A stretch of DNA of 64,000 nucleotides, from positions 101,066-165,065 of IMG/VR virus record IMGVR_UViG_3300030419_007131. One strand, given 5' to 3'. Origin of the DNA: a virus. Under the pieces are notes generated by a model. The model did not search any database. It worked only from the letters and a program-made list of their open reading frames with translations, and was not told where the DNA came from. A program made the translations under genes and the position numbers. Of the stretch, positions 1 to 64,000 are shown piece by piece (position 1 is the stretch's first letter; each line of letters opens with the position of its first letter).

Positions 1-145
1 CCGCACTATCTGTTTTAATCGAGGCGTCAGATGTGTATTTTTTGGTCTTAAGCTTCAATCTATAAACGTCAGCAATCTCTTCCTTGAAAGGAATATTTAC
101 TGGATAAGAGAGATACTCTTTAAAATAGTTGAAGTTGGTTGCCAT
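1..145 (-). CDS. Left-edge partial CDS, probable virion protein
   Basis: An ATG at 145 opens a frame that runs off the window without a stop, giving the first 48 residues (start MATNFNYFKEYLSYPV). Its ATG lies one base after the stop of the preceding structural gene, so it is in the same operon. No motif is recognisable in the visible part. From position I infer a baseplate or other virion component, but the fragment itself does not show it. Confidence 0.55.
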   Translation of the reverse strand, partial: MATNFNYFKEYLSYPVNIPFKEEIADVYRLKLKTKKYTSDASIKTDSA

Positions 146-146
146 A

Positions 147-1166
147 TTAGTTGGTAATATTATATTTGCTTAATATAAACTTTCCTTTGCAGCCATCAGC
201 CGCCTCAGAGCCTCCGGGCGTTTCCAAATAATTAAGTTGTACCGAGTTCATTTTTTGCATTTGAGTATTCAGCTGCAATTCAACATTTGTTAACTTGTTG
301 ATCATCGACTCAATACCGTCGGGCATCAGACCCTCAAAGTCGGGTGAGGTTAGTTGGCCGTAGAAAGGGGAGCGATGAGTGTGTTTAATCAAGGCCTGAG
401 TTAGGGCCCGATCTTCCACAACAAAGTTCTTAAACAGCTCCCTTAAATCATTGATGTTGTCTATTATCTCTTCCAAACAATCCTTAAGATTGCCACCCTT
501 CACCATAGGCTGTAAGTCTGAATCATCATTCATAGCCACCAGTTGTATACCATAATCGCCGGTATAAGCGCCCGTGAGGCTTCCCCCTTGAGAATTCTGG
601 GCGTCGGTTCTGGTTATTAGTTTTATGTTTTCGCGGCCGACGATACGGACCACGTCTGCTTTTAGGGCAACAGCACTTTTCGGTGAATCAATCGATGTTG
701 ATCGGATGCCTTCGGTTATATCGAGATAATCATCTATATCTGCTTTCTGAGATATATACACTCGCGCGGCGTCGTGGGTGAAACTGGGATCCACATTTAT
801 CTCTTCATTCTTTTTCGTGTGGCTTTTCCCGTACACACCCATTTGTCCTGCAACTAAATCAATTGCCGCAGCATGTGTCTGGTTGGTGCCCCCGGTACCG
901 GAATATATATTGTCCTTACGGTCGCGCTGGAGTCTAATAAGACATCCCTGGCCTTCAATCTGCGCGTCGCCCGGGCGAGAGACGGGTTTAGGCGTATCGT
1001 ACGGGTGGCCCACTCTCTGACTCGTTCCCAACCCATTGCTCTCGGCCTTTCCTTTCGCATCCTTAGAGTCGTACAATTTCTTATCAACATCCGACATAAG
1101 GTCAGTGTTAATCGCTTTACCGGTTCCTGCGCTAGATTTTTCGTCTTTTAAATCAATTTCAGACAC
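147..1166 (-). CDS. Baseplate/tail-associated virion protein
   Basis: A 339-residue protein, hydrophilic, with no signal peptide or membrane segment. The middle and C-terminal parts hold a stretch of the type GRENIKLITRTDAQNSQGG followed by GIQLVAMNDDSDLQPMVKGGN and a coiled-coil-like tail (about residues 225-315). I know this pattern from T4-like marine phage structural proteins encoded beside the tail hub. It is followed downstream by the left-edge gene and preceded by the M15-peptidase hub gene, which supports a baseplate or tail-tip role. No catalytic motif is visible. The exact counterpart of a T4 protein cannot be assigned by eye. The family call comes from memory of similar proteins, not from an alignment. 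Confidence 0.6.
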   Translation of the reverse strand: MSEIDLKDEKSSAGTGKAINTDLMSDVDKKLYDSKDAKGKAESNGLGTSQRVGHPYDTPKPVSRPGDAQIEGQGCLIRLQRDRKDNIYSGTGGTNQTHAAAIDLVAGQMGVYGKSHTKKNEEINVDPSFTHDAARVYISQKADIDDYLDITEGIRSTSIDSPKSAVALKADVVRIVGRENIKLITRTDAQNSQGGSLTGAYTGDYGIQLVAMNDDSDLQPMVKGGNLKDCLEEIIDNINDLRELFKNFVVEDRALTQALIKHTHRSPFYGQLTSPDFEGLMPDGIESMINKLTNVELQLNTQMQKMNSVQLNYLETPGGSEAADGCKGKFILSKYNITN

Positions 1167-1194
1167 TTACTTTCTCTCCTTTCTCAACGGGCCC

Positions 1195-2361
1195 TTATAC
1201 AGTAAAGGTATCCGCCGGTGATGTCCCAGAACGATTGGCCCCGAACCTATGATTGCGGGTATGATCAGTTTCTCCCACCGACCAATGCCAGTATTCATTT
1301 GAAATTCGTCGCAGGCCGGCATCATATAACGCCTGATAAATAGGCCCGTGAGCCAATATATCTGCTCTTTGAGTTGGGTTCTGGGCGATATCGAGGGCTT
1401 GTCCGTGAGTATGATAGCCTTTACACGGATGTGCCAGGTCGCCTGCTTTAACTTGTCCTGGCTGACCCTTTGTCATGTAGGCCTGCTTTTGAACTTGATA
1501 CGAGCGATAAGAATCACCAATGATCAACTCTATGCCTTGTCTTTGCAAATCTAAATACGCAGTTTCAACTTTCCTAACAAACGACTCTTTTCCTCTAATA
1601 TAGCCCCCATACGCATTCGGAACAATCGCAGACTTCACAATAGGCTCATTAAGAATCCCCTGAGGCGGATTCATACCGGTTCTAGAGTCGGAGCACCCCT
1701 CTGCTGTAGCTGGGACTAGGCGCCCGCGGGAATCAATCTGATCATCCACATTGCTAGAGTCACGGCCTGGGGAAACCCACGGAGGGCCAGATGCATGAAC
1801 CGAGGAAGCGTTTTCTTCATCTTGTGCGAGATCAATTACTTTACCAACTTTAACAATCAGAGGGTTGTGTAAAGTCTTGAAGTTTTCAAATACGACAGTC
1901 ACAAGCTGTCCATAACTAAGTTGTTTTGGGCTTTGCTCGGGATGCCGGACAAGCTGATAAGTCTGGATCACGGGGTCGGTGGGGCTTCTTGGCGCGGGGC
2001 GAGGCTCTATCTCTGGAATAAACACATAATATGCCGTCTCATTACCGTCACTTAACATGTTCTTAAAGATATCTGCCACGCGGCTGAACAGATTCATTTT
2101 GGCATAGCTGTCTAGCCAGGTTTCTTTATTGCCCAATACTATACTAGGAACCTCCTTAGATCCTACTACAATCCCATCATATTGATTAATTTTTTCCAGA
2201 GCGCTGGGGCTGACTGTGTGGTATGTGGCGCGGCGCAACCATTCAATATTGGTTGTGCGGCGAACGTCGCCGGCGCCATCTATGGAGGTGTCGGCCGTAT
2301 CGTTTAAGGTACCCTGCTTAAGTTTATCTAAGCTTAGTTTGGACCCCGAATCAGCAGACAT
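1195..2361 (-). CDS. Tail hub protein with M15 (VanY-type) D-Ala-D-Ala peptidase domain
   Basis: This 388-residue protein likely sits at the tail tip and opens peptidoglycan during entry. The N-terminal half has an LVTVVFENF segment (about 140-160) like the OB-fold of T4 gp5-type hub proteins. The C-terminal part is a peptidase M15/VanY domain: SYRSYQVQKQAY (about 280), then HGQALD with zinc ligands His about 319 and Asp about 324, and EYWHW with Glu about 356 and His about 359. All expected catalytic positions are present. In T4 the hub carries a lysozyme instead, so this phage uses a peptidase in the same architectural place. The final 25 residues extend past the domain. Its neighbours are a virion protein downstream and the gp55-like sigma gene upstream. 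Confidence 0.8.
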   Translation of the reverse strand: MSADSGSKLSLDKLKQGTLNDTADTSIDGAGDVRRTTNIEWLRRATYHTVSPSALEKINQYDGIVVGSKEVPSIVLGNKETWLDSYAKMNLFSRVADIFKNMLSDGNETAYYVFIPEIEPRPAPRSPTDPVIQTYQLVRHPEQSPKQLSYGQLVTVVFENFKTLHNPLIVKVGKVIDLAQDEENASSVHASGPPWVSPGRDSSNVDDQIDSRGRLVPATAEGCSDSRTGMNPPQGILNEPIVKSAIVPNAYGGYIRGKESFVRKVETAYLDLQRQGIELIIGDSYRSYQVQKQAYMTKGQPGQVKAGDLAHPCKGYHTHGQALDIAQNPTQRADILAHGPIYQALYDAGLRRISNEYWHWSVGETDHTRNHRFGANRSGTSPADTFTV

Positions 2362-2362
2362 A

Positions 2363-2668
2363 TCAGCCGTCTTCCTCGGTATTTAATAAATCATAAAGCT
2401 GTTCTTTATCATCAGCCGTGAGACCAAACTTAGTGTTTGTCTGTTTTTGAAGCAGCCCGGTAAGCTTAACGAGTTGTTCGTTGGAACGCTGGAGGTTTTC
2501 GACGTATTTGGCTGCTATGGGGCCCAGCTCTTTGCGCGCGGCGTCCGACAGTTTCATGTCGTTGATAGCATCTAAAAGCAGAGCTTTGGCCATGGCACGG
2601 TCCTCGCGTATATTCGTTGTTGTTTCTTCTATGTAATCATCAAGATTTAAATTTCGCCGTTTTCCCAT
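2363..2668 (-). CDS. Small conserved phage protein next to gp55
   Basis: A 101-residue, charged, probably alpha-helical protein. It overlaps the end of the sigma factor gene by 22 nt, so translation is probably coupled. Residues 20-60 are rich in Glu, Lys and Leu, and the C terminus is acidic (NTEEDG). There is no signal peptide, membrane segment or metal motif. I do not recognise a function. The tight coupling to the late sigma factor makes a role in late expression or virion assembly possible, but this is only context. Confidence 0.7.
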   Translation of the reverse strand: MGKRRNLNLDDYIEETTTNIREDRAMAKALLLDAINDMKLSDAARKELGPIAAKYVENLQRSNEQLVKLTGLLQKQTNTKFGLTADDKEQLYDLLNTEEDG

Positions 2669-3342
2669 TTTCCTTTAAATACCCTATACCTTTTTCTGAG
2701 TTTGTTAAGATTATTGACAACCTGCTTAGTGTTTAGTCCTGTGATTTCTCTCAAGTATAAGTAAATAGCTTTTTTATTAAAAATTTCTATGGTATCGGCT
2801 GAGTCCATGAGTATTCGTACAGCCATCAAAACCTTTTTTTCATTTTCTTTTAACATGAAAGAATCCCAGGTGTCAATTTCTCTGTATAGCGAACTCCAAA
2901 ACTCGACTTCAGTTCTTTTCTGTTCATATGTGGGGTCCGCAGAAACCAAGTCTTCTTCGAGTTCGTTTAAAACGTCCTCCATAAAAACCTCTGTCTGGTT
3001 CCGTTTTTGAGTTTTTTTAACTTTATGAATAAACCAGTTTTTGGTTACTACTGAAAAGTAGGAAAAGGCTTTTGATCCTTTGTCGGGATCATATTTGTTT
3101 AGAATAGTGGTGAGCCACACTTTGCAATCGTCTTTTAAATAATCTATGTTAGGCAGACTAGTAAATCTATATGTATAGATAATTTTGTCCACCATTTGAT
3201 CGAAAGCTGGCTGTATATACTCTATATAGAGTTTTGATCTTAACTCAAGATCGTTGCTACCGGCATATTTAACGATGGCATCTTCATGAATTTTAGTAAA
3301 ATAATGATTTTTAGTAGATTTCTTCTTTTTCCGTTGCGCCAT
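2647..3342 (-). CDS. 55: Late-transcription sigma factor, T4 gp55-like
   Basis: A 231-residue protein that would direct host RNA polymerase to phage late promoters. After a basic N terminus (MAQRKKKKSTKN), residues 60-120 read like a sigma region 2 core: SLPNIDYLKDDCKVWL, then LNKYDPDKGSKAFSYFSVVTKNWFIHKVKK. The FSYF..V.KNWF segment is typical of region 2.3-2.4 in gp55-type and sigma70-type factors. The C terminus (VLMAVRILM..., ITGLNTKQVVNNLNKLRKRYR) is helical and basic. It is somewhat longer than T4 gp55. The start at 3342 lies inside the preceding gene, with GAGG about 10 nt upstream. Marine T4-like phages carry comparable gp55 genes flanked by small membrane and FmdB-like genes, as here. 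Confidence 0.82.
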   Translation of the reverse strand: MAQRKKKKSTKNHYFTKIHEDAIVKYAGSNDLELRSKLYIEYIQPAFDQMVDKIIYTYRFTSLPNIDYLKDDCKVWLTTILNKYDPDKGSKAFSYFSVVTKNWFIHKVKKTQKRNQTEVFMEDVLNELEEDLVSADPTYEQKRTEVEFWSSLYREIDTWDSFMLKENEKKVLMAVRILMDSADTIEIFNKKAIYLYLREITGLNTKQVVNNLNKLRKRYRVFKGKWENGEI

Positions 3343-3640
3343 CCAGTTCGTCCTCTAGTTCGTTGTCTAATGTATATTGAAAAATCTCTCGAAAACCTTC
3401 TATCTCGTCTGTCACCTCTCGTGTACGCACAACTAAGTTTTCTATCACAGGCTCGCCGTGGTAGCTGTCCATGCTGTACATGTCACTAACGAACACTTGA
3501 AATGCCTTCGTAGTTAAAAATAGGTCGGACAAGTTTTCAGATATAAAAAGAAACTTTCTTAACAGCTTAATCACATACCATATCAGCAGGCCATTCAAGA
3601 TAAGAGAGGATGCCATAATAATATAAACCCACATCATCAT
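3311..3640 (-). CDS. Small inner-membrane protein, gp55 neighbour
   Basis: A 109-residue protein with one N-terminal transmembrane segment (about residues 4-28, rich in Ile/Leu/Trp) followed by an acidic helical cytoplasmic domain (LVVRTREVTDEIEGFREIF...). Its ATG overlaps the stop of the FmdB-like gene as ATGA, and its own end overlaps the sigma factor by 32 nt. Similar single-span proteins sit beside gp55 in marine T4-like phages, as I recall them. Function unknown. Confidence 0.7.
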   Translation of the reverse strand: MMMWVYIIMASSLILNGLLIWYVIKLLRKFLFISENLSDLFLTTKAFQVFVSDMYSMDSYHGEPVIENLVVRTREVTDEIEGFREIFQYTLDNELEDELDGATEKEEIY

Positions 3641-3885
3641 CGTTCCTCATTTATTTCTTGTTTTTGGCGCGCAAGATCGCCCCGAGCATCCTGAATAAAT
3701 TCTTCTGTCAGGTCGCCCACGCGGCGTTTAGCTTCTTTTTTGACATTTGTACTAAACGTCGTTAGCAATTTAACGAGCGTGTCTTTTTCGTTACACTGTA
3801 TGCAATCTGCCGCACTTTCGTGCGACAGATGCTGAATTGTTAATATCTCATTGCAGTGGCCACATTTATATTGGTAGCGTGGCAC
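3637..3885 (-). CDS. FmdB-like zinc-ribbon protein
   Basis: An 82-residue protein with an N-terminal zinc ribbon: MPRYQYKCGHC (Cys pair 8/11) and CIQCN (Cys pair about 33/36), the standard form of the FmdB/CxxC_CxxC_SSSS family. The rest is a charged helix ending in EINEER. The start is a GTG at 3885, chosen because family members begin MPxYxYxC. Zinc ribbons of this type bind nucleic acid or protein partners, and no enzymatic role is expected. It is translationally coupled (ATGA) to the following membrane protein and lies in the gp55 neighbourhood. Confidence 0.8.
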   Translation of the reverse strand: MPRYQYKCGHCNEILTIQHLSHESAADCIQCNEKDTLVKLLTTFSTNVKKEAKRRVGDLTEEFIQDARGDLARQKQEINEER

Positions 3886-3888
3886 GTG

Positions 3889-4059
3889 CTACCGCTTGGT
3901 CTCTAGCTGGACCAATCGCTCGTGAATACTGTTAAGGTGTGCTTCCAGGTCTCGTGCTTGTTGTTGCACAGCCTCGCGAACCATATCTTCTGCGATTTCG
4001 CGAGCGCGGCCTTCGGTCACCGAACGCTTCTCATTCTTTGTAGTTTTTCTAGTCGGCAT
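3889..4059 (-). CDS. 56-residue charged helical protein
   Basis: A short frame starting MPTRKTTKNEKRS and continuing as an uninterrupted amphipathic helix rich in Arg, Glu and Ala (VREAVQQQARDLEAHL), ending LVQLETKR. Its ATG lies 11 nt inside the preceding gene and its TAG is 3 nt from the GTG of the FmdB-like gene, which fits an operon with coupled translation. It fills what would otherwise be a 160-nt gap. No family recognised. Confidence 0.6.
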   Translation of the reverse strand: MPTRKTTKNEKRSVTEGRAREIAEDMVREAVQQQARDLEAHLNSIHERLVQLETKR

Positions 4060-4279
4060 CATTATTCTCCTCTCTCAAAAATTCAACCTCTTCATCAAGA
4101 GTTACTCCCTCAAAAGAGACAACCGGCGGATTAGTAACCACCAGTGTGGAGTGACTTTGATCATCAGGGGCAACCTGAAAATTCATTTCTTTCAACATTG
4201 GAACAATGTCACTCTGCTCCATTAATGACTTCTGAAGGGCCATCATTAGTGCCCCTACGGCTTGATCTGTTAATTTCAT
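4049..4279 (-). CDS. Small conserved phage protein
   Basis: A 76-residue, acidic protein (MKLTDQAVGALMMALQ...) with an N-terminal helix and a C-terminal FLREENNDAD tail. A GGAGAGGAAAC-like Shine-Dalgarno sequence precedes the ATG. It starts the small-gene/gp55 block, just downstream of the sugar gene cluster. No motif or signal peptide. Function unknown. Confidence 0.65.
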   Translation of the reverse strand: MKLTDQAVGALMMALQKSLMEQSDIVPMLKEMNFQVAPDDQSHSTLVVTNPPVVSFEGVTLDEEVEFLREENNDAD

Positions 4280-4292
4280 AGTTTCCTCTCCT

Positions 4293-5243
4293 TTACCAAT
4301 GAAAATTTTCCTTATAATAATCTACAATTGCGCCAATTTCATCATCAAAAATCTTTTGCGGACTCCAACCTAAGCTTCGAAGTTTTTCATCATTTAATGA
4401 ATATCTAACGTCTTGGCCCGGTCGGCGGTAGTCTAAGTTGGTAAACTGTTCCAATTCTACCTCTTTCTCAAAGAAATGTTTAAGGATTTTTTTTACTGTT
4501 TCGACGTTTTTTTGTTCAAAACTTCCTGCCACATTGTAAATTTCATTTCGTGCGCCGCTTTCAATAATAGTTGTTACGGCGGTTGCGGTATCCGAGGCAT
4601 GAAGCCAGTTCCTCACTGGCTCGCCTCGATCATGAAGACGTATTTTCTTGCCTCGCTGTAGCAACTTAATGCTTAGCGGAACAAGTTTCTCTGCATGCTG
4701 ATATACTCCATAATTATTGGTGGGACGTAAAATAATATACTCTAAAGCATATGTTCTAGCCCATGCCTTGATTAGCATATCGGACGCGGCCTTAGACGCC
4801 GAATATGGATTGCTCGGCTTCAGTACGTCTCTCTCAGTATGAGACCCCTCCGCAATATCTCCATACACCTCATCTGTACTGAAGTGGAAAAAGACCGGGG
4901 CCTCACAAACATTTGTAGGCTTATACCTAATGATATCTAATAAATTTTTTACCCCATTCACGTTCGTGTGAAGGAAGTCGTCACTGTCTATAATACTGTT
5001 TCCCACATGTGTTTCTGCGGCAATATTAATAACATAGTCACAATCGGGAAGACTCGTTAGGGTTGCAATGTCCTCGTTTTTAAAAGTGAAGCGAGGGTGC
5101 GCCTCAAAATCGGCCAATAAATGAAGGTTTGCGGCGTAGGTGCACTTATCGATTCCATAAACGCGCCAGCCCTTGTCCAAGCAAGCGCGAGTCACATAAG
5201 ACCCGATAAACCCTAAACATCCCGTTATTACGACGAGCTTCAT
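4293..5243 (-). CDS. dTDP-glucose 4,6-dehydratase-like SDR
   Basis: A 316-residue extended short-chain dehydrogenase. The N terminus has the NAD-binding GxxGxxG (GCLGFIGS, residues 8-15). HFSTDEVYGD (about 118-127) carries the Thr-Asp-Glu triad typical of RmlB-type 4,6-dehydratases, YSASKAASD (about 147-155) gives the YxxxK pair, and RPTNNYGVYQHAEKLVP follows. These features point to conversion of an NDP-hexose (probably dTDP-glucose) to the 4-keto-6-deoxy sugar. No RmlA or RmlD is in the window, so the substrate must come from the host. It is the last gene of the 18-kb sugar cluster in the direction of transcription. Confidence 0.85.
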   Translation of the reverse strand: MKLVVITGCLGFIGSYVTRACLDKGWRVYGIDKCTYAANLHLLADFEAHPRFTFKNEDIATLTSLPDCDYVINIAAETHVGNSIIDSDDFLHTNVNGVKNLLDIIRYKPTNVCEAPVFFHFSTDEVYGDIAEGSHTERDVLKPSNPYSASKAASDMLIKAWARTYALEYIILRPTNNYGVYQHAEKLVPLSIKLLQRGKKIRLHDRGEPVRNWLHASDTATAVTTIIESGARNEIYNVAGSFEQKNVETVKKILKHFFEKEVELEQFTNLDYRRPGQDVRYSLNDEKLRSLGWSPQKIFDDEIGAIVDYYKENFHW

Positions 5244-5606
5244 CTAATCACCTTTAATAACTCTATGGCTATCGCTATCGAAATGCTGAGTTGAAAACTC
5301 GAACAACTCGGTGTCTTCTAGCGCAATCATCTGGTGCCTAAGGCCGCGTTGAACATGAAAATTGTCTCCGCGACTTAACACAATCTCATTAGCGTTGTCC
5401 AGATCGTCTTGGTCCGAATATTTAAGCAAGATTTTTCCCGACTGAATGTAAAATACTTCGTCTTTTATCACGTGATAATGCCATGAACATCTCTTGCCTT
5501 TTACAAAATACAGCAACTTCCCACAATACTCACTGCAATTTACGATCCACTTTTCAAAGCCCCATCCTTTGGGCACAAATTTAATCGGTAAAGAACTCAT
5601 TATCAT
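5244..5606 (-). CDS. Small cupin, sugar-phosphate isomerase-like
   Basis: A 120-residue single-domain cupin. The metal-binding first motif is G..CSWHYHVIKDEVFYIQSG (about residues 38-55, His-x-His...Glu) and the second is HVQRGLRHQMIAL. The opening KGWGFEKWIVNCSEYCGK resembles the cupin domain of phosphomannose isomerase/guanylyltransferase fusions and stand-alone versions in capsule clusters. An AAAGGA 5 nt upstream supports the ATG at 5606. It overlaps the HAD gene by 26 nt. A sugar isomerase or epimerase role is inferred and the substrate is unknown. Confidence 0.75.
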   Translation of the reverse strand: MIMSSLPIKFVPKGWGFEKWIVNCSEYCGKLLYFVKGKRCSWHYHVIKDEVFYIQSGKILLKYSDQDDLDNANEIVLSRGDNFHVQRGLRHQMIALEDTELFEFSTQHFDSDSHRVIKGD

Positions 5607-5901
5607 TTATTCCTTTATCGTCAACATACACATCTCCGGACGGCTTGCCCAAAAATAGGGAATGGTACTTGACACCCCATTCTGCTAGCTGCTTCTGTGT
5701 CACATCAAAGAACTTAGCATACGCGTAAGCTTCGGAGTTGCCGCTGCGTCCCATGCCTCGTGCCGTTTGAAATATAATTGTGTGCCCCTCGTCATAAAGT
5801 TGGTTAACCTTTTCGATCCTGTCAGTCAAAGGGGTAGAGTTCTCGTAGTCGCTGTTGGCATTATCACAGATTGTGCCGTCAATATCAAATACATATACCA
5901 T
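5581..5901 (-). CDS. HAD-superfamily phosphatase
   Basis: A 106-residue minimal HAD enzyme. Motif I is FDIDGTICDN (DxDGT, residues 5-11), motif II is IIFQTARG (Thr about 46), and motif IV is DVYVDDKGIND (Asp pair about 92-93). It is compact, as in capsule-cluster HAD phosphatases. Its ATG is fused to the stop of the nucleotidyltransferase gene (TAATG). Between a HldE-type kinase and nucleotidyltransferase, the obvious candidate role is the sugar 1,7-bisphosphate phosphatase step (GmhB-like), but the sequence alone does not prove the substrate. Confidence 0.8.
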   Translation of the reverse strand: MVYVFDIDGTICDNANSDYENSTPLTDRIEKVNQLYDEGHTIIFQTARGMGRSGNSEAYAYAKFFDVTQKQLAEWGVKYHSLFLGKPSGDVYVDDKGINDNEFFTD

Positions 5902-6290
5902 TACATGGTCTCCAAAATGCGCGTGGTAGAATATCCCTCAACAAACTGAAATATCCTCACCGATGCTAGGTCGCTCCCAACCACTTGATCTGCTGTATAA
6001 TCGCCACCTTTGACTATTATATCAGGTTCCACTTGCTTTATTAACTCGTACGGAGTATTCTCGTCGAACACCTCTACTCTGTCCACATAGCGACAGCCTT
6101 CAAGCATTACCTTACGGTCTTCAACATTGAAGAAGGGTCGACTGGGGCCTTTAAGTCTTCGGACGCTGTCGTCACTATTTAAACCCACAACTACAGTCCC
6201 CAGTGATTTGCAATATTTAAGCAACTCCATGTGTCCTCGGTGCAATATATCAAAACACCCATTCGTAAAGATTAGTTTAGTAGTTGGCAT
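5901..6290 (-). CDS. RfaE/HldE C-terminal-type nucleotidyltransferase
   Basis: A 129-residue cytidylyltransferase-fold enzyme. TNGCFDILHRGHMELL (residues 9-24) contains the HxGH signature. VVGLNSDDSVRRLKGPSRP (about 35-53) and IIVKGGDYTADQVVG (about 91-105) match the adenylyltransferase domain II of HldE closely. It would transfer a nucleotide to a sugar 1-phosphate, giving ADP-heptose in the classic pathway. In bacteria this domain is often fused to a PfkB kinase; here the kinase is a separate gene at 7485-8213. The coupling with the HAD phosphatase supports one pathway. Confidence 0.82.
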   Translation of the reverse strand: MPTTKLIFTNGCFDILHRGHMELLKYCKSLGTVVVGLNSDDSVRRLKGPSRPFFNVEDRKVMLEGCRYVDRVEVFDENTPYELIKQVEPDIIVKGGDYTADQVVGSDLASVRIFQFVEGYSTTRILETM

Positions 6291-7203
6291 ACCAGGGGCT
6301 CTCGATAATAGAATAGGTCGTTATCAGCTGTTTGATACCGTCATCCAAATCAAAAGCACAAGTATATCCCCTCGAATAAATCTTCTCACTACTCACAATA
6401 TAATCACGAGTATCAGGATCGCTAGTAAATTCCGCGCGAATTATTTCAAGTGGAAGGTGCTTCTGAATTGTCTCGGCGAGCTGCAACTTATTCATATTCA
6501 AAACATCATTGCCTACATTAAAGGTTTCCCCGGTACATGCATCCCAGTTATCGAGCACAAATTTGAACGCATTGCATACGTCATGAATATGCACATAATT
6601 CCTCATAAATTCGCACTCATAGAGCACCAGTACACGGTCTCGTAAAGTTCGTAACACAAAGTTATTAACGAGCAAATCGGTGCGCATGCGAGAAGATGGG
6701 CCGTAAACAGTCGCCAAACGGAACGTTACGCAGTTCACAGCGCTCCTGTAGGCGTTTTCAGCGTCAACCTTGGTTCTACCATACAGAGACACGGGATTGA
6801 GCGGAGATTCCTCTGTGCGGACTGTACCGTCTTCGCTGGTGCCATACCCTGAGTTGGTGCATGGATAGATCACCTTTTGCTCCGGAAGCTTGTTGTCGGC
6901 GATCCACTGATTAATCTCGTAGTTAATTTCTACAGCTGCCCGGGGATCCCGGTCGCAAAGTGGGAACCCAACCAATGCGGCCAAAGGAATGATGACATCG
7001 CAACCTTCCATGAGCTTTCCCAATAGCTCTCTATCACGGACGTCACCGCGCACAAAAGTAAAGTTGGGACTATTAGCGTACCTTAGTAAAGACGTGGCAT
7101 CGTACATTAAGTTATCGATTACCACCACTTCGTGATCATCAATAAAATAGTTCACCAATTCGCTACCAATATAGCCGGCTCCTCCAGTAATTAATATCTT
7201 CAT
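6277..7203 (-). CDS. NAD-dependent sugar epimerase/dehydratase (SDR)
   Basis: A 308-residue extended SDR. GGAGYIGSEL (residues 7-16) binds NAD. The catalytic region has PCTNSGYG and SLYGRTKVDAE (YxxxK, about 140-150), followed by RLATVYGPSSRMR and MRNYVHIHDV, all standard for nucleotide-sugar epimerases. The last third (FNVGNDVLNMNKLQLAETI) is the substrate domain. It overlaps the nucleotidyltransferase start by 14 nt. In an ADP-heptose-like module it could be the HldD-type epimerase, but a 4-epimerase or another NDP-sugar enzyme is equally possible. Confidence 0.8.
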   Translation of the reverse strand: MKILITGGAGYIGSELVNYFIDDHEVVVIDNLMYDATSLLRYANSPNFTFVRGDVRDRELLGKLMEGCDVIIPLAALVGFPLCDRDPRAAVEINYEINQWIADNKLPEQKVIYPCTNSGYGTSEDGTVRTEESPLNPVSLYGRTKVDAENAYRSAVNCVTFRLATVYGPSSRMRTDLLVNNFVLRTLRDRVLVLYECEFMRNYVHIHDVCNAFKFVLDNWDACTGETFNVGNDVLNMNKLQLAETIQKHLPLEIIRAEFTSDPDTRDYIVSSEKIYSRGYTCAFDLDDGIKQLITTYSIIESPWYANY

Positions 7204-7204
7204 T

Positions 7205-7495
7205 TTACCACTCCAACTTTCCGGTTAATATATCTTTGAGCATTACCCAGTCGCATGCTTTTGCCCACAAAGGCTTAGAAAATGCGGCCGGCTCGTTCTT
7301 TTCAAAAAAGAAGTGTCCTGACCATGCGAACGGATAAACCACAAAAGGTGTCAGCAACAAAAGCGGCCATGATTTAAAAATGATTGCTGCAACCAAAGTT
7401 AATAGTGTAACGCACTGGCCCACTACATGCAATCGCCTACAAATAGGGTTTTGATGTAAAGTCAGATAATACTCGTAGTATTCTTTAAACGACAC
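7205..7495 (-). CDS. Mpo1/DUF962-like membrane protein
   Basis: About 96 residues. I chose the GTG at 7495 because a strong AAAGGAGG stands 7-8 nt upstream and the overlap with the kinase gene shrinks to 11 nt; a longer frame from 7546 would overlap more. The protein has FKEYYEYYLTLHQNPICRRLHVVGQ, two hydrophobic segments (about 30-65), and PFAWSGHFFFEKNEPAAFSKPLW. The H..P..R..H and H..FE.N.P..F..P patterns are those of Mpo1/YGL010w-type proteins, whose eukaryotic members are Fe-dependent 2-hydroxy fatty acid dioxygenases. A role in modifying a lipid or lipid-linked glycan is inferred from the family and context only. Confidence 0.72.
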   Translation of the reverse strand: MSFKEYYEYYLTLHQNPICRRLHVVGQCVTLLTLVAAIIFKSWPLLLLTPFVVYPFAWSGHFFFEKNEPAAFSKPLWAKACDWVMLKDILTGKLEW

Positions 7496-8213
7496 CGACG
7501 CCCCTCCTTTGGACCACCTCTGTGGCACACTCGTTTGCAAAGACAATCGCTTGACGAATATCTTGGGTTTCCATATACTTGGCTACCAGGCCGGCCAAAA
7601 AAGTATCTCCTGCTCCTGACATATCTTTCACCTCTACGTTTTCCACCGGGAACCTCTCGCCCTGGTATTCACACCCTTTCTCTCTCAAAGTAATAATCAT
7701 GTTATCAGTGTTGTCAACCGTATGTTTCGTACGATTGAACTCATATTCATTAATTTTGATAAACTTGGCGCCGGTCGACCAGGGCCCTAGGATCTTTTTT
7801 GTGTCCATGAAAACAGTAGAATGATTTTGGCAAATAAAAGCAATATCCTCTTCGATCAAAAAGCCCTTATTATAGTCGGATATAACAATAGCATCATATT
7901 TTGAAAGAAGTTCTTTCGTTAAGCCCTCAACGCGCCGAACATCTTCCTCGCCCGTGTCAACGCGTAAAAACATGTAATTGGTTTGCTGGTCCACATACCT
8001 AGTTTTTTCGGTTTTCTCAGCGTTACTCATTAAATCACAGGCGGTCCCGAGTTGTTGGAGATTAGCTGCTACATTTGCCGCCATTCCTCCGTTGCTGCAG
8101 GTTTTCTTGGGAACGAAAACTGGTGCTGGGACGTCCGGACAAAGGCGCGTACACTCACCATATACAAATACATCAGTACATGCGTCCCCTATAACCAGCG
8201 TCTTGCTACTCAT
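7485..8213 (-). CDS. PfkB-family sugar kinase, HldE N-terminal-like
   Basis: A 242-residue ribokinase-type kinase. The N-terminal half has GDACTDVFVYGECTRLCPDVPAPVF and NGGMAANVAANLQQLG (the GG..AN signature, about 38-53). The C-terminal half has VKDMSGAGDTFLAGLVA (GAGD catalytic Asp, about 197-212). RLCPDVPAPVF and SDYNKG are close to HldE domain I, which phosphorylates heptose 7-phosphate at O1. It is shorter than usual at the C terminus. Together with the separate nucleotidyltransferase it makes a split HldE-like pair with an SDR and a HAD phosphatase between them. Confidence 0.82.
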   Translation of the reverse strand: MSSKTLVIGDACTDVFVYGECTRLCPDVPAPVFVPKKTCSNGGMAANVAANLQQLGTACDLMSNAEKTEKTRYVDQQTNYMFLRVDTGEEDVRRVEGLTKELLSKYDAIVISDYNKGFLIEEDIAFICQNHSTVFMDTKKILGPWSTGAKFIKINEYEFNRTKHTVDNTDNMIITLREKGCEYQGERFPVENVEVKDMSGAGDTFLAGLVAKYMETQDIRQAIVFANECATEVVQRRGVGVV

Positions 8214-8616
8214 CTTTCCAGCTAACTTCCCAATCCTTAAAATCGGCAGCTAAGCAGTCTATCTTATAGTCCTTTCTGCCGCCAACTATCTCTTGAATTT
8301 TATTTTTGGCAACGTTGCGGATACCATTTAGCCCATGGGTCAACTCTAGATTGTTGCCGTCTTTGATTCCTTTGCGGTAATTAGATTCATTGTGCCAAAT
8401 ATGAAGGTTCATTTGTGATAACACAACAATAGCACGAATAGTTTCGCCCGTAATGTTTTCGGAAGAATCCAATATCAATTGAACATCATGAACAATGTCC
8501 TTGATTTCCTGGGAATATTCCTCTTTGTGCTCGGGAATGAAAACTTCTTTAAGCTGTGCGATAGAAAGTCTATCAATCAGCTCTGCTAATGTGGGCAAAT
8601 ATTTTCTTTGACTCAT
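8206..8616 (-). CDS. Conserved helical protein of phage sugar clusters
   Basis: A 136-residue, largely alpha-helical protein (LAELIDRLSIAQLKEVF, EEYSQEIKDIVHDVQ, NLHIWHNESNYRKG). The LIDRLSI start and the WHNE segment recall DUF4254-type proteins found in LPS gene clusters, but I hold that only as a possibility. No catalytic motif is visible. Its position between the 3-dehydratase and the kinase gene suggests a role in the sugar pathway or in glycan transfer. Confidence 0.6.
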   Translation of the reverse strand: MSQRKYLPTLAELIDRLSIAQLKEVFIPEHKEEYSQEIKDIVHDVQLILDSSENITGETIRAIVVLSQMNLHIWHNESNYRKGIKDGNNLELTHGLNGIRNVAKNKIQEIVGGRKDYKIDCLAADFKDWEVSWKDE

Positions 8617-8625
8617 AATCTACCT

Positions 8626-9771
8626 TCACCTAGGGGCACTACAGTTGGCTAAACCTTCTTTCAACGCAACAATGATTCGGGCGACGTCGTCGTCGCTCAA
8701 ATACTGATGGCAGCCGATATGAACACCGTTGTCTCCCACCCATTCAGATTCAGGAAAATCACCCAATGAGTGACCCATGTCTGCAAAAGCCGCATGTTGT
8801 GTAGGAATACACCCAAAATTTCTCTTGTGATGAATATTGTGATGATCTAAGGCAGCCTTGATATGTTCAATATCTCCTTCTGTCTTGCACGTCACACTAA
8901 ATCCATGAGGACAGTTTACATTTCCCTCGTCTTCCTCGGAAAACCACGCAACGTCTTCAAACCCCACAACGCCAGCGCGCATTTCTTTCATGAAACGATG
9001 ACGTGTCCAAAATGTATCCCAGAACACACTAAGTGCTTCGAGGCCGATAGATGCTTCTAGATCGTTCATCTTAGAGTTCAGCCCAGTTCTCAGATGATCA
9101 AAATAAATAGAATTGTGTGGGCGGCCGTGTGAGCGTGTAGAGGTCAGAAGATTGCCGATTTCTTCACTATTAGCCGACACCATACCTCCTTCGCCACAGC
9201 ACACCAGGTGAGCAATGTAGAAACTGTAAACCGACATGTCGCCCCACTGGCCGACGAGCTTGCCTTTATATCTTGCGCCATGAGCTTCGCACGCATCTTC
9301 AATGACGAGAAGATTGTGTCGAGACGCGATATCACAGATAACATCCATTTCCGCCATGCGGCCCATCGTGTGCACCGGCATAATAGCTACCGTATTTTCG
9401 TTAATAGCCTCTTCAATTTTCGACTCATCAATATTCAAAGTTTCTCTTTTGACGTCAACAAACTTCGGTACCAGGCCTGCAGCGCGGACTGCATTAGAGG
9501 TAGCAATAAACGACAACGCTGGGACGATCACTTCACTAACATTTCTTTTGGCGCCCTTCAGATCATACAAAGCCAAGCAAGAGTTTAGTACACCATCCGT
9601 ACCTGAACTTACAGCAACACTTTGGGTATATTCAAATAACTCGTTCCACTGCTTTTCTAAAGCCTTTACTTTCGGACCTCCGGATGCCCAGTTGGTATCG
9701 CAAACATCCATAAGATGCTCCCGAGCCAAATCGCCGATTACTAGTTCACCAAATTCAATTCTTTTTTTCAT
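8626..9771 (-). CDS. DegT-fold PLP enzyme, ColD/RfbH-like sugar 3-dehydratase
   Basis: A 381-residue fold-type I PLP enzyme of the DegT/DnrJ/EryC1/StrS family. ALSFIATSNAV (about 85), VIEDACEAHGARYKG (Asp that holds PLP, about 158) and GLNSKMNDLEASIG (about 231-244) are in place. At the position of the PLP-binding lysine it reads SVYSFYIAHLVCCGEGGMV, with His where aminotransferases have Lys. Exactly this Lys-to-His change defines the 3-dehydratases ColD and E1/RfbH. The CxC...C iron-sulfur motif of E1 is not seen, so ColD chemistry (3-deoxygenation of a 4-keto-6-deoxy sugar) is the better guess. It is followed downstream by kinase genes and coupled upstream (ATGA) to the TPP enzyme pair. Confidence 0.78.
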   Translation of the reverse strand: MKKRIEFGELVIGDLAREHLMDVCDTNWASGGPKVKALEKQWNELFEYTQSVAVSSGTDGVLNSCLALYDLKGAKRNVSEVIVPALSFIATSNAVRAAGLVPKFVDVKRETLNIDESKIEEAINENTVAIMPVHTMGRMAEMDVICDIASRHNLLVIEDACEAHGARYKGKLVGQWGDMSVYSFYIAHLVCCGEGGMVSANSEEIGNLLTSTRSHGRPHNSIYFDHLRTGLNSKMNDLEASIGLEALSVFWDTFWTRHRFMKEMRAGVVGFEDVAWFSEEDEGNVNCPHGFSVTCKTEGDIEHIKAALDHHNIHHKRNFGCIPTQHAAFADMGHSLGDFPESEWVGDNGVHIGCHQYLSDDDVARIIVALKEGLANCSAPR

Positions 9772-10292
9772 CTGTATAAATCTCCATGTTCAATTATTAA
9801 AGTAGATCGATCGCTGTTTAAAGCTCTCTCGTACGCAGGCACCACCTCAGGTCCGTACAGCAACTCAACTACATCAATATTGGTACAAGCGCTCCTGAAG
9901 CACTCTGTATAGTCCGCTTTATGTTGGTGACCCGGGTCGAGGGGGTACTGTGATCCCACAACAGCCTTCATGATAACCTTCGGCTTACTCTGACCCACAG
10001 ACATGGCCTCCCACTTGTCTAGGTGATTTACGATTTGGTTCATTGCTAAAATGATGAAGTTCATTCTGGGATAAACAGAAACCGGAATGTATCCCTCGAT
10101 GGCTAGACCTAGGGCGACTCCCGCTTGAAATTCTTCTGCAACTGGTAGTTCAAGAAGCTTCTCTGGAGGGAAATGCTTCACCTGATGAGTAAGGGCGGTT
10201 CCCTTATATTCTACGGCCTGTCCAATAAAAATTGTTTTGGGATGCTGATTTAGCAATTCCATTCCTTTATACACTTCTTCTTTATAGTTCAT
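9768..10292 (-). CDS. TPP-dependent enzyme, pyrimidine-binding (beta) subunit
   Basis: About 174 residues from the ATG at 10292, which is preceded by GGAGTTTTAGG and falls right after the stop of the partner subunit. A longer frame would run into that gene. IFIGQAVEYKGTALTHQVKHF, LLELPVAEEFQAGVALGLAIEGYIPVSVYPRMNFIILAMNQIVNHLDKW is the Pyr domain of transketolase-like and 2-oxoacid dehydrogenase E1-beta proteins, with the catalytic Glu in LPVAEEFQAG (about 53). The usual C-terminal transketolase domain is mostly missing, so it is a short form. It pairs with 10294-10926 and overlaps the 3-dehydratase start by 4 nt. Confidence 0.8.
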   Translation of the reverse strand: MNYKEEVYKGMELLNQHPKTIFIGQAVEYKGTALTHQVKHFPPEKLLELPVAEEFQAGVALGLAIEGYIPVSVYPRMNFIILAMNQIVNHLDKWEAMSVGQSKPKVIMKAVVGSQYPLDPGHQHKADYTECFRSACTNIDVVELLYGPEVVPAYERALNSDRSTLIIEHGDLYR

Positions 10293-10293
10293 C

Positions 10294-10926
10294 CTAAAAC
10301 TCCACAAATACGCCCGTACCCGAATGGGGATAAGACATCTCATACGTATAATAAACAAGATCTGTACTAGTATCCGCAGACATAGTTTTATAGATCTGGT
10401 ATAAAGACTCCGTGGGAACGGAGCCCCAGCACTCTTCAGTGATGGTCCCCACCGACTTGCCGTTGTCTTCGATTATGAAGGTGATTGGGAGGTCGTGGGA
10501 TATTGCGTAAACAATAGATTCATGGGATATGCCTGTTCGAAAGCTCATATCTCCAAGAAAGCAGAATACACGATTAAGCTTATTCTGTTTCTTAAGCGCC
10601 AACGCGGTGCCGGTTGCAATCGGGGAGATTCCTCCAACGATAGCAGAACTATAGAAATTATAATCCGGGTAATGCAGGGTAATAGACCTTCCCTCTAAAA
10701 TATCTTGCTTCACTCTTTCAGGAGGAACTCCCTGTAAAAGAGCGTGTAAATGGCTAGCCCAAGTTGAATAAACATAATGTTCATTGGAAATCTGAAGGTT
10801 TTTAAAGATGTCGACAAGTATCTGCTCATTACCATCTCGTAAATGCACAGGAGCGGTAATGTGGCCGGCTTCGTAGATGGCGGCGATATCTTTTTCAAAC
10901 TCGATCAAATCACTGGCTTGTAACAT
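10294..10926 (-). CDS. TPP-dependent enzyme, PP-binding (alpha) subunit
   Basis: A 210-residue protein with the TPP/Mg motif FLGDMSFRTGISHESIVYAISHDLPITFIIEDNGKSVG (Gly-Asp at about 122-123, Asn at about 151), and the preceding SAIVGGISPIATGTALALK helix typical of E1-alpha and transketolase N domains. With the following beta subunit it forms one thiamine enzyme. Beside a sugar 3-dehydratase, a plausible job is to add a two-carbon unit to a keto sugar, as YerE-type TPP enzymes do in branched-sugar synthesis; those are single-chain proteins of a different subtype, so this is inference. Its start overlaps the RmlC-like gene by 17 nt. Confidence 0.8.
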   Translation of the reverse strand: MLQASDLIEFEKDIAAIYEAGHITAPVHLRDGNEQILVDIFKNLQISNEHYVYSTWASHLHALLQGVPPERVKQDILEGRSITLHYPDYNFYSSAIVGGISPIATGTALALKKQNKLNRVFCFLGDMSFRTGISHESIVYAISHDLPITFIIEDNGKSVGTITEECWGSVPTESLYQIYKTMSADTSTDLVYYTYEMSYPHSGTGVFVEF

Positions 10927-11419
10927 TCTTTTTTAGCTCCTTTAAAGATTGTGAACGGCGATCCCTCTCTGAGACTATTTGACACAATGAGTCGTCCCAT
11001 TCGGGCGATATATCAGAATCATCATAGTGAACACTCCATTGGTCTTCCGGTGCTGTATAGTACTCGCTCCATTTATAATAGAAAATGCAAGTTGTACTCA
11101 AGCACTGATGCGCGTTTAACGTGCGTGGCGGCACTAGAACCGAAGTAGATTCAAGCGAATCACCATCTAGAATATAAACCTTTTTTTCGTCTGTGTCAAT
11201 GTTATACGTAACTAATTTTATCTTTCCGTGTAAACAAGAGATAAGCTTCCACGTCTTATCGTCGCCATGAAATCCCCTAATCACTCCTTGGTTAGATTTT
11301 GAAACCTTATCTTGAACAAACGTACAATCTACTGGGATTTTTCTTTCATCATAAATCGTATAGATATTACCGCGGGGCTCAAAATGCTTCTGATCCACCA
11401 ACGTAATATCATTGTACAT
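10910..11419 (-). CDS. RmlC-like cupin (dTDP-sugar 3,5-epimerase family)
   Basis: A 169-residue protein of the RmlC/WxcM-type cupin fold. FEPRGNIYTIYDE and SNQGVIRGFHGDDKTWKLISCLHGKIKLVTYNIDTD (about 42-77) correspond to the GVLRGLHYQ...K.V....G.V.DV.VD..  block of RmlC, including the catalytic His. VPPRTLNAHQCLS corresponds to the P.G.AHGF.. motif. It is a little shorter than RmlC. The C-terminal 25 residues are charged. It probably epimerises, or isomerises, a 4-keto sugar made by the dehydratase and SDR genes nearby. Confidence 0.78.
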   Translation of the reverse strand: MYNDITLVDQKHFEPRGNIYTIYDERKIPVDCTFVQDKVSKSNQGVIRGFHGDDKTWKLISCLHGKIKLVTYNIDTDEKKVYILDGDSLESTSVLVPPRTLNAHQCLSTTCIFYYKWSEYYTAPEDQWSVHYDDSDISPEWDDSLCQIVSERDRRSQSLKELKKNVTSQ

Positions 11420-12365
11420 GGTTTTTATACCATTCGCAAGTCTTCCTCAAACCTTCCTCAATACTGGTGCTTACGGTCCATCCGAGATCTCGCTCGGCTT
11501 TATCGCAATTAAGTATAACAGTCGTAGGAATGTCCGGCTTGGTAAGGTCGAACTGAAGATCTAGCTCCTTGTCGTTTAGCTTCATGATTGTTTCGGCCAA
11601 CTGAAGAATGGGATAAGCTTGTCCTCCTCCGCAATTGTATAGCTCATACATTCCCTTTTGGTTGTCGATGCACTTATGAATAAAATCAACCAAATCGTCA
11701 ATGTAAATGATGTCTCGCGAGGCTTTACCTTCTCCCCAAATCTCTAACGTATCTTCCGCATTGATAATCTTATTTACAAAAGCGGGAACTACATGGCACT
11801 TGTCCAAGTCAAACTTGTCATAGGGTCCGTAAACATTAGAGTGACGGAAAGCCGTGAATTTCGTCGTACCAATACGTGAATAAAAGTCGCACATATTCTC
11901 ATTAAAAACCTTCATATGGCCTACGCCAAAATATGCACTGTATAACTCATCGCTGGCGCTCCAATCAGCCTCAGACTGAGGATGGTCTTTGGGCTGATAC
12001 ATTACCGTGCAACTGGGGAAGAGCACATGACCTACACCAGCCGTCATTGCTTCTCGGAAGATCCAAGCATTCATGACCACATTGTCAGTCACATGAACAT
12101 ATGGCCTCTCTACCACGTCCTTTGCGCCGGTGGTGGTGGCAGCAGCCTGCAGTACCACATCAAAATGCTTGCTAGCAAACAGCCCCTTAACCTCGGATTC
12201 GTTGCGCAAGTCGATCGAAACATAGTCAACCCCTTCCACTCGGCCACGCTGAGGTTCTGTCTTATTAAATAACGTCGCCGTTATATCATAGCTGTCTTTA
12301 AAGTGGTCCAAACATGTTTTGCCGATCAACCCATCAGCTCCACAAATCAGCATAGTCTTCGTCAT
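11409..12365 (-). CDS. GDP-fucose synthase-like SDR (epimerase/reductase)
   Basis: A 318-residue extended SDR. GADGLIGKTCLDHF (residues 8-21) binds the dinucleotide. LQAAATTTGAKDV, LFPSCTVMYQP, AYFGVGHMKVFNE (Tyr/Lys pair, about 143-152), and EIWGEGKASRDIIYIDDLVDFI follow the order seen in GDP-L-fucose synthase (Fcl/WcaG) and the colitose enzyme ColC. It would reduce, and perhaps epimerise, a GDP-4-keto-6-deoxy sugar. The lone Cys in PSCT and the nearby His fit the acid/base residues of the Fcl group. Next to a ColD-like dehydratase this makes a GDP-dideoxy sugar route plausible. Confidence 0.8.
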   Translation of the reverse strand: MTKTMLICGADGLIGKTCLDHFKDSYDITATLFNKTEPQRGRVEGVDYVSIDLRNESEVKGLFASKHFDVVLQAAATTTGAKDVVERPYVHVTDNVVMNAWIFREAMTAGVGHVLFPSCTVMYQPKDHPQSEADWSASDELYSAYFGVGHMKVFNENMCDFYSRIGTTKFTAFRHSNVYGPYDKFDLDKCHVVPAFVNKIINAEDTLEIWGEGKASRDIIYIDDLVDFIHKCIDNQKGMYELYNCGGGQAYPILQLAETIMKLNDKELDLQFDLTKPDIPTTVILNCDKAERDLGWTVSTSIEEGLRKTCEWYKNHVQ

Positions 12366-13024
12366 TCTGCTGTCTCCTTTATCAGATATGCGATCCCCAC
12401 CTCCTTGGAGTGGGAAATAAATTGCCAGTTATAGTCGGTTTCTCGCAGAACTCGCGGAGTTCCGTACCTGTCTCCCTCAAAATTTGCATCATGAAGAGCC
12501 ACGATTCCGCCGGCCTTAACCTTAGGATAATAGTTTTCCAAATCCTTTTTAACATACTCATAAGAGTGATTACCATCGATGAAGACAGCATCGTATTCTT
12601 TGTCGAGCGTCGCATGTAGGACCGTAGAATCCCCCTCTAAAATCGTCTCTAAAGTAGAATCCATTTCGGGCTTGTAGCGCTCAATAAACTGTGGGTCGTA
12701 CTCAATCGTCGTGATATGATCCAGGAGCAGACTCAGTACAAAATGTGTAGAGGCCCAGTGGCCCAGCCCAATCTGTAGCATATCTTTAACATCGTTTTTT
12801 AACAATAATTTCAAGAAGTCCACCAACTCTGCTCTGACCTGTTGGGTTACCTGTGGGTGACTATTAACAATGTCTACATCTGGATTAATGTACAAATCTT
12901 TGTACCAATCGTTTTGTGCTAAGATGTTCCGTGAACGTTGTTCCGAGAGAGACAAAACTAAATCTATTTTTGGGAGCAACTCCTGGTTATGGATATACTG
13001 TTTTATAAATTGCTTATTAATCAT
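12362..13024 (-). CDS. Class I SAM-dependent methyltransferase
   Basis: About 220 residues from the ATG at 13024, which has GGAGGAGA about 7 nt upstream; an upstream in-frame start would overlap the SDR gene by 60 nt. MLQIGLGHWASTHFVLS (about 78-94) is the SAM-binding loop, ITTIEYDPQFIERY the acidic strand 2, YDAVFIDGNHSYEYVKKDLENYYPKVKAGGIVALHDANF the strand 4-5 block typical of Methyltransf_24 proteins. It may methylate a sugar in the glycan built by this cluster. ATGA overlap with the GDP-fucose synthase-like gene. Confidence 0.82.
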   Translation of the reverse strand: MINKQFIKQYIHNQELLPKIDLVLSLSEQRSRNILAQNDWYKDLYINPDVDIVNSHPQVTQQVRAELVDFLKLLLKNDVKDMLQIGLGHWASTHFVLSLLLDHITTIEYDPQFIERYKPEMDSTLETILEGDSTVLHATLDKEYDAVFIDGNHSYEYVKKDLENYYPKVKAGGIVALHDANFEGDRYGTPRVLRETDYNWQFISHSKEVGIAYLIKETAE

Positions 13025-14009
13025 TGCTATTCTCCTCCACCTGAAAGGGGTTAAACCTACCAGTCGTCGGACCATTTGCCAGATACCACTCCATAGTCTC
13101 CTTCAGGCCTTCCTCTAAGCTCACAGAGGGCTGGAATCCATATCCGTTAAGGCGCTCTGTGTTGGGTACCCTAAACTGATCTCCGGTAGGCTTACTAAGA
13201 TCGTGGGTAATGGCTAGATCTTTTCCGGACACGGCCACTAGGGTCTCGATGACCTCCTTAATAGTAAAGGTCCTTCCATGACCAACATTTAGGGGTTTCG
13301 TAATTTGATTTTCTACGGCAAAGATAGCGGCGCCAGCAATATCGCGGGCATGAATAATATCCCTACCGGCAGAACCATCACCCCAAATCTCAACGGAAGT
13401 CTCAGCCTCAGCCACCTTACGAACCAACGAAGGAATAAGCGTCGAAGTACGCAAATCAAAATTATCAAATTTACCATAGATGTTGGCAGGCTTAATAATA
13501 GACATCTTCTTTTCCTCATACTGCTCGTCATAAGCATTAACCTGAACTTCGCCCATACGCTTCGCCCAGCCGGCAAACCAATCATTGGGGGAGGGGTTCT
13601 GAGTCCACAAATCGTCCTCCTTAAAGGTCCGAGCAGGACCATATGTGCCAATGGTGCTGGTATAAAGCCCCCACTTCACTGAGGGAGTGTTGTAGATGGC
13701 GTCGAGTATGTTGGTGTTCATCATGATAAAGTCTCTAAATATTTGATATTGAAAGGTTTTCATAACAACAGGGGAACCTTTAACTCCGGCAATATGGAAA
13801 ACATAATCCATACCTTCACACAACTCATAACAGTTGGTCTTCGACCGCAAATCTTTCTTGACATACGTAGCGCCCCATGCAGGATCAAGATTGTTCTCGT
13901 CCAAAGATACGGACGTAACGACGGCTCCCTTCTTAACCAGCAGTTCTACTAGTTCACGACCTACAAGACCCGTGCCGCCAGTAACCAAGACTTTTTTATT
14001 CTCAAGCAT
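13017..14009 (-). CDS. NAD-dependent sugar epimerase/dehydratase (SDR)
   Basis: A 330-residue extended SDR with GGTGLVGRELVELL (residues 11-24), VFHIAGVKGSP, YTSTIGTYGP, a catalytic pair in WFAGWAKRMGEVQ where the usual Tyr-x-x-x-Lys reads W-x-x-x-K, IIKPANIYGKFDNFDL, and EIWGDGSAGRDIIHARDIAG. It is a paralogue in style of the Fcl-like SDR at 11409 (the EIWGxGxAxRDII block is shared). The apparent Trp instead of Tyr in the YxxxK position is odd and may alter or abolish redox catalysis, unless the catalytic Tyr lies elsewhere. Function otherwise NDP-sugar modification. Confidence 0.75.
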   Translation of the reverse strand: MLENKKVLVTGGTGLVGRELVELLVKKGAVVTSVSLDENNLDPAWGATYVKKDLRSKTNCYELCEGMDYVFHIAGVKGSPVVMKTFQYQIFRDFIMMNTNILDAIYNTPSVKWGLYTSTIGTYGPARTFKEDDLWTQNPSPNDWFAGWAKRMGEVQVNAYDEQYEEKKMSIIKPANIYGKFDNFDLRTSTLIPSLVRKVAEAETSVEIWGDGSAGRDIIHARDIAGAAIFAVENQITKPLNVGHGRTFTIKEVIETLVAVSGKDLAITHDLSKPTGDQFRVPNTERLNGYGFQPSVSLEEGLKETMEWYLANGPTTGRFNPFQVEENSND

Positions 14010-14955
14010 GTTTGTTCCTCCAAGTTATTAATGATTGATCGTCTGTTTGGATATAACGATAGATTTTCTCTACAGTATACTCTTGGCTTTTAAGATACGC
14101 TGCTTCAATTATATCCTGATATTTTTCAAAGTTGGTTGACACGTCGTGGATGATATCTCTCAACTCTTCGAAGTTTTCAAAGTAAAGAAACTCTGTACCG
14201 GGCTCATAAAAGTCTTCCACCAAGTCCCAGGGGTCCTTCTTAACCAGCATCAATGACTTTGAACTGGTAATCTCGTGGGTTCTTACTTTAAACTGTGGCA
14301 TAATGCCCTCATCAAACCTCTCGAATGCCTTGAACTTATTCTTAACTGAGGATGGGCTCATGTAAATCATGTTGAAGCTCAACGAAGACCGACAGCGACT
14401 TAGCTCGATCAGCTTCTGGTCGCCCGGGAGCATAACGTGAGTACACTTCGCGAACTCATATGGGTGCCTCATCCATGTATTCCTCTGGGATGTCATGAAT
14501 TTATAGTTAAACTGCATGAGGGTTTCAACTGCAGATATATGGTCTTGTCCATGAATAGAGCCCATCCATGAGCAATCAGCATCATAGTTCCCGAATTCGG
14601 TCACCGTATAGTTGGTGAAAGGATAGGGGATGTATTTAAACTTCTCATACCCATAGTGATCGTTCATAAACTCACACGTAAAAGGACAAACACAATAGAC
14701 CTCAGTGAAAAAATCAAAATGATCAAAATGATAATAGTCGGCCTTAGCGGTGAACTCGCACGGACTCCATAACGCCAGCAAACAGCGGCGTTCATAGTCG
14801 CGATATGGCTCCTTTATTCCATGATCATAAATCCAATGCGCGCCGTTCATCAAGACCGCGTTGGAGGTGTCGTCGTTGAAGGGCTCTAGGCTCTTATGCA
14901 TGTAGGGTACAACCCCCCACAAGCAATCGCCCTGCCAATTACATACTATTTTCAT
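14002..14955 (-). CDS. Glycosyltransferase, CgeB/GT1-like
   Basis: A 317-residue, soluble protein rich in aromatic residues. The C-terminal half has FKVRTHEITSSKSLMLVKKDPWDLVEDFYEPGTEFLYFENFEELRDIIHDV (about 218-270), with the R..EI..S.....  ...FEPG.E.....  F.eL pattern of CgeB/YkvP-type glycosyltransferases (GT-B fold). The N-terminal half (NWQGDCLWGVVPYMH) would be the acceptor domain. Donor and acceptor are unknown. It overlaps the SDR gene by 8 nt. Transfer of one residue of the glycan made by the cluster is the likely role. Confidence 0.68.
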   Translation of the reverse strand: MKIVCNWQGDCLWGVVPYMHKSLEPFNDDTSNAVLMNGAHWIYDHGIKEPYRDYERRCLLALWSPCEFTAKADYYHFDHFDFFTEVYCVCPFTCEFMNDHYGYEKFKYIPYPFTNYTVTEFGNYDADCSWMGSIHGQDHISAVETLMQFNYKFMTSQRNTWMRHPYEFAKCTHVMLPGDQKLIELSRCRSSLSFNMIYMSPSSVKNKFKAFERFDEGIMPQFKVRTHEITSSKSLMLVKKDPWDLVEDFYEPGTEFLYFENFEELRDIIHDVSTNFEKYQDIIEAAYLKSQEYTVEKIYRYIQTDDQSLITWRNKHA

Positions 14956-15669
14956 TTAACGGTATCCCCTTGTTTTATAGTTTATATCATATTCTCGGAA
15001 CATTTCAAACATTTCATCATAATATTCGGCAATATTCCACAATCCCTTGGTCACAGCAGTCGCAATACAGGGGTAAATGGTCGAATCGTAATGAAATATT
15101 CCTCTTTTCGGAGAGCCCGAGTAGTATTGGAGGCCCTTGAGGCCCAATTGGCGGCACAAGCTAGACCCTTGTGGTTCTTGCTGCATGCGTGTATTTCCCT
15201 CCGGTGCGGCTTCAAAAATGCTCTCAAAGGCGCGAGTATCCCACAAACTTGCCTGTTGTGCGAAAAAGTTAGGATCTTCTGGGTCGATAATATAGAGATT
15301 ATCTCGATAAGGCGTTGTAGCTTCGGGCCCCTTAATAAATTTGCAAAAGCTGTATTCTGTTTCGTCCAACAGTCGTGTCAACTCTTCTATTTTAGCCTGC
15401 TGGATGTCTGCGTAAAGAATATAGTCTTCGCTCGTATACAAAATATATTTTTCTTCGACTTGATTTATGCAAGAAAGAAACTGATCCCGGTAAGCTGCCT
15501 CGTTATCATAAAGAATAGGAACAATATCGTCCGGAAGACCATCGGCAGTGTCCGTGAACGCGTACTTTTTGATCCCCTTCGCATGGCGGGAGAGGCGGCC
15601 AAAACAAGGAGCCCATACATCTGAATAGTTTGAGTTAGTATCTACAATTAAAGCTAGATTATCAGCCAT
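14956..15669 (-). CDS. Putative GT-A-type glycosyltransferase
   Basis: About 237 residues from the ATG at 15669 (GGAGG 10 nt upstream; an upstream frame start would overlap the DegT gene by 41 nt). NLALIVDTNSNYSDVWAPCFGRL opens the protein, and KYILYTSEDYILYADIQQAKIEELTRLL (about 75-103) resembles the metal-binding acidic strand of GT-A enzymes, with SEDY in place of DxD. SLWDTRAFESIF and the Arg/Glu-rich middle fit short phage and capsule glycosyltransferases. The assignment is by pattern only; the donor is unknown. Confidence 0.6.
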   Translation of the reverse strand: MADNLALIVDTNSNYSDVWAPCFGRLSRHAKGIKKYAFTDTADGLPDDIVPILYDNEAAYRDQFLSCINQVEEKYILYTSEDYILYADIQQAKIEELTRLLDETEYSFCKFIKGPEATTPYRDNLYIIDPEDPNFFAQQASLWDTRAFESIFEAAPEGNTRMQQEPQGSSLCRQLGLKGLQYYSGSPKRGIFHYDSTIYPCIATAVTKGLWNIAEYYDEMFEMFREYDINYKTRGYR

Positions 15670-16291
15670 GAGGACGAACCTCCACATCCTTAAAAATATC
15701 AAATTCAGTAAGATCTCGATACGGAGGATTCTCAGGAATATCCGGCACGTTTTGCGGGTAATTCTGCATCAATGTCAAGCCCCTGGCGGCTTGCTCTGGT
15801 GTCATATACATATTCCAGCCCTCCTCATCAATGTTGTCCTCGTGGTATTTCATGCCGGCAGTACGCCCCTCATAGCGTCGAGCCTTGAACCATTCAGCTG
15901 CCTCTGGATTATCTGTGAGTATCATTCCACCTTTACCAATCTTAAGATGTTTTTTGATATGAAAGCTTAAGCACATAAACGTGCCCGGAATATACATATT
16001 GGAAGTAAACCTCTTGGCTGCGTCATAAACCGGAAAAGGCTTAAGCTGATATATTCCCTCCCACGGGCGGTCATCAAATATCAGTTTGCCACCAGCTTGA
16101 CGAACGGACTGTGGCGGAGATAAGTAGGTGCGCTTTGGTATTATAACTTCTTTGTCTTTGACTCCCACCCATTTACAAGCGAGAAACAGGGCATTCGTGC
16201 AACTATTCAGCGAGACCGCGCAAGGAGCGCCAGTATAGTGGGCCACTTCCTCTTCAAACATTTGAACTACTTTATAGGGACTATGTAGCAC
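15662..16291 (-). CDS. Short DegT/DnrJ-type aminotransferase
   Basis: About 209 residues from the GTG at 16291, which overlaps the preceding stop as TAGTG and has GGAG 5 nt upstream. VSLNSCTNALFLACKWVGV (about 27-45), IIPKRTYLSPPQSV (about 52) and CLSFHIKKHLKIGKGGMILTD (about 127-147, with a Lys in the PLP-binding position) are DegT landmarks. The family is normally about 370 residues; this protein lacks the small C-terminal domain and part of the large domain, so it is either a genuinely short subtype or a degenerate enzyme. Unlike the 8626 gene, the Schiff-base Lys is kept, so amino-sugar formation is possible. Confidence 0.7.
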   Translation of the reverse strand: MLHSPYKVVQMFEEEVAHYTGAPCAVSLNSCTNALFLACKWVGVKDKEVIIPKRTYLSPPQSVRQAGGKLIFDDRPWEGIYQLKPFPVYDAAKRFTSNMYIPGTFMCLSFHIKKHLKIGKGGMILTDNPEAAEWFKARRYEGRTAGMKYHEDNIDEEGWNMYMTPEQAARGLTLMQNYPQNVPDIPENPPYRDLTEFDIFKDVEVRPHG

Positions 16292-16671
16292 TATTTCTCC
16301 AATAAATAATATTTCTTTGTAAAGCCACAACTCTCAAACAAACGCACGCTAGCTTCGTTTTCAATTTTAACCTTCGCAACCCCATCAGGATGACGCTTCA
16401 TCAACTCATTAATCATGAACTTTGCCACGCCTCTTTTCTGAAAGTCTGGATGTGTTGCAACACGAATATCATTATCAATAGCGCCCACAAAACCAGCAGG
16501 TTGACCCTCCACCAAACAAATATAGTACATCTTACCATACTTCTTCATGTATGTCACGTGATTATTAAAACTTATTTCACCTTGTTGGATAAACCCCTGT
16601 TTGACATCTTCGTGGGTTCGCAACAATCGAATAAACTCCCAATATTCTTTTTCATTCTCTACTAATTCCAT
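16291..16671 (-). CDS. GNAT N-acetyltransferase
   Basis: A 126-residue Gcn5-related acetyltransferase. MYYICLVEGQPAGFVGAIDNDIRVATHPDFQKRGVAKFMINELMKRHPD (about 48-96) has the beta4 strand and the acetyl-CoA loop Q-x-x-G-x-A (QKRGVA). ASVRLFESCGFTKKYYLLEK is the usual C-terminal motif. Beside the short aminotransferase it probably N-acetylates an amino sugar, the standard two-step pairing in amino-sugar synthesis. Its stop is shared with the downstream GTG start. Confidence 0.85.
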   Translation of the reverse strand: MELVENEKEYWEFIRLLRTHEDVKQGFIQQGEISFNNHVTYMKKYGKMYYICLVEGQPAGFVGAIDNDIRVATHPDFQKRGVAKFMINELMKRHPDGVAKVKIENEASVRLFESCGFTKKYYLLEK

Positions 16672-17459
16672 CGATCTACCTGATGTTGAAATGGGCTTCT
16701 TGAGTTAAGCCAATATCCGGTGAGATATCCTCGCGTGTGCTTCCATCCTTCTAGGCCGAGCAACGGATTGAGGCAACTCCCGATATCTAAAAAGGTATTG
16801 TTAGGATTTGATTTAAACCCTTCATAAATCACATAGTTGCTCAAAGTTGCAGCAGAACACAAAACAACACTATTCTCTAGTTTGTTCTCTTCAATATAGT
16901 CTGCAACTTTCTGAGCAGTGTCATAGTTGTTAACCTGACAGTTGGATCCCACCAAGAACGCCTTTTTAATCTCAAAGGGCAGCAGCGAAAGATCGGCCAA
17001 TTCATTGACCACATACAGCAAATCGCGGTCAGCAAGAACAGGCACCATTTCTTCTACAAATCTAGAATAATTTGCGTTGATAAGTAGATTGGCAAATGTA
17101 AGATTTTCATGGTCACCGCCATGGAAGTCTATCATCCAGTTAAAGTTGTCGCGACCGACGTGACCATCGGTTGCTGTACAGATACCCTTATAATAATGGT
17201 CTTGATTATGTTTATAACATTCGATAAGCTTGTCGCGATATTTTTGATGTTTCTCTGGATGAAACTCTTTGTGTTCTTCCTGGGTATATCTGTTGGGGCC
17301 CTTTATATCGCCGGTGACGTAATGGTTGTCGGCTAAGACAACCGTCTTGTTTTGTAACATAAACAACTCGCCATCAGAAAATCTAGTAAAGGCAAAGTTC
17401 TCTACTTTCTTTAATTTATCCAATACAAAATCAAAGTCTTTTGTGAAATCCTTGAACAT
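16662..17459 (-). CDS. GT-D-fold-like glycosyltransferase
   Basis: A 265-residue soluble protein. FAFTRFSDGELFMLQNKTVV (about residues 23-42) matches the RxGDGE-type motif that defines GT-D fold glycosyltransferases (former DUF1792), with FSDGE here. The later part alternates predicted strands and helices (LLYVVNELADLSLL, KKAFLVGSNCQVNNYDTAQKVADYI, SVVLCSAATLSNYVIYEGF, NTFLDIGSCLNPLLG). Several phage and LPS clusters carry this type. The sugar donor is unknown. It is coupled to the WecB-like gene (1 nt spacing). Confidence 0.65.
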   Translation of the reverse strand: MFKDFTKDFDFVLDKLKKVENFAFTRFSDGELFMLQNKTVVLADNHYVTGDIKGPNRYTQEEHKEFHPEKHQKYRDKLIECYKHNQDHYYKGICTATDGHVGRDNFNWMIDFHGGDHENLTFANLLINANYSRFVEEMVPVLADRDLLYVVNELADLSLLPFEIKKAFLVGSNCQVNNYDTAQKVADYIEENKLENSVVLCSAATLSNYVIYEGFKSNPNNTFLDIGSCLNPLLGLEGWKHTRGYLTGYWLNSRSPFQHQVDRWN

Positions 17460-18464
17460 TTACTTTTCCGACAAAATAGAAGCTATCCGTTGAGAGGATG
17501 CCCCATCGCCGTAAGGACAAACTTCGTCGGGTGCAACTTTAAACTTTTTATCAGCCTCCAGCCAATTGACTAAATCTAGTAACTCCGCCGGATGAGGACA
17601 CATAAAGGAAAAAACTCCCATTCCTTCAACTCGTTCTGTAATCTGCCGACACACAACGCACTTCTTCCCCAAGAACGATGCCTCTTCCTGTATCCCTCCA
17701 CTATCGGTAATGATGAACCTACAATTAGCAATCATCCGTATGAACTCTTCATGACCTACCGGCTCTATCACTTTAACTGTTTTTAGTATATGTTTATATT
17801 GTTGCACATTAGGATTTGGATGGAGCGGTATAATAAACTCATACTGCGAATAGAGCGATGCAATCTTTTCCAACTCATTAAACCATTTATCCATTAGGGC
17901 GTGGTTTTCACGGCGATGCATGGTTATCAAGATAGTATTTCCATATCTGGTCTTTATGTCTTTTAGGTTGTCCAACACAGTGTTCCCCACGACGTACACA
18001 TTTGAGGTGATATTTTCGCGACGCAGATTGCAAGCCGACAGGTCCGTGGGACACAGGTGAATATTGGCCATTCGAGCAATGGCTTGACGATTAAACTCTT
18101 CAGGATAGGGATGCATCAAATCGCCAGTACGTAGGCCAGCTTCCAAGTGAATAATCTTTAACTTACGATGGAACGCGGCAAGGGCTACAGCGAAGGCTGA
18201 GGTTGTGTCTCCCTGAACCATAACGCTTGTTACATTATTGAAAACATGATCACTGTTCATAATAGATGCAACAATAGAATCTAGTCGATTGGGCCCGTCT
18301 TTAATTTCCAACTGACGTACATCAGTGGTAGCTACCACATCTTTTAGAAGACTCGTGTGTTGGCCAGTAAACAAAAGAGCATACGGTATCTTTCCATCAA
18401 ACTCTTTTAATAAAGGTTTAATCTTAATATACTCGGGTCGCGTTCCGAAAGAAATCAATATCAT
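17460..18464 (-). CDS. wecB: UDP-GlcNAc 2-epimerase, WecB-like
   Basis: A 334-residue GT-B-fold epimerase that converts UDP-GlcNAc to UDP-ManNAc. The family landmarks are clear: SFGTRPEYIKIKPLL (residues 4-18), VMVQGDTTSAFAVALAAFHRKLKIIHLEAGLRTGD (catalytic Asp and Glu, about 82-113), PEEFNRQAIARMANIHLCPT (Glu about 120), VGNTVLDNL, ITMHRRENH (His about 184), and ITDSGGIQEEASFLGKKCVVCRQITERVE (about 250-278). It is slightly shorter than the E. coli enzyme. It supplies ManNAc-type precursors for the glycan cluster. Confidence 0.92.
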   Translation of the reverse strand: MILISFGTRPEYIKIKPLLKEFDGKIPYALLFTGQHTSLLKDVVATTDVRQLEIKDGPNRLDSIVASIMNSDHVFNNVTSVMVQGDTTSAFAVALAAFHRKLKIIHLEAGLRTGDLMHPYPEEFNRQAIARMANIHLCPTDLSACNLRRENITSNVYVVGNTVLDNLKDIKTRYGNTILITMHRRENHALMDKWFNELEKIASLYSQYEFIIPLHPNPNVQQYKHILKTVKVIEPVGHEEFIRMIANCRFIITDSGGIQEEASFLGKKCVVCRQITERVEGMGVFSFMCPHPAELLDLVNWLEADKKFKVAPDEVCPYGDGASSQRIASILSEK

Positions 18465-20077
18465 GATTTAGTAACTCCCCGTACGGTTTGCCATCCCTTG
18501 TCCAGGCCGGCCCTAACGCACTCGTCTCTCTCGCTAAAAAATTGTTTGTGCGAAACTGCTTGATTAGTTGATGTAGCTTTAGCATCTATACCAAGTTCGT
18601 TTCCTAAGATGGAACCATGAAGTTCGCGGTCCTCTGGCGGGTGTGCGGGACAATATGTTGGAATATTGCCGTGAATTTTACTCATGAAGGCAAATTGAAT
18701 ATCTTCACCATTATCCCATGTGGTCGGCTTTTCTTGCCACAAATATCGTAGCCATTCGCGTTTAAAAAACCAACCATGGCCGACCAGGTCGACCTCTTTG
18801 ACTTCAGCATTTTGTGTGGGCCACCCACAGCGATCATGTTGCACATACCGATCGCCTTTAAGGATAACCCCAGCTGTACCCAAAATGCCTTCATGAGTTT
18901 TCATTGTTTCTAAACAGTTATGATGCCATTTTTTCCCTGGAACTGTGTCGTCGTCATACATCGCGACGTACTCTGTGTCGGCCAAAAGCGCAGCTGCAAA
19001 GCGGCCGTAAAACTTCCAGTTATAATCATTTTTAAAGATGCGATCGACGCCGAGGGACTCAAAATCATAGCCCGCATTATCTTCGTGAGCGTTAACCCAC
19101 AGCCAGATCTGTTTTGGGGGATGGGTTTGAGCACGAATGGCCTCAATCTGCATGGAGAGGTTATACGGCCGCCTGTAGGCGTTTAGAATAACCGTAATGT
19201 CTTGAGGAGTTTCCCGAGTTGGTTCCCGAGTAATAGAGTCGGCTACCTTTTGAGCTACATTCACCCGCTCTGTGCGTGCAAAATCAATAAGCTCTTGTCC
19301 TTTCAGGTCTTTAAACCATGGCTCAGAAATACAGCCATTAAAATTATTGGTCACAACCCGACAATTCAGCATTCGCGCCTCTATAAGCATTCGATTAAAG
19401 GTCTCCAACACCGCTGGAAAGAAAACGAGCTTTTCACATTTACTCAACTGTTCCATAAAAGTAGCATAGCTGGGAGATCCTATCCTCGTATAGGACAGGC
19501 CTTTGCTCTCGCAGAACTCAACATTCCTAAACGTGTTCTTGGTCGGATTACGACTGTCCAAAACGCCGTGGGTAAATGTTTTCTCTGTATCTACCAAAGC
19601 TTCTATTATATCCAGATGTTCATCGGACCAGAGGCTCATCCCCAGATTCACTACATTGGCGCTGTTCAGGTTCTTTTTTATGACCTCGGCATGAAGCGCC
19701 GATTGCGCAAACACGTTCTTTGCATTAACGTAGAAACTCTGATTTCTCAGATCATTCTTCGAAACTAAAAAATTAGGGTATCTTGATGGATCCCGAGCTT
19801 TAATGTACTTATGATCGTGCTCCATGATGGAGTACACAGCGGGATTCTCTACAAACCATGATTTGGCTGGCGCGCCCAGTTGTATAAAATTGGAAACCAG
19901 AAAATGAAAACCAAAGTTTTTATACATCTCAAGATGTTTGGGACCAACTTCATGGGCCTTGAACCTAACAATCTTGTGGCCAGCGCTTTCCAGCAACGAC
20001 AGAAGAACACTGTCGCACAGTTCGGCGCCCCCAGCAACCTCTCCAGCAAAAAAATCAGATATGTAGAATAACTGCAC
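18461..20077 (-). CDS. Two-domain glycosyltransferase, GT4-like plus GT2-like
   Basis: A 538-residue fusion. Residues 1-280 look like a GT-B enzyme (GGAELCDSVLLSLLESAGHKIVRF, LVFFPAVLETFNRMLIEARMLNCRVVTNNFNG, with the E..R.l.Ea donor-binding block). Residues 285-510 are GT-A/GT2: ITVILNAYRRPYNLSMQIEAIRAQTHPPKQIWLWVNA, AAALLADTEYVAMYDDDTVPGKKWH (DDD metal motif, about 375) and GHGWFFKREWLRYLW...WDNGEDIQFAF (ED base motif). One polypeptide could therefore add two successive sugars. ATGA overlap with wecB. Donors unknown. Confidence 0.78.
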   Translation of the reverse strand: MQLFYISDFFAGEVAGGAELCDSVLLSLLESAGHKIVRFKAHEVGPKHLEMYKNFGFHFLVSNFIQLGAPAKSWFVENPAVYSIMEHDHKYIKARDPSRYPNFLVSKNDLRNQSFYVNAKNVFAQSALHAEVIKKNLNSANVVNLGMSLWSDEHLDIIEALVDTEKTFTHGVLDSRNPTKNTFRNVEFCESKGLSYTRIGSPSYATFMEQLSKCEKLVFFPAVLETFNRMLIEARMLNCRVVTNNFNGCISEPWFKDLKGQELIDFARTERVNVAQKVADSITREPTRETPQDITVILNAYRRPYNLSMQIEAIRAQTHPPKQIWLWVNAHEDNAGYDFESLGVDRIFKNDYNWKFYGRFAAALLADTEYVAMYDDDTVPGKKWHHNCLETMKTHEGILGTAGVILKGDRYVQHDRCGWPTQNAEVKEVDLVGHGWFFKREWLRYLWQEKPTTWDNGEDIQFAFMSKIHGNIPTYCPAHPPEDRELHGSILGNELGIDAKATSTNQAVSHKQFFSERDECVRAGLDKGWQTVRGVTKS

Positions 20078-20078
20078 T

Positions 20079-21344
20079 TTAAAACTCTAGGACAGCATCC
20101 CCGTCTACAGGAGGCGCCGACACGCCTCCACACGCTTCCAGTACCGAATCGGCAAACTGTTTGTACATCTTCTCGGGAGTAAATTTATCGAGCACATGCT
20201 TTTGAAGTGCCTGCGCTTCGTTTCGGTAATGGCCCTGCTTATCAATTGCTTCACGCAAAGCGCGCTTATAAGAAGCCTCCTTAGGATAAGCCCACTGGGA
20301 GCCCTCCACGAGCATTTGCGGCACGCGGGCATATGGCTGAATCTCAGCCAGTTCGTAGTCAACCTTAATAACCCTAGGAACATCCTTGCCCTTCTTGTTG
20401 GGCTTGCAAATAAAGTCCATCTGGCCGCTCCATGTTACAGTAAGAAGAGGGAGACCATTACAGGCTGCCTCGAAGAGGGGGAGACCCCAGCCTTCTCCAT
20501 GGCCGATGTTCACTAAGGCCTGCATTGTGGGGTGCAAATATAACCACGATAGATGATTCGGAGTCAGTTCCCCGTGCAAAAAATACACCTTACACTTACG
20601 ATCGGGAATATCTAAACTATTCAGCACATGGTTGATGCGATGTGTAGTAAATTCTCGATCCATAATGCTATCTGCGGCAGTATTTGTCTTCAGTACTAAG
20701 CCGACATCTTCATCATCCTTAAATGTTTCCACAAACCATTTAAGAGTGTTTTCTACGTTTTTTCTGGGCGCCCATTGAGACATTACTAAAAAGTTTTTAG
20801 AGGTTGTAAACTCAACATCCAGTGGCTCAGGAGGCACGACTCCTCGAACGCAGTAGTTCACTACGTCGATAGGGACCTTTACGCTCCAGTCATCAAGAAC
20901 TTCTCCGGTCTCTTCATTCGTCGCCTGATAAACGGTATTTTCAAATACTGACTTGGCATGATTAGAGACGACAATGACCCGCTCCATTGTCTCGTTCACT
21001 TTTCCGATCCACTCCGGGGCAACTTTCGTCGTTTCTATCCCGGCGGTGTACCCAATATTTACGGGGGTGATTCGTTCGAACTGATTCGGGACTGTAATTT
21101 GGAGCGATGCGTCAAACTGGCCGCCGGCTTGCATGAAGTGGTGGGTTTTTTGAAGCAGAAACTCAATCTCCGCTCTTTCGGGGGAACTCTCGGCGATGTT
21201 TTTCGTGGAGCCCCATGAAGTATTAATGACATAAACATCAAACAAATCCCGATGAGACTGCATCGCTCTAAGAGCGAAGCGTGACTGTTCGCCATAGCCA
21301 GATCGAGAGAGAAGGGGCCCTCTCATTAAAAGTTTTTTCTGCAT
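20079..21344 (-). CDS. Glycosyltransferase family 4 type
   Basis: A 421-residue GT-B glycosyltransferase. MRGPLLSRSGYGEQSRFALRAMQ (residues 6-28) is the N-terminal acceptor-domain signature, IVVSNHAKSVFENT the mid-domain strand. NFLVMSQWAPRKNVENTLKWFVETFKDDEDVGLVLKTN begins the donor domain. GHGEGWGLPLFEAACNGLPLLTVTWSGQMDF (about 284-314) carries the E..G.p..Ea motif with the catalytic Glu pair. Start and stop abut its neighbours (1 nt). It probably uses a nucleotide sugar made by the cluster. Confidence 0.83.
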   Translation of the reverse strand: MQKKLLMRGPLLSRSGYGEQSRFALRAMQSHRDLFDVYVINTSWGSTKNIAESSPERAEIEFLLQKTHHFMQAGGQFDASLQITVPNQFERITPVNIGYTAGIETTKVAPEWIGKVNETMERVIVVSNHAKSVFENTVYQATNEETGEVLDDWSVKVPIDVVNYCVRGVVPPEPLDVEFTTSKNFLVMSQWAPRKNVENTLKWFVETFKDDEDVGLVLKTNTAADSIMDREFTTHRINHVLNSLDIPDRKCKVYFLHGELTPNHLSWLYLHPTMQALVNIGHGEGWGLPLFEAACNGLPLLTVTWSGQMDFICKPNKKGKDVPRVIKVDYELAEIQPYARVPQMLVEGSQWAYPKEASYKRALREAIDKQGHYRNEAQALQKHVLDKFTPEKMYKQFADSVLEACGGVSAPPVDGDAVLEF

Positions 21345-21345
21345 T

Positions 21346-22599
21346 TTAGAGTACCCTCATTTCATATGGTGTATATCCCGTGCGGTTATCCCATGATCCG
21401 CAATCTTCATTCAATTGCGTAAAAAGATCATCCCAAGATTGCACGAAGTCGTCAAAGTTAAACTGCTTTAAAGTCCACTCACGAGCCTTAGCTCCCAGTT
21501 CAGTGCGTTCTTCGGCTGTCATATTGTATACCTTAAGCAGCGCATTTACAAAGTCTTCCTTTGAGATTCGATCTTCATAAATATAAGGAACAGACTGAGA
21601 TCCAATGATAGATTTTGAGGTCGGTTCAATACCAACTCCAAAGCACGTTTCGCCATCCGAGATCTGGTCTTTAAGACCTCCGGTCAGTGTCACTATGATA
21701 GGCGTCCCGCAAGATAGGGACTCCAACGTAGAAAGGCCGAAGCCTTCTGCATCAGATATATTTACAGTACAGTCGGCGACGTTATAAATCCCGGCCAGGT
21801 CGCGAGAATCCACCTTTTCACGTGAGAAAAGCACCTCTCCTGAGGTGAGTCCCAGTTCGTGAATAATGGCTTCCAGGTCTTGACCATGAACATCCTTAAC
21901 ATCTGTGTGCATGATCAAGGTTGCCTTATCATGGCCCACTTGGTCCAAGAATTCTTTAAACCACCAAATCAAAGTACCAGACTGCTTTCGTCTTGCGTTT
22001 CTATTATTCCAGAAACAGACAAACTTATCTGTCAGGCCTTTCTGGTGACGATACTGTGCAATTTCGCCCGGAGGCATTGGCTTAAAGATGTCACCGTCCA
22101 CAGCATGTGGAATATAACTGCTTGGTGTCTCGGGCGCAACTGTTTGAAGAATATCGTGAGTTAGCCGCGAGATGCAAGCCACATGATCATTTGAAAGATA
22201 AAAGGGTCGATTAAATTTAGGATGAGGATAGTTGTCCCATACGTGATAATACACCATCGGCACATGGGGTCGAATCTCATGCTCGATCTCCCAAAGCCAC
22301 CCATAAAAACGAGGGTCGGTCATAAACCACAAAATATCAGGCTTTTGCTGATATATCATAGCTCTCACCATTTCTTGTGTACCATAGCCATCCACGGGCC
22401 AAATGATCCAGTCTTCTCCCCACTGCTCTGTATGTTGGGGGTCGTGACGGGGGTGTTTTATAGCCCCCCCAAAAGAGACAAACTGATATTTACCGGTTTT
22501 AAGCATCCCTTCGATAATATACTTTGTCTGAGTTCCAACCCCAGAGGGGGAAAGTGGATGATCTCCGATAGTAAAAATCTTAATTTTATTATTAGACAT
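21346..22599 (-). CDS. Glycosyltransferase family 4 type
   Basis: A 417-residue GT-B enzyme, a distant relative of the gene at 20079. TIGDHPLSPSGVGTQTKYIIEGMLK (residues 10-34), FVCFWNNRNARRKQSGTLIWWFKEF (donor-domain start, about 195), and DCTVNISDAEGFGLSTLESLSCGTPIIVTLTGGLKD (about 283-318, with the E.FGL...E motif) are clear. It is the first gene of the uninterrupted 18-kb glycan cluster in the direction of transcription, and follows the nuclease gene region after a 12-nt gap. Confidence 0.83.
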   Translation of the reverse strand: MSNNKIKIFTIGDHPLSPSGVGTQTKYIIEGMLKTGKYQFVSFGGAIKHPRHDPQHTEQWGEDWIIWPVDGYGTQEMVRAMIYQQKPDILWFMTDPRFYGWLWEIEHEIRPHVPMVYYHVWDNYPHPKFNRPFYLSNDHVACISRLTHDILQTVAPETPSSYIPHAVDGDIFKPMPPGEIAQYRHQKGLTDKFVCFWNNRNARRKQSGTLIWWFKEFLDQVGHDKATLIMHTDVKDVHGQDLEAIIHELGLTSGEVLFSREKVDSRDLAGIYNVADCTVNISDAEGFGLSTLESLSCGTPIIVTLTGGLKDQISDGETCFGVGIEPTSKSIIGSQSVPYIYEDRISKEDFVNALLKVYNMTAEERTELGAKAREWTLKQFNFDDFVQSWDDLFTQLNEDCGSWDNRTGYTPYEMRVL

Positions 22600-22611
22600 T
22601 AATGTGTTCCT

Positions 22612-23391
22612 TTACGGGCAATGTTCCGTTTTATACAATCTGCAACGATACGGCTTTAAACAACTCAAACGATTTTTAATCGTACGCCCCTGTAGAATAT
22701 TATAGATTGCTTGGTATAGAAGTTTAAGAGCGTTTTCCGTTTTTTTGAGGCCGCTCGTTACCCTAAATAGTTCAACCCTGTTTTTACTGGCTGTTCTTTT
22801 AAGCAACGCGAAGTGAGTTTCTACCTTGGAAGGGTCGATTTTGTGCTTCTGGCAAAAGAAATGTTTATACAATGTTAGCTGATATGTCACAAGCTTTTCA
22901 GACTTCTTGCGAGAATCCCATCCCCACGAACACGTCTTCCAATCAAACAGGTGATAGGTGTCCCCTACTTTAATAACAGCGTCAACAAACCCTTTGAAAT
23001 AAACATTAAAATTCTCAATAGGAACATACAACATTTCCTCTGAGGAAAAGACTTCATATTCTCCGAAGTATTCCTCAAGGGCCTTGTCGACCTCGGCCAG
23101 GATCTCGGGCCCCGCGGTACGCATTTGTTCTACGTTTTTGTCATTTACTTCAATATTCTTTTCTAACAATTCCTGCAGACGCTTATTGAAACCTATTTGG
23201 AATACCTCTGCCTCATCTATTTGTTCCTTGAGGAGCTTTTTTTCACAAACGTCATGAACTGCGCTGCCAAAGGCTGTGTATTCATTTCCTTCGAATGGGC
23301 TTACCTTTTCAACCCATGATTTTTGATGATAGTGTGGGCAAAAAGCCCAATCTTTAAGTTCAGAATAAGATATGTGTTCACGCTTGCTCAT
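22612..23391 (-). CDS. Cas4-like PD-(D/E)XK exonuclease
   Basis: A 259-residue nuclease of the RecB/Cas4 type. AFGSAVHDVCEKKLL (His and Glu, about 42-56) is motif I, FKGFVDAVIKVGDTYHLFDWKTCSW (GxxD...D-x-K, about 133-157) the catalytic core, and LVTYQLTLYKHFFC (QxxxY, about 168-181) the last motif. One Cys lies near residue 18 (FCPHYHQ) and three sit at the C terminus in C-x5-C-x7-C, a layout like the Fe-S cluster of Cas4/AddB nucleases. T4-like phages use such enzymes in recombination or DNA processing. No CRISPR array is present. Its start overlaps the metallopeptidase gene by 14 nt. Confidence 0.78.
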   Translation of the reverse strand: MSKREHISYSELKDWAFCPHYHQKSWVEKVSPFEGNEYTAFGSAVHDVCEKKLLKEQIDEAEVFQIGFNKRLQELLEKNIEVNDKNVEQMRTAGPEILAEVDKALEEYFGEYEVFSSEEMLYVPIENFNVYFKGFVDAVIKVGDTYHLFDWKTCSWGWDSRKKSEKLVTYQLTLYKHFFCQKHKIDPSKVETHFALLKRTASKNRVELFRVTSGLKKTENALKLLYQAIYNILQGRTIKNRLSCLKPYRCRLYKTEHCP

Positions 23392-24004
23392 TTATTATTT
23401 CTTCAATCTTTTTGTGTAAAAGTGGGCTTATGTCTTTAACTGTTTTTGGGCTATCGAGAAAGTATTTCTCAAAACCATTTGCAAAATATTCCTGCAGCGA
23501 CGTGGCACCATAAGGAGATACAAACAATCCCATGGTTAAAGACAGCAAAGTGGGATACCCGACTTCATCGGCAAGAAATTTATCAAACTTAGGATTATAC
23601 TCTATTTGAGCATAAGCCTTGGGATTGATGTGGTATCCTTCTGCTTCAAGTATGTGTTTCAGTCGCGACCTTTTGCCCCTAAATTCGTCGACCAAATCCT
23701 TGTTATAAATTTGGCCGCCTAGGCGATCCTCCAAAGAGTGGGCTGTTTCATGTATAAAGTCTTCCATCAAATCGAAATTCGTTGGCTCTTGAGAAGAGAT
23801 ATATATAGCTCCATTTCTATATGTGGCATTACGGCCCTGTAGTTCTTTAAAGTCGCCAATATAAACCACATCCAAATCATGCAATAGACTTTGCGGGAGA
23901 ATCTCTTCTACCTCTTCGCAAAAGGCTGGTATATCCACGCTTTCTTCGGGGGTGTTAAGCACAAAAAGCGGAATATTATAAATATAATATTCGTAATGGG
24001 TCAC
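23378..24004 (-). CDS. Putative zinc metallopeptidase (HETAH)
   Basis: A 208-residue protein. LMEDFIHETAHSLEDRLGG (about 80-98) contains HExxH flanked by hydrophobic residues, and TSLQEYFANGFEKYFL (about 168-183) supplies a downstream Glu in the ExxAxxFE arrangement typical of zincins that use a third Glu ligand. No signal peptide or membrane helix, so it acts in the cytoplasm or in virions. The substrate is unknown; head-protein processing or host protein degradation are possible. ATGA-type coupling with the small gene upstream. Confidence 0.72.
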   Translation of the reverse strand: MTHYEYYIYNIPLFVLNTPEESVDIPAFCEEVEEILPQSLLHDLDVVYIGDFKELQGRNATYRNGAIYISSQEPTNFDLMEDFIHETAHSLEDRLGGQIYNKDLVDEFRGKRSRLKHILEAEGYHINPKAYAQIEYNPKFDKFLADEVGYPTLLSLTMGLFVSPYGATSLQEYFANGFEKYFLDSPKTVKDISPLLHKKIEEIINEQA

Positions 24005-24234
24005 TGCTGGGTGCTTTCAACATCTAAAAGTGCCTGCTCATAACCGCGTAAGAAGTTTTCTTCGGCAACAGCCATCAAAAACTCCGGGAATTCTGCAGCA
24101 AATACCTGCACGGCCATGTCCACCGTCACGGCTTCCTCAGCCTCAAGTCGTTCGCCTATATAATTAACGACGAGTTCTTGTAGGCCCGTGTTGGTCTCGA
24201 CAGCCTTTTCTAAATCGGGATTTTCATTTTCCAT
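24001..24234 (-). CDS. Small conserved protein next to PhoH
   Basis: 77 residues from the ATG at 24234, 7 nt after the phoH-like stop; longer frames would overlap phoH by 100 nt. The core TVDMAVQVFAAEFPEFLMAVAEENFLRGYEQAL is helical, acidic and, from memory, common beside phoH-like genes in marine T4-like phages. No catalytic motif. Function unknown. Confidence 0.72.
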   Translation of the reverse strand: MENENPDLEKAVETNTGLQELVVNYIGERLEAEEAVTVDMAVQVFAAEFPEFLMAVAEENFLRGYEQALLDVESTQQ

Positions 24235-24241
24235 TATGGTC

Positions 24242-25558
24242 TCACAAATTCTGTGCAGCGAAGGTCGCAACTTTCGATCTCTCACCCTTGTGTAGGGTGA
24301 CATGAGATGCCAGCTCAAACTTCTTGAACTTTTCGACGGCATGCGTCAACCCATTGGAGGTAGCATCGATATATACATTATCAATCTGTTCTACGTCTCC
24401 GGTCAACACAATTTTGGTTCCTTCGCCCACTCTAGTTATTATAGTCTTTAATTCGTGGCTTGTCAAGTTTTGAGCTTCATCAATGATGATAAAGGCATTT
24501 GAAATCGATCGACCACGAATATAAGTCAATGCTTCTATCTCTATTGTACCCTTTTGCATGTAAATGTCAAGGGTTACTTTATCATTTCCCATTAAAAATT
24601 GAAGATTATCCTGAATTGGCATCAACCAGGGTGTCATTTTCTCTTCCATAGTTCCGGGGAGGAACCCAATGTCCTTTCCTAGGGGCTGTACGGGCCGTGA
24701 GACGATTACGCGGGTGTATTGTTGTGTCATCTCGTCTATGGTCTGTTCAAGGCCTGCAGCGATGGCACAGATCGTCTTACCACTACCTGCTTTTCCGATC
24801 ACACTCACGATTTGAATCCCGGGATCCATTAAGGCATCCATTAAAAACTGTTGTTCTTTGTTTCGAGGCTTAATTCCCCAAATCTTCTGACTTTTTAGTA
24901 ACTGACGAATTGGCATGGCGTGGTGAACAAATCGTCCTAAAGCTGTCTTTTTTTCATTTGCATTTGAAACCAACATCACATATTGATTGGGATGAAGGGA
25001 TTTATCATCTAAATACACGCTTTGCTTTTCATAAAACCTGTCGATTATCTGATCGTCTACCAATACAGTGGTATACCCTTCGTAAATGCTTTCGCTATTA
25101 TCAACAACTTGATTATTTTGAAAATCTTCTGACGTAAGACCAACTGCATCCGCGATAACACGCATGTTGATATCCCGGGATACTAAGATTACTTTACGAG
25201 AACTTTCTCTTTGTGCCTTGAGGGCAGTCGCAATAATGAGATGATCTGGGATTTTTATATCTAGGTCGCGAGGAAGATCTTCGGGCTCGATACCAGATGC
25301 ACTAATCGATTTAACAAGGCCTAGGCCCTTCCGGATTCGCACACCCTTGTCAATGGATCCTTTTGCTCGGAGGTCATCCCAAATACGAATAATTTTACGT
25401 GCCTGAGCACCTACGGCATCTTGACGTTTTTTGTGCTTGTCGATTTCCTCGAAGACCTTTAAAGGCACGTGGATATCGTTGTTCTCGAAAGCGTATATAC
25501 ACTCAGCATTTGTCAAATAAACACTAGTGTCTAATACGTACGTTTTTTTACGACTCAT
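24242..25558 (-). CDS. phoH: PIN-PhoH ATPase (PhoH2-type)
   Basis: A 438-residue protein. Residues 1-140 form a PIN nuclease-like domain (TYVLDTSVYLTNAECIYAF, VFEEIDKH, KVILVSRDINMRVIADAVG; acidic residues Asp 9, Glu about 37, Asp about 130). Residues 230-420 form the PhoH ATPase: IVSVIGKAGSGKTICAIAAGL (Walker A, about 250-270) and NAFIIIDEAQNLTSHELKTIITRVGEGTKIVLTGD (Walker B and sensor). Bacterial PhoH2 proteins combine RNase and RNA helicase activities. Widely carried by tailed phages, where its role in infection is unsettled. Confidence 0.9.
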   Translation of the reverse strand: MSRKKTYVLDTSVYLTNAECIYAFENNDIHVPLKVFEEIDKHKKRQDAVGAQARKIIRIWDDLRAKGSIDKGVRIRKGLGLVKSISASGIEPEDLPRDLDIKIPDHLIIATALKAQRESSRKVILVSRDINMRVIADAVGLTSEDFQNNQVVDNSESIYEGYTTVLVDDQIIDRFYEKQSVYLDDKSLHPNQYVMLVSNANEKKTALGRFVHHAMPIRQLLKSQKIWGIKPRNKEQQFLMDALMDPGIQIVSVIGKAGSGKTICAIAAGLEQTIDEMTQQYTRVIVSRPVQPLGKDIGFLPGTMEEKMTPWLMPIQDNLQFLMGNDKVTLDIYMQKGTIEIEALTYIRGRSISNAFIIIDEAQNLTSHELKTIITRVGEGTKIVLTGDVEQIDNVYIDATSNGLTHAVEKFKKFELASHVTLHKGERSKVATFAAQNL

Positions 25559-25593
25559 AAAGACCCTTGGCTTTAAATAAATAGAGAGCGCGG

Positions 25594-26121
25594 CTAATAT
25601 TCTCCTTTCTTAGACACATCTCCGCCAGAGACTACTTCTACGCGGCTTGGAGTAATATCTACTCCATCTATTTCTGTTTCACTTTCCTTGATCATCCCTG
25701 ATGAGTTAACTAAATCGGAAGAGCTTTGGATTTTACCTCCGCCAACGCTCCATAAAAGTTCTATACCCAAAGTCTGGCACAAATCCATTTCGGGAGTGTT
25801 GTTGACTTTACGGTCTCCTCCGTTAGCAAAGAAATCTGGTTTTATTCTTTCTAGGGCTTCGCATACCGTTCCGTCCGTGTCATCCACCTGAACAGTGTCG
25901 TGGACTGCAGCAAAACCACGCAAAATTTCACACCTCTCTTCGAAAGGCATAAAGATGTATCCTTTTTTTCTCATCAACCATTCATCTGAATTAACGATGA
26001 CAACAACATTGCCGTATTCTGCGGCAGCGCGGATCATGCGCAAGTGACCTACGTGCACAGGGTCAAACCCTCCCGAAACACAAACAGTAGTGTAAGGAGT
26101 GCTTTCCGTGTTAGTCTTCAT
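25594..26121 (-). CDS. HxGH nucleotidyltransferase
   Basis: A 175-residue cytidylyltransferase-like enzyme. VCVSGGFDPVHVGHLRMIRAAAEYGNVVVIVNSDEWLMRKKG (about 13-55) has the GGFDPxHxGH signature; MPFEERCEIL and PDFFANGGDRKVNNTPEMDLCQTLG follow, with GGDR in the place of the HldE GGDY motif. IQSSSDLV is the ISST-like substrate loop. The C-terminal 35 residues are a charged tail. It lies outside the glycan block and is a second enzyme of this fold. The substrate may be a sugar phosphate, glycerol phosphate or a nucleotide. Confidence 0.78.
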   Translation of the reverse strand: MKTNTESTPYTTVCVSGGFDPVHVGHLRMIRAAAEYGNVVVIVNSDEWLMRKKGYIFMPFEERCEILRGFAAVHDTVQVDDTDGTVCEALERIKPDFFANGGDRKVNNTPEMDLCQTLGIELLWSVGGGKIQSSSDLVNSSGMIKESETEIDGVDITPSRVEVVSGGDVSKKGEY

Positions 26122-26359
26122 TGTCCGTGGTCCCGGGTCGCGATCGTACCAAAAGACGGTCTAATGCTTCCATTGACCGCTCGGCTTGCGCCAACTTTGC
26201 AGCTGCAGTGCAAACCTCAGTAACAACAGCCGGGTGATCAGCAACTCCAGTTACAGCATTTACATATAACTGAATCGTGGTCAGAGCCTCCTGTCGGTCG
26301 GCCTCAAGGCGCGCCAACGTGGCGCGGACAATTTGACTTCCTAATGCATTATTTTCCAT
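26111..26359 (-). CDS. Small helical hypothetical protein
   Basis: An 82-residue Ala/Glu-rich helical protein (LARLEADRQEALTTIQL, TAAAKLAQAERSMEALDRLLVRSR) with no membrane segment. It overlaps the nucleotidyltransferase start by 11 nt. It looks like a small coiled coil. A perfect 6-bp hairpin (TGCGGC/GCCGCA, 26385-26400) without a T-tract lies just before it. Function unknown. Confidence 0.62.
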   Translation of the reverse strand: MENNALGSQIVRATLARLEADRQEALTTIQLYVNAVTGVADHPAVVTEVCTAAAKLAQAERSMEALDRLLVRSRPGTTDNED

Positions 26360-26401
26360 TTCTTATCTCCTTTCGTTATGGTGGCTGCGGCAGACGCCGC
26401 A

Positions 26402-26656
26402 TTATTCTTCTTGCAAGTATACTACATTTCCATCTCGTTTAAAGCTCTTTCTTTCTTCCGTCTCAATATCCTCTACCTCCCAAGGGAGCGGGAGAAGATC
26501 ATGATGAACCATCACCATCTCTAGATAATTTAGACGATTATATAAAGTTATAATTCTCATTTTATGAGTTTTTAATACAGTACTAAATGCCCATAAATTT
26601 AAAACACTAGTTACCGCACCCACAATGAGTGCAAATATGGTCAATTCTAGTGTCAT
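26402..26656 (-). CDS. Small membrane protein
   Basis: An 84-residue protein with an N-terminal transmembrane segment (LTIFALIVGAVTSVLNLWAFSTVL, about 3-27) and a charged C-terminal part ending in DGNVVYLQEE. One span with a basic stretch after it (KTHKMRIITLYNR) suggests N-out/C-in topology. No similarity recognised. Confidence 0.6.
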   Translation of the reverse strand: MTLELTIFALIVGAVTSVLNLWAFSTVLKTHKMRIITLYNRLNYLEMVMVHHDLLPLPWEVEDIETEERKSFKRDGNVVYLQEE

Positions 26657-26663
26657 TTTGTCC

Positions 26664-26927
26664 TTATGTCAAGTTGGGATCATACAAGGATGCCTCTTTA
26701 GTTATCTCAGGCAACCCGTCTTCGCTGTCTCGATTATATAATACAACAGTATAAAGACCATTCCAAGTACCTGGCACTTTTTTTCTCATGAGCCGAGCAT
26801 TTGAGTGTGTTTCGGCATGTATGTGAAGAGTTGGGCCTAAAGTACTGTGTTTGACTGTATAGGTACAGTCAGGCCCGAACTCTATGGCTGCCTGCAGTAT
26901 AAGTGAGTCTCTGTTGTCGGGGTGCAC
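26664..26927 (-). CDS. Small soluble hypothetical protein
   Basis: An 87-residue protein starting at a GTG (MHPDNRDSLIL) directly after the TAA of its upstream neighbour. It reads as an alternating strand/helix domain (CTYTVKHSTLGPTLHIHAETHSNARLMRKKV, GLYTVVLYNRD). His- and Thr-rich strands are visible, but no known motif. Function unknown. Confidence 0.58.
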   Translation of the reverse strand: MHPDNRDSLILQAAIEFGPDCTYTVKHSTLGPTLHIHAETHSNARLMRKKVPGTWNGLYTVVLYNRDSEDGLPEITKEASLYDPNLT

Positions 26928-27116
26928 TTATTTCTTCTTTCGTCGTGTTTTCTTGTGGAGTTTTTCAAATAATAACTTTTTCCACAATGTGCCTTCCACC
27001 TCTTCTTTCGGCATGTTTAAAGAATACAGACCTGCAAGAATGAGTCGTATTTCCCTGTTCGATAAGTAAACCGTTTTTAAAAAAGGTGGCAGCTTCTTTT
27101 GTTCTTGATCAGACAT
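26928..27116 (-). CDS. Small basic hypothetical protein
   Basis: A 62-residue protein with a helical core (LSNREIRLILAGLYSLNMP) and a strongly basic tail (KLHKKTRRKKK) that suggests nucleic-acid or ribosome contact. Its stop touches the next GTG start (TAAGTG). No family recognised. Confidence 0.58.
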   Translation of the reverse strand: MSDQEQKKLPPFLKTVYLSNREIRLILAGLYSLNMPKEEVEGTLWKKLLFEKLHKKTRRKKK

Positions 27117-27175
27117 CTCTAAAGCGAACTCCTTGTCGTCGTGTTATTAATAACTAGTTCATTTTCGACTTCTTC

Positions 27176-27418
27176 TCACAGAGTTTCGGGAAGCTTGTGT
27201 AATACAAGCCAATGAGGATCTTTCTTTCCGCCACGTTTAATAACCTTGGCTTCAAGTAGCTGTTTATTAACACTCACTGGTTCTTCTTTTATGTGGTCGA
27301 TTGCGGCGGCGCGACTGTCAAACCGATATTGCAAATATAAGACCCAGCCATCTGGGAGACTTTTTGCTACTTCGCGGTTTTGTAAAAGCGTAAGTTTGGT
27401 TGGAGACGTTTTGGCCAC
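27176..27418 (-). CDS. Small hypothetical protein
   Basis: An 80-residue protein starting at a GTG that overlaps the previous stop (TAGTG). LPDGWVLYLQYRFDSRAAAIDHIKEEP and PHWLVLHKLPETL suggest a small alpha/beta fold. It faintly resembles the next gene upstream (W-hydrophobic...F...A...), so the two may be diverged duplicates. Function unknown. Confidence 0.55.
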   Translation of the reverse strand: MAKTSPTKLTLLQNREVAKSLPDGWVLYLQYRFDSRAAAIDHIKEEPVSVNKQLLEAKVIKRGGKKDPHWLVLHKLPETL

Positions 27419-27699
27419 TACTTCTTTCTCCTCTTTTTGTTGAGTTTGGCTTTACGGCGTTTCTTTTCGGCACGTCTTGCTGCTGCCTCTTCTTCGAGTG
27501 CAATTGCGGGGTCAAGGCGCGTCTTTACGGCATAATAACGATTGTTAACTTTTCCCTGCCAATGAACTTTAACTTGAAGATTTTCCTCCATTGCTAGCTC
27601 CAAACGTTTTTGATCGGCCGCATCAAACGTAGGAAATCTCCCTACGATCGTCCACGCTGGGCCGTCTTGGTGAACTTTTTCTACTTCTTCAGTACTCAT
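27418..27699 (-). CDS. Small protein with basic tail
   Basis: A 93-residue protein. The N-terminal part (GPAWTIVGRFPTFDAADQKRLELAMEENLQVKVHWQGKVNNRYYAVKTRLD) looks like a small alpha/beta domain. The C terminus is very basic (RRAEKKRRKAKLNKKRRKK), as in ribosomal or DNA-binding proteins. It overlaps the GDLV-type gene upstream by 11 nt. Function unknown. Confidence 0.6.
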   Translation of the reverse strand: MSTEEVEKVHQDGPAWTIVGRFPTFDAADQKRLELAMEENLQVKVHWQGKVNNRYYAVKTRLDPAIALEEEAAARRAEKKRRKAKLNKKRRKK

Positions 27700-27922
27700 T
27701 TGTTTCCTTCCATAGATAAGTTGCTGTCATGGGCCAGTAGATCTCTTCACCACTGTCCACTACTTGTATTCTATAGACTGTAATAGATTTGTCAAGTACT
27801 AATCCAATAAATTTTCGATTATGCCCGTGCTCATTCACGCGCGCTGAATCAACACAAATGACCAAATCGCCTATGGTCGCTTGTTTTCGAGGCCGCTCTT
27901 GTCCCAACCACCCTGTGTCCAT
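27689..27922 (-). CDS. GDLV-family small SH3-like protein
   Basis: A 77-residue protein. ATIGDLVICVDSARVNEHG then KFIGLVLDKSITVYRIQVVDSGEEIYWP gives the GDLV...GLV..........V.V.D.....W pattern of the small protein family that is expanded at 60-63 kb. I infer a small SH3-like barrel. The start at 27922 lies 52 nt inside the matrixin gene, more overlap than usual, so a downstream non-ATG start is possible. Function unknown. Confidence 0.55.
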   Translation of the reverse strand: MDTGWLGQERPRKQATIGDLVICVDSARVNEHGHNRKFIGLVLDKSITVYRIQVVDSGEEIYWPMTATYLWKETNEY

Positions 27923-28467
27923 TTCTCATTCATTAAATGATTAAGTTTATTAAAATGCAAAAATCCCAAAGCATGACCTATCTCATGTTCCAAGACTGTA
28001 TCTCTAACCTCGGGCTTCATGTATATGATTGCCCACTCAATTTCATTATGGTCATTATCTACATAAAAGTGAGTTTCAGCTAAATCTTCCTCATCCATTC
28101 GAATATCTTGATGGACCAGGCGTACTACAATATATCCCACCGGTGTCTTGCTTTTACACTTGTCTAAAGGATCATATTTATATTGAGTAGTAAAAAACCT
28201 ATAGTTTAAATCTTTCCAAAAGCGTACAGCATTTTTTACACGCTCTTCACTAACCGGGGCATAATCACAAACAATTACCGTTGGAGTTCTTTTCCACGTG
28301 GCTACTTGAGGTGGGCGATCTTGAATCGCTGGAATTCGTTCGAAATTTGAGACATAATCACTAGCAGTTGCAGTTACAGCACCAAGGACCATTAAACTTG
28401 ATAAAGCCAATATAAGGGCCCCATAATAAAAAAATGAAACCAGTTTTGCTTGGGATTTCGTTTTCAT
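27871..28467 (-). CDS. Membrane-anchored matrixin-like metalloprotease
   Basis: A 198-residue protein. Residues 10-33 form one N-terminal transmembrane/signal segment (FFYYGALILALSSLMVLGAVTA), so the rest should be periplasmic. VRDTVLEHEIGHALGFLHFNKLNHLMNEKW (about 158-187) is a full metzincin motif HExxHxxGxxH followed by a Met-turn-like LNHLM. Cys residues (about 70 and 104) could form a disulfide outside the cell. Matrixins are secreted zinc endopeptidases. A phage version in the envelope could modify host surface proteins, for example in superinfection exclusion or release; that is inference. Confidence 0.8.
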   Translation of the reverse strand: MKTKSQAKLVSFFYYGALILALSSLMVLGAVTATASDYVSNFERIPAIQDRPPQVATWKRTPTVIVCDYAPVSEERVKNAVRFWKDLNYRFFTTQYKYDPLDKCKSKTPVGYIVVRLVHQDIRMDEEDLAETHFYVDNDHNEIEWAIIYMKPEVRDTVLEHEIGHALGFLHFNKLNHLMNEKWTQGGWDKSGLENKRP

Positions 28468-28479
28468 GCTTTATAATAT

Positions 28480-28995
28480 TTAGTCAGAAGAAAGTATTTT
28501 ATAGTAAACTGTTGATTTTACTAACGTTCCATACTCTGCGTTTTCAACGATTAATGTAATCATTTTATGAGAGGCGTCTTCGGGGCGCCAAATCATTTGA
28601 AGCCAGCCCTTCTCTTCGTCCCAGTTCCAATCAAACTGGTTTTCTTTTTCTTTATCTTCTGTAATGTGCAAACAATTATAAGAATCTGTAGTCAAAAGGC
28701 TTACTAGGTTATCATAGATCTCCAGGCCTGAATTTAGCGTTAGATCGCGCCCACAAAAATATAGGCTGTCTGCATGCTCTAGTTCTAGAAAAACAAGCCC
28801 TGAGAGCGTATCGGTTTCTACATCGCCGCCGCATCGCCACACTGCTTCTCGGCCGGGTGGAGGTGGCCATGGGTCGACCCAGGTACATTCAAGTTCGAAA
28901 TAAGGGTCTCCGATTTCTAGAAGTTCCGGAGCGGGACAATCACTTAAACAACCATTCATTAATATTAATAAAACAACTAAATATAACTTATACAT
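28480..28995 (-). CDS. Putative lipoprotein
   Basis: A 171-residue protein with a type II signal peptide: MYKLYLVVLLILMNGC, lipidated Cys at residue 16 (the -3 to -1 residues MNG are acceptable but not ideal). The mature part is acidic and beta-rich (DTLSGLVFLELEHADSLYFCGRDLTL, LIVENAEYGTLVKSTVYYKIL), with several Cys. It is next to the matrixin gene, so the two may act together at the envelope. No family recognised. Confidence 0.65.
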   Translation of the reverse strand: MYKLYLVVLLILMNGCLSDCPAPELLEIGDPYFELECTWVDPWPPPPGREAVWRCGGDVETDTLSGLVFLELEHADSLYFCGRDLTLNSGLEIYDNLVSLLTTDSYNCLHITEDKEKENQFDWNWDEEKGWLQMIWRPEDASHKMITLIVENAEYGTLVKSTVYYKILSSD

Positions 28996-29055
28996 CCTTA
29001 TATTAATTATATTATAATAATATTAATTGTAGGATACAAACAAAAAGTAGATTTT

Positions 29056-29367
29056 TGGTGGAGGTGGCGGGGCTCGAACCCGCGTCCAAAGCAGTTACTA
29101 CTTCAAGTCATTCACAAGTTTAGTCAGTTTTTCTAAACAGACAAAATAGTCAATTTATTTCGATCCGCTGTATTGACAAAAGCGTACTCACTTGTTATGC
29201 TCTTCTTGAACACCTGGCGAAGAGCAACCAGGGATTAAGCAGCTAAGGCTAAATCGTAATCTGCGTCATTGGCAGTTAAGTGTTCCGGAAAAAGATTAAC
29301 GTGATAATTCCAGCTTGCACGACTTGCACTATCCATCTTCCCTACTCTGTCGATACCATTCACCCCC
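29056..29367 (-). ncRNA. ssrA: tmRNA (ssrA), one-piece, phage-encoded
   Basis: A 312-nt gene with all tmRNA landmarks. The 5' end GGGGGTG pairs with CACCTCC before an encoded ACCA 3' end (7 bp with one G-U), followed by the usual GAATGGTATCGACAG start. The T arm GCGGGTTCGAGCCCCGC is near the 3' end. The tag frame at 29235-29273 encodes ANDADYDLALAA then TAA, close in style to ANDENYALAA. The gene is not permuted, so it differs from the two-piece tmRNAs of alphaproteobacteria. tmRNA rescues stalled ribosomes and tags the products for proteolysis. It follows the HTH gene with no clear own promoter, so processing from a longer transcript is likely. Confidence 0.95.
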
Positions 29368-29398
29368 ATATTTTTCTTGACAACTATTCTAGAATCAG

Positions 29399-29758
29399 TT
29401 ATTCTATATCAGTGTCGTATTCTTCTCTTATGTTATATTTTCTTTTCAAAGATTTAAATGTGTATTCATTTATTCCTAGTACCCTTGCAGCCTCTTTGTT
29501 GGTGCTAGTAATACTGATAACAGCATTATATAGTGCTTCTTTCGTGATGTCCACTATATTCGACCATAAATTTAAACCATACAGTCGCCCATTGCTGAGG
29601 CGACTGGCACATTCAAGCTTGAGGCCCAGTACTTCTTCCAGTGTTAGTGCAGAAAGCATTATTTCAAATGCTTCATTAGATTTACCATCTTTTCTCAGTT
29701 TATTTGAAAACGATAGATCATTGCAGAAACCCTGGGTATCAGATTTCTTTCGTATCAT
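29399..29758 (-). CDS. Small HTH (Fis-type) protein
   Basis: A 119-residue protein. The C-terminal segment ISITSTNKEAARVLGINEYTFKSLKRKYNI (about 82-111) reads as a Fis-like helix-turn-helix: AA..LGI...T...  ..KKY. The N-terminal part (EVLGLKLECASRLSNGRLYGLNLWSNIVDITKEALYNAV) is helical and may dimerise. A role in transcription control or DNA organisation is likely. It lies immediately upstream of the tmRNA and abuts the acidic protein gene. Confidence 0.62.
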   Translation of the reverse strand: MIRKKSDTQGFCNDLSFSNKLRKDGKSNEAFEIMLSALTLEEVLGLKLECASRLSNGRLYGLNLWSNIVDITKEALYNAVISITSTNKEAARVLGINEYTFKSLKRKYNIREEYDTDIE

Positions 29759-30637
29759 TTATAATAAGTTTTTTATAATGTCATCAAGGTCTAAGTGTTG
29801 CAACACTTCTTGGAGTTCGAACTCAGGAGCTTCAGTTTCTTCTCCTTCGAGATCTTCGGTTTCTTCCCCCTCAAGGTCTGCTTGCAGGGGATCGGGCTCG
29901 GCATCTGCAGCTTCGAGGGGCGCTTCGGGCTCGTCGTCGAGTTCATTTTCGTACTTTTCAAAATATAAAGCCAAGTTCTTAATGAGGTATTCTTCGAACA
30001 TTGCCAGGTCTTCGGGGTTATCCAGGTCGTCAAAAGCAGTTAAGATATCTTTCTCAATCTTGCCAAAGTCTGTGAAGGCCCTATTACGTCCAGTTTTGTC
30101 TTCCCCGCTTAGGCCAAATTCTTCCTTCTCATCGACTTCTACCTCTTCTACCTCTTCTTCAGCGACATTGATAAAATCCGGATCATCTTCAGGCTTATCA
30201 GCGATATCGATGTCAATATCTTCAGTGATTTCAACATCTTCGCCGGCTTCCTTCCTTGATTCTTCTGGGGCAAGAGATTTTTTCACTGCGCTAAGAATAT
30301 GGTTCTCATACGATCTGCGCTGCTTCGTCTGTCCCGTTGGAGGGTCTTCCTTTGTTCTAGTGGTTAAGGACTTATATCCTGTTTCAATAACAAACAAAAC
30401 ATTGGAATTCCTTAAAAGATCTTCAAGTGCGTTAATCCCAGTACTATCGTGTCGTGCTACAGACGCAACCGCGGACTGCCCTTCGCTCAAAAGATCTCGT
30501 ATGATCTCTCGGAGTTGCAACTCATTCTTCTTCTCTTCGGACAGCAGAGCATTCTTTCGCCGCTTAACAATTTTAATTGCGCTTCTTATGTGCTCTCTGA
30601 GGATCAGCTCTTGTCTTAATTCATCACGATCAATCAT
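29759..30637 (-). CDS. Acidic helical protein, possible head/core component
   Basis: A 292-residue protein, very acidic from residue 130 on (runs such as NVAEEEVEEVEVDEKEEF and EGEETEDLEGEETEAPE), with a helical N-terminal domain (LREHIRSAIKIVKRRKNALLSEEKKNELQLREIIRDLLSEGQS). LLSE|GQ at about 52-55 fits a T4 prohead protease site. Acidic, helical and processed proteins are typical of T4-like prohead cores. It heads the cassette of putatively capsid-targeted proteins. The core-protein idea is inference. Confidence 0.65.
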   Translation of the reverse strand: MIDRDELRQELILREHIRSAIKIVKRRKNALLSEEKKNELQLREIIRDLLSEGQSAVASVARHDSTGINALEDLLRNSNVLFVIETGYKSLTTRTKEDPPTGQTKQRRSYENHILSAVKKSLAPEESRKEAGEDVEITEDIDIDIADKPEDDPDFINVAEEEVEEVEVDEKEEFGLSGEDKTGRNRAFTDFGKIEKDILTAFDDLDNPEDLAMFEEYLIKNLALYFEKYENELDDEPEAPLEAADAEPDPLQADLEGEETEDLEGEETEAPEFELQEVLQHLDLDDIIKNLL

Positions 30638-30639
30638 TT

Positions 30640-32793
30640 CTAGCCCACCGTTATACCTAGTAAATAGTCAACTACTTCGTTAACTAGCTCATCTTCTTCT
30701 TGGAGCGGTTTTTTCTTACGACGTCTCTTTTTCTTTTCAGAACCAGTAACTTCGGGCGCCCTTCCTGAATATCCCCATCCGGTTCCGCCCATTCCCGCAG
30801 CTGTGGAGAATTCATTGATATTCATAGCGCTTGGTAATATTGATTTTACATCATCCACATCAACGTTTTCAGGTAAATGTAAACTTAATAGTTCATCGTT
30901 GTTTTCGCGTGCAGCTTTTCGCATCACAGATGCGCTTAAGTCAATCCCGTCAGCGCTTTCTACCGGGCAAGGATCCAGCACTCCCACTTTTACATTAAGA
31001 GGGTTCTTGTCGGGATTATTGGCAAACCAGTTTGCAAAATCCACAGCCCGCTGTGCGTCGGAGGGGCCCTTGGCGCCTACTTTCTGGCTACACCCCAGCA
31101 CAAAGACGGCATCATCGCTGAATTGTGAGACAAACTCTTTATTTCCTAGCAACTCGAACGCGGCCCTCATCGGCTGGTTATGTTCGACGAAACGAATCTT
31201 AGGATCAAGACCTCCATACAGGTCAAATAATCGTTGAGACATCTCTTGCGTGACTCCCTCACGTGCCTTAGGACCGTTCAGTACCACAACGTTTTCCACA
31301 TCTGGGTTATCTGCATAATAGTTGAGCATCGCATAGTGACCTTTATGAGGGGGCTTAAAGCCTCCAGGTATAAGAACCACGTGTCCGCTTTGTTGTTCGT
31401 TAAGAGCCCAATTTACAGCCTCTGCTAAAGCAATTTTCACGCTAGCTGCATTTTTAATAAGAGAAGTAACTGGTACGCCGGCGCGCAAGCTTTCGTACAA
31501 CATATGATTTTTGTTTGTCGTTGCGGGAAGATTTTTTGACCACTCCAGAAGTGATTTAGTCACCGAAAAACCATCCATGCCCCAATATACTGTGAGGCTT
31601 TCGGCTTGTTGAAACTTTGAGCCCTTATCAACAGCGAAGTTTGCCTTGCTAAACTCTAGGCGATCAACAAATTTTACACCATTTCCAGCGTGGTCAACAG
31701 CCACATACCCCTCAGGATTGCTGGCCACTAAGTCACCAGATCCATCATCGATAAAGTGCTTTGTATTATAAACAGCATTGTTATATTTGCTGATAAAGAT
31801 ATTCTTGGCCTCGAACAAGAGCCGCGAGACTTCAAAGAGACTTAAAATATCTGGTCTTTTTTCATCAAAAGCCCGGACCATTTCTTCCCCTTTTTGGGTA
31901 GCTCTCATTCTGCCCTTTTCGGACTTTAAAGAATCAATCCTTTTTTCAAGCCGCGTAAGATACCAGGTTTTAAAGCCCTCAAAGGACTGTTCTGGATTTT
32001 CCAAAAACTTGCCACCCTTAATCTCACTATTGATATAAATGTTGAGAAGATCCATCGGCAGATCATCATAGTTAATTTTTTCATTTACTCCATCGGCCGC
32101 CGCAACCAGTTCCTTTACTTTCGCTTCTTCAGCAACTGTAAGGGTAACAGTACCGGTATCATCGGTGAAAAAGGCGTCATCGAACCAGACTCCAGGTACC
32201 TGATTCAGGCCACTAACATCGGCGCCGAACGAGGCTCCGCTGTCTAAGCCATCATAAGTGGTATGAAAAACAATACCAAATTTTGATTCACCAACTTCTT
32301 TGCCCAACTTAGAGTCCACCGGCACAGCATATGTAATTGTGTTTGGCTTAAACGTATAATGTGGCTCTCCATCAAGTTCGACCACATTTAACATTTCATC
32401 ATCAAACATAAAGTCGCCTTGAAGAATTTTTTCAATCCCCAAAGAGGGCAAAAACCTTAATGCTTTAGTTAGCTTATCAACCAAACCCGGCGCGTGTCCA
32501 TGATTTCTCTGAACATCTTCGGGACTATAGTTTATTTTGGGAATCTTGTTAAAGATGGATTTAGTTCCAACGAAGAATTTCCCATTTTCAGGGTTGACCC
32601 CTGCAAAGATAGCAGGCGCCCCGTCCCACTTAACAGAGGTTTGAACTTTTGATTTAGAGTTTCCTTTAAGTTCTTCTAGTAACTCTAGCAAAAAAGCCCT
32701 AGCCATTCCATAGCCCTTAGGACCTTGCGTTAAAACAAGCTCTTCAAGGTGTGTAAGATGGGTATTCGCCTTTCCCTCGTTCAAAAGAGACAT
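30640..32793 (-). CDS. Ligase-like plus HxGH nucleotidyltransferase fusion protein
   Basis: A 717-residue protein. It begins MSLLNEGKANTH, with SLLNE|G like a prohead-protease site. Residues 40-380 resemble the covalent nucleotidyltransferase (DNA/RNA ligase) fold: SVKWDGAPAIF (KxDG, Lys 55), KILQGDFMF (motif III-like) and NPEGYVAV...KFVDR (motifs IV/V-like). Residues 470-620 are a second domain: VVLIPGGFKPPHKGHYAMLNYY (GGFxPxHxGH). VDLSASVMRKAARENN resembles the ISxTxxR substrate loop. The C terminus has a basic run (EKKKRRRKKK). I recall N-terminal relatives in marine T4-like phages (DUF6267-like). Function unknown; RNA or nucleotide end-modification is possible. Confidence 0.72.
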   Translation of the reverse strand: MSLLNEGKANTHLTHLEELVLTQGPKGYGMARAFLLELLEELKGNSKSKVQTSVKWDGAPAIFAGVNPENGKFFVGTKSIFNKIPKINYSPEDVQRNHGHAPGLVDKLTKALRFLPSLGIEKILQGDFMFDDEMLNVVELDGEPHYTFKPNTITYAVPVDSKLGKEVGESKFGIVFHTTYDGLDSGASFGADVSGLNQVPGVWFDDAFFTDDTGTVTLTVAEEAKVKELVAAADGVNEKINYDDLPMDLLNIYINSEIKGGKFLENPEQSFEGFKTWYLTRLEKRIDSLKSEKGRMRATQKGEEMVRAFDEKRPDILSLFEVSRLLFEAKNIFISKYNNAVYNTKHFIDDGSGDLVASNPEGYVAVDHAGNGVKFVDRLEFSKANFAVDKGSKFQQAESLTVYWGMDGFSVTKSLLEWSKNLPATTNKNHMLYESLRAGVPVTSLIKNAASVKIALAEAVNWALNEQQSGHVVLIPGGFKPPHKGHYAMLNYYADNPDVENVVVLNGPKAREGVTQEMSQRLFDLYGGLDPKIRFVEHNQPMRAAFELLGNKEFVSQFSDDAVFVLGCSQKVGAKGPSDAQRAVDFANWFANNPDKNPLNVKVGVLDPCPVESADGIDLSASVMRKAARENNDELLSLHLPENVDVDDVKSILPSAMNINEFSTAAGMGGTGWGYSGRAPEVTGSEKKKRRRKKKPLQEEDELVNEVVDYLLGITVG

Positions 32794-32800
32794 GGGATGA

Positions 32801-33049
32801 TTATTCCTTCTTAGATTCTTCTAGAATTTGGACCTGTTCCTCAAGCAGAGTGACCCGCTCTCGAAGGCGTCTAGTTTGTCTTCGAACTTCTGTCAGATTA
32901 GCTGTTGCAACTTCAATCCGGCGCTCGTCTCTCCTAGAACGAGGGACGATAGATTGTAAAACTTCGCCGATAGATTGAATATAACTATCTAAACTTGGTT
33001 TTTTACTTTCACCCAGCATGAACTCGCGAGTGAGTCGCCGGAAGTCCAT
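32801..33049 (-). CDS. Small coiled-coil protein, possible capsid-targeted
   Basis: An 82-residue protein beginning MDFRRLTREFMLGESKKP; FMLGE|S at residues 10-14 may be a prohead-protease-like site. The C-terminal 45 residues form a coiled coil (NLTEVRRQTRRLRERVTLLEEQVQILEESKKE). It sits between two cassette members. Function unknown. Confidence 0.58.
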   Translation of the reverse strand: MDFRRLTREFMLGESKKPSLDSYIQSIGEVLQSIVPRSRRDERRIEVATANLTEVRRQTRRLRERVTLLEEQVQILEESKKE

Positions 33050-33053
33050 TAGC

Positions 33054-33254
33054 TTACTTATCCGAAGCTGCAGATTTACGACTTGACTTTTTCGCCTTGC
33101 GTGCGGCCTTTTCTGCCGCGGCAGCTCGTGCAGCCTCTAACGCTTGCGCTTCCGCAGCTTCTGCGGCTTGCGCTGCTTGTGCAGCCCCCGCCTCAGCTGC
33201 CGCTGCTTCATCAATCGCCGCTTGGCGACGTCTTTTAATCCATGGTGCAACCAT
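33054..33254 (-). CDS. Small Ala-rich basic protein
   Basis: A 66-residue low-complexity protein: a basic start (MVAPWIKRRRQAAIDEAAAA), a long Ala/Glu helix and a Lys/Ser-rich tail (AARKAKKSSRKSAASDK). It looks like a histone-H1-like or DNA-condensing helix. The stop and start of its neighbours are within 2-5 nt. Packaged DNA-binding internal protein is possible, but nothing proves it. Confidence 0.58.
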   Translation of the reverse strand: MVAPWIKRRRQAAIDEAAAAEAGAAQAAQAAEAAEAQALEAARAAAAEKAARKAKKSSRKSAASDK

Positions 33255-33255
33255 T

Positions 33256-34467
33256 TTACTTGGCCTCCTTTTTAATTCTCTCTACAATCCGGCGCGTGAT
33301 TTCTTTCGCTTCCCGAACTGAGATTTTGCGTGGAAGTTGTTGAGTTTCTCCCAGTTTAGCTTGGGCCGCCTCTCTTACCTTGACAGGTCGAACCTTTGTA
33401 GTTGTCCTCGATAGATCTCTGCCTGAAACGCGTACTCCCACCGGCGGCGGCGCATCTTCTGCGGCATCCTCTCCAGCCTCTTCACCAGCAAGTTCCCAAT
33501 CAGCCTTCTTGATGGCCTCAGCCTCGCCGGTATCATCGTCATCATCGCGCCAGCCCCAACCTTCTTCGATTTCCCCTCTACGTCGTTTCGCCGCCAGAAA
33601 CTTCTTTGCCGCAGCGATTTCTTCGGGGGTGCTTGGTTCGTAAGCTTTATCTCCCAATTCTAGGCCTCCAGTACTCGGAGCAACCGTATGACCTTTGACG
33701 CTACTGTGGTGTCGTGGTCTTGTGGCCGTTCCCCCTTGGGCGATACGTTCCCAGGACCTCTTAGTTTCTTCCAGATCTTCGGCTTCTTGTCCTTCCCTGA
33801 AGTGGGTTCCTTCCTCGCCGTAGTCATAGGTTTCTTCACCCTCAGTCTTCTCATTAAGCTTTTCCTCTTCCGACTCCTGCTGCAGTTCGACACATTCGCC
33901 ATCCTGCCACTCAAATCCTTCTTTGCATTCGCTGCCCTTGTCTTCCTTAAGAAGTCCCCACTTTTTCATCAAGAGCGTATTCAGCTCATTATTTTTCCAC
34001 TCGTTTAGTGACATGTTTGGTTCTCCTGAATCCGAGAAATCAATCTCGATGTTAATTTTTCCTGTCTTAATTAGGTCCTCAAAGTCTCTAAAGATTAAAT
34101 TACCTTTAGTATATGCTTCGCGCTCCATTTTACGCATGTGAGGATCCGTTTGTGCATAGCCCGGACCGGTCTCCTTATCTCCTAGGTCACCGCGACAATT
34201 TTGAGCATGATGAACAAGCTCATGCGACAAGGACCGTAGGATATCTTTAGGATGGCGCCCATCAACGTATAACACAATCTCTAGAGCCACAGGATCATAA
34301 AACGCTGTTTTTCCAAGCATTTTTGTAGCATTTTGCTCATCGCTTTGAAAAATAATAGATATGGGTTTATTAAATTGGAGAGCTTTTTGTGAATAAGGGA
34401 AAAAATTATCCACCATTTGCTCCAAATGGCCCAGGTCTCCGTGAGATTTATTTATACACTTATGCAT
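33256..34467 (-). CDS. HExxH metallopeptidase with long acidic tail
   Basis: A 403-residue protein. The catalytic domain is N-terminal: KMLGKTAFYDPVALEIVLYVDGRHPKDILRSLSHELVHHAQNCRGD (about 48-93), with HELVHH as the zinc motif and a downstream Glu in REAYTKGN. I recall similar domains in marine T4-like phages. Residues 190-350 are acidic and disordered-looking (EESEEEKLNEKTEGEE), ending in a basic helix (ISVREAKEITRRIVERIKKEAK). A second in-frame ATG at 34416 has GGAG just upstream and a TATAAATA box before it, so the true start may be 17 codons shorter. Located in the putative packaged cassette. Confidence 0.72.
   Translation of the reverse strand: MHKCINKSHGDLGHLEQMVDNFFPYSQKALQFNKPISIIFQSDEQNATKMLGKTAFYDPVALEIVLYVDGRHPKDILRSLSHELVHHAQNCRGDLGDKETGPGYAQTDPHMRKMEREAYTKGNLIFRDFEDLIKTGKINIEIDFSDSGEPNMSLNEWKNNELNTLLMKKWGLLKEDKGSECKEGFEWQDGECVELQQESEEEKLNEKTEGEETYDYGEEGTHFREGQEAEDLEETKRSWERIAQGGTATRPRHHSSVKGHTVAPSTGGLELGDKAYEPSTPEEIAAAKKFLAAKRRRGEIEEGWGWRDDDDDTGEAEAIKKADWELAGEEAGEDAAEDAPPPVGVRVSGRDLSRTTTKVRPVKVREAAQAKLGETQQLPRKISVREAKEITRRIVERIKKEAK
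34449..34456 (-). promoter_or_regulatory. Candidate T4-type late promoter box
   Basis: On the minus strand these bases read TATAAATA, the exact T4 late promoter element recognised by gp55-type sigma factors. It falls inside codons 4-7 of the metallopeptidase frame and 33 nt before the alternative ATG at 34416. A chance match inside coding sequence is possible. Confidence 0.3.
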
Positions 34468-34476
34468 TATTCTTAC

Positions 34477-34794
34477 TTAAATAGTTGTAAACAGAAGAAA
34501 GAGCAGTCCCCATAGGTGGTAAACAAAAACAGAAATGTAGATGAAGTTGAGTACCAATAAGGCCCTGAAAATAACCTTTGTAAATCGCTTGCGAAAAAAA
34601 TATAAAATCCAAATCCCTGCGGCACTGAGCCCTAACTTGGCCAAGACAAAAAGAAGGGGACTTACGTCCAAGAAAAACGCCATAATCGGGTTGGCTTCTT
34701 GGCCCAAGTCGTAAGCAACCCAACATATAGTAGCGGTAAGATCAATAAGAATAAAGATTGCCAGGATATATGCTAACCGGACAATTTTCTTCAT
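34477..34794 (-). CDS. DUF5658-like membrane protein
   Basis: A 105-residue protein with three hydrophobic segments (about 4-25, 40-65, 75-103). ILIDLTATICWVAYDLGQEANPIMAFFLDVSPLLFVLAKLGL matches the D..T......G..EANP....  pattern of DUF5658 membrane proteins. Inner-membrane location is expected. Function unknown. It is inserted between two cassette members. Confidence 0.7.
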   Translation of the reverse strand: MKKIVRLAYILAIFILIDLTATICWVAYDLGQEANPIMAFFLDVSPLLFVLAKLGLSAAGIWILYFFRKRFTKVIFRALLVLNFIYISVFVYHLWGLLFLLFTTI

Positions 34795-34811
34795 TCATTA
34801 ATCTCCTTGTT

Positions 34812-35117
34812 CTACCGTCGCGAGTTATCCATTTCTACAGCCTTGAAAATTTCTTCAAACTCTTTAGCAAGTCGATTAATTGCGGCTACTGTTTTATCTT
34901 CCAGCTGATCTTTGGAAGTATCATGTTTTCCGGCAGTTACTATTTGAAATAGAGTTTCTGCTTGCCGCGATAAATGATGTAAAGCCTGTGCAGTAAGATC
35001 GACAGGTTCTTCATATTCTGAGTCGTCTTCCCGATAGGGCATTTCCAACAGAACAGAACGTGAATTCTTGATTTCTTCGTTGATGAGGTCTTTAAGGCTT
35101 TGTCGAGTAATCTTCAT
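34812..35117 (-). CDS. Small protein with possible capsid-targeting N terminus
   Basis: A 101-residue protein beginning MKITRQSLKDLINEEIKN; the amphipathic start with LINE|E resembles a capsid-targeting sequence, and similar MKITRxxLxxLIxEE starts are frequent in marine T4-like phages. The rest is helical and acidic (AQALHHLSRQAETLFQIVTAG, INRLAKEFEEIFKAVEMD). Function unknown. Confidence 0.6.
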   Translation of the reverse strand: MKITRQSLKDLINEEIKNSRSVLLEMPYREDDSEYEEPVDLTAQALHHLSRQAETLFQIVTAGKHDTSKDQLEDKTVAAINRLAKEFEEIFKAVEMDNSRR

Positions 35118-35120
35118 TAT

Positions 35121-35960
35121 TTAACCCTTCTTCTTTTTCTCTAAGTTGCGCACGATTGTATTGGCTATAGCTTTATCGCTAGGGACATTTAGCTTTCCAA
35201 ATATAGAAGCTAGCGCATCTCGCAACTTAAGTGGTTGAACTCCCGGCGCGCCTAGTACGGTGAGCAATTGTTGTTCAATAGCCTCGGGAGTTTGAATCTC
35301 TGAGCTTGTCCCGGCCACCGCAATTCGTTTGGCGCGTGTGGATGCAGGATCCTGTTCTTCTGACACTTGCATGCTCATTGCATCCAACACGATTTCTTTA
35401 TCGTCGCCGTCTAATGCCGCCATGGCTTGAAGAGCCTTTTGAACCTCCGCTACGTTTTTTACGCCGCGTGCTTTAAGTGCTGCATCGTCTGGAATACCTT
35501 CTTGAAACATTCCCACTGCATCGCCCATGGGCATTGCAAAGCCACCCATGCCACCGGTATAATTACCCGCCGCAGCACCGGCCGCATTATACTGCTGTTG
35601 GTCACGAGGAGGTGCCACAACGCGTTGGTCCGGCATTGGATGGGCGCCCATGTCGATAATACCATTCAAAACATTTCGCATGCATGCTGATGCTTTAAAT
35701 GCATCTTCATAGATTTCATCGTAAACCGGGTCATCCAGCTCTACGATGAGTTTTTCAACGGCCTCACGAGCAGCTAGCGCAACCTCATAAAGTGCGTTGG
35801 CCTCGGGATCTCCCATATCCTGTTCTTTGTCCGAGGTATCGGCCGCGGGCATTCGATGAGGAACCCCTGCAGGCGCCGACGGTACCATCATTCCTCCGGG
35901 TCCATCATGTGCGAGAGCGCCTTCGACAAAAAGTTTAAGTTGTTTGTAATCTATAGTCAT
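35121..35960 (-). CDS. Virion-associated protein with possible capsid-targeting N terminus
   Basis: About 279 residues from the ATG at 35960, just after the stop of its upstream neighbour. It begins MTIDYKQLKLFVEGALAHD, with LFVE|G as a prohead-protease-like site. It continues with a Gly/Pro/Met-rich linker (GPGGMMVPSAPAGVPHRMPAAD), a helical domain (NALYEVALAAREAVEKLIVELDDPVYDEIYEDAFKASACMRNVL), a second Gly/Met-rich linker and a C-terminal helical domain (KLRDALASIFGKLNVPSDKAIANTIVRNLEKKKKG). No enzyme motif. A structural or internal head protein is likely. Confidence 0.62.
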   Translation of the reverse strand: MTIDYKQLKLFVEGALAHDGPGGMMVPSAPAGVPHRMPAADTSDKEQDMGDPEANALYEVALAAREAVEKLIVELDDPVYDEIYEDAFKASACMRNVLNGIIDMGAHPMPDQRVVAPPRDQQQYNAAGAAAGNYTGGMGGFAMPMGDAVGMFQEGIPDDAALKARGVKNVAEVQKALQAMAALDGDDKEIVLDAMSMQVSEEQDPASTRAKRIAVAGTSSEIQTPEAIEQQLLTVLGAPGVQPLKLRDALASIFGKLNVPSDKAIANTIVRNLEKKKKG

Positions 35961-35961
35961 T

Positions 35962-36996
35962 TTAGCCTTTTCCTGGTTTAGCTGAGGCGGGAGTTGTTTC
36001 AATCCCCGGAAACTTCTTCTTTACAGCGCTATGCACTCTTTTAACTAGGCTTTCTAGGCTTCCATCATACCAACTCGGGGCCGAGGAATACTGATTGGCG
36101 CGTGAAAGGGCGTTTCTTCCGTGTGATTCATCAGGGATGGGAAATTTCCGTTCTTTCGGAAAGATAAAACTACTAGACGACATATCTTTTCGCTCCTTAG
36201 AAGAGAGTTTTTTCTCATCTAGTTGAGTTTCTTCCATCATCTCGTCCAACAAAGCGGACATGTCGAGATCAAACATTTCTTCTGCTTCTTCATTGGTCAA
36301 GACAACTTCAACCTCTTCTTTAATAATTCGATAAATATCAGCTACTTTAATTTTCATTTCTTCTAGTTCCTCTTCTGCGGGCTTTTCTCTTTGCCCAATT
36401 TTACTCTTTAAACTTAGCTTCCAATTCTCCCAATCTTGAAAATGCGCGTCTTTGGGAAACCCTTGCTTTTGAAGCGAATGCAAAACAAACCGAGATAGGC
36501 CATAATCATCAATCCATGTGAAGATGGGAGCTATCCACTCCCACATAACAGAAGCATCTACAGGGCTGGCGACATATAAGGCTGCCGTCAAAACCTTTAG
36601 CTTTAAATCAAGCGGCATTTTTGTCGACTTGTCTTTATCAATGGCAGCAAAATATGCGGCCGCAAGTTCGTCCCCGGCCGGAATGCCAGCCGTAATCGCA
36701 CCGACGCCTGCACGGGCTCGTGCTGCTCCTCTGCTACCTTCGGGGGGAAGCTCACTTCCAGGCCCACTACGCCATTGCGACAAGAGGGGATCCTCTTCTT
36801 CGGTAAGCTGGCGCTTCATCAAAGCATGCAAGAGTTTATCGTTTTCGGAGCCCGGTGTTCCCCCCGCCATTTGGTTTACAGCTGCTAGAATTTTTTTAGC
36901 ATGCGGTTTTAGAAGTTTGTCTATTATTTCTGGTTGAGTATCTCGTTCATGAAGAACTGAATAAACTTCTTTTGCAATAATGTGGGCAAGATTCAT
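35962..36996 (-). CDS. Protein with C-terminal DUF6582-like domain
   Basis: A 344-residue protein. The N terminus (LAHIIAKEVYSVLHERDTQPEIIDKLL) is helical. The middle (about 140-200) has a compact helical domain rich in Trp (VMWEWIAPIFTWIDDYG, FQDWENWKLSLKSKIG). At 210-235, MKIKVADIYRIIKEEVEVVL looks like an internal copy of the MKI...L..  II.EE element seen at other N termini. The C terminus, FPKERKFPIPDESHGRNALSRANQYSSAPSWYDG...VHSAVKKKFPGIE (about 272-333), matches what I know as DUF6582 in phage proteins. Function unknown; part of the late cassette. Confidence 0.65.
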   Translation of the reverse strand: MNLAHIIAKEVYSVLHERDTQPEIIDKLLKPHAKKILAAVNQMAGGTPGSENDKLLHALMKRQLTEEEDPLLSQWRSGPGSELPPEGSRGAARARAGVGAITAGIPAGDELAAAYFAAIDKDKSTKMPLDLKLKVLTAALYVASPVDASVMWEWIAPIFTWIDDYGLSRFVLHSLQKQGFPKDAHFQDWENWKLSLKSKIGQREKPAEEELEEMKIKVADIYRIIKEEVEVVLTNEEAEEMFDLDMSALLDEMMEETQLDEKKLSSKERKDMSSSSFIFPKERKFPIPDESHGRNALSRANQYSSAPSWYDGSLESLVKRVHSAVKKKFPGIETTPASAKPGKG

Positions 36997-37044
36997 ATGA
37001 CGCGACTCCAGAGTCTTTTTAATTAGTTCTTTATCGAGTGTTTC

Positions 37045-37968
37045 TCAATTTTCTTCTGGCGTTATATAGACAGGCACTTGGCGTAATCCAAGTTTTTTGG
37101 CAGCCTCTAAACGATGGTGACCATTCATTACATGGTAAAAAGGCTCAGGAACACCCGATTTTGGCGCGCGCCCAACTTTTTCTGCCTGCGTTCTGTAAGT
37201 TTTAACTGGTTTTTGATTGCACACTTCTATGGGTTTAAACTCGCCCTTCTTGATATCTATCATTTTTCTTTTTATGATGTTATCACATTCCGAACTCGGG
37301 CAATTGTGATCTTTGCCGTGCCCCAACTCTTCTGTGGGCAAGACATTATCTATGTTTACATACAAGACCTTCTTGCTTTCCGATAAATCTTCTGAATTCT
37401 TTTCGGCACTTAAACAGTTAATCCACTTATTTCGTAAGAGTTCAGTCTCTTCACCGGGCACTGGGACATGCTCCCCTGCGATCCCAGAACCTTCAAGAGC
37501 CGCAAGCTCTTCTAGGTCGTCATCCCAATGTTTGGTGACTCCAAGCTTTTTTAGCATCTCTACTTTAAAATCTCCGCTCGTGTATTCAACGATCTCTATA
37601 GGCAGATCTAGTGCGGCAATAAGCTCTTCTGGTGTGGGAGCGTCATCCCATGGTTTTTTAGGACCTTCAAGTTTGCACCGCGATGTAACGATTACAACCT
37701 GGTGGCCTTCATCTGCCAATTGACGCACAATGTTGATGTATTTTTCATGTGGTCCAAGATACTCCACATCTCCATCTTCTAAAGTTTTATACCGGATAAG
37801 CGTGTTGTCAAAGTCAAACGAATAAGTGTTTTGTTCTAGGTTGTCTTCGTCTTCCACGACGATCGTACGTTTTTTATACCATGGTGAGTCATCCGGGGGT
37901 ACTCCCTCTCCAAATCCTCGTCCTTCGTTAAGGAACCTCCGCCATTCTTTTAATATTTCTTTCATCAT
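37045..37968 (-). CDS. Capsid-targeted(?) HAD phosphatase plus ParB-like protein
   Basis: A 307-residue, two-domain protein. It begins MMKEILKEWRRFLNEGRGFG, with FLNE|G as a predicted prohead-protease site. Residues 48-175 are a HAD-type domain: YSFDFDNTLIRY (DxDNT, Asp 52/54), HQVVIVTSRC (Thr/Ser motif II) and VTKHWDDDLEELAAL (acidic motif IV), like the phosphatase half of polynucleotide kinase. Residues 205-305 look ParB/sulfiredoxin-like: VLPTEELGHGKDHNCPSS, FYHVMNGHHRLEAAKKLGLRQVPVYI (the GHHR motif). The pairing suggests nucleic-acid or nucleotide end-processing. A TATAAATG late-promoter-like box lies 21 nt upstream of the start. Confidence 0.72.
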   Translation of the reverse strand: MMKEILKEWRRFLNEGRGFGEGVPPDDSPWYKKRTIVVEDEDNLEQNTYSFDFDNTLIRYKTLEDGDVEYLGPHEKYINIVRQLADEGHQVVIVTSRCKLEGPKKPWDDAPTPEELIAALDLPIEIVEYTSGDFKVEMLKKLGVTKHWDDDLEELAALEGSGIAGEHVPVPGEETELLRNKWINCLSAEKNSEDLSESKKVLYVNIDNVLPTEELGHGKDHNCPSSECDNIIKRKMIDIKKGEFKPIEVCNQKPVKTYRTQAEKVGRAPKSGVPEPFYHVMNGHHRLEAAKKLGLRQVPVYITPEEN

Positions 37969-37988
37969 TATAAATATACCTTTTCATT

Positions 37989-37996
37989 CATTTATA
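37989..37996 (-). promoter_or_regulatory. Candidate late promoter box
   Basis: The minus strand reads TATAAATG here, one base from the T4 late consensus TATAAATA, 21 nt before the ATG of the HAD-ParB gene and in a true intergenic gap. This is a good position for a gp55-dependent promoter driving the left part of the cassette. Confidence 0.4.
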
Positions 37997-38019
37997 GTAT
38001 AGCAGCCCCGAAAATGATG

Positions 38020-38238
38020 TCAAGGATTATTTTTGTTGCGATGGACCATTCGCTCCAATAGTGGTAGTTTGCTGGACACTGCGGTAGTAAACATAAATGG
38101 CATAAAAGAGTGAACAAGACACTTAAGTGTCAAAATCTTAAACATGTACACCAACTTCCATGCAGCGAACATATGCTCAAAATAGCCTTCATTTTGGTCA
38201 TCCAGGTGCTTCCGCCAATTTTCAAGCAGTAGTTTCAT
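38020..38238 (-). CDS. Small protein with MKLLLENWRK N terminus
   Basis: A 72-residue protein whose first 12 residues (MKLLLENWRKHL) repeat those of the next two genes upstream almost exactly. The stretch DDQNE|GYF may be the processing site. The rest is hydrophobic and aromatic (HMFAAWKLVYMFKILTLKCLVHSFMPFMFTT), perhaps one or two membrane segments, and ends in a basic tail. Its ATG overlaps the preceding stop as TAATG. Function unknown. Confidence 0.6.
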   Translation of the reverse strand: MKLLLENWRKHLDDQNEGYFEHMFAAWKLVYMFKILTLKCLVHSFMPFMFTTAVSSKLPLLERMVHRNKNNP

Positions 38239-38882
38239 TATTTTTGCTGTGCCTTTTGTAAAAACGCTTCATAAGTCAGAGACCATTCCAAAGGAAGAAT
38301 GTTTTTCCCATCCTCGGTTTGATCCCATTCGACAGAATAGGCGCTGTCGCCCTGCCCAAAAATGGCGCCCGAATCTTTACCAACTAGTTGCTTCTTTAAT
38401 AAATCGACAGAGTTGGTTTTTACCGCTTCGCGAAAGTTACCGGCGTTCTTATAAGGAGAATTCGGCCCTAAGTCGGCCGAATCGGGAATATTGCCAGGCT
38501 GGACATAAACAAAGCCTGCCTTCACTCCGGCAGGTGCAGGGGTTAGGGGATAATCTTGAATATCTTGCATGGTAACATAGGTGCCCGCGGTGGCATCCTG
38601 AGTTTGTGCGGCCACGTCTTGGTCGTAGTCTTGCCAAGCTTTTTGGGTCTGCGCGGTGGCGCCAGCAACACCGCCAGTCGCAACGCTTAAGGCAACAGCA
38701 AGGGGAAGTGCTTTTTGTGTGACTTGCTTGCGAACCCAGGCCGCCTTTTTTGGCCCAACGAGATCAACAATTCGATCCCACAGCTCGCCCTCAGTAAGTT
38801 GTCCGGACTCATAAAGCACACAAATATCCTGTGCTTCGACTAAAAGTTGGTACCTTCTCCAGTTTTCAAGTAGGAGCTTCAT
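38238..38882 (-). CDS. Putative internal virion protein with MKLLLENWRR N terminus
   Basis: About 214 residues from the ATG at 38882, which shares bases with the preceding stop (TAATG). It begins MKLLLENWRRYQLLVEAQD, with LLVE|A as a predicted cleavage site. A short helical domain follows (VLYESGQLTEGELWDRIVDLVGPKKAAWVRKQVTQKAL), then a hydrophobic Ala/Gly segment (LAVALSVATGGVAGATA, about 67-84) that could insert in a membrane. The C-terminal half is soluble (GFVYVQPGNIPDSADLGPNSPYKNAGNF). An injected protein that inserts in the host membrane would fit, but this is inference. Confidence 0.62.
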   Translation of the reverse strand: MKLLLENWRRYQLLVEAQDICVLYESGQLTEGELWDRIVDLVGPKKAAWVRKQVTQKALPLAVALSVATGGVAGATAQTQKAWQDYDQDVAAQTQDATAGTYVTMQDIQDYPLTPAPAGVKAGFVYVQPGNIPDSADLGPNSPYKNAGNFREAVKTNSVDLLKKQLVGKDSGAIFGQGDSAYSVEWDQTEDGKNILPLEWSLTYEAFLQKAQQK

Positions 38883-40312
38883 TAAACGTTCCACCCATGT
38901 AAATAATTGGTCCATTTTTCCCAGATTGCTTGCATTACTGGCTGCAGTTCGCTTGTGTTATATCCACGCTCTATCGCATCGTTAAATATGAGATTAATTT
39001 TATTCGCCACAATCCGTTCGATATCTCCCCCAGTCCGTCGGGCCCTTCCGCGAGCACCAGCAAGATGTCCCCGAGTTTCTGCCTCGGATGCAAAGTGTTT
39101 ATAAATGTTCTCTAGACTATCCCACTTTTCTTCACCCTCGGGAATATCACCTGTCAGCATATCTGTAGGATCACAGCTATGTTGTAGTTCGTGTGATAGG
39201 GCATCTTCCAACTCCTCTGTCAACCACTCTTCAAATGTCTCTATCTCCTCATATCCGCGCGGAATATTGAGGGTGATCACTAGGTTTGATTGTGACCGAT
39301 CTTCAGGGACGCAAAGGTAAAAGGCCTTAATGCTGGCCTCGCCACGATCGTTTATCGCCACGCCCAGATGGACTTCATTAATTGTTTCATAGTTCGCGAA
39401 AAGGGCGCCTGTGTCCAATATAGTGATTGCTTCACCACCGGCCGTTTGTTGGTTTAAGTGCTCAATGGATTCCGGGCGCAAAAGAAGAGAAGATATCATC
39501 TGATTCAGCTCTTCGCTAAACTTGATGAGATCGGGCTCAGTATCGGCAGCCTCACTGATACCTTCTTTTAAATCATCGTCCTCGTCCCATTTTGAACTGA
39601 ACACGGATGAATCGATAATCTTGAAGTTATAATCGTCGTCATGACCAATGTTGGAGCGGTTGATCTCATATTTGTCGATTTCGAATTCATGCATTGCCTT
39701 GCTGAGTTCTTGGTACGCTGCGCCCGCAACAGGAGCAATTATTTTTTGAAGTTCTAGGGCCTTTCTGTCTGCATCGCTGGGGTCGTCAGATACATTGCCG
39801 AGCGCAATCTCGCGATCGGCACGAAAAGAGTCCATGAGGCGCCCCATAATGTGAAAGGGATCTGCCGGATTAAACTGCTCCCCCAGCTCATCTGCGACTT
39901 TTAATAAAGCCTCCTGCTCTTTGGGGAAAGATTGATCCAAAACTTTCTGCATTTGACTTGGCCAGCTGATTGGGCGAGTCTTTTCCATTACAATCCAAGA
40001 AAAATCATCCGCATGTGCATATGCTTTGGGAAAGATGAATGGGTAACGCTTTGCTGTCTCAAAGTCGTCCTTGTTCATCTGCATTTTATAGTCGTCAGAG
40101 TCATGAATAACTTTGATGACATATTCAGGGTCTCCAACGGGCTTGTACACGCTGCGAAAAGAGCCCCTTCCGATCCTTATGAAACGATCAGATTCTACGA
40201 TGGCTTGGATTTCTTTTAAATCATCCGTCGCTTGGATTTCTTTGAGCCACGGGAAATGCTGGGCTTCGCCTTCTGTGAGATACTTCCGCCAGTTTTCAAG
40301 TAGGAGTTTCAC
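38882..40312 (-). CDS. Capsid-targeted(?) kinase-like plus HExxH metalloprotease fusion
   Basis: A 476-residue, multi-domain protein. Residues 1-14, MKLLLENWRKYLTE|G, look like a capsid-targeting sequence. Residues 43-235 resemble a protein kinase: IGRGSFRSVYKP (Gly loop, 47-58), YVIKVIHD (Lys 67), WIVMEK (hinge) and NRSNIGHDDDYNFKIIDSS (catalytic-loop Asn about 221, metal-binding Asp about 233); the usual catalytic Asp seems to be Glu. Residues 255-470 hold a zincin: ELEDALSHELQHSCDP (HExxH, 374-378) with a downstream Glu in ASEAETRGHLAG. A packaged kinase-protease that acts on the host after injection is an attractive idea, similar in logic to T4 Alt. Confidence 0.75.
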   Translation of the reverse strand: MKLLLENWRKYLTEGEAQHFPWLKEIQATDDLKEIQAIVESDRFIRIGRGSFRSVYKPVGDPEYVIKVIHDSDDYKMQMNKDDFETAKRYPFIFPKAYAHADDFSWIVMEKTRPISWPSQMQKVLDQSFPKEQEALLKVADELGEQFNPADPFHIMGRLMDSFRADREIALGNVSDDPSDADRKALELQKIIAPVAGAAYQELSKAMHEFEIDKYEINRSNIGHDDDYNFKIIDSSVFSSKWDEDDDLKEGISEAADTEPDLIKFSEELNQMISSLLLRPESIEHLNQQTAGGEAITILDTGALFANYETINEVHLGVAINDRGEASIKAFYLCVPEDRSQSNLVITLNIPRGYEEIETFEEWLTEELEDALSHELQHSCDPTDMLTGDIPEGEEKWDSLENIYKHFASEAETRGHLAGARGRARRTGGDIERIVANKINLIFNDAIERGYNTSELQPVMQAIWEKWTNYLHGWNV

Positions 40313-40946
40313 AAAGAAGCTCCAAATCAGAATTAAAAGCTGCCTCTATTTCAGCTAACCCGCCAAACTCTTCCCAGTCGCCCCAGTAGGCGGCGGGTTT
40401 TAAGGTATCCTTGTGATAGGCCACAAATTTCTTTACCATTTCGGCCACATCTTGAAGATCTCCGAACAATTCTTTAATAGCCTCTGCTACTTGGCCCCCT
40501 CGAAGCATTGTGAGAATCTGTTGAATTTTTTCTATTATCTCCGGGGTCTTTGCCACCTTATCTAGAACATAGCCACCAGTTAGCTTAAACAATGCTGTTA
40601 ATATCATTACGCCAAGCTCTATGTGTTTGCGCGTCATTAAAAGTCTTACGGCAGCGATTTCATTGCGAACCTGGTGTTTCCCAATTAGCCTCTTTTGTCG
40701 AAGCTTATTAAACAAATCAACCAACTTAGTGCCTAATGATTTAACGAACTTTTGGGCGTATTCAATTCCCTTATCTTTCATCTGGGTCATTTTGGCTTTG
40801 GTATAATCCCAAAGATCCCCTAAGCCTTCATGAAGGTCTTCATTTAAGAAGTCCAAAATCTCTTGTTCACTAATCGTAATGGTTGCAGGATCGTTATAGG
40901 CTTCTGTAAGAAACTGATCCCACTTAATGGAAGTGAAATTTGACAT
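40296..40946 (-). CDS. Helical protein with capsid-targeting-like N terminus
   Basis: A 216-residue, almost wholly alpha-helical protein. It begins MSNFTSIKWDQFLTEAYNDP; QFLTE|A closely resembles the T4 internal protein start MKTYQEFIAE|A. The rest comprises long amphipathic helices (LWDYTKAKMTQMKDKGIEYAQKFVKSLGTKLVDLFNKLRQKR) and a hydrophobic helix (ELGVMILTALFKLTGGYVLDKVA). No catalytic motif. It opens the cassette on the transcription side and overlaps the kinase-protease gene by 17 nt. Confidence 0.65.
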   Translation of the reverse strand: MSNFTSIKWDQFLTEAYNDPATITISEQEILDFLNEDLHEGLGDLWDYTKAKMTQMKDKGIEYAQKFVKSLGTKLVDLFNKLRQKRLIGKHQVRNEIAAVRLLMTRKHIELGVMILTALFKLTGGYVLDKVAKTPEIIEKIQQILTMLRGGQVAEAIKELFGDLQDVAEMVKKFVAYHKDTLKPAAYWGDWEEFGGLAEIEAAFNSDLELLCETPT

Positions 40947-40961
40947 ACACTATAAATAGTA

Positions 40962-41624
40962 TTATAGCGTCAATAACCAATCAATTGAGTGTAATATCTC
41001 AGCAGGATTATATCCTCGATCAATATCGCGCAGAACCATTTCGCCATCAATATAATAAAACGTTGGCCAACCTGAAAGAGCCCAAGTACCGCCTCCACTT
41101 TGCAAAATTGCCCTACTTGCAGCGACCACCGGAGAATCAGTAAGGTTATACTCATTCGCCCAGGCGGCAACATCTGCTTGCGTTGGGACTGACCCGTTGG
41201 CTGTTTCTATCAAGACGGTCACATAGATAAGTCCAGAGTCCCGGTAAAGATCTTGAACTTCTTGCGCATGGGCCGCCGCGGCTCTACAAGGCCCACACCA
41301 GCCCGTAGAGAAGTCTAGAACGATCGGGCGCCCATAGTTTGCATAAAGCCCGAAAGTGTCTCCATTTTGATCAGGGCCCATGAGATTGCATGGGTGGTCT
41401 CCCTCCTCTCCCGAACAAGTATCCCAAGTGATGGGGCTTGGCGGCAGAGTATCCCACGGGTCCACATCGTGGATCCCTTCTAATGTGGAAAGAAATAGGT
41501 CGTCTTCCACGTCCGCTGGTGAAAGATCCTTTTGATTGTCGTCGAGGTCATCAGAAACTGTGGTTTGAGGCGCTTGGCAGGCGCCAACTAACAGACAAAA
41601 TATTACTAAAATCATTCGTAACAT
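40962..41624 (-). CDS. Thioredoxin-fold lipoprotein
   Basis: A 220-residue protein with a type II signal peptide (MLRMILVIFCLLVGAC, lipidated Cys at 16). After an acidic linker comes a thioredoxin/TlpA-like domain: GRPIVLDFSTGWCGPCRAAAAHAQEVQDLY (about 102-131) with the WCGPC redox site, and GWPTFYYIDGEMVLRDIDRG (cis-Pro motif). It would be anchored in the periplasm and reduce or exchange disulfides, perhaps of phage or host envelope proteins. Its Shine-Dalgarno sequence lies in a hairpin (see 41628-41661). Confidence 0.82.
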   Translation of the reverse strand: MLRMILVIFCLLVGACQAPQTTVSDDLDDNQKDLSPADVEDDLFLSTLEGIHDVDPWDTLPPSPITWDTCSGEEGDHPCNLMGPDQNGDTFGLYANYGRPIVLDFSTGWCGPCRAAAAHAQEVQDLYRDSGLIYVTVLIETANGSVPTQADVAAWANEYNLTDSPVVAASRAILQSGGGTWALSGWPTFYYIDGEMVLRDIDRGYNPAEILHSIDWLLTL

Positions 41625-41627
41625 AAT

Positions 41628-41661
41628 AAAATACCTCCTATTTTTAACTAGGAGGCATTTT
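41628..41661 (-). promoter_or_regulatory. Hairpin that pairs the Shine-Dalgarno of the thioredoxin gene
   Basis: The minus-strand RNA reads AAAATGCCTCCTA - 8-nt loop - TAGGAGGTATTTT, a 13-bp stem with one G-U pair. The 3' arm contains AGGAGG, the ribosome binding site of the lipoprotein gene whose ATG follows 4 nt later. The U-rich end may also make it a weak intrinsic terminator. So it can act as an attenuator, an RNA thermometer, or both. Confidence 0.7.
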
Positions 41662-41681
41662 AGTTAACTTAAAATAAGTTG

Positions 41682-42047
41682 TTATATTTTATATTTAATC
41701 CAACCCCATCGCTTACGAACTGCGAGTGCGTCTTCGTTGTCATCCAACTCATATGCTTCTTGCTCAAATGGATTTTGATGATAGGCCTTCTTTCCATCTC
41801 TATATTTGGCAAATCCAATCAACCAGCATAATCCATAGCATATCCACTGCAATAAAAACAACATTTCTAATTGTTGTTGATAATGGATGGCCTCGTGCCG
41901 TCGTGTTCGATCACTCATTTCTCCACGACAAAATACCCAAAACGCAAAGCTAAATGCCCAGACGTTTATTGGGGCAATTTTCGATAGCCAAACAGGCAAT
42001 TTGCTATTTTCGAAATACCACGGCTCCAATAGTTTCATCGGTTTCAT
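41682..42047 (-). CDS. Small HExxH membrane-associated protein
   Basis: A 121-residue protein. SDRTRRHEAIHYQQQLEMLFLLQWICYGLCWLIGF (about 45-79) has an HExxH motif immediately before a hydrophobic segment, and NPFEQEAYELDD supplies a later Glu pair. An upstream hydrophobic stretch (PINVWAFSFAFWVFCRG) suggests a second membrane contact. The layout resembles small membrane zinc proteases. AGGAGA precedes the start well. Substrate unknown. Confidence 0.65.
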   Translation of the reverse strand: MKPMKLLEPWYFENSKLPVWLSKIAPINVWAFSFAFWVFCRGEMSDRTRRHEAIHYQQQLEMLFLLQWICYGLCWLIGFAKYRDGKKAYHQNPFEQEAYELDDNEDALAVRKRWGWIKYKI

Positions 42048-42101
42048 AGTTTGTCTCCTAAAGCTTAAATAGGGACACGATGCGCCAAACTCACCTGGCG
42101 C

Positions 42102-42518
42102 TTAAGTGAAATCTTTAGGGTTGCGATACTTGAGCCGAACGCGCTCAGAAATAGGGATTGCCTCTCCATCTCCATCGATTCTTACAAAAGTCATTTTAGT
42201 ACAAACCACGACTCTTTGAGTGCCATTATAAACAGAATGTCTCCGAGCCTCCATGCTTAGTGTAAGTGAAGTTTTTCCTATTTTTTCGACCTCGCCGTAA
42301 ATCTTAATAATTTGTCCCGGCCGAACCGGTCGCTCAAACGTCAGGCCTGAAATATGTTTGGTGACCATACGGGGCGTATCGGCAGCTTGGGCGGCGTATG
42401 CTGCAGCAGCTTCATCAAGCCACGCCAACATAACACCACCAAAAAGGTTTCCGTGGTACCCTACATCACTTTTCTTGACAAAGTGTGTCGAGATGAGTTC
42501 CATCGATTTTGCTTTCAT
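42102..42518 (-). CDS. Hotdog-fold acyl-CoA thioesterase, YciA-like
   Basis: About 138 residues from the ATG at 42518 (an ATG at 42503 is also possible; a longer frame would lie over the coiled-coil gene). MELISTHFVKKSDVGYHGNLFGGVMLAWLDEAAAAYAAQAA carries the hotdog motif N/H-x-x-GxxFGGxxLxWxDE, and ISGLTFERPVRPGQIIKIYGEVEKIGKTSLTLSMEA follows. Family members hydrolyse acyl-CoA. A phage copy could influence lipid metabolism or envelope remodelling. The start lies within the preceding coiled-coil gene. Confidence 0.82.
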   Translation of the reverse strand: MKAKSMELISTHFVKKSDVGYHGNLFGGVMLAWLDEAAAAYAAQAADTPRMVTKHISGLTFERPVRPGQIIKIYGEVEKIGKTSLTLSMEARRHSVYNGTQRVVVCTKMTFVRIDGDGEAIPISERVRLKYRNPKDFT

Positions 42519-42684
42519 TTTTAGACAACATTTTTTCATGAACTGCTTTAATCTGGGAGCATTGTCCCGTACTTTCGCACAGTTCGTTAACTTTCGCCTG
42601 AAGGGTTTCAATTTTTTGGCTGAGTACTTCTACAACCGATGTAATATCATCTAGAATTTGTTTATTAGAGTCCATTTTGTTCAA
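42466..42684 (-). CDS. Small coiled-coil protein
   Basis: A 72-residue protein with a heptad-like helix (ILDDITSVVEVLSQKIETLQAKVNELCE) and a charged tail. Its start overlaps the amidase gene by 20 nt and its tail overlaps the thioesterase start. Both overlaps are larger than average, so confidence is moderate. Function unknown. Confidence 0.5.
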   Translation of the reverse strand: MNKMDSNKQILDDITSVVEVLSQKIETLQAKVNELCESTGQCSQIKAVHEKMLSKNESKIDGTHLDTLCQEK

Positions 42685-43285
42685 TTTCCATAATCATCAT
42701 AAAGTGAGCTTCAGCGATTTTCTGTCGCATGCTAGGACACATTAAGGCCTTTGCATCACTTAAGTTAGTCATAAATCCATTTTCTGAGAGGATAGCGGGC
42801 ATGTGGGTCTTTCTAAGCACATAGAAGTTGGCCCAATTCTCGTTGGCCTTGACTCCACGATCTTTCATACCCGTAAGGGTTGCCAAATGTGGCCTGAGCG
42901 TTTCAGCTAGCATTTTTCCGCCTTTTGAGCGATAATGATGAAAAATAGAGACTCCATTAGCAGAATTAAACTCTTTTCCATTTCCAAAAGCATTTGCATG
43001 AACAGATACATAAATACTGTTTCTATTTTCTTTATGTAACAGGTTCGCCTTAGTCACACGATGTCGAAGCGACAGGTCTTCCTGTGTATCGACTAAGTTT
43101 ACCACATTTACTCCCGCATCTATACAAAGATTAATTATTCGTGACACAACATCTCGATTAAAGACACCCTCATATAAAATGGACCCATCTTCAAAAAACG
43201 GTGATCGTTTTCCGGCAGTTTGATAAACGCCATCGATAAGACCCCCGTGTCCTGGATCCAATAGCCAAGTATATCGACTCATCAT
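42665..43285 (-). CDS. N-acetylmuramoyl-L-alanine amidase (Amidase_3), endolysin
   Basis: A 206-residue amidase. WLLDPGHGG (His about 13) gives the first zinc ligand, ILYEGVFNRDVVSRI the Glu ligand (about 39), SIYVSVHANAFG the second His (about 95) and AILSENGFMTNLSDA the catalytic Glu (about 168). These are the full set of Amidase_3 residues. There is no signal peptide, so a holin or another export route is needed. It cleaves the MurNAc-L-Ala bond at lysis. The gene starts its own short operon, 31 nt after the HNH gene. Confidence 0.88.
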   Translation of the reverse strand: MMSRYTWLLDPGHGGLIDGVYQTAGKRSPFFEDGSILYEGVFNRDVVSRIINLCIDAGVNVVNLVDTQEDLSLRHRVTKANLLHKENRNSIYVSVHANAFGNGKEFNSANGVSIFHHYRSKGGKMLAETLRPHLATLTGMKDRGVKANENWANFYVLRKTHMPAILSENGFMTNLSDAKALMCPSMRQKIAEAHFMMIMEIEQNGL

Positions 43286-43316
43286 AGATTCCTCATCTAT
43301 AACTAGAATGAGCGCC

Positions 43317-43826
43317 TTATAAGTACTCTTTCCAAGATAAATTAGCTGTTTTAGCTATTCCGATGCGTTTTTGGATGATCGACCGGTAAGAAGGCTTCTT
43401 TGGGCGCCGAATTAGTGAAACTGGAGCATTTTCGACCAAATAATCACGTTTTTTTTGATTACAAGGCTTGCAAGCGGCCACAACGTTGTCCCACGATGAT
43501 AATCCGCCTTTTGACTTCGGAATGACGTGATCTAGGGTTAAATCGGGCCCCCGAAAGTGTTTTGCGCAATATTGGCATCGATTTTCGTCTCGAATAAGAA
43601 CATTCTTGCGTGTACAGGGCAAAGTGAAGAATTTTTCGTCAATATACTTGAATAAAACGATAACAGAAGGAATTTCGAAGGCTTTTGTGGATGAATGGAC
43701 CCATTTTCCCGAATATTCGGCCGCCCAGGCCTTATTTAGCCACGTAAGTAGGAAAGCTTCCTCCCATGGAATAATTTCAATGGGTCTGAACGAAGAATCG
43801 AGTTTCAAGACAGAAAGATTGTCCAT
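43317..43826 (-). CDS. HNH endonuclease
   Basis: A 169-residue protein. RDENRCQYCAKHFRGPDLTLDHVIPKSKGGLSSWDNVVAACKPCNQKKRD (about 77-126) is a full HNH/McrA-type site, with two CxxC zinc pairs and the DHVIPxSKGG core. The N-terminal part (WEEAFLLTWLNKAWAAEYSG) is common to a phage and bacterial HNH group. It may be a free-standing homing or DNA-processing nuclease. It is transcribed divergently from the rightward operon. Confidence 0.85.
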   Translation of the reverse strand: MDNLSVLKLDSSFRPIEIIPWEEAFLLTWLNKAWAAEYSGKWVHSSTKAFEIPSVIVLFKYIDEKFFTLPCTRKNVLIRDENRCQYCAKHFRGPDLTLDHVIPKSKGGLSSWDNVVAACKPCNQKKRDYLVENAPVSLIRRPKKPSYRSIIQKRIGIAKTANLSWKEYL

Positions 43827-43853
43827 TTTTATCCTTTTTAAGTGATTTCGGTG

Positions 43854-43882
43854 TTGACACTAACGTATATATGAATTATAAT
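43854..43882 (+). promoter_or_regulatory. Perfect sigma70 promoter of the YeaH-SpoVR-PrkA operon
   Basis: TTGACA at 43854-43859, a 17-bp spacer, TATAAT at 43877-43882: both hexamers match the consensus exactly. It lies in the divergent gap and points right, 33 nt before the ATG of the DUF444 gene. It should be strong and recognised by host RNA polymerase without phage factors, so the operon is probably expressed immediately. Confidence 0.9.
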
Positions 43883-43915
43883 AGTTAATAGTTCCCCTCT
43901 TAAGATAATTAGTAC

Positions 43916-45160
43916 ATGAGCGTCTTCCGTAAACACAAATCCATCGTCGATCGCGCTGCAAGTGATCGAACGAGACACAAAAAGAAGATTGAGAAAGCAA
44001 TTAAAGAGTCTATCAAGGACGTTATAGCCGAAGAATCGATTATTGGCCAAAATGGAAAGAAAAAAATCCGAGTACCGGTCCGTGGCCTTAAAGAATACCG
44101 ATTTATTTACGGATCTAATGAAAATAACAAAACTGTAGGCTCCGGAGGCGACCATTCACTCAAAAGAGGTCAAAAAATCGGCAGAAAGCGCGCTGAGAAG
44201 GGGAAAGGACAAGGAACCGGCAAAGCAAGTAATGAAAAGGGCGATGAATACTACGACGTAGAGGTCAGCTTGGAAGAATTAGCCGAATATCTCTTCAATG
44301 ATCTCGAATTACCAGATTTAGAGAAGAAACAGTTCCGATTTGTCTCTCAAAAGACCATAAAACGCAAAGGATATCGCTTTAAAGGCATCCGACCGCGTCT
44401 TTCCAAGAAAGAAACACTAAAAAGGAAGATTCGAAGACGCAAAATGGCCGAAAAAATCGGCACATACGATCCCGAATCGGATGAACGCTTTCCATTTCAC
44501 AAAGATGACCTAAAATATCATCATATTAAGCCAAAAATAAAGGAAAACAGCTCCGCGGTAATCTTTTTCCTGATGGATGTCTCCGGATCGATGTCCCAGG
44601 AGCGCAAATACCTCGCCAGAAGCTTCTTTTTCCTTCTATATCAGTTTTTATACCACAGATACGAGAAAGTTGACGTAGTTTTCGTCTCACATTCGACCCA
44701 TGCCGAGCGTGTAACAGAAGAAGACTTCTTTAAAGTTGGAACATTTGGTGGCACCATTGTTTCGAGTGCCTTGGAGCTGGAATTAGAGATTGTAGATAAG
44801 GAATATCACCCAAATAGTTGGAATATTTACACTTTTTACTGCGGCGACGGCGAAAATTGGCACTCTGATAACGAAAAATGCATAGATTTGTTCAAACAGA
44901 TTAAAGAGATAAGCCAACTTACAGCATATTGTGAGATAAATGAGGCATATCAGGGGCTAGCCGACGAAGTTGATAAAGATGACCCCTTTCACGGCACCCC
45001 ATGGGGCACTTTTTCTGCATGGAAAAATGAAGAATCCGACAATTTATGGGCAAAACTTACTCCTATTTGTGAAAATAAGTTTAAAAAAATAATGATCGGC
45101 GAGTCATCTCATATCTGGCGCGCTTTTCATGCATTATTTGGAGGAAAATTCAAGAAATGA
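43916..45160 (+). CDS. yeaH: YeaH/YhbH family protein (DUF444, VWA domain)
   Basis: A 414-residue protein. The N-terminal 100 residues are basic and disordered-looking, with DRTRHKKKIEKAIKESIKDVIAEESIIG and IKVPVRGLKEYRF-type sequence as in YeaH/YhbH. The C-terminal VWA domain starts at VIFFLMDVSGSMSQERKYLARSFFFLLYQFL (MIDAS D-x-S-x-S about 220), followed by VVFVSHSTHAERVTEEDFFKVGTFGGTIVSSAL. Length matches bacterial family members. In E. coli yeaH is in an operon with the kinase gene yeaG, active in stress and nitrogen starvation. Here it is first in a three-gene operon and overlaps spoVR by 4 nt. Confidence 0.9.
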   Translation: MSVFRKHKSIVDRAASDRTRHKKKIEKAIKESIKDVIAEESIIGQNGKKKIRVPVRGLKEYRFIYGSNENNKTVGSGGDHSLKRGQKIGRKRAEKGKGQGTGKASNEKGDEYYDVEVSLEELAEYLFNDLELPDLEKKQFRFVSQKTIKRKGYRFKGIRPRLSKKETLKRKIRRRKMAEKIGTYDPESDERFPFHKDDLKYHHIKPKIKENSSAVIFFLMDVSGSMSQERKYLARSFFFLLYQFLYHRYEKVDVVFVSHSTHAERVTEEDFFKVGTFGGTIVSSALELELEIVDKEYHPNSWNIYTFYCGDGENWHSDNEKCIDLFKQIKEISQLTAYCEINEAYQGLADEVDKDDPFHGTPWGTFSAWKNEESDNLWAKLTPICENKFKKIMIGESSHIWRAFHALFGGKFKK

Positions 45161-46464
45161 GCACCTGGACAGAGGCCGATTTGGTTCATTGGGATGAAAA
45201 AATCATCCGAGTAGCAGAAGATTTAAACTTAGATTGGTATCCAATCGATTATGAGATCATTGACTATCAAGAAATGTTGGGCGCCATGGCCTATGTAGGT
45301 CTTCCTACGCACTATAGACACTGGTCTTATGGTAAGGAATACGAACGAACCCACACATTGTACAATATGGGACAAACAGGCCTTCCTTATGAGATGATTA
45401 TCAACTCAAACCCAAGTATAGCCTATCTCATGCGGGAAAATGCTCTCTATATTCATATACTTACGATGGCACATTGTGTAGGTCACAGTGATTTTTTCAA
45501 AAATAATCGCATGTTTGCTGATACTAACCCAAATCACATCATCGATAAGTTTAAAGCCGCGGCAAAATATGTACGTAAGCTAATAGAGGACCCCTCGATT
45601 GGTATCGATAACGTTGAGAATATCTTAGATGCCGCCCACTCAATAAAATACCAAGTGCCACGATTCCCAGGGATTACTTATCGCAGTCATGAGGAGATTT
45701 TAGCCTCAGAAAAGCTTAGAATGGAGGAAGATCCCGCATATCTGCCGGATTTAAACCGAATTCCACTAGAACCAGAGTATAATGTGTTGAAATTCATTGC
45801 TGAACACAGCAAACACCTTGAAGAATGGGAGAGGCACCTATTATTAATCGTTGAGGAAAGCTCAAAATACTTCATCCCCCAGGCACTCACTAAAATTATG
45901 AATGAGGGCTGGGCTTGTACCATCCATTATAAGATTATTAATGAACTCAACTTGCCAGACTCTCTTCATCTCCCATTTGTAAAATTACACAACCAAGTTG
46001 TCCGACCACATCTGGGAACATTAAACCCCTATCACCTGGGGTTTAAGCTTTTTGAGAGGATTATCGAAGAGAAGGGAATGGAAGAAGCGATGCATATAAG
46101 AGAAATCCATAATGATATTACCTTTTTACGATTCTATTTAGATCAGGCCTTTATGGAAGAGATGAATTACTTCAGTTATTCCTTTAAAAAAGATAAAAAG
46201 GGGAATACAATTGATGATGTGTCAGACACTCAGGGCTGGGAAGCTGTGCGTGATGATTTGATCAGCAATGTAGCTCTTAATCGTATTCCTACTGTATTTG
46301 TGCAAGAGCTGGAAAAAGATAATACGCTTTCTCTAGTTCATGAACATGACGGCAGGGATTTAGATTTAGCATATGCCCAAAAGGTGTATGAGAACCTTCA
46401 AAGATTGTGGGGTGATAATGTACGCCTCACTACCACGGTGGAAAATGAAATATGGGAGTTTTAA
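45157..46464 (+). CDS. spoVR: SpoVR family protein
   Basis: A 435-residue protein of the SpoVR/YcgB family. The N terminus DLNLDWYPIDYEIIDYQEMLGAMAYVGLPTHYRHWSYGKEYERTHTLYNMGQTGLPYEMIINSNPSIAYLMREN and the later HVVGHSDFFKNN-type block (MAHCVGHSDFFKNNRMF), plus EGWACTIHYKIINEL and HNQVVRPHLGTLNPYHLGFKLFE, are diagnostic. It lacks some of the C-terminal part of YcgB. SpoVR is needed for spore cortex in Bacillus; in proteobacteria it is part of the YeaG-YeaH-YcgB group of unknown mechanism. Its start is coupled to yeaH (ATGA). Confidence 0.92.
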   Translation: MSTWTEADLVHWDEKIIRVAEDLNLDWYPIDYEIIDYQEMLGAMAYVGLPTHYRHWSYGKEYERTHTLYNMGQTGLPYEMIINSNPSIAYLMRENALYIHILTMAHCVGHSDFFKNNRMFADTNPNHIIDKFKAAAKYVRKLIEDPSIGIDNVENILDAAHSIKYQVPRFPGITYRSHEEILASEKLRMEEDPAYLPDLNRIPLEPEYNVLKFIAEHSKHLEEWERHLLLIVEESSKYFIPQALTKIMNEGWACTIHYKIINELNLPDSLHLPFVKLHNQVVRPHLGTLNPYHLGFKLFERIIEEKGMEEAMHIREIHNDITFLRFYLDQAFMEEMNYFSYSFKKDKKGNTIDDVSDTQGWEAVRDDLISNVALNRIPTVFVQELEKDNTLSLVHEHDGRDLDLAYAQKVYENLQRLWGDNVRLTTTVENEIWEF

Positions 46465-46469
46465 AAAGC

Positions 46470-48404
46470 ATGAGTACCACAGATAAATTTTTAGAAAATA
46501 TTAAGCGTCACCAAGAAAGCAAAGAAGACACTCGATTTTCAGGTGTTTTAAAAGATTATTTGCTTCTTTTAGAAAATAATAAAGATATTGCCTCTTTGGC
46601 CCACAAGCGATTATATAGTCGCATCATAGAAGAGGGGATGGTCACCCTTGATGAAACTGACGATCGATGCAATAAGCTTTTTGACGGAGAACCGGTAAAA
46701 GTTTACAACTATTTCAAAAGCCAATTCTTTGGTATGGAGCGGGCCCTAGAAAAGGTTATGCGTTTTCTTCATTCTGCCTCTATGAAAGGCGAGGAAAGCC
46801 GCCAAGTACTCCTTCTGCTGGGCCCAGTGGGCGCTGGTAAGTCCGCATTGGTCGAACACATAAAACACGCCCTAGAGATGTGCGAGCCGGCTTATAGTCT
46901 GGAGGGCTGCCCGATCCGCGAGGAGCCATTGCATCTAATCCCTCGTTCTTTGAGAGCAGACTTTGCAGAAGAATACGGCATCTCTATTGAGGGCGATTTA
47001 TGTCCCGTTTGCCGTCATCGCCTTTTAAATGAATACGATAGTGATTTTACCCAATTTCCCATTACCCAAACATCATTTTCGATTCGTGGGCGCAAGGGAG
47101 TCGGCGTGGTTCCACCAATGGATCCCAATACGCAAGACTCTAGCCTCTTGATCGGCTCCGAGGATATCTCTAAGCTTGATCTTTATCCAGAAGACGATCC
47201 CCGGGTCCTCAGCCTCAATGGCGCCTTCAATGTAGGCAATCGCGGCATTGTAGAATTTGTTGAGGTTTTCAAAAATGAAATCGAATTTCTTCACACTATG
47301 ATTACTGCCACCCAGGAGAAGAATGTACCCTCTCCAGGAAAGCAAGCAATGATTTATTTTGATGGAGTCATTCTCGCTCACTGCAACGAGGCAGAATGGA
47401 ACAAGTTTAAGGCTGAGCACACTAACGAAGCTATTCTAGATCGTATTGTTCGTGTTAACGTACCCTACTGCTTAGAGTATGAACAGGAGGTAAAGATTTA
47501 CGAAAAACTCATAGGTCGATCTGACTACAAATGTCACATCGCCCCTCATACTCTAGAGGTGGCGGCCATGTTTGCTGTTCTTTCACGTTTAAAGAATTCC
47601 AATAAAGCCGACCCGCTCACCAAGATGAAAATCTACAATGGAGAGGAAATCGTCGAAAAGGGTCTTATCAAAAAGATCGATATTAAAGATCTCCGCGAAG
47701 AGGTTGAAGACGAGGGCATGACAGGCATCTCGACGCGCTTTATTATGAAGGCCATCGATGCAGCATTAGCTGATTCAACTAAGAGTATGATCACTCCTAT
47801 CTCAATTCGTGATTCGTTGATTAAGCAGGTTAAAGAACAAATCGTAAATCCAGACGAACGCGCACATTGCCTTCAGTTTCTCCAGAAGACACTTCATGAA
47901 GAATACCTGTCTATTTTAGAAAAAGAAATTACAAAAGCATTTGTCACAGCTTATGAAGAACAGGCTGAGTCCTTGTTCAACAACTACCTGGACCATGCAG
48001 AAGCCTATGTTAATAATACAAAGGTGAAGGACCGAGTGACCAATGAAGATATGGAGCCAGATGAAAAGTTCCTGCAATCGATTGAAGAACAGATAGGAAT
48101 CAAGGGAAGCTCCAAGAATAACTTCCGGGCTGATATTACTTCTTACATGTTTGCCAAGTTACGACGTAAGGAGGTCATTGACTGGCGCTCCTACGGCCCA
48201 TTAAGAGAAGCAATCGAAACAAAGCTTGTGGCATCGGTTCGAGACATCTCAAGAATCGTCACTAAAAGCAAGAGCCGCGATGTGAAACAGCAAAAGAAGT
48301 TTAACAGTATGGTACAAACTCTAATAGACGATTATGGTTATAATGAGGATTCCGCTGAAGAAGTAATTAAGTTTGCTTCGAATAACCTATGGCGCGACTC
48401 ATAA
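46470..48404 (+). CDS. prkA: PrkA/YeaG serine kinase family AAA+ protein
   Basis: About 644 residues from the ATG at 46470, 5 nt past the spoVR stop with GGGAG upstream; an earlier frame start would overlap spoVR. The length equals E. coli YeaG. LLLLGPVGAGKSALVEHIKHAL (Walker A about 118-126), EEPLHLIPRSLRADFAEEYGI, RGIVEFVEVFKNEIEFLHTMITATQEKNV (Walker B region) and VPYCLEYEQEVKIYEKLIG are typical PrkA AAA blocks. The C-terminal half holds the PrkA kinase-like domain. PrkA has been described both as a kinase and, in Bacillus, as an ATP-dependent protease. It completes the rightward operon. Confidence 0.92.
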   Translation: MSTTDKFLENIKRHQESKEDTRFSGVLKDYLLLLENNKDIASLAHKRLYSRIIEEGMVTLDETDDRCNKLFDGEPVKVYNYFKSQFFGMERALEKVMRFLHSASMKGEESRQVLLLLGPVGAGKSALVEHIKHALEMCEPAYSLEGCPIREEPLHLIPRSLRADFAEEYGISIEGDLCPVCRHRLLNEYDSDFTQFPITQTSFSIRGRKGVGVVPPMDPNTQDSSLLIGSEDISKLDLYPEDDPRVLSLNGAFNVGNRGIVEFVEVFKNEIEFLHTMITATQEKNVPSPGKQAMIYFDGVILAHCNEAEWNKFKAEHTNEAILDRIVRVNVPYCLEYEQEVKIYEKLIGRSDYKCHIAPHTLEVAAMFAVLSRLKNSNKADPLTKMKIYNGEEIVEKGLIKKIDIKDLREEVEDEGMTGISTRFIMKAIDAALADSTKSMITPISIRDSLIKQVKEQIVNPDERAHCLQFLQKTLHEEYLSILEKEITKAFVTAYEEQAESLFNNYLDHAEAYVNNTKVKDRVTNEDMEPDEKFLQSIEEQIGIKGSSKNNFRADITSYMFAKLRRKEVIDWRSYGPLREAIETKLVASVRDISRIVTKSKSRDVKQQKKFNSMVQTLIDDYGYNEDSAEEVIKFASNNLWRDS

Positions 48405-48626
48405 ACTCCCACTTTTGTTGAGGGCGCCAGAAAGAGGAGAACTTAGGTTCTCCTCTTTTTTTGTAGTAGGGATAAGGCCGTCTAGTTTGCACCATTGATA
48501 GGTTTGAACAGGGTGAGTAAACAACACTCGAACCCATGGGTTACTTTTGTTTAAATCATCAAATATTTCGACAACAATGCCCATTTGTCCATATCGTGTG
48601 GATTTAACTAAGTCACCAAGTTTCAT
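48399..48626 (-). CDS. GDLV-family small SH3-like protein
   Basis: A 75-residue protein, MKLGDLVKSTRYGQMGIVVEIFDDLNKSNPWVRVLFTHPVQTYQWCKLDGLIPTT: the MKxGDLV...GIVVEI....  V.V.W pattern of the expanded family at 60-63 kb. It runs convergently into prkA, overlapping its last codons, and its C-terminal codons contain the operon's terminator. The tail after LIPTT may thus be a non-conserved extension. Function unknown. Confidence 0.68.
   Translation of the reverse strand: MKLGDLVKSTRYGQMGIVVEIFDDLNKSNPWVRVLFTHPVQTYQWCKLDGLIPTTKKEENLSSPLSGALNKSGSL
48433..48462 (+). terminator. Intrinsic terminator of the rightward operon
   Basis: A perfect 10-bp stem AGAGGAGAAC / GTTCTCCTCT with a 4-nt loop, followed by TTTTTT. 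It lies 29 nt after the prkA stop and inside the 3' part of the convergent GDLV gene, so it serves the rightward transcript. The A-run before the stem could make it work in the other direction as well. Confidence 0.93.
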
Positions 48627-48647
48627 ACGCCATTAAATAGTTCCACG

Positions 48648-49145
48648 TTAATGGAATGTGCTGTCGTCAGTCTTGCCAAATTTAGTCATAGCCAAAGGAT
48701 CCCCACTAGCCAGATCATGATTAAGAGAGAGTATCAGCTCTTCAGTAGTGGGATCCACATAGAGAGAGACATATTCTTCTTCGACATTTTCGAAATCTGA
48801 TAAGTTAAGTCGCATGGTACCTGACTTCCCGATCAACACGGTTATAAGAGACGAAAGCAACGGCGCAGCCCCAAGCTCAGGGATAGAGCCCTTGGGATAG
48901 CCGGGCGAATTTATGAGGGACATGAAAGTATTATCCTCCGACCCGTCGCCAAAAATTTGTTGTGTTTTTTCGAGCAAAATTTTGTTTTTAGCAACTTCTT
49001 GCTTTACATTGGTCATCAACCTTTCTAGTTGATCATAAATAAGTTTATTAACTTCACGTACTTGGTAGTTACGGTAGGCTTGATAGCCGACCCACACCAG
49101 GGCCAGCAGCAATACAGCCGAAAGAATAATATTTAAAGTTAGCAT
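48648..49145 (-). CDS. Membrane-anchored protein
   Basis: About 165 residues from the ATG at 49145, with AAAGGGG upstream; a TTG start 30 nt earlier is less likely. One N-terminal membrane segment (MLTLNIILSAVLLLALVWVGYQAY) followed by a helical soluble domain (VNKLIYDQLERLMTNVKQEVAKNKILLEKTQQIFGDGSEDN) and a strand-rich end (YVSLYVDPTTEELILSLNHDLASGDPL). Topology probably N-out. Function unknown. Confidence 0.65.
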   Translation of the reverse strand: MLTLNIILSAVLLLALVWVGYQAYRNYQVREVNKLIYDQLERLMTNVKQEVAKNKILLEKTQQIFGDGSEDNTFMSLINSPGYPKGSIPELGAAPLLSSLITVLIGKSGTMRLNLSDFENVEEEYVSLYVDPTTEELILSLNHDLASGDPLAMTKFGKTDDSTFH

Positions 49146-49237
49146 AATAAGATGCCCCTTTCTATAAATAGTCAAAAATCCGCGATTTTTTTGGCGTAAT
49201 TTTTTTCTCCTTCTCTCTTAGGGGCAACGCAGGCACA

Positions 49238-49402
49238 TTAACGGAAGATATGTCTATATCGTACCCCCGCACCTACTTCAAAAAACACGAGAAATATAGA
49301 CAACTCTATAAACCAAGGATACCATTTGTTGTGGCCTACTTGCAGGTGAAGCCCTAAGATCTTTTCGTGGATACGGTTGAAGCGGAGAAAAGGGATAAGC
49401 AC
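49238..49402 (-). CDS. Small membrane protein (54 residues)
   Basis: Starts at a GTG that overlaps the preceding stop as TAGTG. The sequence runs from LIPFLRFNRIHEKILGLHLQVG to a hydrophobic segment (WFIELSIFLVFFEVGAGV) and a basic end (RYRHIFR). A single membrane span with basic flanks. Tandem small membrane genes with shared stop/start bases can be holin- or spanin-like, but nothing more specific is visible. Confidence 0.45.
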   Translation of the reverse strand: MLIPFLRFNRIHEKILGLHLQVGHNKWYPWFIELSIFLVFFEVGAGVRYRHIFR

Positions 49403-49509
49403 TATATATGAAATAGTATCCAGGTGATCGAACCTACAATTGTAGCCGAGCAGATCCAAAAGATGGCAGCCGTAATATCAGGATTTTCTTTAAAAAAGGT
49501 GCGCATCAT
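49402..49509 (-). CDS. Small membrane protein (35 residues)
   Basis: MMRTFFKENPDITAAIFW then a hydrophobic stretch with CSATIVGSITWILF, one membrane span. Its TAG is shared with the GTG of the next gene. No convincing Shine-Dalgarno sequence upstream, so confidence is low. Confidence 0.4.
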   Translation of the reverse strand: MMRTFFKENPDITAAIFWICSATIVGSITWILFHI

Positions 49510-49582
49510 AGACGTAAATAGGCGAGAATACACCAGAAAGTATTAATAAGGTGTGAAAATACTATGCATTTAATGTGCCAAC

Positions 49583-49843
49583 CTAAGGTGTGTCATCCTG
49601 GTTACGTCTGAACTTGCGTGTTCTACGTGCACGTTCCAATTGCGCGCGCCGGGACTTGAGACGCAAAGATTCAGGGGGATACATTTCCTCAAAGGCGTTG
49701 CGTGCTTGCTCTATAACACTAGTAGGTTTCTGAGAATCCTTTTTGCACCTTTTAGCAGCGCGCCACCCCAAGTAAACGAGTAGGCCACCAGGTATAACGA
49801 TCGCGCATATAAGCACTATGGCATGTACAAGAGGGTGGCCCAT
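49583..49843 (-). CDS. Small membrane protein with basic tail
   Basis: An 86-residue protein. The N-terminal span (LVHAIVLICAIVIPGGLLVYLGW, about 5-27) is followed by a charged, strongly basic cytoplasmic tail (LRLKSRRAQLERARRTRKFRRNQDD). Third of four small membrane genes in a row. Holin-like or membrane-tethered nucleic-acid-binding roles are possible. Confidence 0.55.
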   Translation of the reverse strand: MGHPLVHAIVLICAIVIPGGLLVYLGWRAAKRCKKDSQKPTSVIEQARNAFEEMYPPESLRLKSRRAQLERARRTRKFRRNQDDTP

Positions 49844-49849
49844 TGCGTC

Positions 49850-50005
49850 TCACTGCTTAAGCCTACTAGTTATTGCTTCAAGAAGAGGCGCGCCGAATGT
49901 GTCCCACAATGCATGCAGTATTCCTACTGCGCAAAAGACCCATAGCAGCGCTGTGCCAGTAAGTCCTCCTACAATGAGGATGTCTCGCAAGATCTCCATG
50001 TCCAT
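49850..50005 (-). CDS. Small membrane protein (51 residues)
   Basis: Starts at the ATG at 50005 with GGGGAGATG about 7 nt upstream. MDMEILRDILIVGG is followed by one hydrophobic span (LTGTALLWVFCAVGILHALW) and a short amphipathic end (DTFGAPLLEAITSRLKQ). 6 nt from the next gene. Function unknown. Confidence 0.55.
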   Translation of the reverse strand: MDMEILRDILIVGGLTGTALLWVFCAVGILHALWDTFGAPLLEAITSRLKQ

Positions 50006-50052
50006 GTCGTCATCTCCCCTGCGCATGCGCAATGCTAGCGAGAGAGTTCGCG

Positions 50053-50241
50053 CTAGCGGTCGAAGGCTTGCTGTCTGCTTTGTACAGTTGTGGGATCGCC
50101 GTATTCGTCGCTAAGCAGAGCTGCGACGTAGTCTAGTGAGACGTCGATCTTCTCTAGAGCGCGGACAACGCGACGGAGCGCGTCATCGACCAGTCTTTCT
50201 AGGAATTCTTCGGTTATTTCTTCTTTTATGAGATTTTGCAT
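50053..50241 (-). CDS. Small acidic helical protein (62 residues)
   Basis: Starts at the ATG at 50241 with GAAGG upstream; an in-frame extension to 50400 has unusual composition and no ribosome site. MQNLIKEEITEEFLERLVDDALRRVVRALEKIDVSLDYV is a continuous helix and the tail is hydrophilic. Function unknown. Confidence 0.58.
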   Translation of the reverse strand: MQNLIKEEITEEFLERLVDDALRRVVRALEKIDVSLDYVAALLSDEYGDPTTVQSRQQAFDR

Positions 50242-50470
50242 AATGGCCGCCTTCTCAATAACTAGTGTTTTTCGCAGCTTAAATGCAAAAAGTCTCAAAA
50301 TTAGCCTGCGCGTTGAAAACGTACTTAGTTTGTTCAATCGAAGCGGGTACTTGCATAGCACATACATTCGGGGCATACCGGGGGGGGAGGGGGGTACCAT
50401 ATACTATTTTTAGCTATTTTCTAAGTGGCTGTTTTTACTATGTTTTTATTAGGTTCCCACGCTAAGCAGC

Positions 50471-50511
50471 TAAAAACAACAAAGCCCCGGCCAACTTAAT
50501 GACCAGGGCTT
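50471..50511 (-). terminator. Intrinsic terminator of the 50542-51000 gene
   Basis: Minus-strand RNA: AAGCCCTGGTC - 8-nt loop - GGCCGGGGCTT, 11 bp with two G-U pairs, then TGTTGTTTTT. It lies about 30 nt after the stop. It should separate the first early unit from the small membrane genes downstream. Confidence 0.88.
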
Positions 50512-50541
50512 GATTGCAACGCTAGCAGCGTTGGAAATTAA

Positions 50542-51000
50542 CTAGGAACGCTTGTTGTGCTTGCGCTTGTGCAATGGAAGCACGGCAAGGTCAAAGGTTA
50601 CAACGTCGCTAGCCTCGGAACCGTCAAGGTCGGCTTGCAACTCTAGGACACGAGCGCGAAGGTTGGAAACCTTTGCAACGTTGTCGGGGTCAATACCAAC
50701 CAACTCGCAGGCTTGCAGGGCACCGTCCAACTTAGACTGTGCATCGGAAACCAACTTAGCACCGGTTGCATCGGTTGCGGTAAAACGCAGGACTCGGTTG
50801 GTAAAGTTGCGTTCCTTGACAACTTTATTAGTAGCCGGAACCAACCCGCTAGCGGTTTCCAACATAAGCGCGGAACCTTCCGCGTTCAAGTCGCCGTGGG
50901 AATCGCGCACGAATTCCAATGCACTGCCAACGTTGGAGAATGCAACCGGGCGCTCGTCATTAGAGTTGGTTACGAGAAAAATGTTAGTGTTGTTTGCCAT
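50542..51000 (-). CDS. Probable early protein, monocistronic
   Basis: About 152 residues from the ATG at 51000 (MANNTNIFLVTNSNDERPVAFSNV). N-terminal alpha/beta half, then a helical section (LVSDAQSKLDGALQACELVG, NLRARVLELQADLDG) and a basic C terminus (LHKRKHNKRS). It has its own promoter at 51058-51085, a 5' hairpin (GGGGC/GCCCC) in its leader and its own terminator, so it is a strong monocistronic unit. No family recognised; abundant early expression is likely. Confidence 0.75.
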   Translation of the reverse strand: MANNTNIFLVTNSNDERPVAFSNVGSALEFVRDSHGDLNAEGSALMLETASGLVPATNKVVKERNFTNRVLRFTATDATGAKLVSDAQSKLDGALQACELVGIDPDNVAKVSNLRARVLELQADLDGSEASDVVTFDLAVLPLHKRKHNKRS

Positions 51001-51057
51001 AGTATTGGGTCCAATCCAATTTAGTGTTTTGTGGGGCACCGCGCCCCAACTGTTTAT

Positions 51058-51085
51058 ATAATAGCATAATGCACGGAGAAGTCAA
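51058..51085 (-). promoter_or_regulatory. Early sigma70-type promoter
   Basis: Minus strand: TTGACT (51080-51085), 16-bp spacer, TATTAT (51058-51063), followed by a GGGGC..GCCCC leader hairpin and the ATG at 51000. Two further TTGACA hexamers precede it within 40 bp, next to the palindrome GTTTGCAAAC (51103-51112), which could be an operator. Confidence 0.82.
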
Positions 51086-51545
51086 GCATTACTTTGTCAA
51101 AGGTTTGCAAACTGTTTGTCAAGCCCTTGTCGCTGTTGTTGTCGCTGTTTCCCGTGCTGTTCATAGTAATAATATAGCACACTGAGCGGAAAAGTATCGG
51201 GCATAATTGTGCCCGATCGAATTGTGATTCTCGATGCTTGCATGCCGCAAGGGAATGCTTGCGTGTGCGCAGCTTCTGGCTTATCTTTTGTTGTTTGTTG
51301 TCTCGCGCAATTGGCGACATTGCGCTAGCGCCGCGAACATTAGTTGTGGGCTGCATGCAACTCACGATGTTACGCTTGCAGCACACAAGCAACTCACGGC
51401 ATGCCGGGAATACTCACAAACTCACGCCTTGACTTGTGCCAGTTGTGCCTGTACTATATCAGAGCATTCGCATACCCACCATTTCCCACAATGATAGCAT
51501 GATGATAACAATGTAAGGTACTAAATACATTTCCATTCATTCCCC
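51086..51545. other. 460-bp non-coding regulatory region
   Basis: The longest gap without a convincing gene. It holds the palindrome GTTTGCAAAC (51103-51112), a perfect 8-bp inverted repeat ATCGGGCA/TGCCCGAT with a 6-nt loop (51196-51217), a TATATT box at 51171-51176 on the minus strand with a poor -35, and a rightward consensus promoter at 51429-51457. It is rich in GCATGC and GCTTGC words (51235-51400). A 36-codon minus-strand frame (51054-51164) has no ribosome site and overlaps the downstream promoter, so I do not call it. Possible role: control region or origin. Confidence 0.6.
51429..51457 (+). promoter_or_regulatory. Rightward promoter in the regulatory gap
   Basis: TTGACT (51429-51434), 17-bp spacer, TACTAT (51452-51457) on the plus strand. 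No rightward gene follows; transcription would run antisense into the 51546-52337 gene. It has the same form as the early leftward promoters, so it is probably functional and may make an antisense or regulatory RNA. Confidence 0.6.
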
Positions 51546-52337
51546 CTAAACCGCTTTCGCCCATTCGACAGGCCGGGACAACACCTTGAAGCGCATGATC
51601 TCGCGACAGTCATCTGCATAGTGATTGGTAAAGGGCATTTCCCATTCGTGGATGTTACTCGTGTTGGCAGTCCAGTCTACACTCACCTTACCAAACTGAT
51701 CGACTTTCGTTACAATCCCCAGGACACTTCCCGTGTAATCAGTCGTTACCTTTCTAAGTTTCAATAGCTCGACTGTGACCAAATCTCCTGGCAAGATTTC
51801 TGCAACGATTTTTTGCAACTTTTTCTGAGAAGATTTCTTCTGTGGTTTTCTCTGAGGATTTCTCTGAGGATTTCTCGCTGCCTTTTTGACAGTGCTCGCT
51901 GTGATTTTTTTCTGTGGCTTTTTCTTCTTTGTTGTCGCTGCCTTTTTCTTGCCTGCCCATGCGGTCCAACACGCATTGGCGCAAACCACGTTGCCGCTCT
52001 TTGCTGTAAACTTCTTCGCCTTGCAGTGCTTGCAATTCTTTACAAACTTTTCTGCTGCTTCCTGTGCTTTGATTGTCTTGACAAGTCCGGTGTTGGTCGT
52101 GAAGATTTCTGTGGTTATCTCGCGCCAACTCTTCTGACGATTTACATAGCAGAGTTTTACTCCCACCTTGCCAACGATTTTTCCTGTCTTGCTGTCAATG
52201 CCGGAATCCACAACCACGCGCACAAACTTTGCGCTGGGATGCTTGCGGCTATAAATGATGCTTGTGCCCTTTGCGTTCTTCTTGTGGGGGAAGAAGCCTT
52301 CGGCTTTGAGGATTGCTTTTCGCTGTACGACTGTCAT
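51546..52337 (-). CDS. Zinc-finger, Lys-rich protein with GDLV domain
   Basis: A 263-residue, three-part protein. The N-terminal part (SIIYSRKHPSAKFVRVVVDSGIDSK) is soluble. At about 102-125 is a possible zinc finger (CKHCKAKKF...VVCANACW). A very basic repeat-rich linker follows (KKKKPQKK, NPQRNPQRKPQKK). The C terminus has ILPGDLVTVELLKLRKVTTDYTGSVLGIVTKVDQFGKVSVDW, a member of the GDLV family seen at 60-63 kb. The makeup suggests nucleic-acid binding. ATGA overlap with its upstream neighbour. Confidence 0.7.
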   Translation of the reverse strand: MTVVQRKAILKAEGFFPHKKNAKGTSIIYSRKHPSAKFVRVVVDSGIDSKTGKIVGKVGVKLCYVNRQKSWREITTEIFTTNTGLVKTIKAQEAAEKFVKNCKHCKAKKFTAKSGNVVCANACWTAWAGKKKAATTKKKKPQKKITASTVKKAARNPQRNPQRKPQKKSSQKKLQKIVAEILPGDLVTVELLKLRKVTTDYTGSVLGIVTKVDQFGKVSVDWTANTSNIHEWEMPFTNHYADDCREIMRFKVLSRPVEWAKAV

Positions 52338-52555
52338 TTTATTTCTCCTGTTGAAAGTAGCTCAACGTCTGTTACTTTTTCCCAACCTGCGCCGATGCCG
52401 TAATCCTTCGGGAAGGCAGTCCAATGAACAAAAATTTCCCGCGATTCGCCGCGCAAGCGGGCTCCAACTGTCTGGGTGCGAGATTGTGTGATGATGCCGC
52501 AAAGACCGGGATAATTGGTCTGATCGCGCCATTGAACGAAATCACCGACTTTCAT
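52334..52555 (-). CDS. GDLV-family small protein
   Basis: 73 residues from the ATG at 52555 (AGGAAGG upstream, ATGA overlap with the preceding gene). MKVGDFVQWRDQTNYPGLCGIITQSRTQTVGARLRGESREIFVHWTAF shows the MKxGDxV...GII......  V.W pattern. Inferred small SH3-like barrel. Function unknown. Confidence 0.72.
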   Translation of the reverse strand: MKVGDFVQWRDQTNYPGLCGIITQSRTQTVGARLRGESREIFVHWTAFPKDYGIGAGWEKVTDVELLSTGEIK

Positions 52556-52713
52556 CTTATTGCCTTCCTGAGATTGCAAAGTGGTTCCCAAGACTTTGTG
52601 GTGTCGGTGTATTGAACAAAAGCGAACTCGGCCTTATGGTCAATTTCCACAACAACGCCAATCTTGCGATGGAAATAAAAGCCATGCACCAAATCGCCAA
52701 TTTGAATGTTCAT
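52552..52713 (-). CDS. GDLV-family small protein (53 residues)
   Basis: A short complete frame with ATGA overlaps at both ends: MNIQIGDLVHGFYFHRKIGVVVEI, then a strand with FAFVQYTD and KSWEPLCNLRKAIR. The GDLV and GVVVEI segments place it in the same family as its neighbours. Confidence 0.68.
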   Translation of the reverse strand: MNIQIGDLVHGFYFHRKIGVVVEIDHKAEFAFVQYTDTTKSWEPLCNLRKAIR

Positions 52714-52919
52714 GCCTCGCTCACAAGGTGAAGTTCTGTGATATATTCTTCTGTGGTCGCGGAATTATTCCATGTGAACCATTGGACTGCGACAACGTAA
52801 GGTCCGTTTGCGTTCACTTGAACAATTTTGACCACGGTGCCTTTATCGATGCGTAGCGAGTCGTCCACAATGTCCCCAACTTGTAGAAGTGGCTTTCCCC
52901 ATGCGTCTGATTTTCTCAT
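52710..52919 (-). CDS. GDLV-family small protein
   Basis: 69 residues from the ATG at 52919 (ATGA overlap upstream). After MRKSDAWGKPLLQVGDIVDDSLRIDKGTVVKIVQVNANGPYVVAVQWFTWNN it shows GDIV...GTVVKIV...  VAVQW, the family pattern with a longer N-terminal lead. Function unknown. Confidence 0.68.
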   Translation of the reverse strand: MRKSDAWGKPLLQVGDIVDDSLRIDKGTVVKIVQVNANGPYVVAVQWFTWNNSATTEEYITELHLVSEA

Positions 52920-53203
52920 GGGTAGCGATTCCCGCCTTCTTTGCGGTCCCACACATCTTCTGAAAACTGTTTGGCAAAACGAAGGCCAGTGCCATCGGTG
53001 GCGGCGTCTTCGTTCTCGACTTCTGCCTTTACCTTCGTTGCGAAGGTGCGAAGCATCTTGATGAACTCAATTTTGCCGAAAGTGCGCTTCTGCGCTTCTC
53101 TGAGTCGATGGCCCATGTATTGCGCGGCAAGCTGGTCAACGATTTTGATGGTGTTTGCCATCCCCTCGCGATCTTCGGTATCAAAAACGATAACCATCTT
53201 CAT
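52916..53203 (-). CDS. Small helical hypothetical protein
   Basis: A 95-residue protein. MKMVIVFDTEDREGMANTIKIVDQLAAQYMGHRLREAQKRTFGKIEFIKMLRTFATKVKAEVE: one strand with FDTED, then helices. The C-terminal part is charged. It links the HNH-free early gene upstream (1 nt spacing) to the GDLV group (ATGA). Function unknown. Confidence 0.62.
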   Translation of the reverse strand: MKMVIVFDTEDREGMANTIKIVDQLAAQYMGHRLREAQKRTFGKIEFIKMLRTFATKVKAEVENEDAATDGTGLRFAKQFSEDVWDRKEGGNRYP

Positions 53204-53204
53204 T

Positions 53205-53669
53205 TTAGTTGCCTCCGAAAGCGGTGATGAGATCGGCTTCGGTCAAGCCGAGTTCTGCCATCGCGGCTTCCCGTCGAAGCTGCTTCTGAGACTTCGCTTG
53301 CACCTTCGGTGCTGCTTTTGCCTTCTTTGGCTTTGGCTTCGGTTCCGGCTTGTCGAGGAAGGAAGGAATGTGGCCGGTGAATACTGCGGCCTTGCGCTGC
53401 TTTGCGCGAAGACGGGCAAAGCGCATTCGGCGCTCTGCGCCTGGAATTCCGTTGCGGAACTCCTCATCTTTGGCGTTTGCGCGTGCGTGGTTGTTTGCAC
53501 CACCGTGACGCTCACAACGCCATCGGCCTTCGTGCTCTTTTGAAATGTTGGGGTCGAACACACGGCAGCCACCTGCAAAAGCGCAGGTGACTCCGTGCGT
53601 CGAATCGGCAGCTAGGCGGGAACCGTGTGCGAGGGCGAAAGCATTGTTTCCTTTGGGTGTGCGGGCCAT
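53205..53669 (-). CDS. Basic early protein with Cys/His motif
   Basis: A 154-residue basic protein. HGVTCAFAGGCRVF (Cys 29/34) and WRCERHGGANNH (Cys about 52, His 55/61) may bind one zinc ion. The second half is Ala/Lys/Pro-rich (KPEPKPKPKKAKAAPKVQAKSQKQLRREAAMAELGLTEADLI). It is the first gene after the promoter at 53720 and has AGGAGAG before the ATG. Nucleic-acid binding is likely; nothing more specific is visible. Confidence 0.65.
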   Translation of the reverse strand: MARTPKGNNAFALAHGSRLAADSTHGVTCAFAGGCRVFDPNISKEHEGRWRCERHGGANNHARANAKDEEFRNGIPGAERRMRFARLRAKQRKAAVFTGHIPSFLDKPEPKPKPKKAKAAPKVQAKSQKQLRREAAMAELGLTEADLITAFGGN

Positions 53670-53719
53670 TTTGAACTCTCCTGGCTCGTGTGGGCTTCAT
53701 CGCCCCCCACTGTCTTTCT

Positions 53720-53748
53720 AATATAGCACGCTCGCATGCTGCTGTCAA
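53720..53748 (-). promoter_or_regulatory. Early sigma70-type promoter
   Basis: TTGACA (53743-53748), 17-bp spacer, TATATT (53720-53725) on the minus strand. A GTGGG..CCCAC hairpin and AGGAGAG follow before the ATG at 53669. It directly follows the terminator at 53751-53780, giving a terminator-promoter boundary between two early units. Confidence 0.9.
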
Positions 53749-53750
53749 GC

Positions 53751-53780
53751 AAAAAATTACCGCGAATCTGCGCTTTCGCG
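53751..53780 (-). terminator. Intrinsic terminator after the 53757-54380 gene
   Basis: Minus-strand RNA: CGCGAA - 8-nt loop - TTCGCG, 6 bp, then GTAATTTTTT. The stem lies in the last codons and the stop TAA is in the descending part. This ends the operon that starts at 56330-56358. Confidence 0.7.
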
Positions 53781-54380
53781 CTTTGTGATCTCCGCGACCT
53801 TCAACATTGCCTTGTTGCGGAGCTGCTCGAAATCATTGCTGTAGTAAGAGCGCGCATTCTCGGGAGTCTTCATCGTCCCAATTCTGAGAGCAAGGTCAAG
53901 CGTGCAATTAGGGTGCGAAACAAAGCGCTCCAAAGTGTAGGTGCGCGACAGCTCATCTTCACCTAAATCGGCATAAATCTCTTCAAGCAGTTTGCCGGGG
54001 GTGCGACTATTTTGCTTTTTGGATGACCACCAATAGTTGCCGCCGAAGAATGCCTGCATCATGCGCCAGTGCGAACGACTGTTGTTCTTGAAATACTTGC
54101 GGTAGACTTCCGTGTATTCCTTCTTCTTCAACTTGATGGTACCGTGCGCCAGCATCGTTGCCTTGAAAACGTAACCACGATGCTCCCAGAGTTCCTTTGC
54201 GGCATCTGGTGTAAGATTAGGATTCGCAGCCAAATACTCTTTGCCGAGACGGTACCAATGCTTTGAAATCGCTAGCTGCGTTTCAGCATCCGTAAAACGA
54301 TTCTTTGCGAGTCCGACGACTTCGCTGTTCTCCATGTTTTTGATGTTGTTCGCATAAGGCGAAGTGTAAACTGTAGGCAT
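53757..54380 (-). CDS. Early protein, helical
   Basis: A 207-residue, mostly helical protein rich in Lys, Tyr and Trp (AISKHWYRLGKEYLAANPNLTPDAAKELWEHRGYVFKATMLA, SHWRMMQAFFGGNYWWSSKKQ, RFVSHPNCTLDLALRIG). The repeated pattern H/NPN.T.d....L....  resembles helical repeat proteins. AGGAGA 6 nt before the ATG. Last gene of the MoxR-partner operon. Function unknown. Confidence 0.68.
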   Translation of the reverse strand: MPTVYTSPYANNIKNMENSEVVGLAKNRFTDAETQLAISKHWYRLGKEYLAANPNLTPDAAKELWEHRGYVFKATMLAHGTIKLKKKEYTEVYRKYFKNNSRSHWRMMQAFFGGNYWWSSKKQNSRTPGKLLEEIYADLGEDELSRTYTLERFVSHPNCTLDLALRIGTMKTPENARSYYSNDFEQLRNKAMLKVAEITKRESADSR

Positions 54381-54381
54381 T

Positions 54382-54615
54382 CTATTTCTCCTCGCTCGGC
54401 ATACTAAACGGGTCCACCGATGCGCTTGTTTGGTTGTTGGTTTGTGTTTCTTGTGCTGTCATAATCTTTTGCCAGCACCATTCGGCTGAACCGGCTTCCT
54501 GCTGCGCTTCCACGTTTGTTGGGTGACGCAGAAAGTCCATTTCCTGTTGGTCCCGATAGTTATCAAGAGCTATCAGGATGGTGGTCACTTCCTCGTCGGT
54601 TAGTTCAATCTTCAT
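54382..54615 (-). CDS. Small acidic early protein
   Basis: A 77-residue protein, MKIELTDEEVTTILIALDNYRDQQEMDFLRHPTN with a helical N-terminal half and a Gln/Thr/Ser-rich tail. Overlaps the upstream gene by 11 nt; 1 nt from the next. Similar LTxEEVxxIxxAL starts occur in many phage early genes. Function unknown. Confidence 0.66.
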   Translation of the reverse strand: MKIELTDEEVTTILIALDNYRDQQEMDFLRHPTNVEAQQEAGSAEWCWQKIMTAQETQTNNQTSASVDPFSMPSEEK

Positions 54616-54895
54616 TGGGAATAAACTCCGAATTCTTGAAAACTGCCGGGTGCATTATGTGGTCCGCGATTCCGCGAGCCTTCCCGACATGACACGAAGT
54701 GGTCATGGATTGAAACGAGCCGCCGGGGGATGTGAAGTCCCCCACAATCGTAACTCCAGACCGCGAGCGATGCCCAATCTTCAGCTTGTATGAAAACAGG
54801 CTTGTTCCGTCAGTGCACAGTGCTCCGGTGTGGGAAGCGGCGTTTTCGCCATCCTTCCACTTTTGAAGCACCTGTTCATTTCTTAGTCTACTCAT
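54605..54895 (-). CDS. Small early protein
   Basis: About 96 residues from the ATG at 54895, chosen because it is coupled to the end of the 31-codon gene upstream (ATGAGTAG overlap). ALCTDGTSLFSYKLKIGHRSRSGVTIVGDFTSPGGSFQSMTTSCHVGKARGIAD is strand-rich, with two Cys and two His that could bind a metal. Function unknown. Confidence 0.62.
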   Translation of the reverse strand: MSRLRNEQVLQKWKDGENAASHTGALCTDGTSLFSYKLKIGHRSRSGVTIVGDFTSPGGSFQSMTTSCHVGKARGIADHIMHPAVFKNSEFIPNED

Positions 54896-54983
54896 CAGTT
54901 TCTTCTTCCTCATCAAAAAGGGGAATATCGTAGTCTTCGTCAAATCCATAACGAAGGGAATGGCAATTGGTCCAAGGGTCCAT
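54888..54983 (-). CDS. 31-residue acidic peptide
   Basis: Short frame starting MDPWTNCHSLRYGF and ending in an acidic tail (LFDEEEETDE). Its stop overlaps the next start. Between two well-supported genes in an operon. A weak ribosome site lowers confidence. Confidence 0.45.
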   Translation of the reverse strand: MDPWTNCHSLRYGFDEDYDIPLFDEEEETDE

Positions 54984-55011
54984 TACTAAATCTTTCTAGT
55001 TATTGGTTGTT

Positions 55012-56304
55012 CTATTTTTCAGTGGGAACGACAACCATTCGTTCCGGCTTCGGATTGAAGTAGGGACGGTTGCCGTGGTACTCATCGGTAATCCACATGC
55101 GCTGGACTCGGCACGCAACCGGCTTCGGTGCTTCCATGTCGGTGCAGATGATAAGACCATCGAACCCGCCGGTTTCATTGACAAACTTCGTCGGAGCATC
55201 AAAGCAGGTTCCACCGTACATGGTGCGCTCGGTCTTGCGACTTTGACCTTTCTTCCAAACCCAATTCTTCTCAGGGTCAACGCGAGTGTCAAACGGAACC
55301 ACTGTGAACTCTGCAATCTTTGCCAGAGTATTCAACTCCGCGAAGAATGCGGTCAGCATAGCCTCGGAGACAGAGCCGGATTGGTCGATTGCAACCGCAA
55401 TCTTTGCTTGTCGAGTTGCCTTCTTGCCGGGATGCTGGTAAGGATAGCGCTTGTTGATCTTGCGAACCGTGCTGCGCTTGTTGGCCTTCTGGCTCTGCTT
55501 CACAAAGTAGCGAAGCACCTTGCGCCAGTCAACCTTCGTTGAGATAGACGCGATGATTTCCTTGCGGCAGTCAGCCGGAACACTTCCCCAACCTCGGCTG
55601 GAAGAGTTTGCCTCTTCAACAGCGTCCTTGATGAACTCCTTGACTCGCTCCTCGGCAATCTGCTTTGTCTGCTCGTCCATTTCGTCCCAGCCGGAGTGGT
55701 CATCGAAAGAGTCCATTCCGTCCAGGGGGTTTCCGTTGCCGTTGCCCTGTCCTTGACCTTGACCTTCGCCATCACCTTGACCTTCGCCATTACCTTCGCC
55801 CTCGGGCGGGTCCTTCTGCATCTTGCGAAGTTCGCGAAGATAGTGCTCGGCAGTCTTGTGGGGCTCAAGGTGTTCAAACGGAGCCTTCCCAGGGAAGCAA
55901 GCACCCTCGGGAAGGTTCGGCAGGTTGCCGTTGATTGCAAGGTCCATCGCAATGTTGTGAATCTTGCGCTCGCTGGGTGCCATGTCGCGGAACGACAGAA
56001 AGCGGCCACCAGTAACATGCTGAAACACGATGTGATAGAATTCGTGCTTGAGAATGTCCTTGCGACACTCATCAGTCATGTTCGCAAAGAATTTCGGATT
56101 GTAGAGCATCTGCAACTTGCCCTCTTCGGTCACAGTCACACCAGCAGTCGGAATCGCGTTGCTTGCACGCTTATCCATCCGGCGCGAAAGCGCAGCGAAG
56201 AAAGGTTCGTCCATCAGCAGACGGTGAACATGGACATTTAGGTCGAAAGCAGACACATCCACTTCCTCGGTTTCGGCTACTTCGTTGTTAGCTGGCTCGG
56301 TCAT
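55012..56304 (-). CDS. VWA-like/zincin protein (DUF2201 type), MoxR partner
   Basis: About 430 residues from the ATG at 56304, which has GGAGG 8 nt upstream; an ATG 15 nt earlier would destroy that spacing. The N-terminal domain has DILKHEFYHIVFQHVTGGR (HExxHxxxxH, about 85-100), typical of the DUF2201 putative metallopeptidase domain. A Gly/Gln-rich linker follows (GQGDGEGQGQG). The C-terminal VWA-like domain starts at KIAVAIDQSGSVSEAMLTAFFAEL (MIDAS D-x-S-x-S about 305). Such proteins pair with MoxR AAA+ ATPases, as here with the gene at 56399. Its promoter is at 56330. Confidence 0.85.
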   Translation of the reverse strand: MTEPANNEVAETEEVDVSAFDLNVHVHRLLMDEPFFAALSRRMDKRASNAIPTAGVTVTEEGKLQMLYNPKFFANMTDECRKDILKHEFYHIVFQHVTGGRFLSFRDMAPSERKIHNIAMDLAINGNLPNLPEGACFPGKAPFEHLEPHKTAEHYLRELRKMQKDPPEGEGNGEGQGDGEGQGQGQGNGNGNPLDGMDSFDDHSGWDEMDEQTKQIAEERVKEFIKDAVEEANSSSRGWGSVPADCRKEIIASISTKVDWRKVLRYFVKQSQKANKRSTVRKINKRYPYQHPGKKATRQAKIAVAIDQSGSVSEAMLTAFFAELNTLAKIAEFTVVPFDTRVDPEKNWVWKKGQSRKTERTMYGGTCFDAPTKFVNETGGFDGLIICTDMEAPKPVACRVQRMWITDEYHGNRPYFNPKPERMVVVPTEK

Positions 56305-56329
56305 TGAGCGTTCCTCCATTGTTAACTAT

Positions 56330-56358
56330 AGTATAGCAGAAAAGTGGTGGCCTGTCAA
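56330..56358 (-). promoter_or_regulatory. Early sigma70-type promoter
   Basis: TTGACA (56353-56358), 17-bp spacer, TATACT (56330-56335). The -35 hexamer is part of the 3' arm of the terminator hairpin that ends the moxR transcript, so read-through transcription and promoter function share the same bases. Confidence 0.92.
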
Positions 56359-56395
56359 GCGCGGATTGGACAAGTTCACTTGACAGGCCGCCCAC
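56337..56395 (-). terminator. Hairpin terminator merged with promoter
   Basis: Minus-strand RNA: GTGGGCGGCCTGTCAAG - 19-nt loop - CTTGACAGGCCACCAC, 15-16 bp with one small imperfection, then TTTTCTG. It follows the moxR stop by 3 nt. The arm GGCCTGTCAAG (56349-56359 on the plus strand) is an exact inverted repeat of 56379-56389. Could also be an operator over the -35 box. Confidence 0.72.
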
Positions 56396-56398
56396 TAA

Positions 56399-57460
56399 TC
56401 AGCATTTGTCGCCAGTAAGGATTTCAACAAGGTAGTTGCCGACTGCTCGGCCTTTCTTGTCCTTTGTGGAATGGAAAGCAATTGCGTTGTCCTGATTCGC
56501 CTGACCAATCACGGTCCAGAGCTTCATGGCAGGCTCGGACGGCAAAAACATGAAGTATGCCGCGAGGTTTTGCAGTTCGCCCTCGTTCAGAGCATTCGCA
56601 AATCGCTCACTTGCTGCCATCTTGTCAATGAGAGCGCAGTGCTGGTTCAGGTCAACATCGGGAGTCTTTCCCTTGTCCAAAACATCGGAAATGGTGATAA
56701 CCTTGCTGTAGTTGGCAACGAAGTCGTTGAAGGACACCGCAGCCTCGAATCCGAGGTAAGCCGAAGCCAACGCAAACACAGCCGGGTTAGACTGTCCAGC
56801 TTCCAGAAGGCACGCAGCCGAAACAGTGTCGGAGAAGCGTGCCCAGGAACGACGCGAAGGATAAACCTTGTTCGGCTCCGGGTCGTCGTTGTGCTCAAGG
56901 TGCTCGGTGTTGTTCCGAATGAAGTCGGTAACGAGTGGCTCGCAGTTATCGGCAGCCCACGCAATCCAGTCATCAATTGAAGGTTCAACATCGAACACGG
57001 TGTAACGGTCCAGTTCAGCCGGGTCCATTTCGCCCACCTGATAGGAAGCCGCACCCGCGTGGGTTCCACCATTCACCGCAGCGAAAATCAGGGTGTCGGG
57101 GTGAAGCGCGTGACCTGCCAGCTTGCGCGAGTCGCACAACTCAAAAATGCCCTGTCGTACTTCCAGGGTTGCACGGTCAACCTCATCGAGGAAGAGGACG
57201 ACGCCATTATCGCACGCAGTGGCGAACCAGTCTGGAGGACAAAAGGAAGTCACCCCTTCGTCCACAGTCGGCAGACCCAAAAGGTCGCCTTCCGTCATCT
57301 GGCTAGCCCGTCGTTCGACGATGGGCAGTCCCAGGGCTTCCGCGTACTGGTAAACCACAGAAGACTTACCAATGCCGTGGCGACCACGAAGCAGGACAGG
57401 GTGATTCGCACTTGTAACGTGCGGGAGGACGAGGAGAAGATTCTTGAAATCAATTGCCAT
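56399..57460 (-). CDS. moxR: MoxR-type AAA+ ATPase
   Basis: A 353-residue AAA+ protein. VLLRGRHGIGKSSVVYQYAEALGLPIVERRASQMTEGDLLGLP (Walker A about 24-36) and NGVVLFLDEVDRATLEVRQGIFELCDSRKLAGHALHPDTLIFAAVNGG (Walker B, sensor 1, about 86-133) are standard MoxR blocks; MDPAELDRYTVFDVEP is the sensor/arginine-finger region. MoxR ATPases act with VWA proteins as chaperones that insert cofactors or remodel complexes; here the VWA/zincin partner is the next gene. AAGGA precedes the ATG; own promoter at 57507. Confidence 0.87.
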   Translation of the reverse strand: MAIDFKNLLLVLPHVTSANHPVLLRGRHGIGKSSVVYQYAEALGLPIVERRASQMTEGDLLGLPTVDEGVTSFCPPDWFATACDNGVVLFLDEVDRATLEVRQGIFELCDSRKLAGHALHPDTLIFAAVNGGTHAGAASYQVGEMDPAELDRYTVFDVEPSIDDWIAWAADNCEPLVTDFIRNNTEHLEHNDDPEPNKVYPSRRSWARFSDTVSAACLLEAGQSNPAVFALASAYLGFEAAVSFNDFVANYSKVITISDVLDKGKTPDVDLNQHCALIDKMAASERFANALNEGELQNLAAYFMFLPSEPAMKLWTVIGQANQDNAIAFHSTKDKKGRAVGNYLVEILTGDKC

Positions 57461-57506
57461 TTTAGTTCCTTGTTAGTGGGGCCTCTCAACCCCGTCCATT
57501 ATCTAT

Positions 57507-57535
57507 ATAGTACCATACCTGACCGCTGAAGTCAA
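57507..57535 (-). promoter_or_regulatory. Early sigma70-type promoter
   Basis: TTGACT (57530-57535), 17-bp spacer, TACTAT (57507-57512) on the minus strand, then a GGGG/CCCC leader hairpin and the moxR ATG at 57460. Confidence 0.88.
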
Positions 57536-57558
57536 GCAAAATAATCATCACTTATATA

Positions 57559-58419
57559 CTAACTATCATTGTCCGGAAGTTCGGGATCTTTCATTTCAGA
57601 AAGTTCAATCTCGCCATTTACGTATTGCTGAAGCTGCTTCCTTTGCGAGTCATCGAAGGTTCTGAAATCCCTCTCCGTCTGCTCCTGTGGGGCAGCAAAG
57701 TGAACCTTTGTGGCCTTCTTCACTCCCTTCGGGGACACGAAAGCGTCTCCACTGAAATCACTCTGACCTCTTGAAACCACTTCCCAATCCACATTGGTCA
57801 AGCGTTCCTGCCGGTCCAACTTCTGGTTATACCAGCCAGCCATTCCGGCACGCGGGACAAGACCGGGAATACAAGGAAGAGTAATACCGACTGCTTTGTA
57901 GTAAGGCAGCTCAGCGAGGCTCGCCCCAATGCGCTCAAAGGACGCAATAGTTGTTGAGTGTAGCCAAAGATTAGTTCCAGGGATGCCGTGATAGTGGGTA
58001 AGACCTTCACCAAACACACTTTGCATTACCAGCCCAACGGGAGGAACATAACCTTCATTGTCCGGATAGTGGTAGTGATCGCGATCATGATACGACGCAT
58101 CCTTGCAACGCACCAAAGCGCCAACTCCCAGACCAACATCACTTGCCCACTTGACAAGCGCGGTGCGCCACAAAACAAGGTCATCATGAAAGAGCGACTT
58201 GTGCGCCTTCATTGTATCGCAACCGGCGCGAGTGTGTCCGCTTTCATCACAGTAGCCACAAATCTTTGGCTTTGCCTTGCGGTCAAGGATTCTCTGCCAT
58301 TCGCGACCCCTGTAACTGGTGGGGTCGTCCTCCCACGCTTTTTTCAGTGTGGGGCAACTCGTTTTATTGTGCCCGTTTTCGTAGCAAACACCGCATCGGA
58401 CTGTTCCACTCCAACTCAT
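57559..58419 (-). CDS. Double zinc-knuckle (CCHC) early protein
   Basis: A 286-residue protein. CGVCYENGHNKTSC (about 9-22) and CGYCDESGHTRAGC (about 54-67) are two C-x2-C-x4-H-x4-C zinc knuckles, as in RNA- or single-strand-DNA-binding proteins. The rest is soluble, with VRCKDASYHDRDHYHYPDNEGYVPPVGLVMQSVFGEGLTHYHGIPGTNLWLHSTTIASFERI, resembling the SH3-like GDLV group in its V.......GLV...  pattern. Likely an early RNA-binding regulator. Its promoter is at 58465. Confidence 0.75.
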   Translation of the reverse strand: MSWSGTVRCGVCYENGHNKTSCPTLKKAWEDDPTSYRGREWQRILDRKAKPKICGYCDESGHTRAGCDTMKAHKSLFHDDLVLWRTALVKWASDVGLGVGALVRCKDASYHDRDHYHYPDNEGYVPPVGLVMQSVFGEGLTHYHGIPGTNLWLHSTTIASFERIGASLAELPYYKAVGITLPCIPGLVPRAGMAGWYNQKLDRQERLTNVDWEVVSRGQSDFSGDAFVSPKGVKKATKVHFAAPQEQTERDFRTFDDSQRKQLQQYVNGEIELSEMKDPELPDNDS

Positions 58420-58464
58420 GTTTTTCTCTCCCGTGTGGGGGTTCTATCTCTAGCTTCTGATTAT

Positions 58465-58493
58465 ATCATAGCACGTTTAGGGTGTGCTGTCAA
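58465..58493 (-). promoter_or_regulatory. Early sigma70-type promoter
   Basis: TTGACA (58488-58493), 17-bp spacer, TATGAT (58465-58470) on the minus strand, 45 nt before the ATG of the zinc-knuckle gene. The 167 bp upstream of it (58494-58660) contain no supported gene, only a 28-codon frame without a ribosome site and a weak GCAAC/GTTGC hairpin. Confidence 0.9.
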
Positions 58494-58660
58494 CCACTAT
58501 CTGTCATTTGATAAAAGGGGGGCAACCGCTTTTCAGGTGTTGCTACCTAGACAACTTTCAACATATTTCGCGACTTGGCTCCGTTCAATACTTCCGCGTG
58601 CACGCTGGGATTCATGGTTGTCATTGAATCCATTTATTACGTTTTATTCACCCCTTGTTG

Positions 58661-59269
58661 TTACTTTCGCTTTTTGGCCTTCTTCAGCCATCGTTCTTCC
58701 GTCCAAATCGGAGCGGCTGCCCCAATGGGCAAAACCTGGATTGGCTTGGCCCCTTTCGCATGGGAACTCACATGCTCGGCGTTGCCGTATTTTAGGATGA
58801 TGCAGAGCTGTCCTTTGTGGGTGCGGGCACCTGTACGAAAAACAGCAGTCCCTCCAACTGGAAACTTGCATTCCCCCTGAATGTTTCGAATTACACCAGC
58901 CGCGTACTTGTTGAGTACGAGCTTGTTATATTCCTTCTGAGAGGGAGGACCGGCGCACCGGACTCCCTCGGTCGTCAGATACTTCCAAACGATGTTGCCG
59001 TAGTATCCCGTCTTGCGGTAATACTGGAGGGCGATGTTGAACTTCTCTTCCTTTTCTTCGTTCCAGTCTTGTGTCCACGTTGCACGGGACTTCAAAGCCT
59101 CATCAGACCATCGGCCTTCGACCTGTTGCAATACCTCTTCTTGACGCGGCGATAAAGTGCCACGCTTCTTGAGTTGTTCTTCAAGAGATTGCATGAACCC
59201 AAAATCCCAGTCACTCTCATCACCGGCAATTGAGATTCGCCCCATCACGTTATTGATTCGTTCAAGCAT
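58661..59269 (-). CDS. Early protein, helical with SH3-like end
   Basis: About 202 residues from the ATG at 59269 (GAAGGG upstream; an earlier in-frame ATG lacks spacing). A helical first half (FMQSLEEQLKKRGTLSPRQEEVLQQVEGRWSDEALKSR, WNEEKEEKFNIALQYYRKTGYYGNIVWKYL) and a C-terminal strand-rich part (FPVGGTAVFRTGARTHKGQLCIILKYGNAE) that recalls the GDLV group. LSPRQxEVLxxVExRW is a common phage helical motif. Function unknown. Confidence 0.7.
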   Translation of the reverse strand: MLERINNVMGRISIAGDESDWDFGFMQSLEEQLKKRGTLSPRQEEVLQQVEGRWSDEALKSRATWTQDWNEEKEEKFNIALQYYRKTGYYGNIVWKYLTTEGVRCAGPPSQKEYNKLVLNKYAAGVIRNIQGECKFPVGGTAVFRTGARTHKGQLCIILKYGNAEHVSSHAKGAKPIQVLPIGAAAPIWTEERWLKKAKKRK

Positions 59270-59296
59270 GGTGTTCCCTTCGTCCACTGTCTCTAT

Positions 59297-59325
59297 ATAC
59301 TACCATAGTCCAGCCCGCTTGTCAA
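59297..59325 (-). promoter_or_regulatory. Early sigma70-type promoter
   Basis: TTGACA (59320-59325), 17-bp spacer, TAGTAT (59297-59302). The TGA stop of the SWIM-type gene upstream lies within the -35 hexamer, an extreme economy of sequence. Confidence 0.9.
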
Positions 59326-59678
59326 CCCTCAATCAAGATTTTAAGGTTTGTGATATGCTTGCACTTTCCACGAAACTGGAATCCAGAGCACTGACACTTC
59401 CACTTGTCACCCTGCTTTGTCACTGTGTAGACCTTGCCTTTCGAGCCCTTGACCTCAATGGTCTGGATGGGTTCTTCGGAGTAATTGGAATCCCAATACT
59501 TTCGGGCTTCAGTGCCCCAGCAAAAGAAGCCTTCAATGTCTTCTCGCGTAGTCTCAGGGGGCACTTCAATATGAACCCCGCCGGAGCCTGCGTAAGTCTT
59601 GCCGGAAATAGGCGCAACCCAAACTGCGGGAGGCCACGGCACGATGTAGCGATTGTCAGGCGTCGTTTTGGGAGGCAT
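59322..59678 (-). CDS. SWIM-type zinc-finger protein
   Basis: About 118 residues from the ATG at 59678 (MPPKTTPDNRYIV). The C terminus KGKVYTVTKQGDKWKCQCSGFQFRGKCKHITNLKILIEG has the CxC-xn-CxH SWIM zinc-finger motif (about 96-109). The N-terminal half is compact with many Trp and Pro residues. SWIM fingers bind DNA or proteins. The start overlaps the preceding gene by 23 nt. The stop lies in the next promoter's -35 box. Confidence 0.72.
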   Translation of the reverse strand: MPPKTTPDNRYIVPWPPAVWVAPISGKTYAGSGGVHIEVPPETTREDIEGFFCWGTEARKYWDSNYSEEPIQTIEVKGSKGKVYTVTKQGDKWKCQCSGFQFRGKCKHITNLKILIEG

Positions 59679-59874
59679 ACTCGGCAGCCAATCGGTCAAA
59701 GGTTTCGCGCTGAAAAGCCTCAATGCTGAAATACTCCTCATTGAGAGTATCCCAATAAACACCAGCCGAGGCTAGCATCTCTTCTACTTCTTCGCCTAGA
59801 CTGCCTGAAGCAATCCTGTCTTCTGTTAGACGCTCCAAAGCTGCCTTTTCCAAACTTAGAATTCCGTCAATCAT
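59656..59874 (-). CDS. Small early protein, helical
   Basis: 72 residues from the ATG at 59874 (CGGAGGA 7 nt upstream; overlaps the previous stop as ATGA-like). MIDGILSLEKAALERLTEDRIASGSLGEEVEEMLASAGVYWDTLNEEYFSIEAFQRETFDRLAAEYASQ is helical and acidic. Driven by the promoter at 59914. Function unknown. Confidence 0.66.
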   Translation of the reverse strand: MIDGILSLEKAALERLTEDRIASGSLGEEVEEMLASAGVYWDTLNEEYFSIEAFQRETFDRLAAEYASQNDA

Positions 59875-60203
59875 TAGTTGTCCTCCGGTAGGGTCCTGTT
59901 TGACTCTCCCTCTACTATAACACCCAAGAGGGGCGTTGTCAAGCATGAATCTTCAAAGTCCACATCGAGCTGGATGAAATATTCATCTATCGCCTGCTGC
60001 GCCGACTGCACAGTGGGTTCTGTATTCCAAGGGAGAGGTTCAATCTCAGGAATACAGATCGGTTTAGTGAGATTGTAGACTTCCACTTCGCGGCCTCCCA
60101 ACCAAATACATAAATAAATGTCGCGCTCTACTGTAACTAGTTCTGCGCCATCGACAAGGTTCAAAAGATCAATAGCATTCCAAGAGCAATTTTTAATCGT
60201 CAT
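59874..60203 (-). CDS. Small early protein
   Basis: A 109-residue protein. MTIKNCSWNAIDLLNLVDGAELVTVERDIYLCIWLGGREVEVYNLTKPICIPEIEPLPW has strands and a helix, and an acidic tail. An internal early promoter (59914-59942) lies in its 3' codons. It overlaps the array gene by 11 nt. Function unknown. Confidence 0.6.
   Translation of the reverse strand: MTIKNCSWNAIDLLNLVDGAELVTVERDIYLCIWLGGREVEVYNLTKPICIPEIEPLPWNTEPTVQSAQQAIDEYFIQLDVDFEDSCLTTPLLGVIVEGESNRTLPEDN
59914..59942 (-). promoter_or_regulatory. Early sigma70-type promoter, inside a gene
   Basis: TTGACA (59937-59942), 17-bp spacer, TATAGT (59914-59919), lying inside the 3' coding part of the gene above and pointing into the 59874 gene. 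Confidence 0.88.
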
Positions 60204-60411
60204 GTTCTTCTATCTCCACCATTTCTAAATCCGCGAGTTGAAAGTTTTCCTTCTCGCTAAACCAATACCGCTCCTGGTTCGTGACATTCAACATTCGTAC
60301 AAGACAACGACGTTCATATACCTCTTTCACCTCAAACAGGTGGCGGGAGTATTTCTCCATCCAGTCTATCGTCGGGTTGGGAATCAGTTCCACAATGTCA
60401 CCCGGCTTCAT
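60193..60411 (-). CDS. GDLV-family protein
   Basis: 72 residues from the ATG at 60411 (a 19-codon upstream extension is unlike the family). MKPGDIVELIPNPTIDWMEKYSRHLFEVKEVYERRCLVRMLN resembles its upstream neighbour (PTxDWMExY shared), so the two are recent duplicates. C-terminal end FQLADLEMVEIEEHDD. 14-nt overlap at its start. Confidence 0.7.
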   Translation of the reverse strand: MKPGDIVELIPNPTIDWMEKYSRHLFEVKEVYERRCLVRMLNVTNQERYWFSEKENFQLADLEMVEIEEHDD

Positions 60412-60592
60412 CAGCCAGTTCCAGATTGGCTTTGCCGATAATCCACACCCATTCGGGAACGCTTCCAATCATCTTCAGTTCCACCCCAGTTTCCGTAGGA
60501 AAATCAAGGACTTGAAAGGTCTTGTCCCGATAGTTCTCCATCCAATCCACGGTGGGTTTTTCAATCAACTTTACAATATCACCGACCTTCAC
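60398..60592 (-). CDS. GDLV-family protein
   Basis: 64 residues, GTG start at 60592. MKVGDIVKLIEKPTVDWMENYRDKTFQVLDFPTETGVELKMIG; closest visible relative is the gene at 60193 (PTVDWMENY versus PTIDWMEKY). Ends ANLELADEAG. 14-nt overlaps at both ends. Inferred SH3-like barrel; function unknown. Confidence 0.74.
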   Translation of the reverse strand: MKVGDIVKLIEKPTVDWMENYRDKTFQVLDFPTETGVELKMIGSVPEWVWIIGKANLELADEAG

Positions 60593-60773
60593 TTACCAAC
60601 TCCAAATCTCTCGCTCTGTATGAGCCATGATCTCTACCTTTATTTTCGTGCCACCATTCTATAACTTTGAATTCATGAGTGCCGGGGATTTCCCGCACGA
60701 TTATTCCAAGCCAGCCGCCCCAATCGTCATGATGGGTGGAGGTCCGATACTTTACCAAGTCACCGACTTTCAT
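60579..60773 (-). CDS. GDLV-family protein
   Basis: 64 residues from an ATG. MKVGDLVKYRTSTHHDDWGGWLGIIVREIPGTHEFKVIEWW has the full pattern GDLV...WLGIIVRE......  V.EWW, ending LELVSEGR. The next gene upstream (60760) shares WLGLIIGE and a similar middle, so these two are also close paralogues. Confidence 0.75.
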   Translation of the reverse strand: MKVGDLVKYRTSTHHDDWGGWLGIIVREIPGTHEFKVIEWWHENKGRDHGSYRARDLELVSEGR

Positions 60774-60954
60774 TTACCAATACCAATTCCTCGGGCATGT
60801 GATTGACTGTCTCCACTGCGCCGTCGTCGGAGCATACCCACTGCACCGCTTTATGTTCTCCGTCAGTAGGCTCGCCAATTATAAGTCCCAGCCAAGCATT
60901 AAAATTTTCGTTCTCGTGCCGAGGGCGGCATCTTACCAAGTCACCGATTTTCAT
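60760..60954 (-). CDS. GDLV-family protein
   Basis: 64 residues from an ATG with an ATGA overlap upstream. MKIGDLVRCRPRHENENFNAWLGLIIGEPTDGEHKAVQWV, ending LVLVNESR. Full family pattern. The same length as the gene at 60579. Confidence 0.75.
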   Translation of the reverse strand: MKIGDLVRCRPRHENENFNAWLGLIIGEPTDGEHKAVQWVCSDDGAVETVNHMPEELVLVNESR

Positions 60955-61040
60955 TCTTCATCCTTCCGTGGGGCACCCAAAAACCAAACCAACCCATAAA
61001 ACACAACTGTGACGGCCCAAGTTATGAGGTTATGCTTCAT
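60951..61040 (-). CDS. 29-residue membrane peptide
   Basis: MKHNLITWAV followed by hydrophobic TVVLYGLVWFLGAP and a charged end RKDEE: a single membrane span. ATGA overlaps at both ends tie it into the array. Its position inside a run of soluble GDLV proteins suggests it is translated together with them. Confidence 0.5.
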   Translation of the reverse strand: MKHNLITWAVTVVFYGLVWFLGAPRKDEE

Positions 61041-61279
61041 TCTACCACCACAATCTCGTTCGTGCGAATGGATTCTTCCCATTCTTGTTGGTCGTGCAAA
61101 GAGTGGTGCGGCCCCTTACACCAATCCACAACCACTAGGTATTCGTACTCGTCATTGTCAAAGAAATTGATGCCTTCAAACTGCACTTCTTTCACAATCC
61201 CAACATCATGCTGAGGGCTGTCACGGTCTAGCGTGAAGTTATCATACCAGCGAAGCAACTGTCCTACTTTGGGAATCAT
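61037..61279 (-). CDS. GDLV-family protein, divergent
   Basis: 80 residues. MIPKVGQLLRWYDNFTLDRDSPQHDVGIVKEVQFEGINFFDNDEYEYLVVVDWCKG has KVGQLLRW...VGIVKEV....  VVVDW. The N terminus is extended by two residues and the middle is longer. Ends NEIVVVE. ATGA overlaps at both ends. Confidence 0.7.
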   Translation of the reverse strand: MIPKVGQLLRWYDNFTLDRDSPQHDVGIVKEVQFEGINFFDNDEYEYLVVVDWCKGPHHSLHDQQEWEESIRTNEIVVVE

Positions 61280-61500
61280 TGCATAATCTCCATCTGCCCT
61301 TGATACAAGGATTCCTCAATCATTTCAGGGCTGTGGTGGGTGGTGTTTTTGGTTATCGCCCACGCAATATGGTAATAACCACTCCAATCCTCGCCGGGGA
61401 GTTGTGTCACAATCCCCAACTCATCAATGTCGGCACCCTCGGTATCATCCCCGTGCCAGCGAACCAACATTCCAATTCTCAAATCAGCGTGAGTTTGCAC
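61276..61500 (-). CDS. GDLV-family protein, divergent
   Basis: 74 residues from a GTG. MQTHADLRIGMLVRWHGDDTEGADIDELGIVTQLPGEDWSGYYHIAWAI: RIGMLVRW...LGIVTQ.....  I.W. The core begins about eight residues in. The 5' end overlaps the preceding gene by 17 nt. Function unknown. Confidence 0.68.
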   Translation of the reverse strand: MQTHADLRIGMLVRWHGDDTEGADIDELGIVTQLPGEDWSGYYHIAWAITKNTTHHSPEMIEESLYQGQMEIMQ

Positions 61501-61684
61501 GAGAGATTACCTCCAGAGTGTCGCGCCGGGTGTAAACATCCCAGCTATCTCCAGCTTCCAAATCAGTATCTAAAAAGCGTACCCAAACATGGATGCCTTC
61601 AGTTCCTACAATATATCCCGCCGCATGTGTGGGCAGACTTAGGGACCTTACAAGGTCCCCCACTCTCGGTGCTTCACTAGCCAC
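61484..61684 (-). CDS. GDLV-family protein
   Basis: 66 residues from a GTG. MASEAPRVGDLVRSLSLPTHAAGYIVGTEGIHVWVRFLDTD: RVGDLVR...AGYIVG....  VWVRF. Ends TLEVISRANSR. An 8-nt overlap at its start. Confidence 0.7.
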   Translation of the reverse strand: MASEAPRVGDLVRSLSLPTHAAGYIVGTEGIHVWVRFLDTDLEAGDSWDVYTRRDTLEVISRANSR

Positions 61685-61907
61685 GCTGAATCCTTATCTC
61701 GCCTGCTTCCAAGTAGTCGTCAAGTTCATGATAGTAATAGTGGAGAGGCATCCGGTGGGTGTCTTTACCCATAAATTGAATCAGCAGAGCTTGTTCGTCG
61801 TGAGGATCAACGTCGGTGCCCACAACGTAGCCCGCACAATCGTTCGCGCCACCTTCCCCAATAAAAACAACAAGGTCGCCCCGTCTCAAATCGTCTATCT
61901 GATTCAC
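61677..61907 (-). CDS. GDLV-family protein
   Basis: 76 residues from a GTG with GGAGGG 7 nt upstream. MNQIDDLRRGDLVVFIGEGGANDCAGYVVGTDVDPHDEQALLIQFMG: RGDLVVF...AGYVVG.....  LIQF. Close to the gene at 61484 (AGYIVG/AGYVVG). First gene after the promoter at 61930. Confidence 0.72.
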   Translation of the reverse strand: MNQIDDLRRGDLVVFIGEGGANDCAGYVVGTDVDPHDEQALLIQFMGKDTHRMPLHYYYHELDDYLEAGEIRIQRG

Positions 61908-61929
61908 GCCTACCCTCCATTGTGCTTAC

Positions 61930-61958
61930 AGCATACCACACAAAGCAGGCTAAGTCAA
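61930..61958 (-). promoter_or_regulatory. Early sigma70-type promoter
   Basis: TTGACT (61953-61958), 17-bp spacer, TATGCT (61930-61935). The 20 bases after the -10 (GTAAGCACAATGGAGG and flanks) are identical in the promoter at 63940, so the two leaders share a common origin. Confidence 0.9.
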
Positions 61959-61981
61959 GGGCTATTTCTCAAACCATAGAT

Positions 61982-62176
61982 TCACGCCGCCGAGACTACT
62001 TCAAAATACTTGGAGGGATACCAGTCATTATCAACTCGGATGTTGAACTGTGCTTCGGGGTCGCGCTCGTGGCGATACATTCCCGTCACGAGAACAGCCT
62101 GCCTCTTTGCCGACCACTCTCTATTGTACCTCCAGGTATAGCCGTGCTTCACTCTTACAAGGTCACCGACTTTCAC
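61982..62176 (-). CDS. GDLV-family protein
   Basis: 64 residues from a GTG. MKVGDLVRVKHGYTWRYNREWSAKRQAVLVTGMYRHERDPEAQFNIRVDNDWYP: GDLVRV...VLVTGM.....  IRVDNDW. Ends YFEVVSAA. 14-nt overlap at its start. Function unknown. Confidence 0.7.
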   Translation of the reverse strand: MKVGDLVRVKHGYTWRYNREWSAKRQAVLVTGMYRHERDPEAQFNIRVDNDWYPSKYFEVVSAA

Positions 62177-62363
62177 TTACAATCTCCAAGTCTTTCGGTA
62201 TTACCCAACTCACATCCTGACCACCATCATCCAACCACTGAACACGCACTTCCTTGTAAGGAGGATCCCCCTCGAACATCGGTGACTTGAAGATCTCTAC
62301 TATTATTCCCGCAGCGCGTTTTCCTTCGCCCCACCGCAATGCCACCAAATCACCGATTTTCAC
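62163..62363 (-). CDS. GDLV-family protein
   Basis: 66 residues from a GTG at 62363 (GGAGG upstream; a 10-codon extension is not needed). It starts KIGDLVALRWGEGKRAAGIIVEIFKSPMFEG, then EVRVQWLDDGGQDVSW: full pattern. Ends LEIVSESR. 4-nt GTGA overlap with its upstream neighbour. Confidence 0.74.
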   Translation of the reverse strand: MKIGDLVALRWGEGKRAAGIIVEIFKSPMFEGDPPYKEVRVQWLDDGGQDVSWVIPKDLEIVSESR

Positions 62364-62563
62364 CGTACCACCTCCAGTTCTTCGGCTACCCACTGTACTT
62401 CGTTCGTGGAGTCAAACCAGTAAACCTTCCAGCGTTTAATTCGCTTGCCACTCTTAGTACTGTATTCCCCTAAGCCAGTGATAAGACCCATACGCCTCCA
62501 CGGGGGCGGAGACTCGTGCAAGTCCTCGCGCCCTTTCCACGTTACCAAGTCACCGACCTTCAC
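62360..62563 (-). CDS. GDLV-family protein
   Basis: 67 residues from a GTG. MKVGDLVTWKGREDLHESPPPWRRMGLITGLGEYSTKSGKRIKRWKVYWFDSTNEVQWVAEELEVVR: GDLVTW...GLITG.....  KVYWFD...EVQWV, the fullest example of the pattern, with the C-terminal ELEVV strand. 14-nt overlap at its start. Confidence 0.75.
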   Translation of the reverse strand: MKVGDLVTWKGREDLHESPPPWRRMGLITGLGEYSTKSGKRIKRWKVYWFDSTNEVQWVAEELEVVR

Positions 62564-62750
62564 TTACAACCTCCAAAAACTCGGGCAACTCGGTACTCTT
62601 CTCGGGATGGCTCGCACGACCACTCGGCAGCGCGTGCTGGTCCAACCACAGAACATCCACCGCCATGCCGTTGAAACCAACTATTATTCCCATGCAGTTG
62701 TGCAAGCCGGTTAGGGATTTGTCGTATTTTACCAAGTCACCGATTTGCAT
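62550..62750 (-). CDS. GDLV-family protein
   Basis: 66 residues. MQIGDLVKYDKSLTGLHNCMGIIVGFNGMAVDVLWLDQ: GDLVKY...GIIVGF...  VDVLWLD. Ends FLEVVSEGR. ATG start; 14-nt overlap at each end. Confidence 0.75.
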   Translation of the reverse strand: MQIGDLVKYDKSLTGLHNCMGIIVGFNGMAVDVLWLDQHALPSGRASHPEKSTELPEFLEVVSEGR

Positions 62751-62964
62751 CTTCTGGCTCCACGCTGGAGATTACTTTTACGCATGCGGCCCTTTGCCAG
62801 CTTCCGCCCGGCTTTTGTTTCAGGCTTCCAAGACCTTTGCCGTCCCAGATTACCTTGACTTCGTGCCGCTCCCCTAAGTCACGAATGTCTCTCGTGTCCA
62901 CAATAATCCCCTGAAGATTGTGGTAGGAGCCACCGACCCACTTTACTAAATCACCGATTTTCAC
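62737..62964 (-). CDS. GDLV-family protein
   Basis: 75 residues from a GTG. MKIGDLVKWVGGSYHNLQGIIVDTRDIRDLGERHEVKVIWDGKG: GDLVKW...GIIVDT....  VKVIWDG. The C terminus is longer and ends EPEDANR. 14-nt overlaps at both ends. Confidence 0.74.
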   Translation of the reverse strand: MKIGDLVKWVGGSYHNLQGIIVDTRDIRDLGERHEVKVIWDGKGLGSLKQKPGGSWQRAACVKVISSVEPEDANR

Positions 62965-63100
62965 TGATTACCTCCAACCCCGATTCTTCAAAAAGAATAG
63001 GATGAGTGACGCCCACGATTTTCACCCACTTATCGTCAGCCCACTCCACAATCCAGAGTGAGCCATCAATCTCATACCTCAGCAGGTCGCCCCGTTTCAT
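62951..63100 (-). CDS. GDLV-family protein, short (49 residues)
   Basis: MKRGDLLRYEIDGSLWIVEWADDKWVKIVGVT followed by an acidic FEESGLEVISENR end: GDLLRY...  WIVEW..  and the LEVISExR tail keep it in the family, with the middle shortened. Overlaps upstream by 29 nt and downstream by 14 nt. Confidence 0.66.
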   Translation of the reverse strand: MKRGDLLRYEIDGSLWIVEWADDKWVKIVGVTHPILFEESGLEVISENR

Positions 63101-63287
63101 AATTTCTACTTACAACTTTCCAATGTTTCGGTGCAGCCATTTCTGGGCGGTCTGAATCAAAAAACTGAATCTGTATTCTATCGAACACAAGAGCTTCCAG
63201 GCTCACCACCATCGCAATAGGCGACGGACATTCGCGTGTCCCAAAGTGCTTTAGTGTAATCAAGTCGCCTACTTGAAAGTCCATCAT
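63072..63287 (-). CDS. GDLV-family protein
   Basis: 71 residues. MMDFQVGDLITLKHFGTRECPSPIAMVVSLEALVFDRIQIQFFDSDRP: VGDLITL...IAMVVS....  IQIQFFD. Ends HWKVVSRNYETGRPAEV. ATGA overlap at its start. Function unknown. Confidence 0.7.
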   Translation of the reverse strand: MMDFQVGDLITLKHFGTRECPSPIAMVVSLEALVFDRIQIQFFDSDRPEMAAPKHWKVVSRNYETGRPAEV

Positions 63288-63460
63288 GGCTCCAGCGAAA
63301 GGATTTCAAAGTTTTCCAACTGATACCATGCGTTCACATGGTCGCCCGCGAACTGAATCCACTCCCCGCGCTGGTCGCACTTGTATCCTGTAACAATTTT
63401 CATTATCTGAGAGCAGTCGCGCACGAGTGCTCCAATCATTACCATTCCGCGAGCCTTCAT
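63284..63460 (-). CDS. GDLV-family protein, divergent
   Basis: 58 residues from the ATG at 63460, chosen because it shares ATGA with the stop of the short peptide gene upstream. MKARGMVMIGALVRDCSQIMKIVTGYKC then WIQFAGDHVNAWYQLENFEIL: IGALVRD...MKIVTG....  IQFAG matches the family loosely. Confidence 0.62.
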   Translation of the reverse strand: MKARGMVMIGALVRDCSQIMKIVTGYKCDQRGEWIQFAGDHVNAWYQLENFEILSLEP

Positions 63461-63525
63461 CGTCGGTCGTCCCAGTGATTCCAAATGTAAAGTAGACACG
63501 CAGTCCCGATCAAAAATTCTAGCAT
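63457..63525 (-). CDS. 22-residue membrane peptide
   Basis: A very short frame, MLEFLIGTACLLYIWNHWDDRR, with a near-perfect Shine-Dalgarno sequence (AGGAGAATATAAG before ATG) and an ATGA overlap with the next gene. One hydrophobic span and a charged end. It may be a leader peptide or a membrane micro-protein. Confidence 0.6.
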   Translation of the reverse strand: MLEFLIGTACLLYIWNHWDDRR

Positions 63526-63536
63526 CTTATATTCTC

Positions 63537-63917
63537 CTAGTAGCAAATGTTAGTGGTAGCGTAAATGTCCCAGAAGCCGCATCCCCGAGTTTCGATGTCG
63601 GTGTCCTCCTCGCCAACTCTCACAAACTTGATGTGTTCGCTGGAGGCTTGCGGCTTGCCATCGACTTCAAACTCATATTCATCGGACTCGGCCTCGATAA
63701 TGAACCTCTCAAGTGTTTGGATACACTCGTAGGAGTCGTACCACTTGATACCGTCCCAGCGAATAAGCCACGATTTCTCGTTTTCGTAGTTGCGCTCAAA
63801 GTAATCGGCGTCGTTGAATACCAAGGCTTGCGCTGCGGCATTTTGAGAACACGCGAGCGTCAAAAAGGGTGTTAGATGCTTACTGATTGCTAGAACAACT
63901 TGAGAGCGATAGCCCAT
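63537..63917 (-). CDS. Conserved phage protein (MGYRSQV type)
   Basis: A 126-residue protein. The start MGYRSQVVLAIS and the pattern WLIRWDGIKWYDSYECIQTLERFI with YEFEVDGKPQASSEHIKFVRVGEEDTDIETRG are, from memory, found in many phage early regions. It is acidic with four to five Trp residues. GGAGGT 5 nt before the ATG; promoter at 63940. Function unknown. Confidence 0.75.
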   Translation of the reverse strand: MGYRSQVVLAISKHLTPFLTLACSQNAAAQALVFNDADYFERNYENEKSWLIRWDGIKWYDSYECIQTLERFIIEAESDEYEFEVDGKPQASSEHIKFVRVGEEDTDIETRGCGFWDIYATTNICY

Positions 63918-63939
63918 TACATACCTCCATTGTGCTTAC

Positions 63940-63968
63940 AGCATACCACGGGAAGCGGCTGCTGTCAA
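63940..63968 (-). promoter_or_regulatory. Early sigma70-type promoter
   Basis: TTGACA (63963-63968), 17-bp spacer, TATGCT (63940-63945), followed by the leader GTAAGCACAATGGAGG also seen after the promoter at 61930. Transcription runs left into 63917. The last 30 bases of the window hold nothing recognisable. Confidence 0.9.
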
Positions 63969-64000
63969 GACCTAATCGGCAATCGTGAAATCATAGGGCG

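Follow-up and report, generated by a model that had tools for sequence, protein, structure and literature searches.

Results

Layout of the array

The window analysed here is a stretch of 64,000 nucleotides, C1:101066-165065 of a 165,065-base virus record (C1). A home-made gene caller gave 186 genes in the whole genome. Window positions 30640-40946 hold a run of minus-strand genes with tagged N termini (hereafter the array), listed below in window coordinates. Throughout, a slash marks a predicted cleavage position, with residue P1 before it and P1' after it.

g142, 40296..40946, minus strand: 216 aa; tag MSNFTSIKWDQFLTE/A at 40902-40946; amphipathic body
g141, 38882..40312, minus strand: 476 aa; tag MKLLLENWRKYLTE/G at 40271-40312; APH/PRPK-like kinase body to about residue 247, joint ISE/A at residue 254, then an HExxH peptidase half
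g140, 38238..38882, minus strand: 214 aa; tag MKLLLENWRRYQLLVE/A; hydrophobic segment at residues 59-75
g139, 38020..38238, minus strand: 72 aa; N terminus MKLLLENWRKHLDD, with Asp at the expected P1 (HLDD)
g138, 37045..37968, minus strand: 307 aa; tag MMKEILKEWRRFLNE/G; HAD body and ParB-like body, with joint DLSE/S at residue 197 (about 37378-37380)
g137, 35962..36996, minus strand: 344 aa; internal tag-2 segment from about residue 214 (MKIKVADIYRIIKEEVEVVLTNEE); C-terminal DUF6582
g136, 35121..35960, minus strand: 279 aa; N terminus MTIDYKQLKLFVE/G, in relatives ...KAFVRE/A
g135, 34812..35117, minus strand: 101 aa; tag-2 family N terminus MKITRQSLKDLINEE, then LLE/M; weaker site MKITRQSLKDLINE/E
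g133, 33256..34416, minus strand: untagged HELVHHxQNC metallopeptidase-like protein (HExxH peptidase family), conserved among tagged phages
g131, 32801..33049, minus strand: 82 aa; weaker site MDFRRLTREFMLGE/S
g130, 30640..32793, minus strand: 717 aa; short N terminus MSLLNE/G; DUF6267/phrog_455 (ligase-like), then a cytidylyltransferase-like domain

An earlier note, made without database searches, had claimed at least eight tagged N termini here, on unlike bodies, and three near-identical starts (MKLLLENWR). All eight are present where it had placed them on the minus strand, and the first nine residues of g139, g140 and g141 are identical. The description of the bodies (kinase-like plus protease, HAD plus ParB-like, ligase-like plus nucleotidyltransferase) broadly held, with the kinase the weak part: the AlphaFold (AF2) model of g141 has two parts, confident at residues 20-235 and low at 1-17 and 237-267, and its Foldseek matches to APH/PRPK-type kinases are weak (E about 1e-3, low TM). 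Most array proteins had no Pfam match above the cut-off, a PDB sequence search gave nothing useful, and g140 and g141 had no match among named phages.

Tagging within the array is neither uniform nor complete. Neither g133 nor g134 carries a tag. The weak site of g131 is backed by its homologues, in which W..FL.E is kept down to 30% identity, and g139 is kept in two related phages (L415 and L416). The tag of g130, a protein with a related family in cyanophages, is short and optional, since some homologues lack it and start M(A/G)KANTHL. Nor is the array the sole tagged site: tagged genes also occur at C1:6.4-7.2 kb, 13.9 kb and 54.3 kb, and a second tag family (tag 2) comprises four genes at C1:65.6-67.1 kb plus g135.

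Several other features of the genome were recorded in passing. A tmRNA gene (window 29056-29367, minus strand; tag peptide ANDADYDLALAA) lies just past the end of the array. Window 52334-63284 (minus strand) holds a row of small proteins that start MKxGDLV or similar, apparent paralogues whose role is unknown, and window 4-23 kb a big cluster of genes that by eye resemble sugar-nucleotide and glycosyltransferase genes (epimerases, aminotransferases) and are probably related to surface glycans. At C1:80-92 kb the simple gene caller gave almost no genes, unlike the remaining genome. The predicted mature part of g8 (C1:6761-7213), a tagged protein, would start near a Tat-like segment (SRRSAMRRLGGAAAGAAAIATGGTAALAS), and it is possible that tag removal could unmask an export signal.

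Site statistics and the match to T4

A strict site, [LIFMV]xE/[AGS] with P1 at residues 5-30, was present in 8 of 13 array proteins and in 17 of the 157 others (Fisher p=6e-5). With shuffled N termini, a mean of 1.4 of the 13 proteins had a site, and never as many as 8 in 5000 shuffles; further into the array proteins, the count was 0-2. The strict count includes g132 (IDE/A in a poly-Ala protein), which is probably spurious, and misses g135.

The closest known system is the T4 capsid-targeting sequence (CTS) of IPI, IPII, IPIII and Alt, which is cut by gp21 and is likewise a short N-terminal peptide common to otherwise unrelated proteins. In T4 IPIII, truncation and suppressor experiments assigned head targeting to the first 10 residues, with residues 4 and 7 important for the targeting and residues 8 and 10 for processing; a variant with Asp at residue 10 was targeted but not processed (PMC9026906). 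IPII and IPIII both start MKTYQEFIAE. Spacing is equal in the three cases: Y4-F7-I8-E10 of IPIII corresponds to W8-Y11-L12-E14 of tag 1, the first of the two tag families described below, and to L8-I11-I12-E14 of tag 2. Within the array, T4-type spacing (hydrophobic or aromatic at P1-6 and P1-3, hydrophobic at P1-2, Glu at P1) is met by g135, g137, g138, g141 and g142 and is not met in g130, g131, g136 and g140; g139 has Asp at the position that matches the T4 processing Glu.

As a separate observation, T4 gene 61.1 (NC_000866 18966-19130, 54 aa, hypothetical) starts MKTFKEFIKE, which is almost the targeting sequence of IPII/IPIII; its product is possibly an unrecognised internal protein.

Two tag families in uncultured phages

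IMG/VR was searched with a DNA pattern for tag 1, M-K-(hydrophobic)3-E-[ND]-W-R, that left all residues after 9 unconstrained. It matched at least 120 stretches, whereas a scrambled pattern of equal content matched 8. Records carried 1-10 tag-1 genes each, and a reversed control pattern gave 0. The 162 proteins of at least 60 aa fell into 87 unrelated body families (BLASTP E<1e-3; capped sample), whose recognisable members include GNAT, zeta toxin, NUDIX, RNase T, HAD, M23 peptidase and DUF192 proteins.

With one representative per family, the tag-1 consensus MKLLMENWRKYLNE/ had high information through E14 and was near background from residue 16. The conserved residues were Y/F11, L/I12 and E14 (in 67 of the 87 families), and [LIFMV]xE with P1 at 12-18 was present in 78, compared with 9-18 in later segments of the same proteins. 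T4-type spacing was met in 62 of 87 families and in 0-3 in control segments; for this count W8 was already fixed by the search pattern. Tag 1 differs from T4 in two respects. P1 lies at residue 14, not 10, with ENWR kept, and P1' is free, with Glu commonest. Most T4 sites have Ala or Gly at P1'.

A tblastn search of named phages with the consensus returned no match, although a query of 23 aa has little power. A search of 84,980 prokaryote genomes gave 69 matches, of which just 2 seem genuine, and thus pointed to no bacterial home for the tag. One further tag-like match (L057, MKFIVENWRQIPFW..., without a proper site) probably fits the pattern by chance. We dropped the idea of the tag as the usual lead-in to a signal or membrane segment, as a hydrophobic segment lies near the tag in only 6 of the 87 families.

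Tag 2 has the consensus MKITKxQLKQIIKEEL...LxE/[AG]; g135 and the four genes at C1:65.6-67.1 kb have MKITKQRLKEIIREE-like starts. The corresponding IMG/VR pattern gave at least 180 bodies, which formed at least 156 families. Several residues as far as E14 were prescribed by this pattern, so the independent result for tag 2 is what lies downstream of E14. There, phi-x-E with P1 at 18-26 (a loose definition) was found in 108 of 156 families against 18-29 in controls, and phi-x-E[AGS] in 51 of 156 against 3-6 in control segments, with Ala and Gly commonest at P1'. This consensus, with its later LxE/[AG], is not that of T4.

The earlier note had suggested looking for the same N-terminal tag on unrelated genes of related phages, and this is met at large scale.

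The prohead protease and head genes

The earlier note would have been refuted by a genome without a gp21-like protease. Such a protease, a Peptidase_S77, is encoded at C1:52786-53232 (E=1.7e-32), in the same genome as a T4-type portal (phrog_213) and major head protein (phrog_138). The protease itself has the N terminus MAQLLREFYELCEGGVCQDLLTE/A (...DLLTE/A), of which relatives keep LLTE or close variants with Ala, Ser, Asp or Glu at P1'. Near its start the major head protein has LTE/G and LLE/G, and the head protein of Flavobacterium phage immuto has LFE/G and LLE/G. Among records of at least 139 kb, S77 was present in all 10 of the tag-1 series, in all 10 of the tag-2 series and in 3 of 6 untagged ones (p=0.008). 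The control is small; it consists of records of at least 139 kb from random patterns, and the tag-2 series includes two records reached via kinase relatives. We used only records of at least 139 kb because many shorter tagged records are fragments, often without S77; with the limit lowered to 75 kb, 14 of 26 tagged records have S77.

The gene adjoining the protease gene, g50 (C1:54342-54896), is itself tagged and also adjoins the portal gene. It is a paralogue of g140, to which its first 73 residues are 85% identical; the two also have a hydrophobic signal-like segment (...MAPPAHAS in g50), and the array copy has a different C terminus.

This position counts in favour of a rival reading, by which the tagged proteins would act in head building alone, as core or assembly factors of the prohead comparable to T4 gp67 and gp68: targeted and cut, yet not injected as effectors. 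Between the portal and protease genes, g50 occupies the place of T4 gp67/gp68 and shares its N terminus with g140, and small tagged proteins are common. Against this, the bodies are unrelated enzymes (GNAT, zeta toxin, NUDIX, RNase T, HAD, kinase) that differ among phages and make up 87 families, which fits accessory cargo better than a core scaffold. Moreover, the studied T4 proteins with such tags, IPI, IPII and IPIII, are injected into the host (PMC12373910). We regard the core-factor reading as unlikely and prefer that of tagged accessory cargo.

Exchange of tags at the predicted cleavage site

The same cargo body can carry different tags. The kinase body of g141 is 64-67% identical to proteins in the two related phages L415 and L416, where it stands alone, and is preceded by MKLLLENWRKYLTE/ in g141, MKLLLENWRKYLAE/ in L416 and MANFISIKWDRFLTE/ in L415. 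The last of these is the tag type of g142, the neighbour of g141 in the window. Similarly, a HAD body is preceded by MKLLLENWRKYLNE/, MKNFNNIWRNYLTE/ or MLKKWKQFLSE/, and an SHTKEHEEEL body by tag 1, by a short W..FLE/ variant or by tag-2-like segments, the latter within longer reading frames. In homologues without tag 1, phi-x-E lay no more than 2 residues from the junction in 22 of 46 cases, against 3-11 of 46 at shifted positions (p=7e-7).

A second rival holds that the tag is a DNA-level cassette, either a recombination hotspot or a translation-start element, copied between genes without any targeting role for the peptide. Some tag DNA has evidently been copied in this way: near-identical ATGAAACTCCTACTTGAAAATTGGCG occurs in many genes of some genomes, and the tags show a codon bias that differs from that of the bodies. 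However, the 87 representatives contain 70 distinct 27-nt sequences that use all six Leu and all six Arg codons, and this synonymous variation means that constraint acts on the tag peptide. Conservation also stops at Glu14, not at a codon-neutral point, and unlike tags interchange at one protein site. This rival is therefore very unlikely, and a peptide-level propeptide remains our reading.

Fused cargo with sites at the joints

Three array proteins join two unlike domains in one polypeptide: HAD and ParB-like in g138, ligase-like and nucleotidyltransferase in g130, and kinase and HExxH, which is weak, in g141. Parts of such proteins occur separately elsewhere. The ParB-like body of g138 is a separate tagged protein in L070 (MKLLLENWRGYLNE/NVFYVN...) and in L075, the peptidase half of g141 matches a separate protein in L021, and the internal tag-2 segment of g137 is the start of a separate protein in L415 and L334. 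We infer that the internal phi-x-E sites at fusion joints are cut; packaging of the fused cargo and its transfer with the DNA are likewise inferred, from the tag.

Two known systems are comparable. Polyvalent proteins, which are predicted to be packaged and injected, also fuse unlike domains, including zincin peptidase, kinase, GNAT and ParB-like domains (PMC5512222). Unlike them, most cargo here is apparently single-bodied, what unifies it is a removable tag, and the fusions have phi-x-E at the joint. In the giant phages SPN3US and phiKZ the head protease strips N-terminal propeptides from ejected proteins, but several of these exceed 100 residues and the site motif is another (PMC5694885).

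Virion proteins of relatives

Neither for this phage nor for any other with tag 1 or tag 2 did we find a virion proteome, N-terminal peptides or infection data. The virion proteome of the T4-like cyanophage S-CREM2 (OR473000.1) lists 28 proteins outside the structural class (PMC10665884, Table 3). A T4-type start, M[KQ]xxxx[FY][LIMF]xE, was present in 5 of these 28 and in 0 of 167 undetected proteins (p=4e-5). The five are a SAM hydrolase (MKDFDSFLEE/), an APH/ChoK kinase (MKRFDAFLTE/E), a cytidylyltransferase (MKNFSSFLTE/A), ORF13 (MKDLHSFLTE/) and ORF136 (MQTFSMFFSE/). The template was picked after the sequences had been seen, though it is that of T4, and this form was used because the broad site definition is only borderline (7/28 vs 14/134, p=0.058; 7/28 vs 13/134, p=0.051); broader motifs as a whole gave p=0.008 to 0.058. 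The passages of PMC10665884 used here do not mention T4-CTS-like N termini. The virion Cas9 of S-CREM2 has FASFMAE/ at residue 25, after an unusual leader.

The template is also found on the virion NMNAT of S-SCSM1 and on Syn9 gp184 (annotated as a cytidyltransferase), and three proteins of Flavobacterium phage immuto carry it: 193 (FLTE/N), 194 (FLVE/N) and 201 (FLKE/S). Two template-bearing genes of S-SZBM1 were not detected in virions, and SSCSM1_30 has the template but no virion annotation, whereas the NMNAT has one. These three genes, S-SZBM1_191, S-SZBM1_192 and SSCSM1_30 (OL473597 122311-123125; MK867354 44215-44535), lie near structural genes and are candidate internal proteins. The cyanophage virion enzymes (cytidylyltransferase/NMNAT, APH/ChoK kinase, SAM hydrolase, and Cas9 in S-CREM2) resemble the array in having kinase and nucleotidyltransferase-like cargo with a phi-x-E N terminus; they differ in carrying the T4 template of 10 residues in place of tag 1 or tag 2.

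These data bear on a third rival, that the N termini direct proteins elsewhere (membrane, tail lumen or replication compartment) and the match to a prohead-protease site is incidental. In its favour, the tag is an amphipathic helix and some bodies have hydrophobic segments. Against it, both tag families show a strong excess of phi-x-E at one fixed position, with the spacing of T4; the tags occur together with the protease; template-bearing S-CREM2 proteins are in virions; and so few families have a hydrophobic segment near the tag. We consider this rival, too, very unlikely by comparison with head targeting.

Discussion

The best explanation of the shared N termini is a T4-type capsid-targeting propeptide system with recombining cargo that is probably injected. 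We hold this to be likely (about 0.85), with packaging, cutting and injection all inferred for this phage. Conservation of the tag, its boundary, the diversity of the bodies, tag swapping and the presence of the protease are shown here. CTS function in T4 and the virion location of short-tag proteins in S-CREM2 have been shown in relatives, by others.

In the proposed mechanism, an amphipathic tag of 13-23 residues would dock varied proteins on the head core during prohead assembly, through a pattern of hydrophobic or aromatic residues at P1-6, P1-3 and P1-2 and Glu at P1. The gp21-like S77 protease would then cut after phi-x-E and free the cargo inside the head, from where it would most likely be ejected into the host along with the DNA. 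At least two tag families and some minor variants would serve this one job; recombination at the cleavage site would move tags from one cargo body to another, and several of the proteins carried would be fusions with a site at the joint.

Several points count against this reading: virion data were found for no phage with tag 1 or tag 2, the tag-1 consensus had no match in named phages (with a short query), P1' is free in tag 1, some tagged proteins (g139) lack a proper site, some bodies (that of g130) also occur untagged, two template-bearing S-SZBM1 genes were not detected in virions, SSCSM1_30 has no virion annotation, and the tag-free control for the protease is small. Of the claims of the earlier note, T4-type capsid-targeting N termini on varied cargo is supported, the exchange of tags at the site adding to it, with packaging and cleavage in this phage inferred. 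Its suggestion of injected effectors stays an inference, because packaging, cleavage and injection are unshown in this phage.

The CTS principle is already known from T-even phages, where ip genes were found earlier through the signal sequence common to unrelated IPs (PMC12373910, PMC9026906). Apparently new are the existence of two such tag families in uncultured phages and the scale on which they occur, together with the exchange at the cleavage site, the sites where bodies are fused, and the interpretation of virion enzymes of cyanophages as CTS cargo. The tagged cargo here also extends beyond that of T4 to enzymes and fused domains, on 87 and 156 body families in capped samples. In the literature that we searched, the tag strings were not found and 'capsid targeting' was not combined with metagenomes.

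A bolder reading is that the two tags are interchangeable head-packaging zip codes that a large group of uncultured T4-like phages has in common. Recombination exactly at the protease site would let cargo genes acquire, lose and trade them, fused cargo would be head-processed polyproteins split inside the capsid at internal phi-x-E sites, and hundreds of injected effector families could be listed from sequence alone. Taken as one joint claim, this has the odds only slightly on its side.

Injected phage proteins act before phage gene expression and disarm host defences; the T4 IPs, for example, block type IV restriction enzymes. Outside T-even phages such proteins are difficult to spot, since there is nothing that their bodies have in common. 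As the same tags sit on well over 100 unrelated proteins in other uncultured phages, the tag lets probable packed and injected proteins be read from sequence. The tag reading also offers an explanation for the kinases, nucleotidyltransferases, SAM hydrolase and Cas9 in a cyanophage virion, and the tags are short peptides that could be tested for loading chosen proteins into other phage heads. With a searchable, conserved tag that ends at a protease site, metagenomic phage sequence would yield a list of probable injected effectors.
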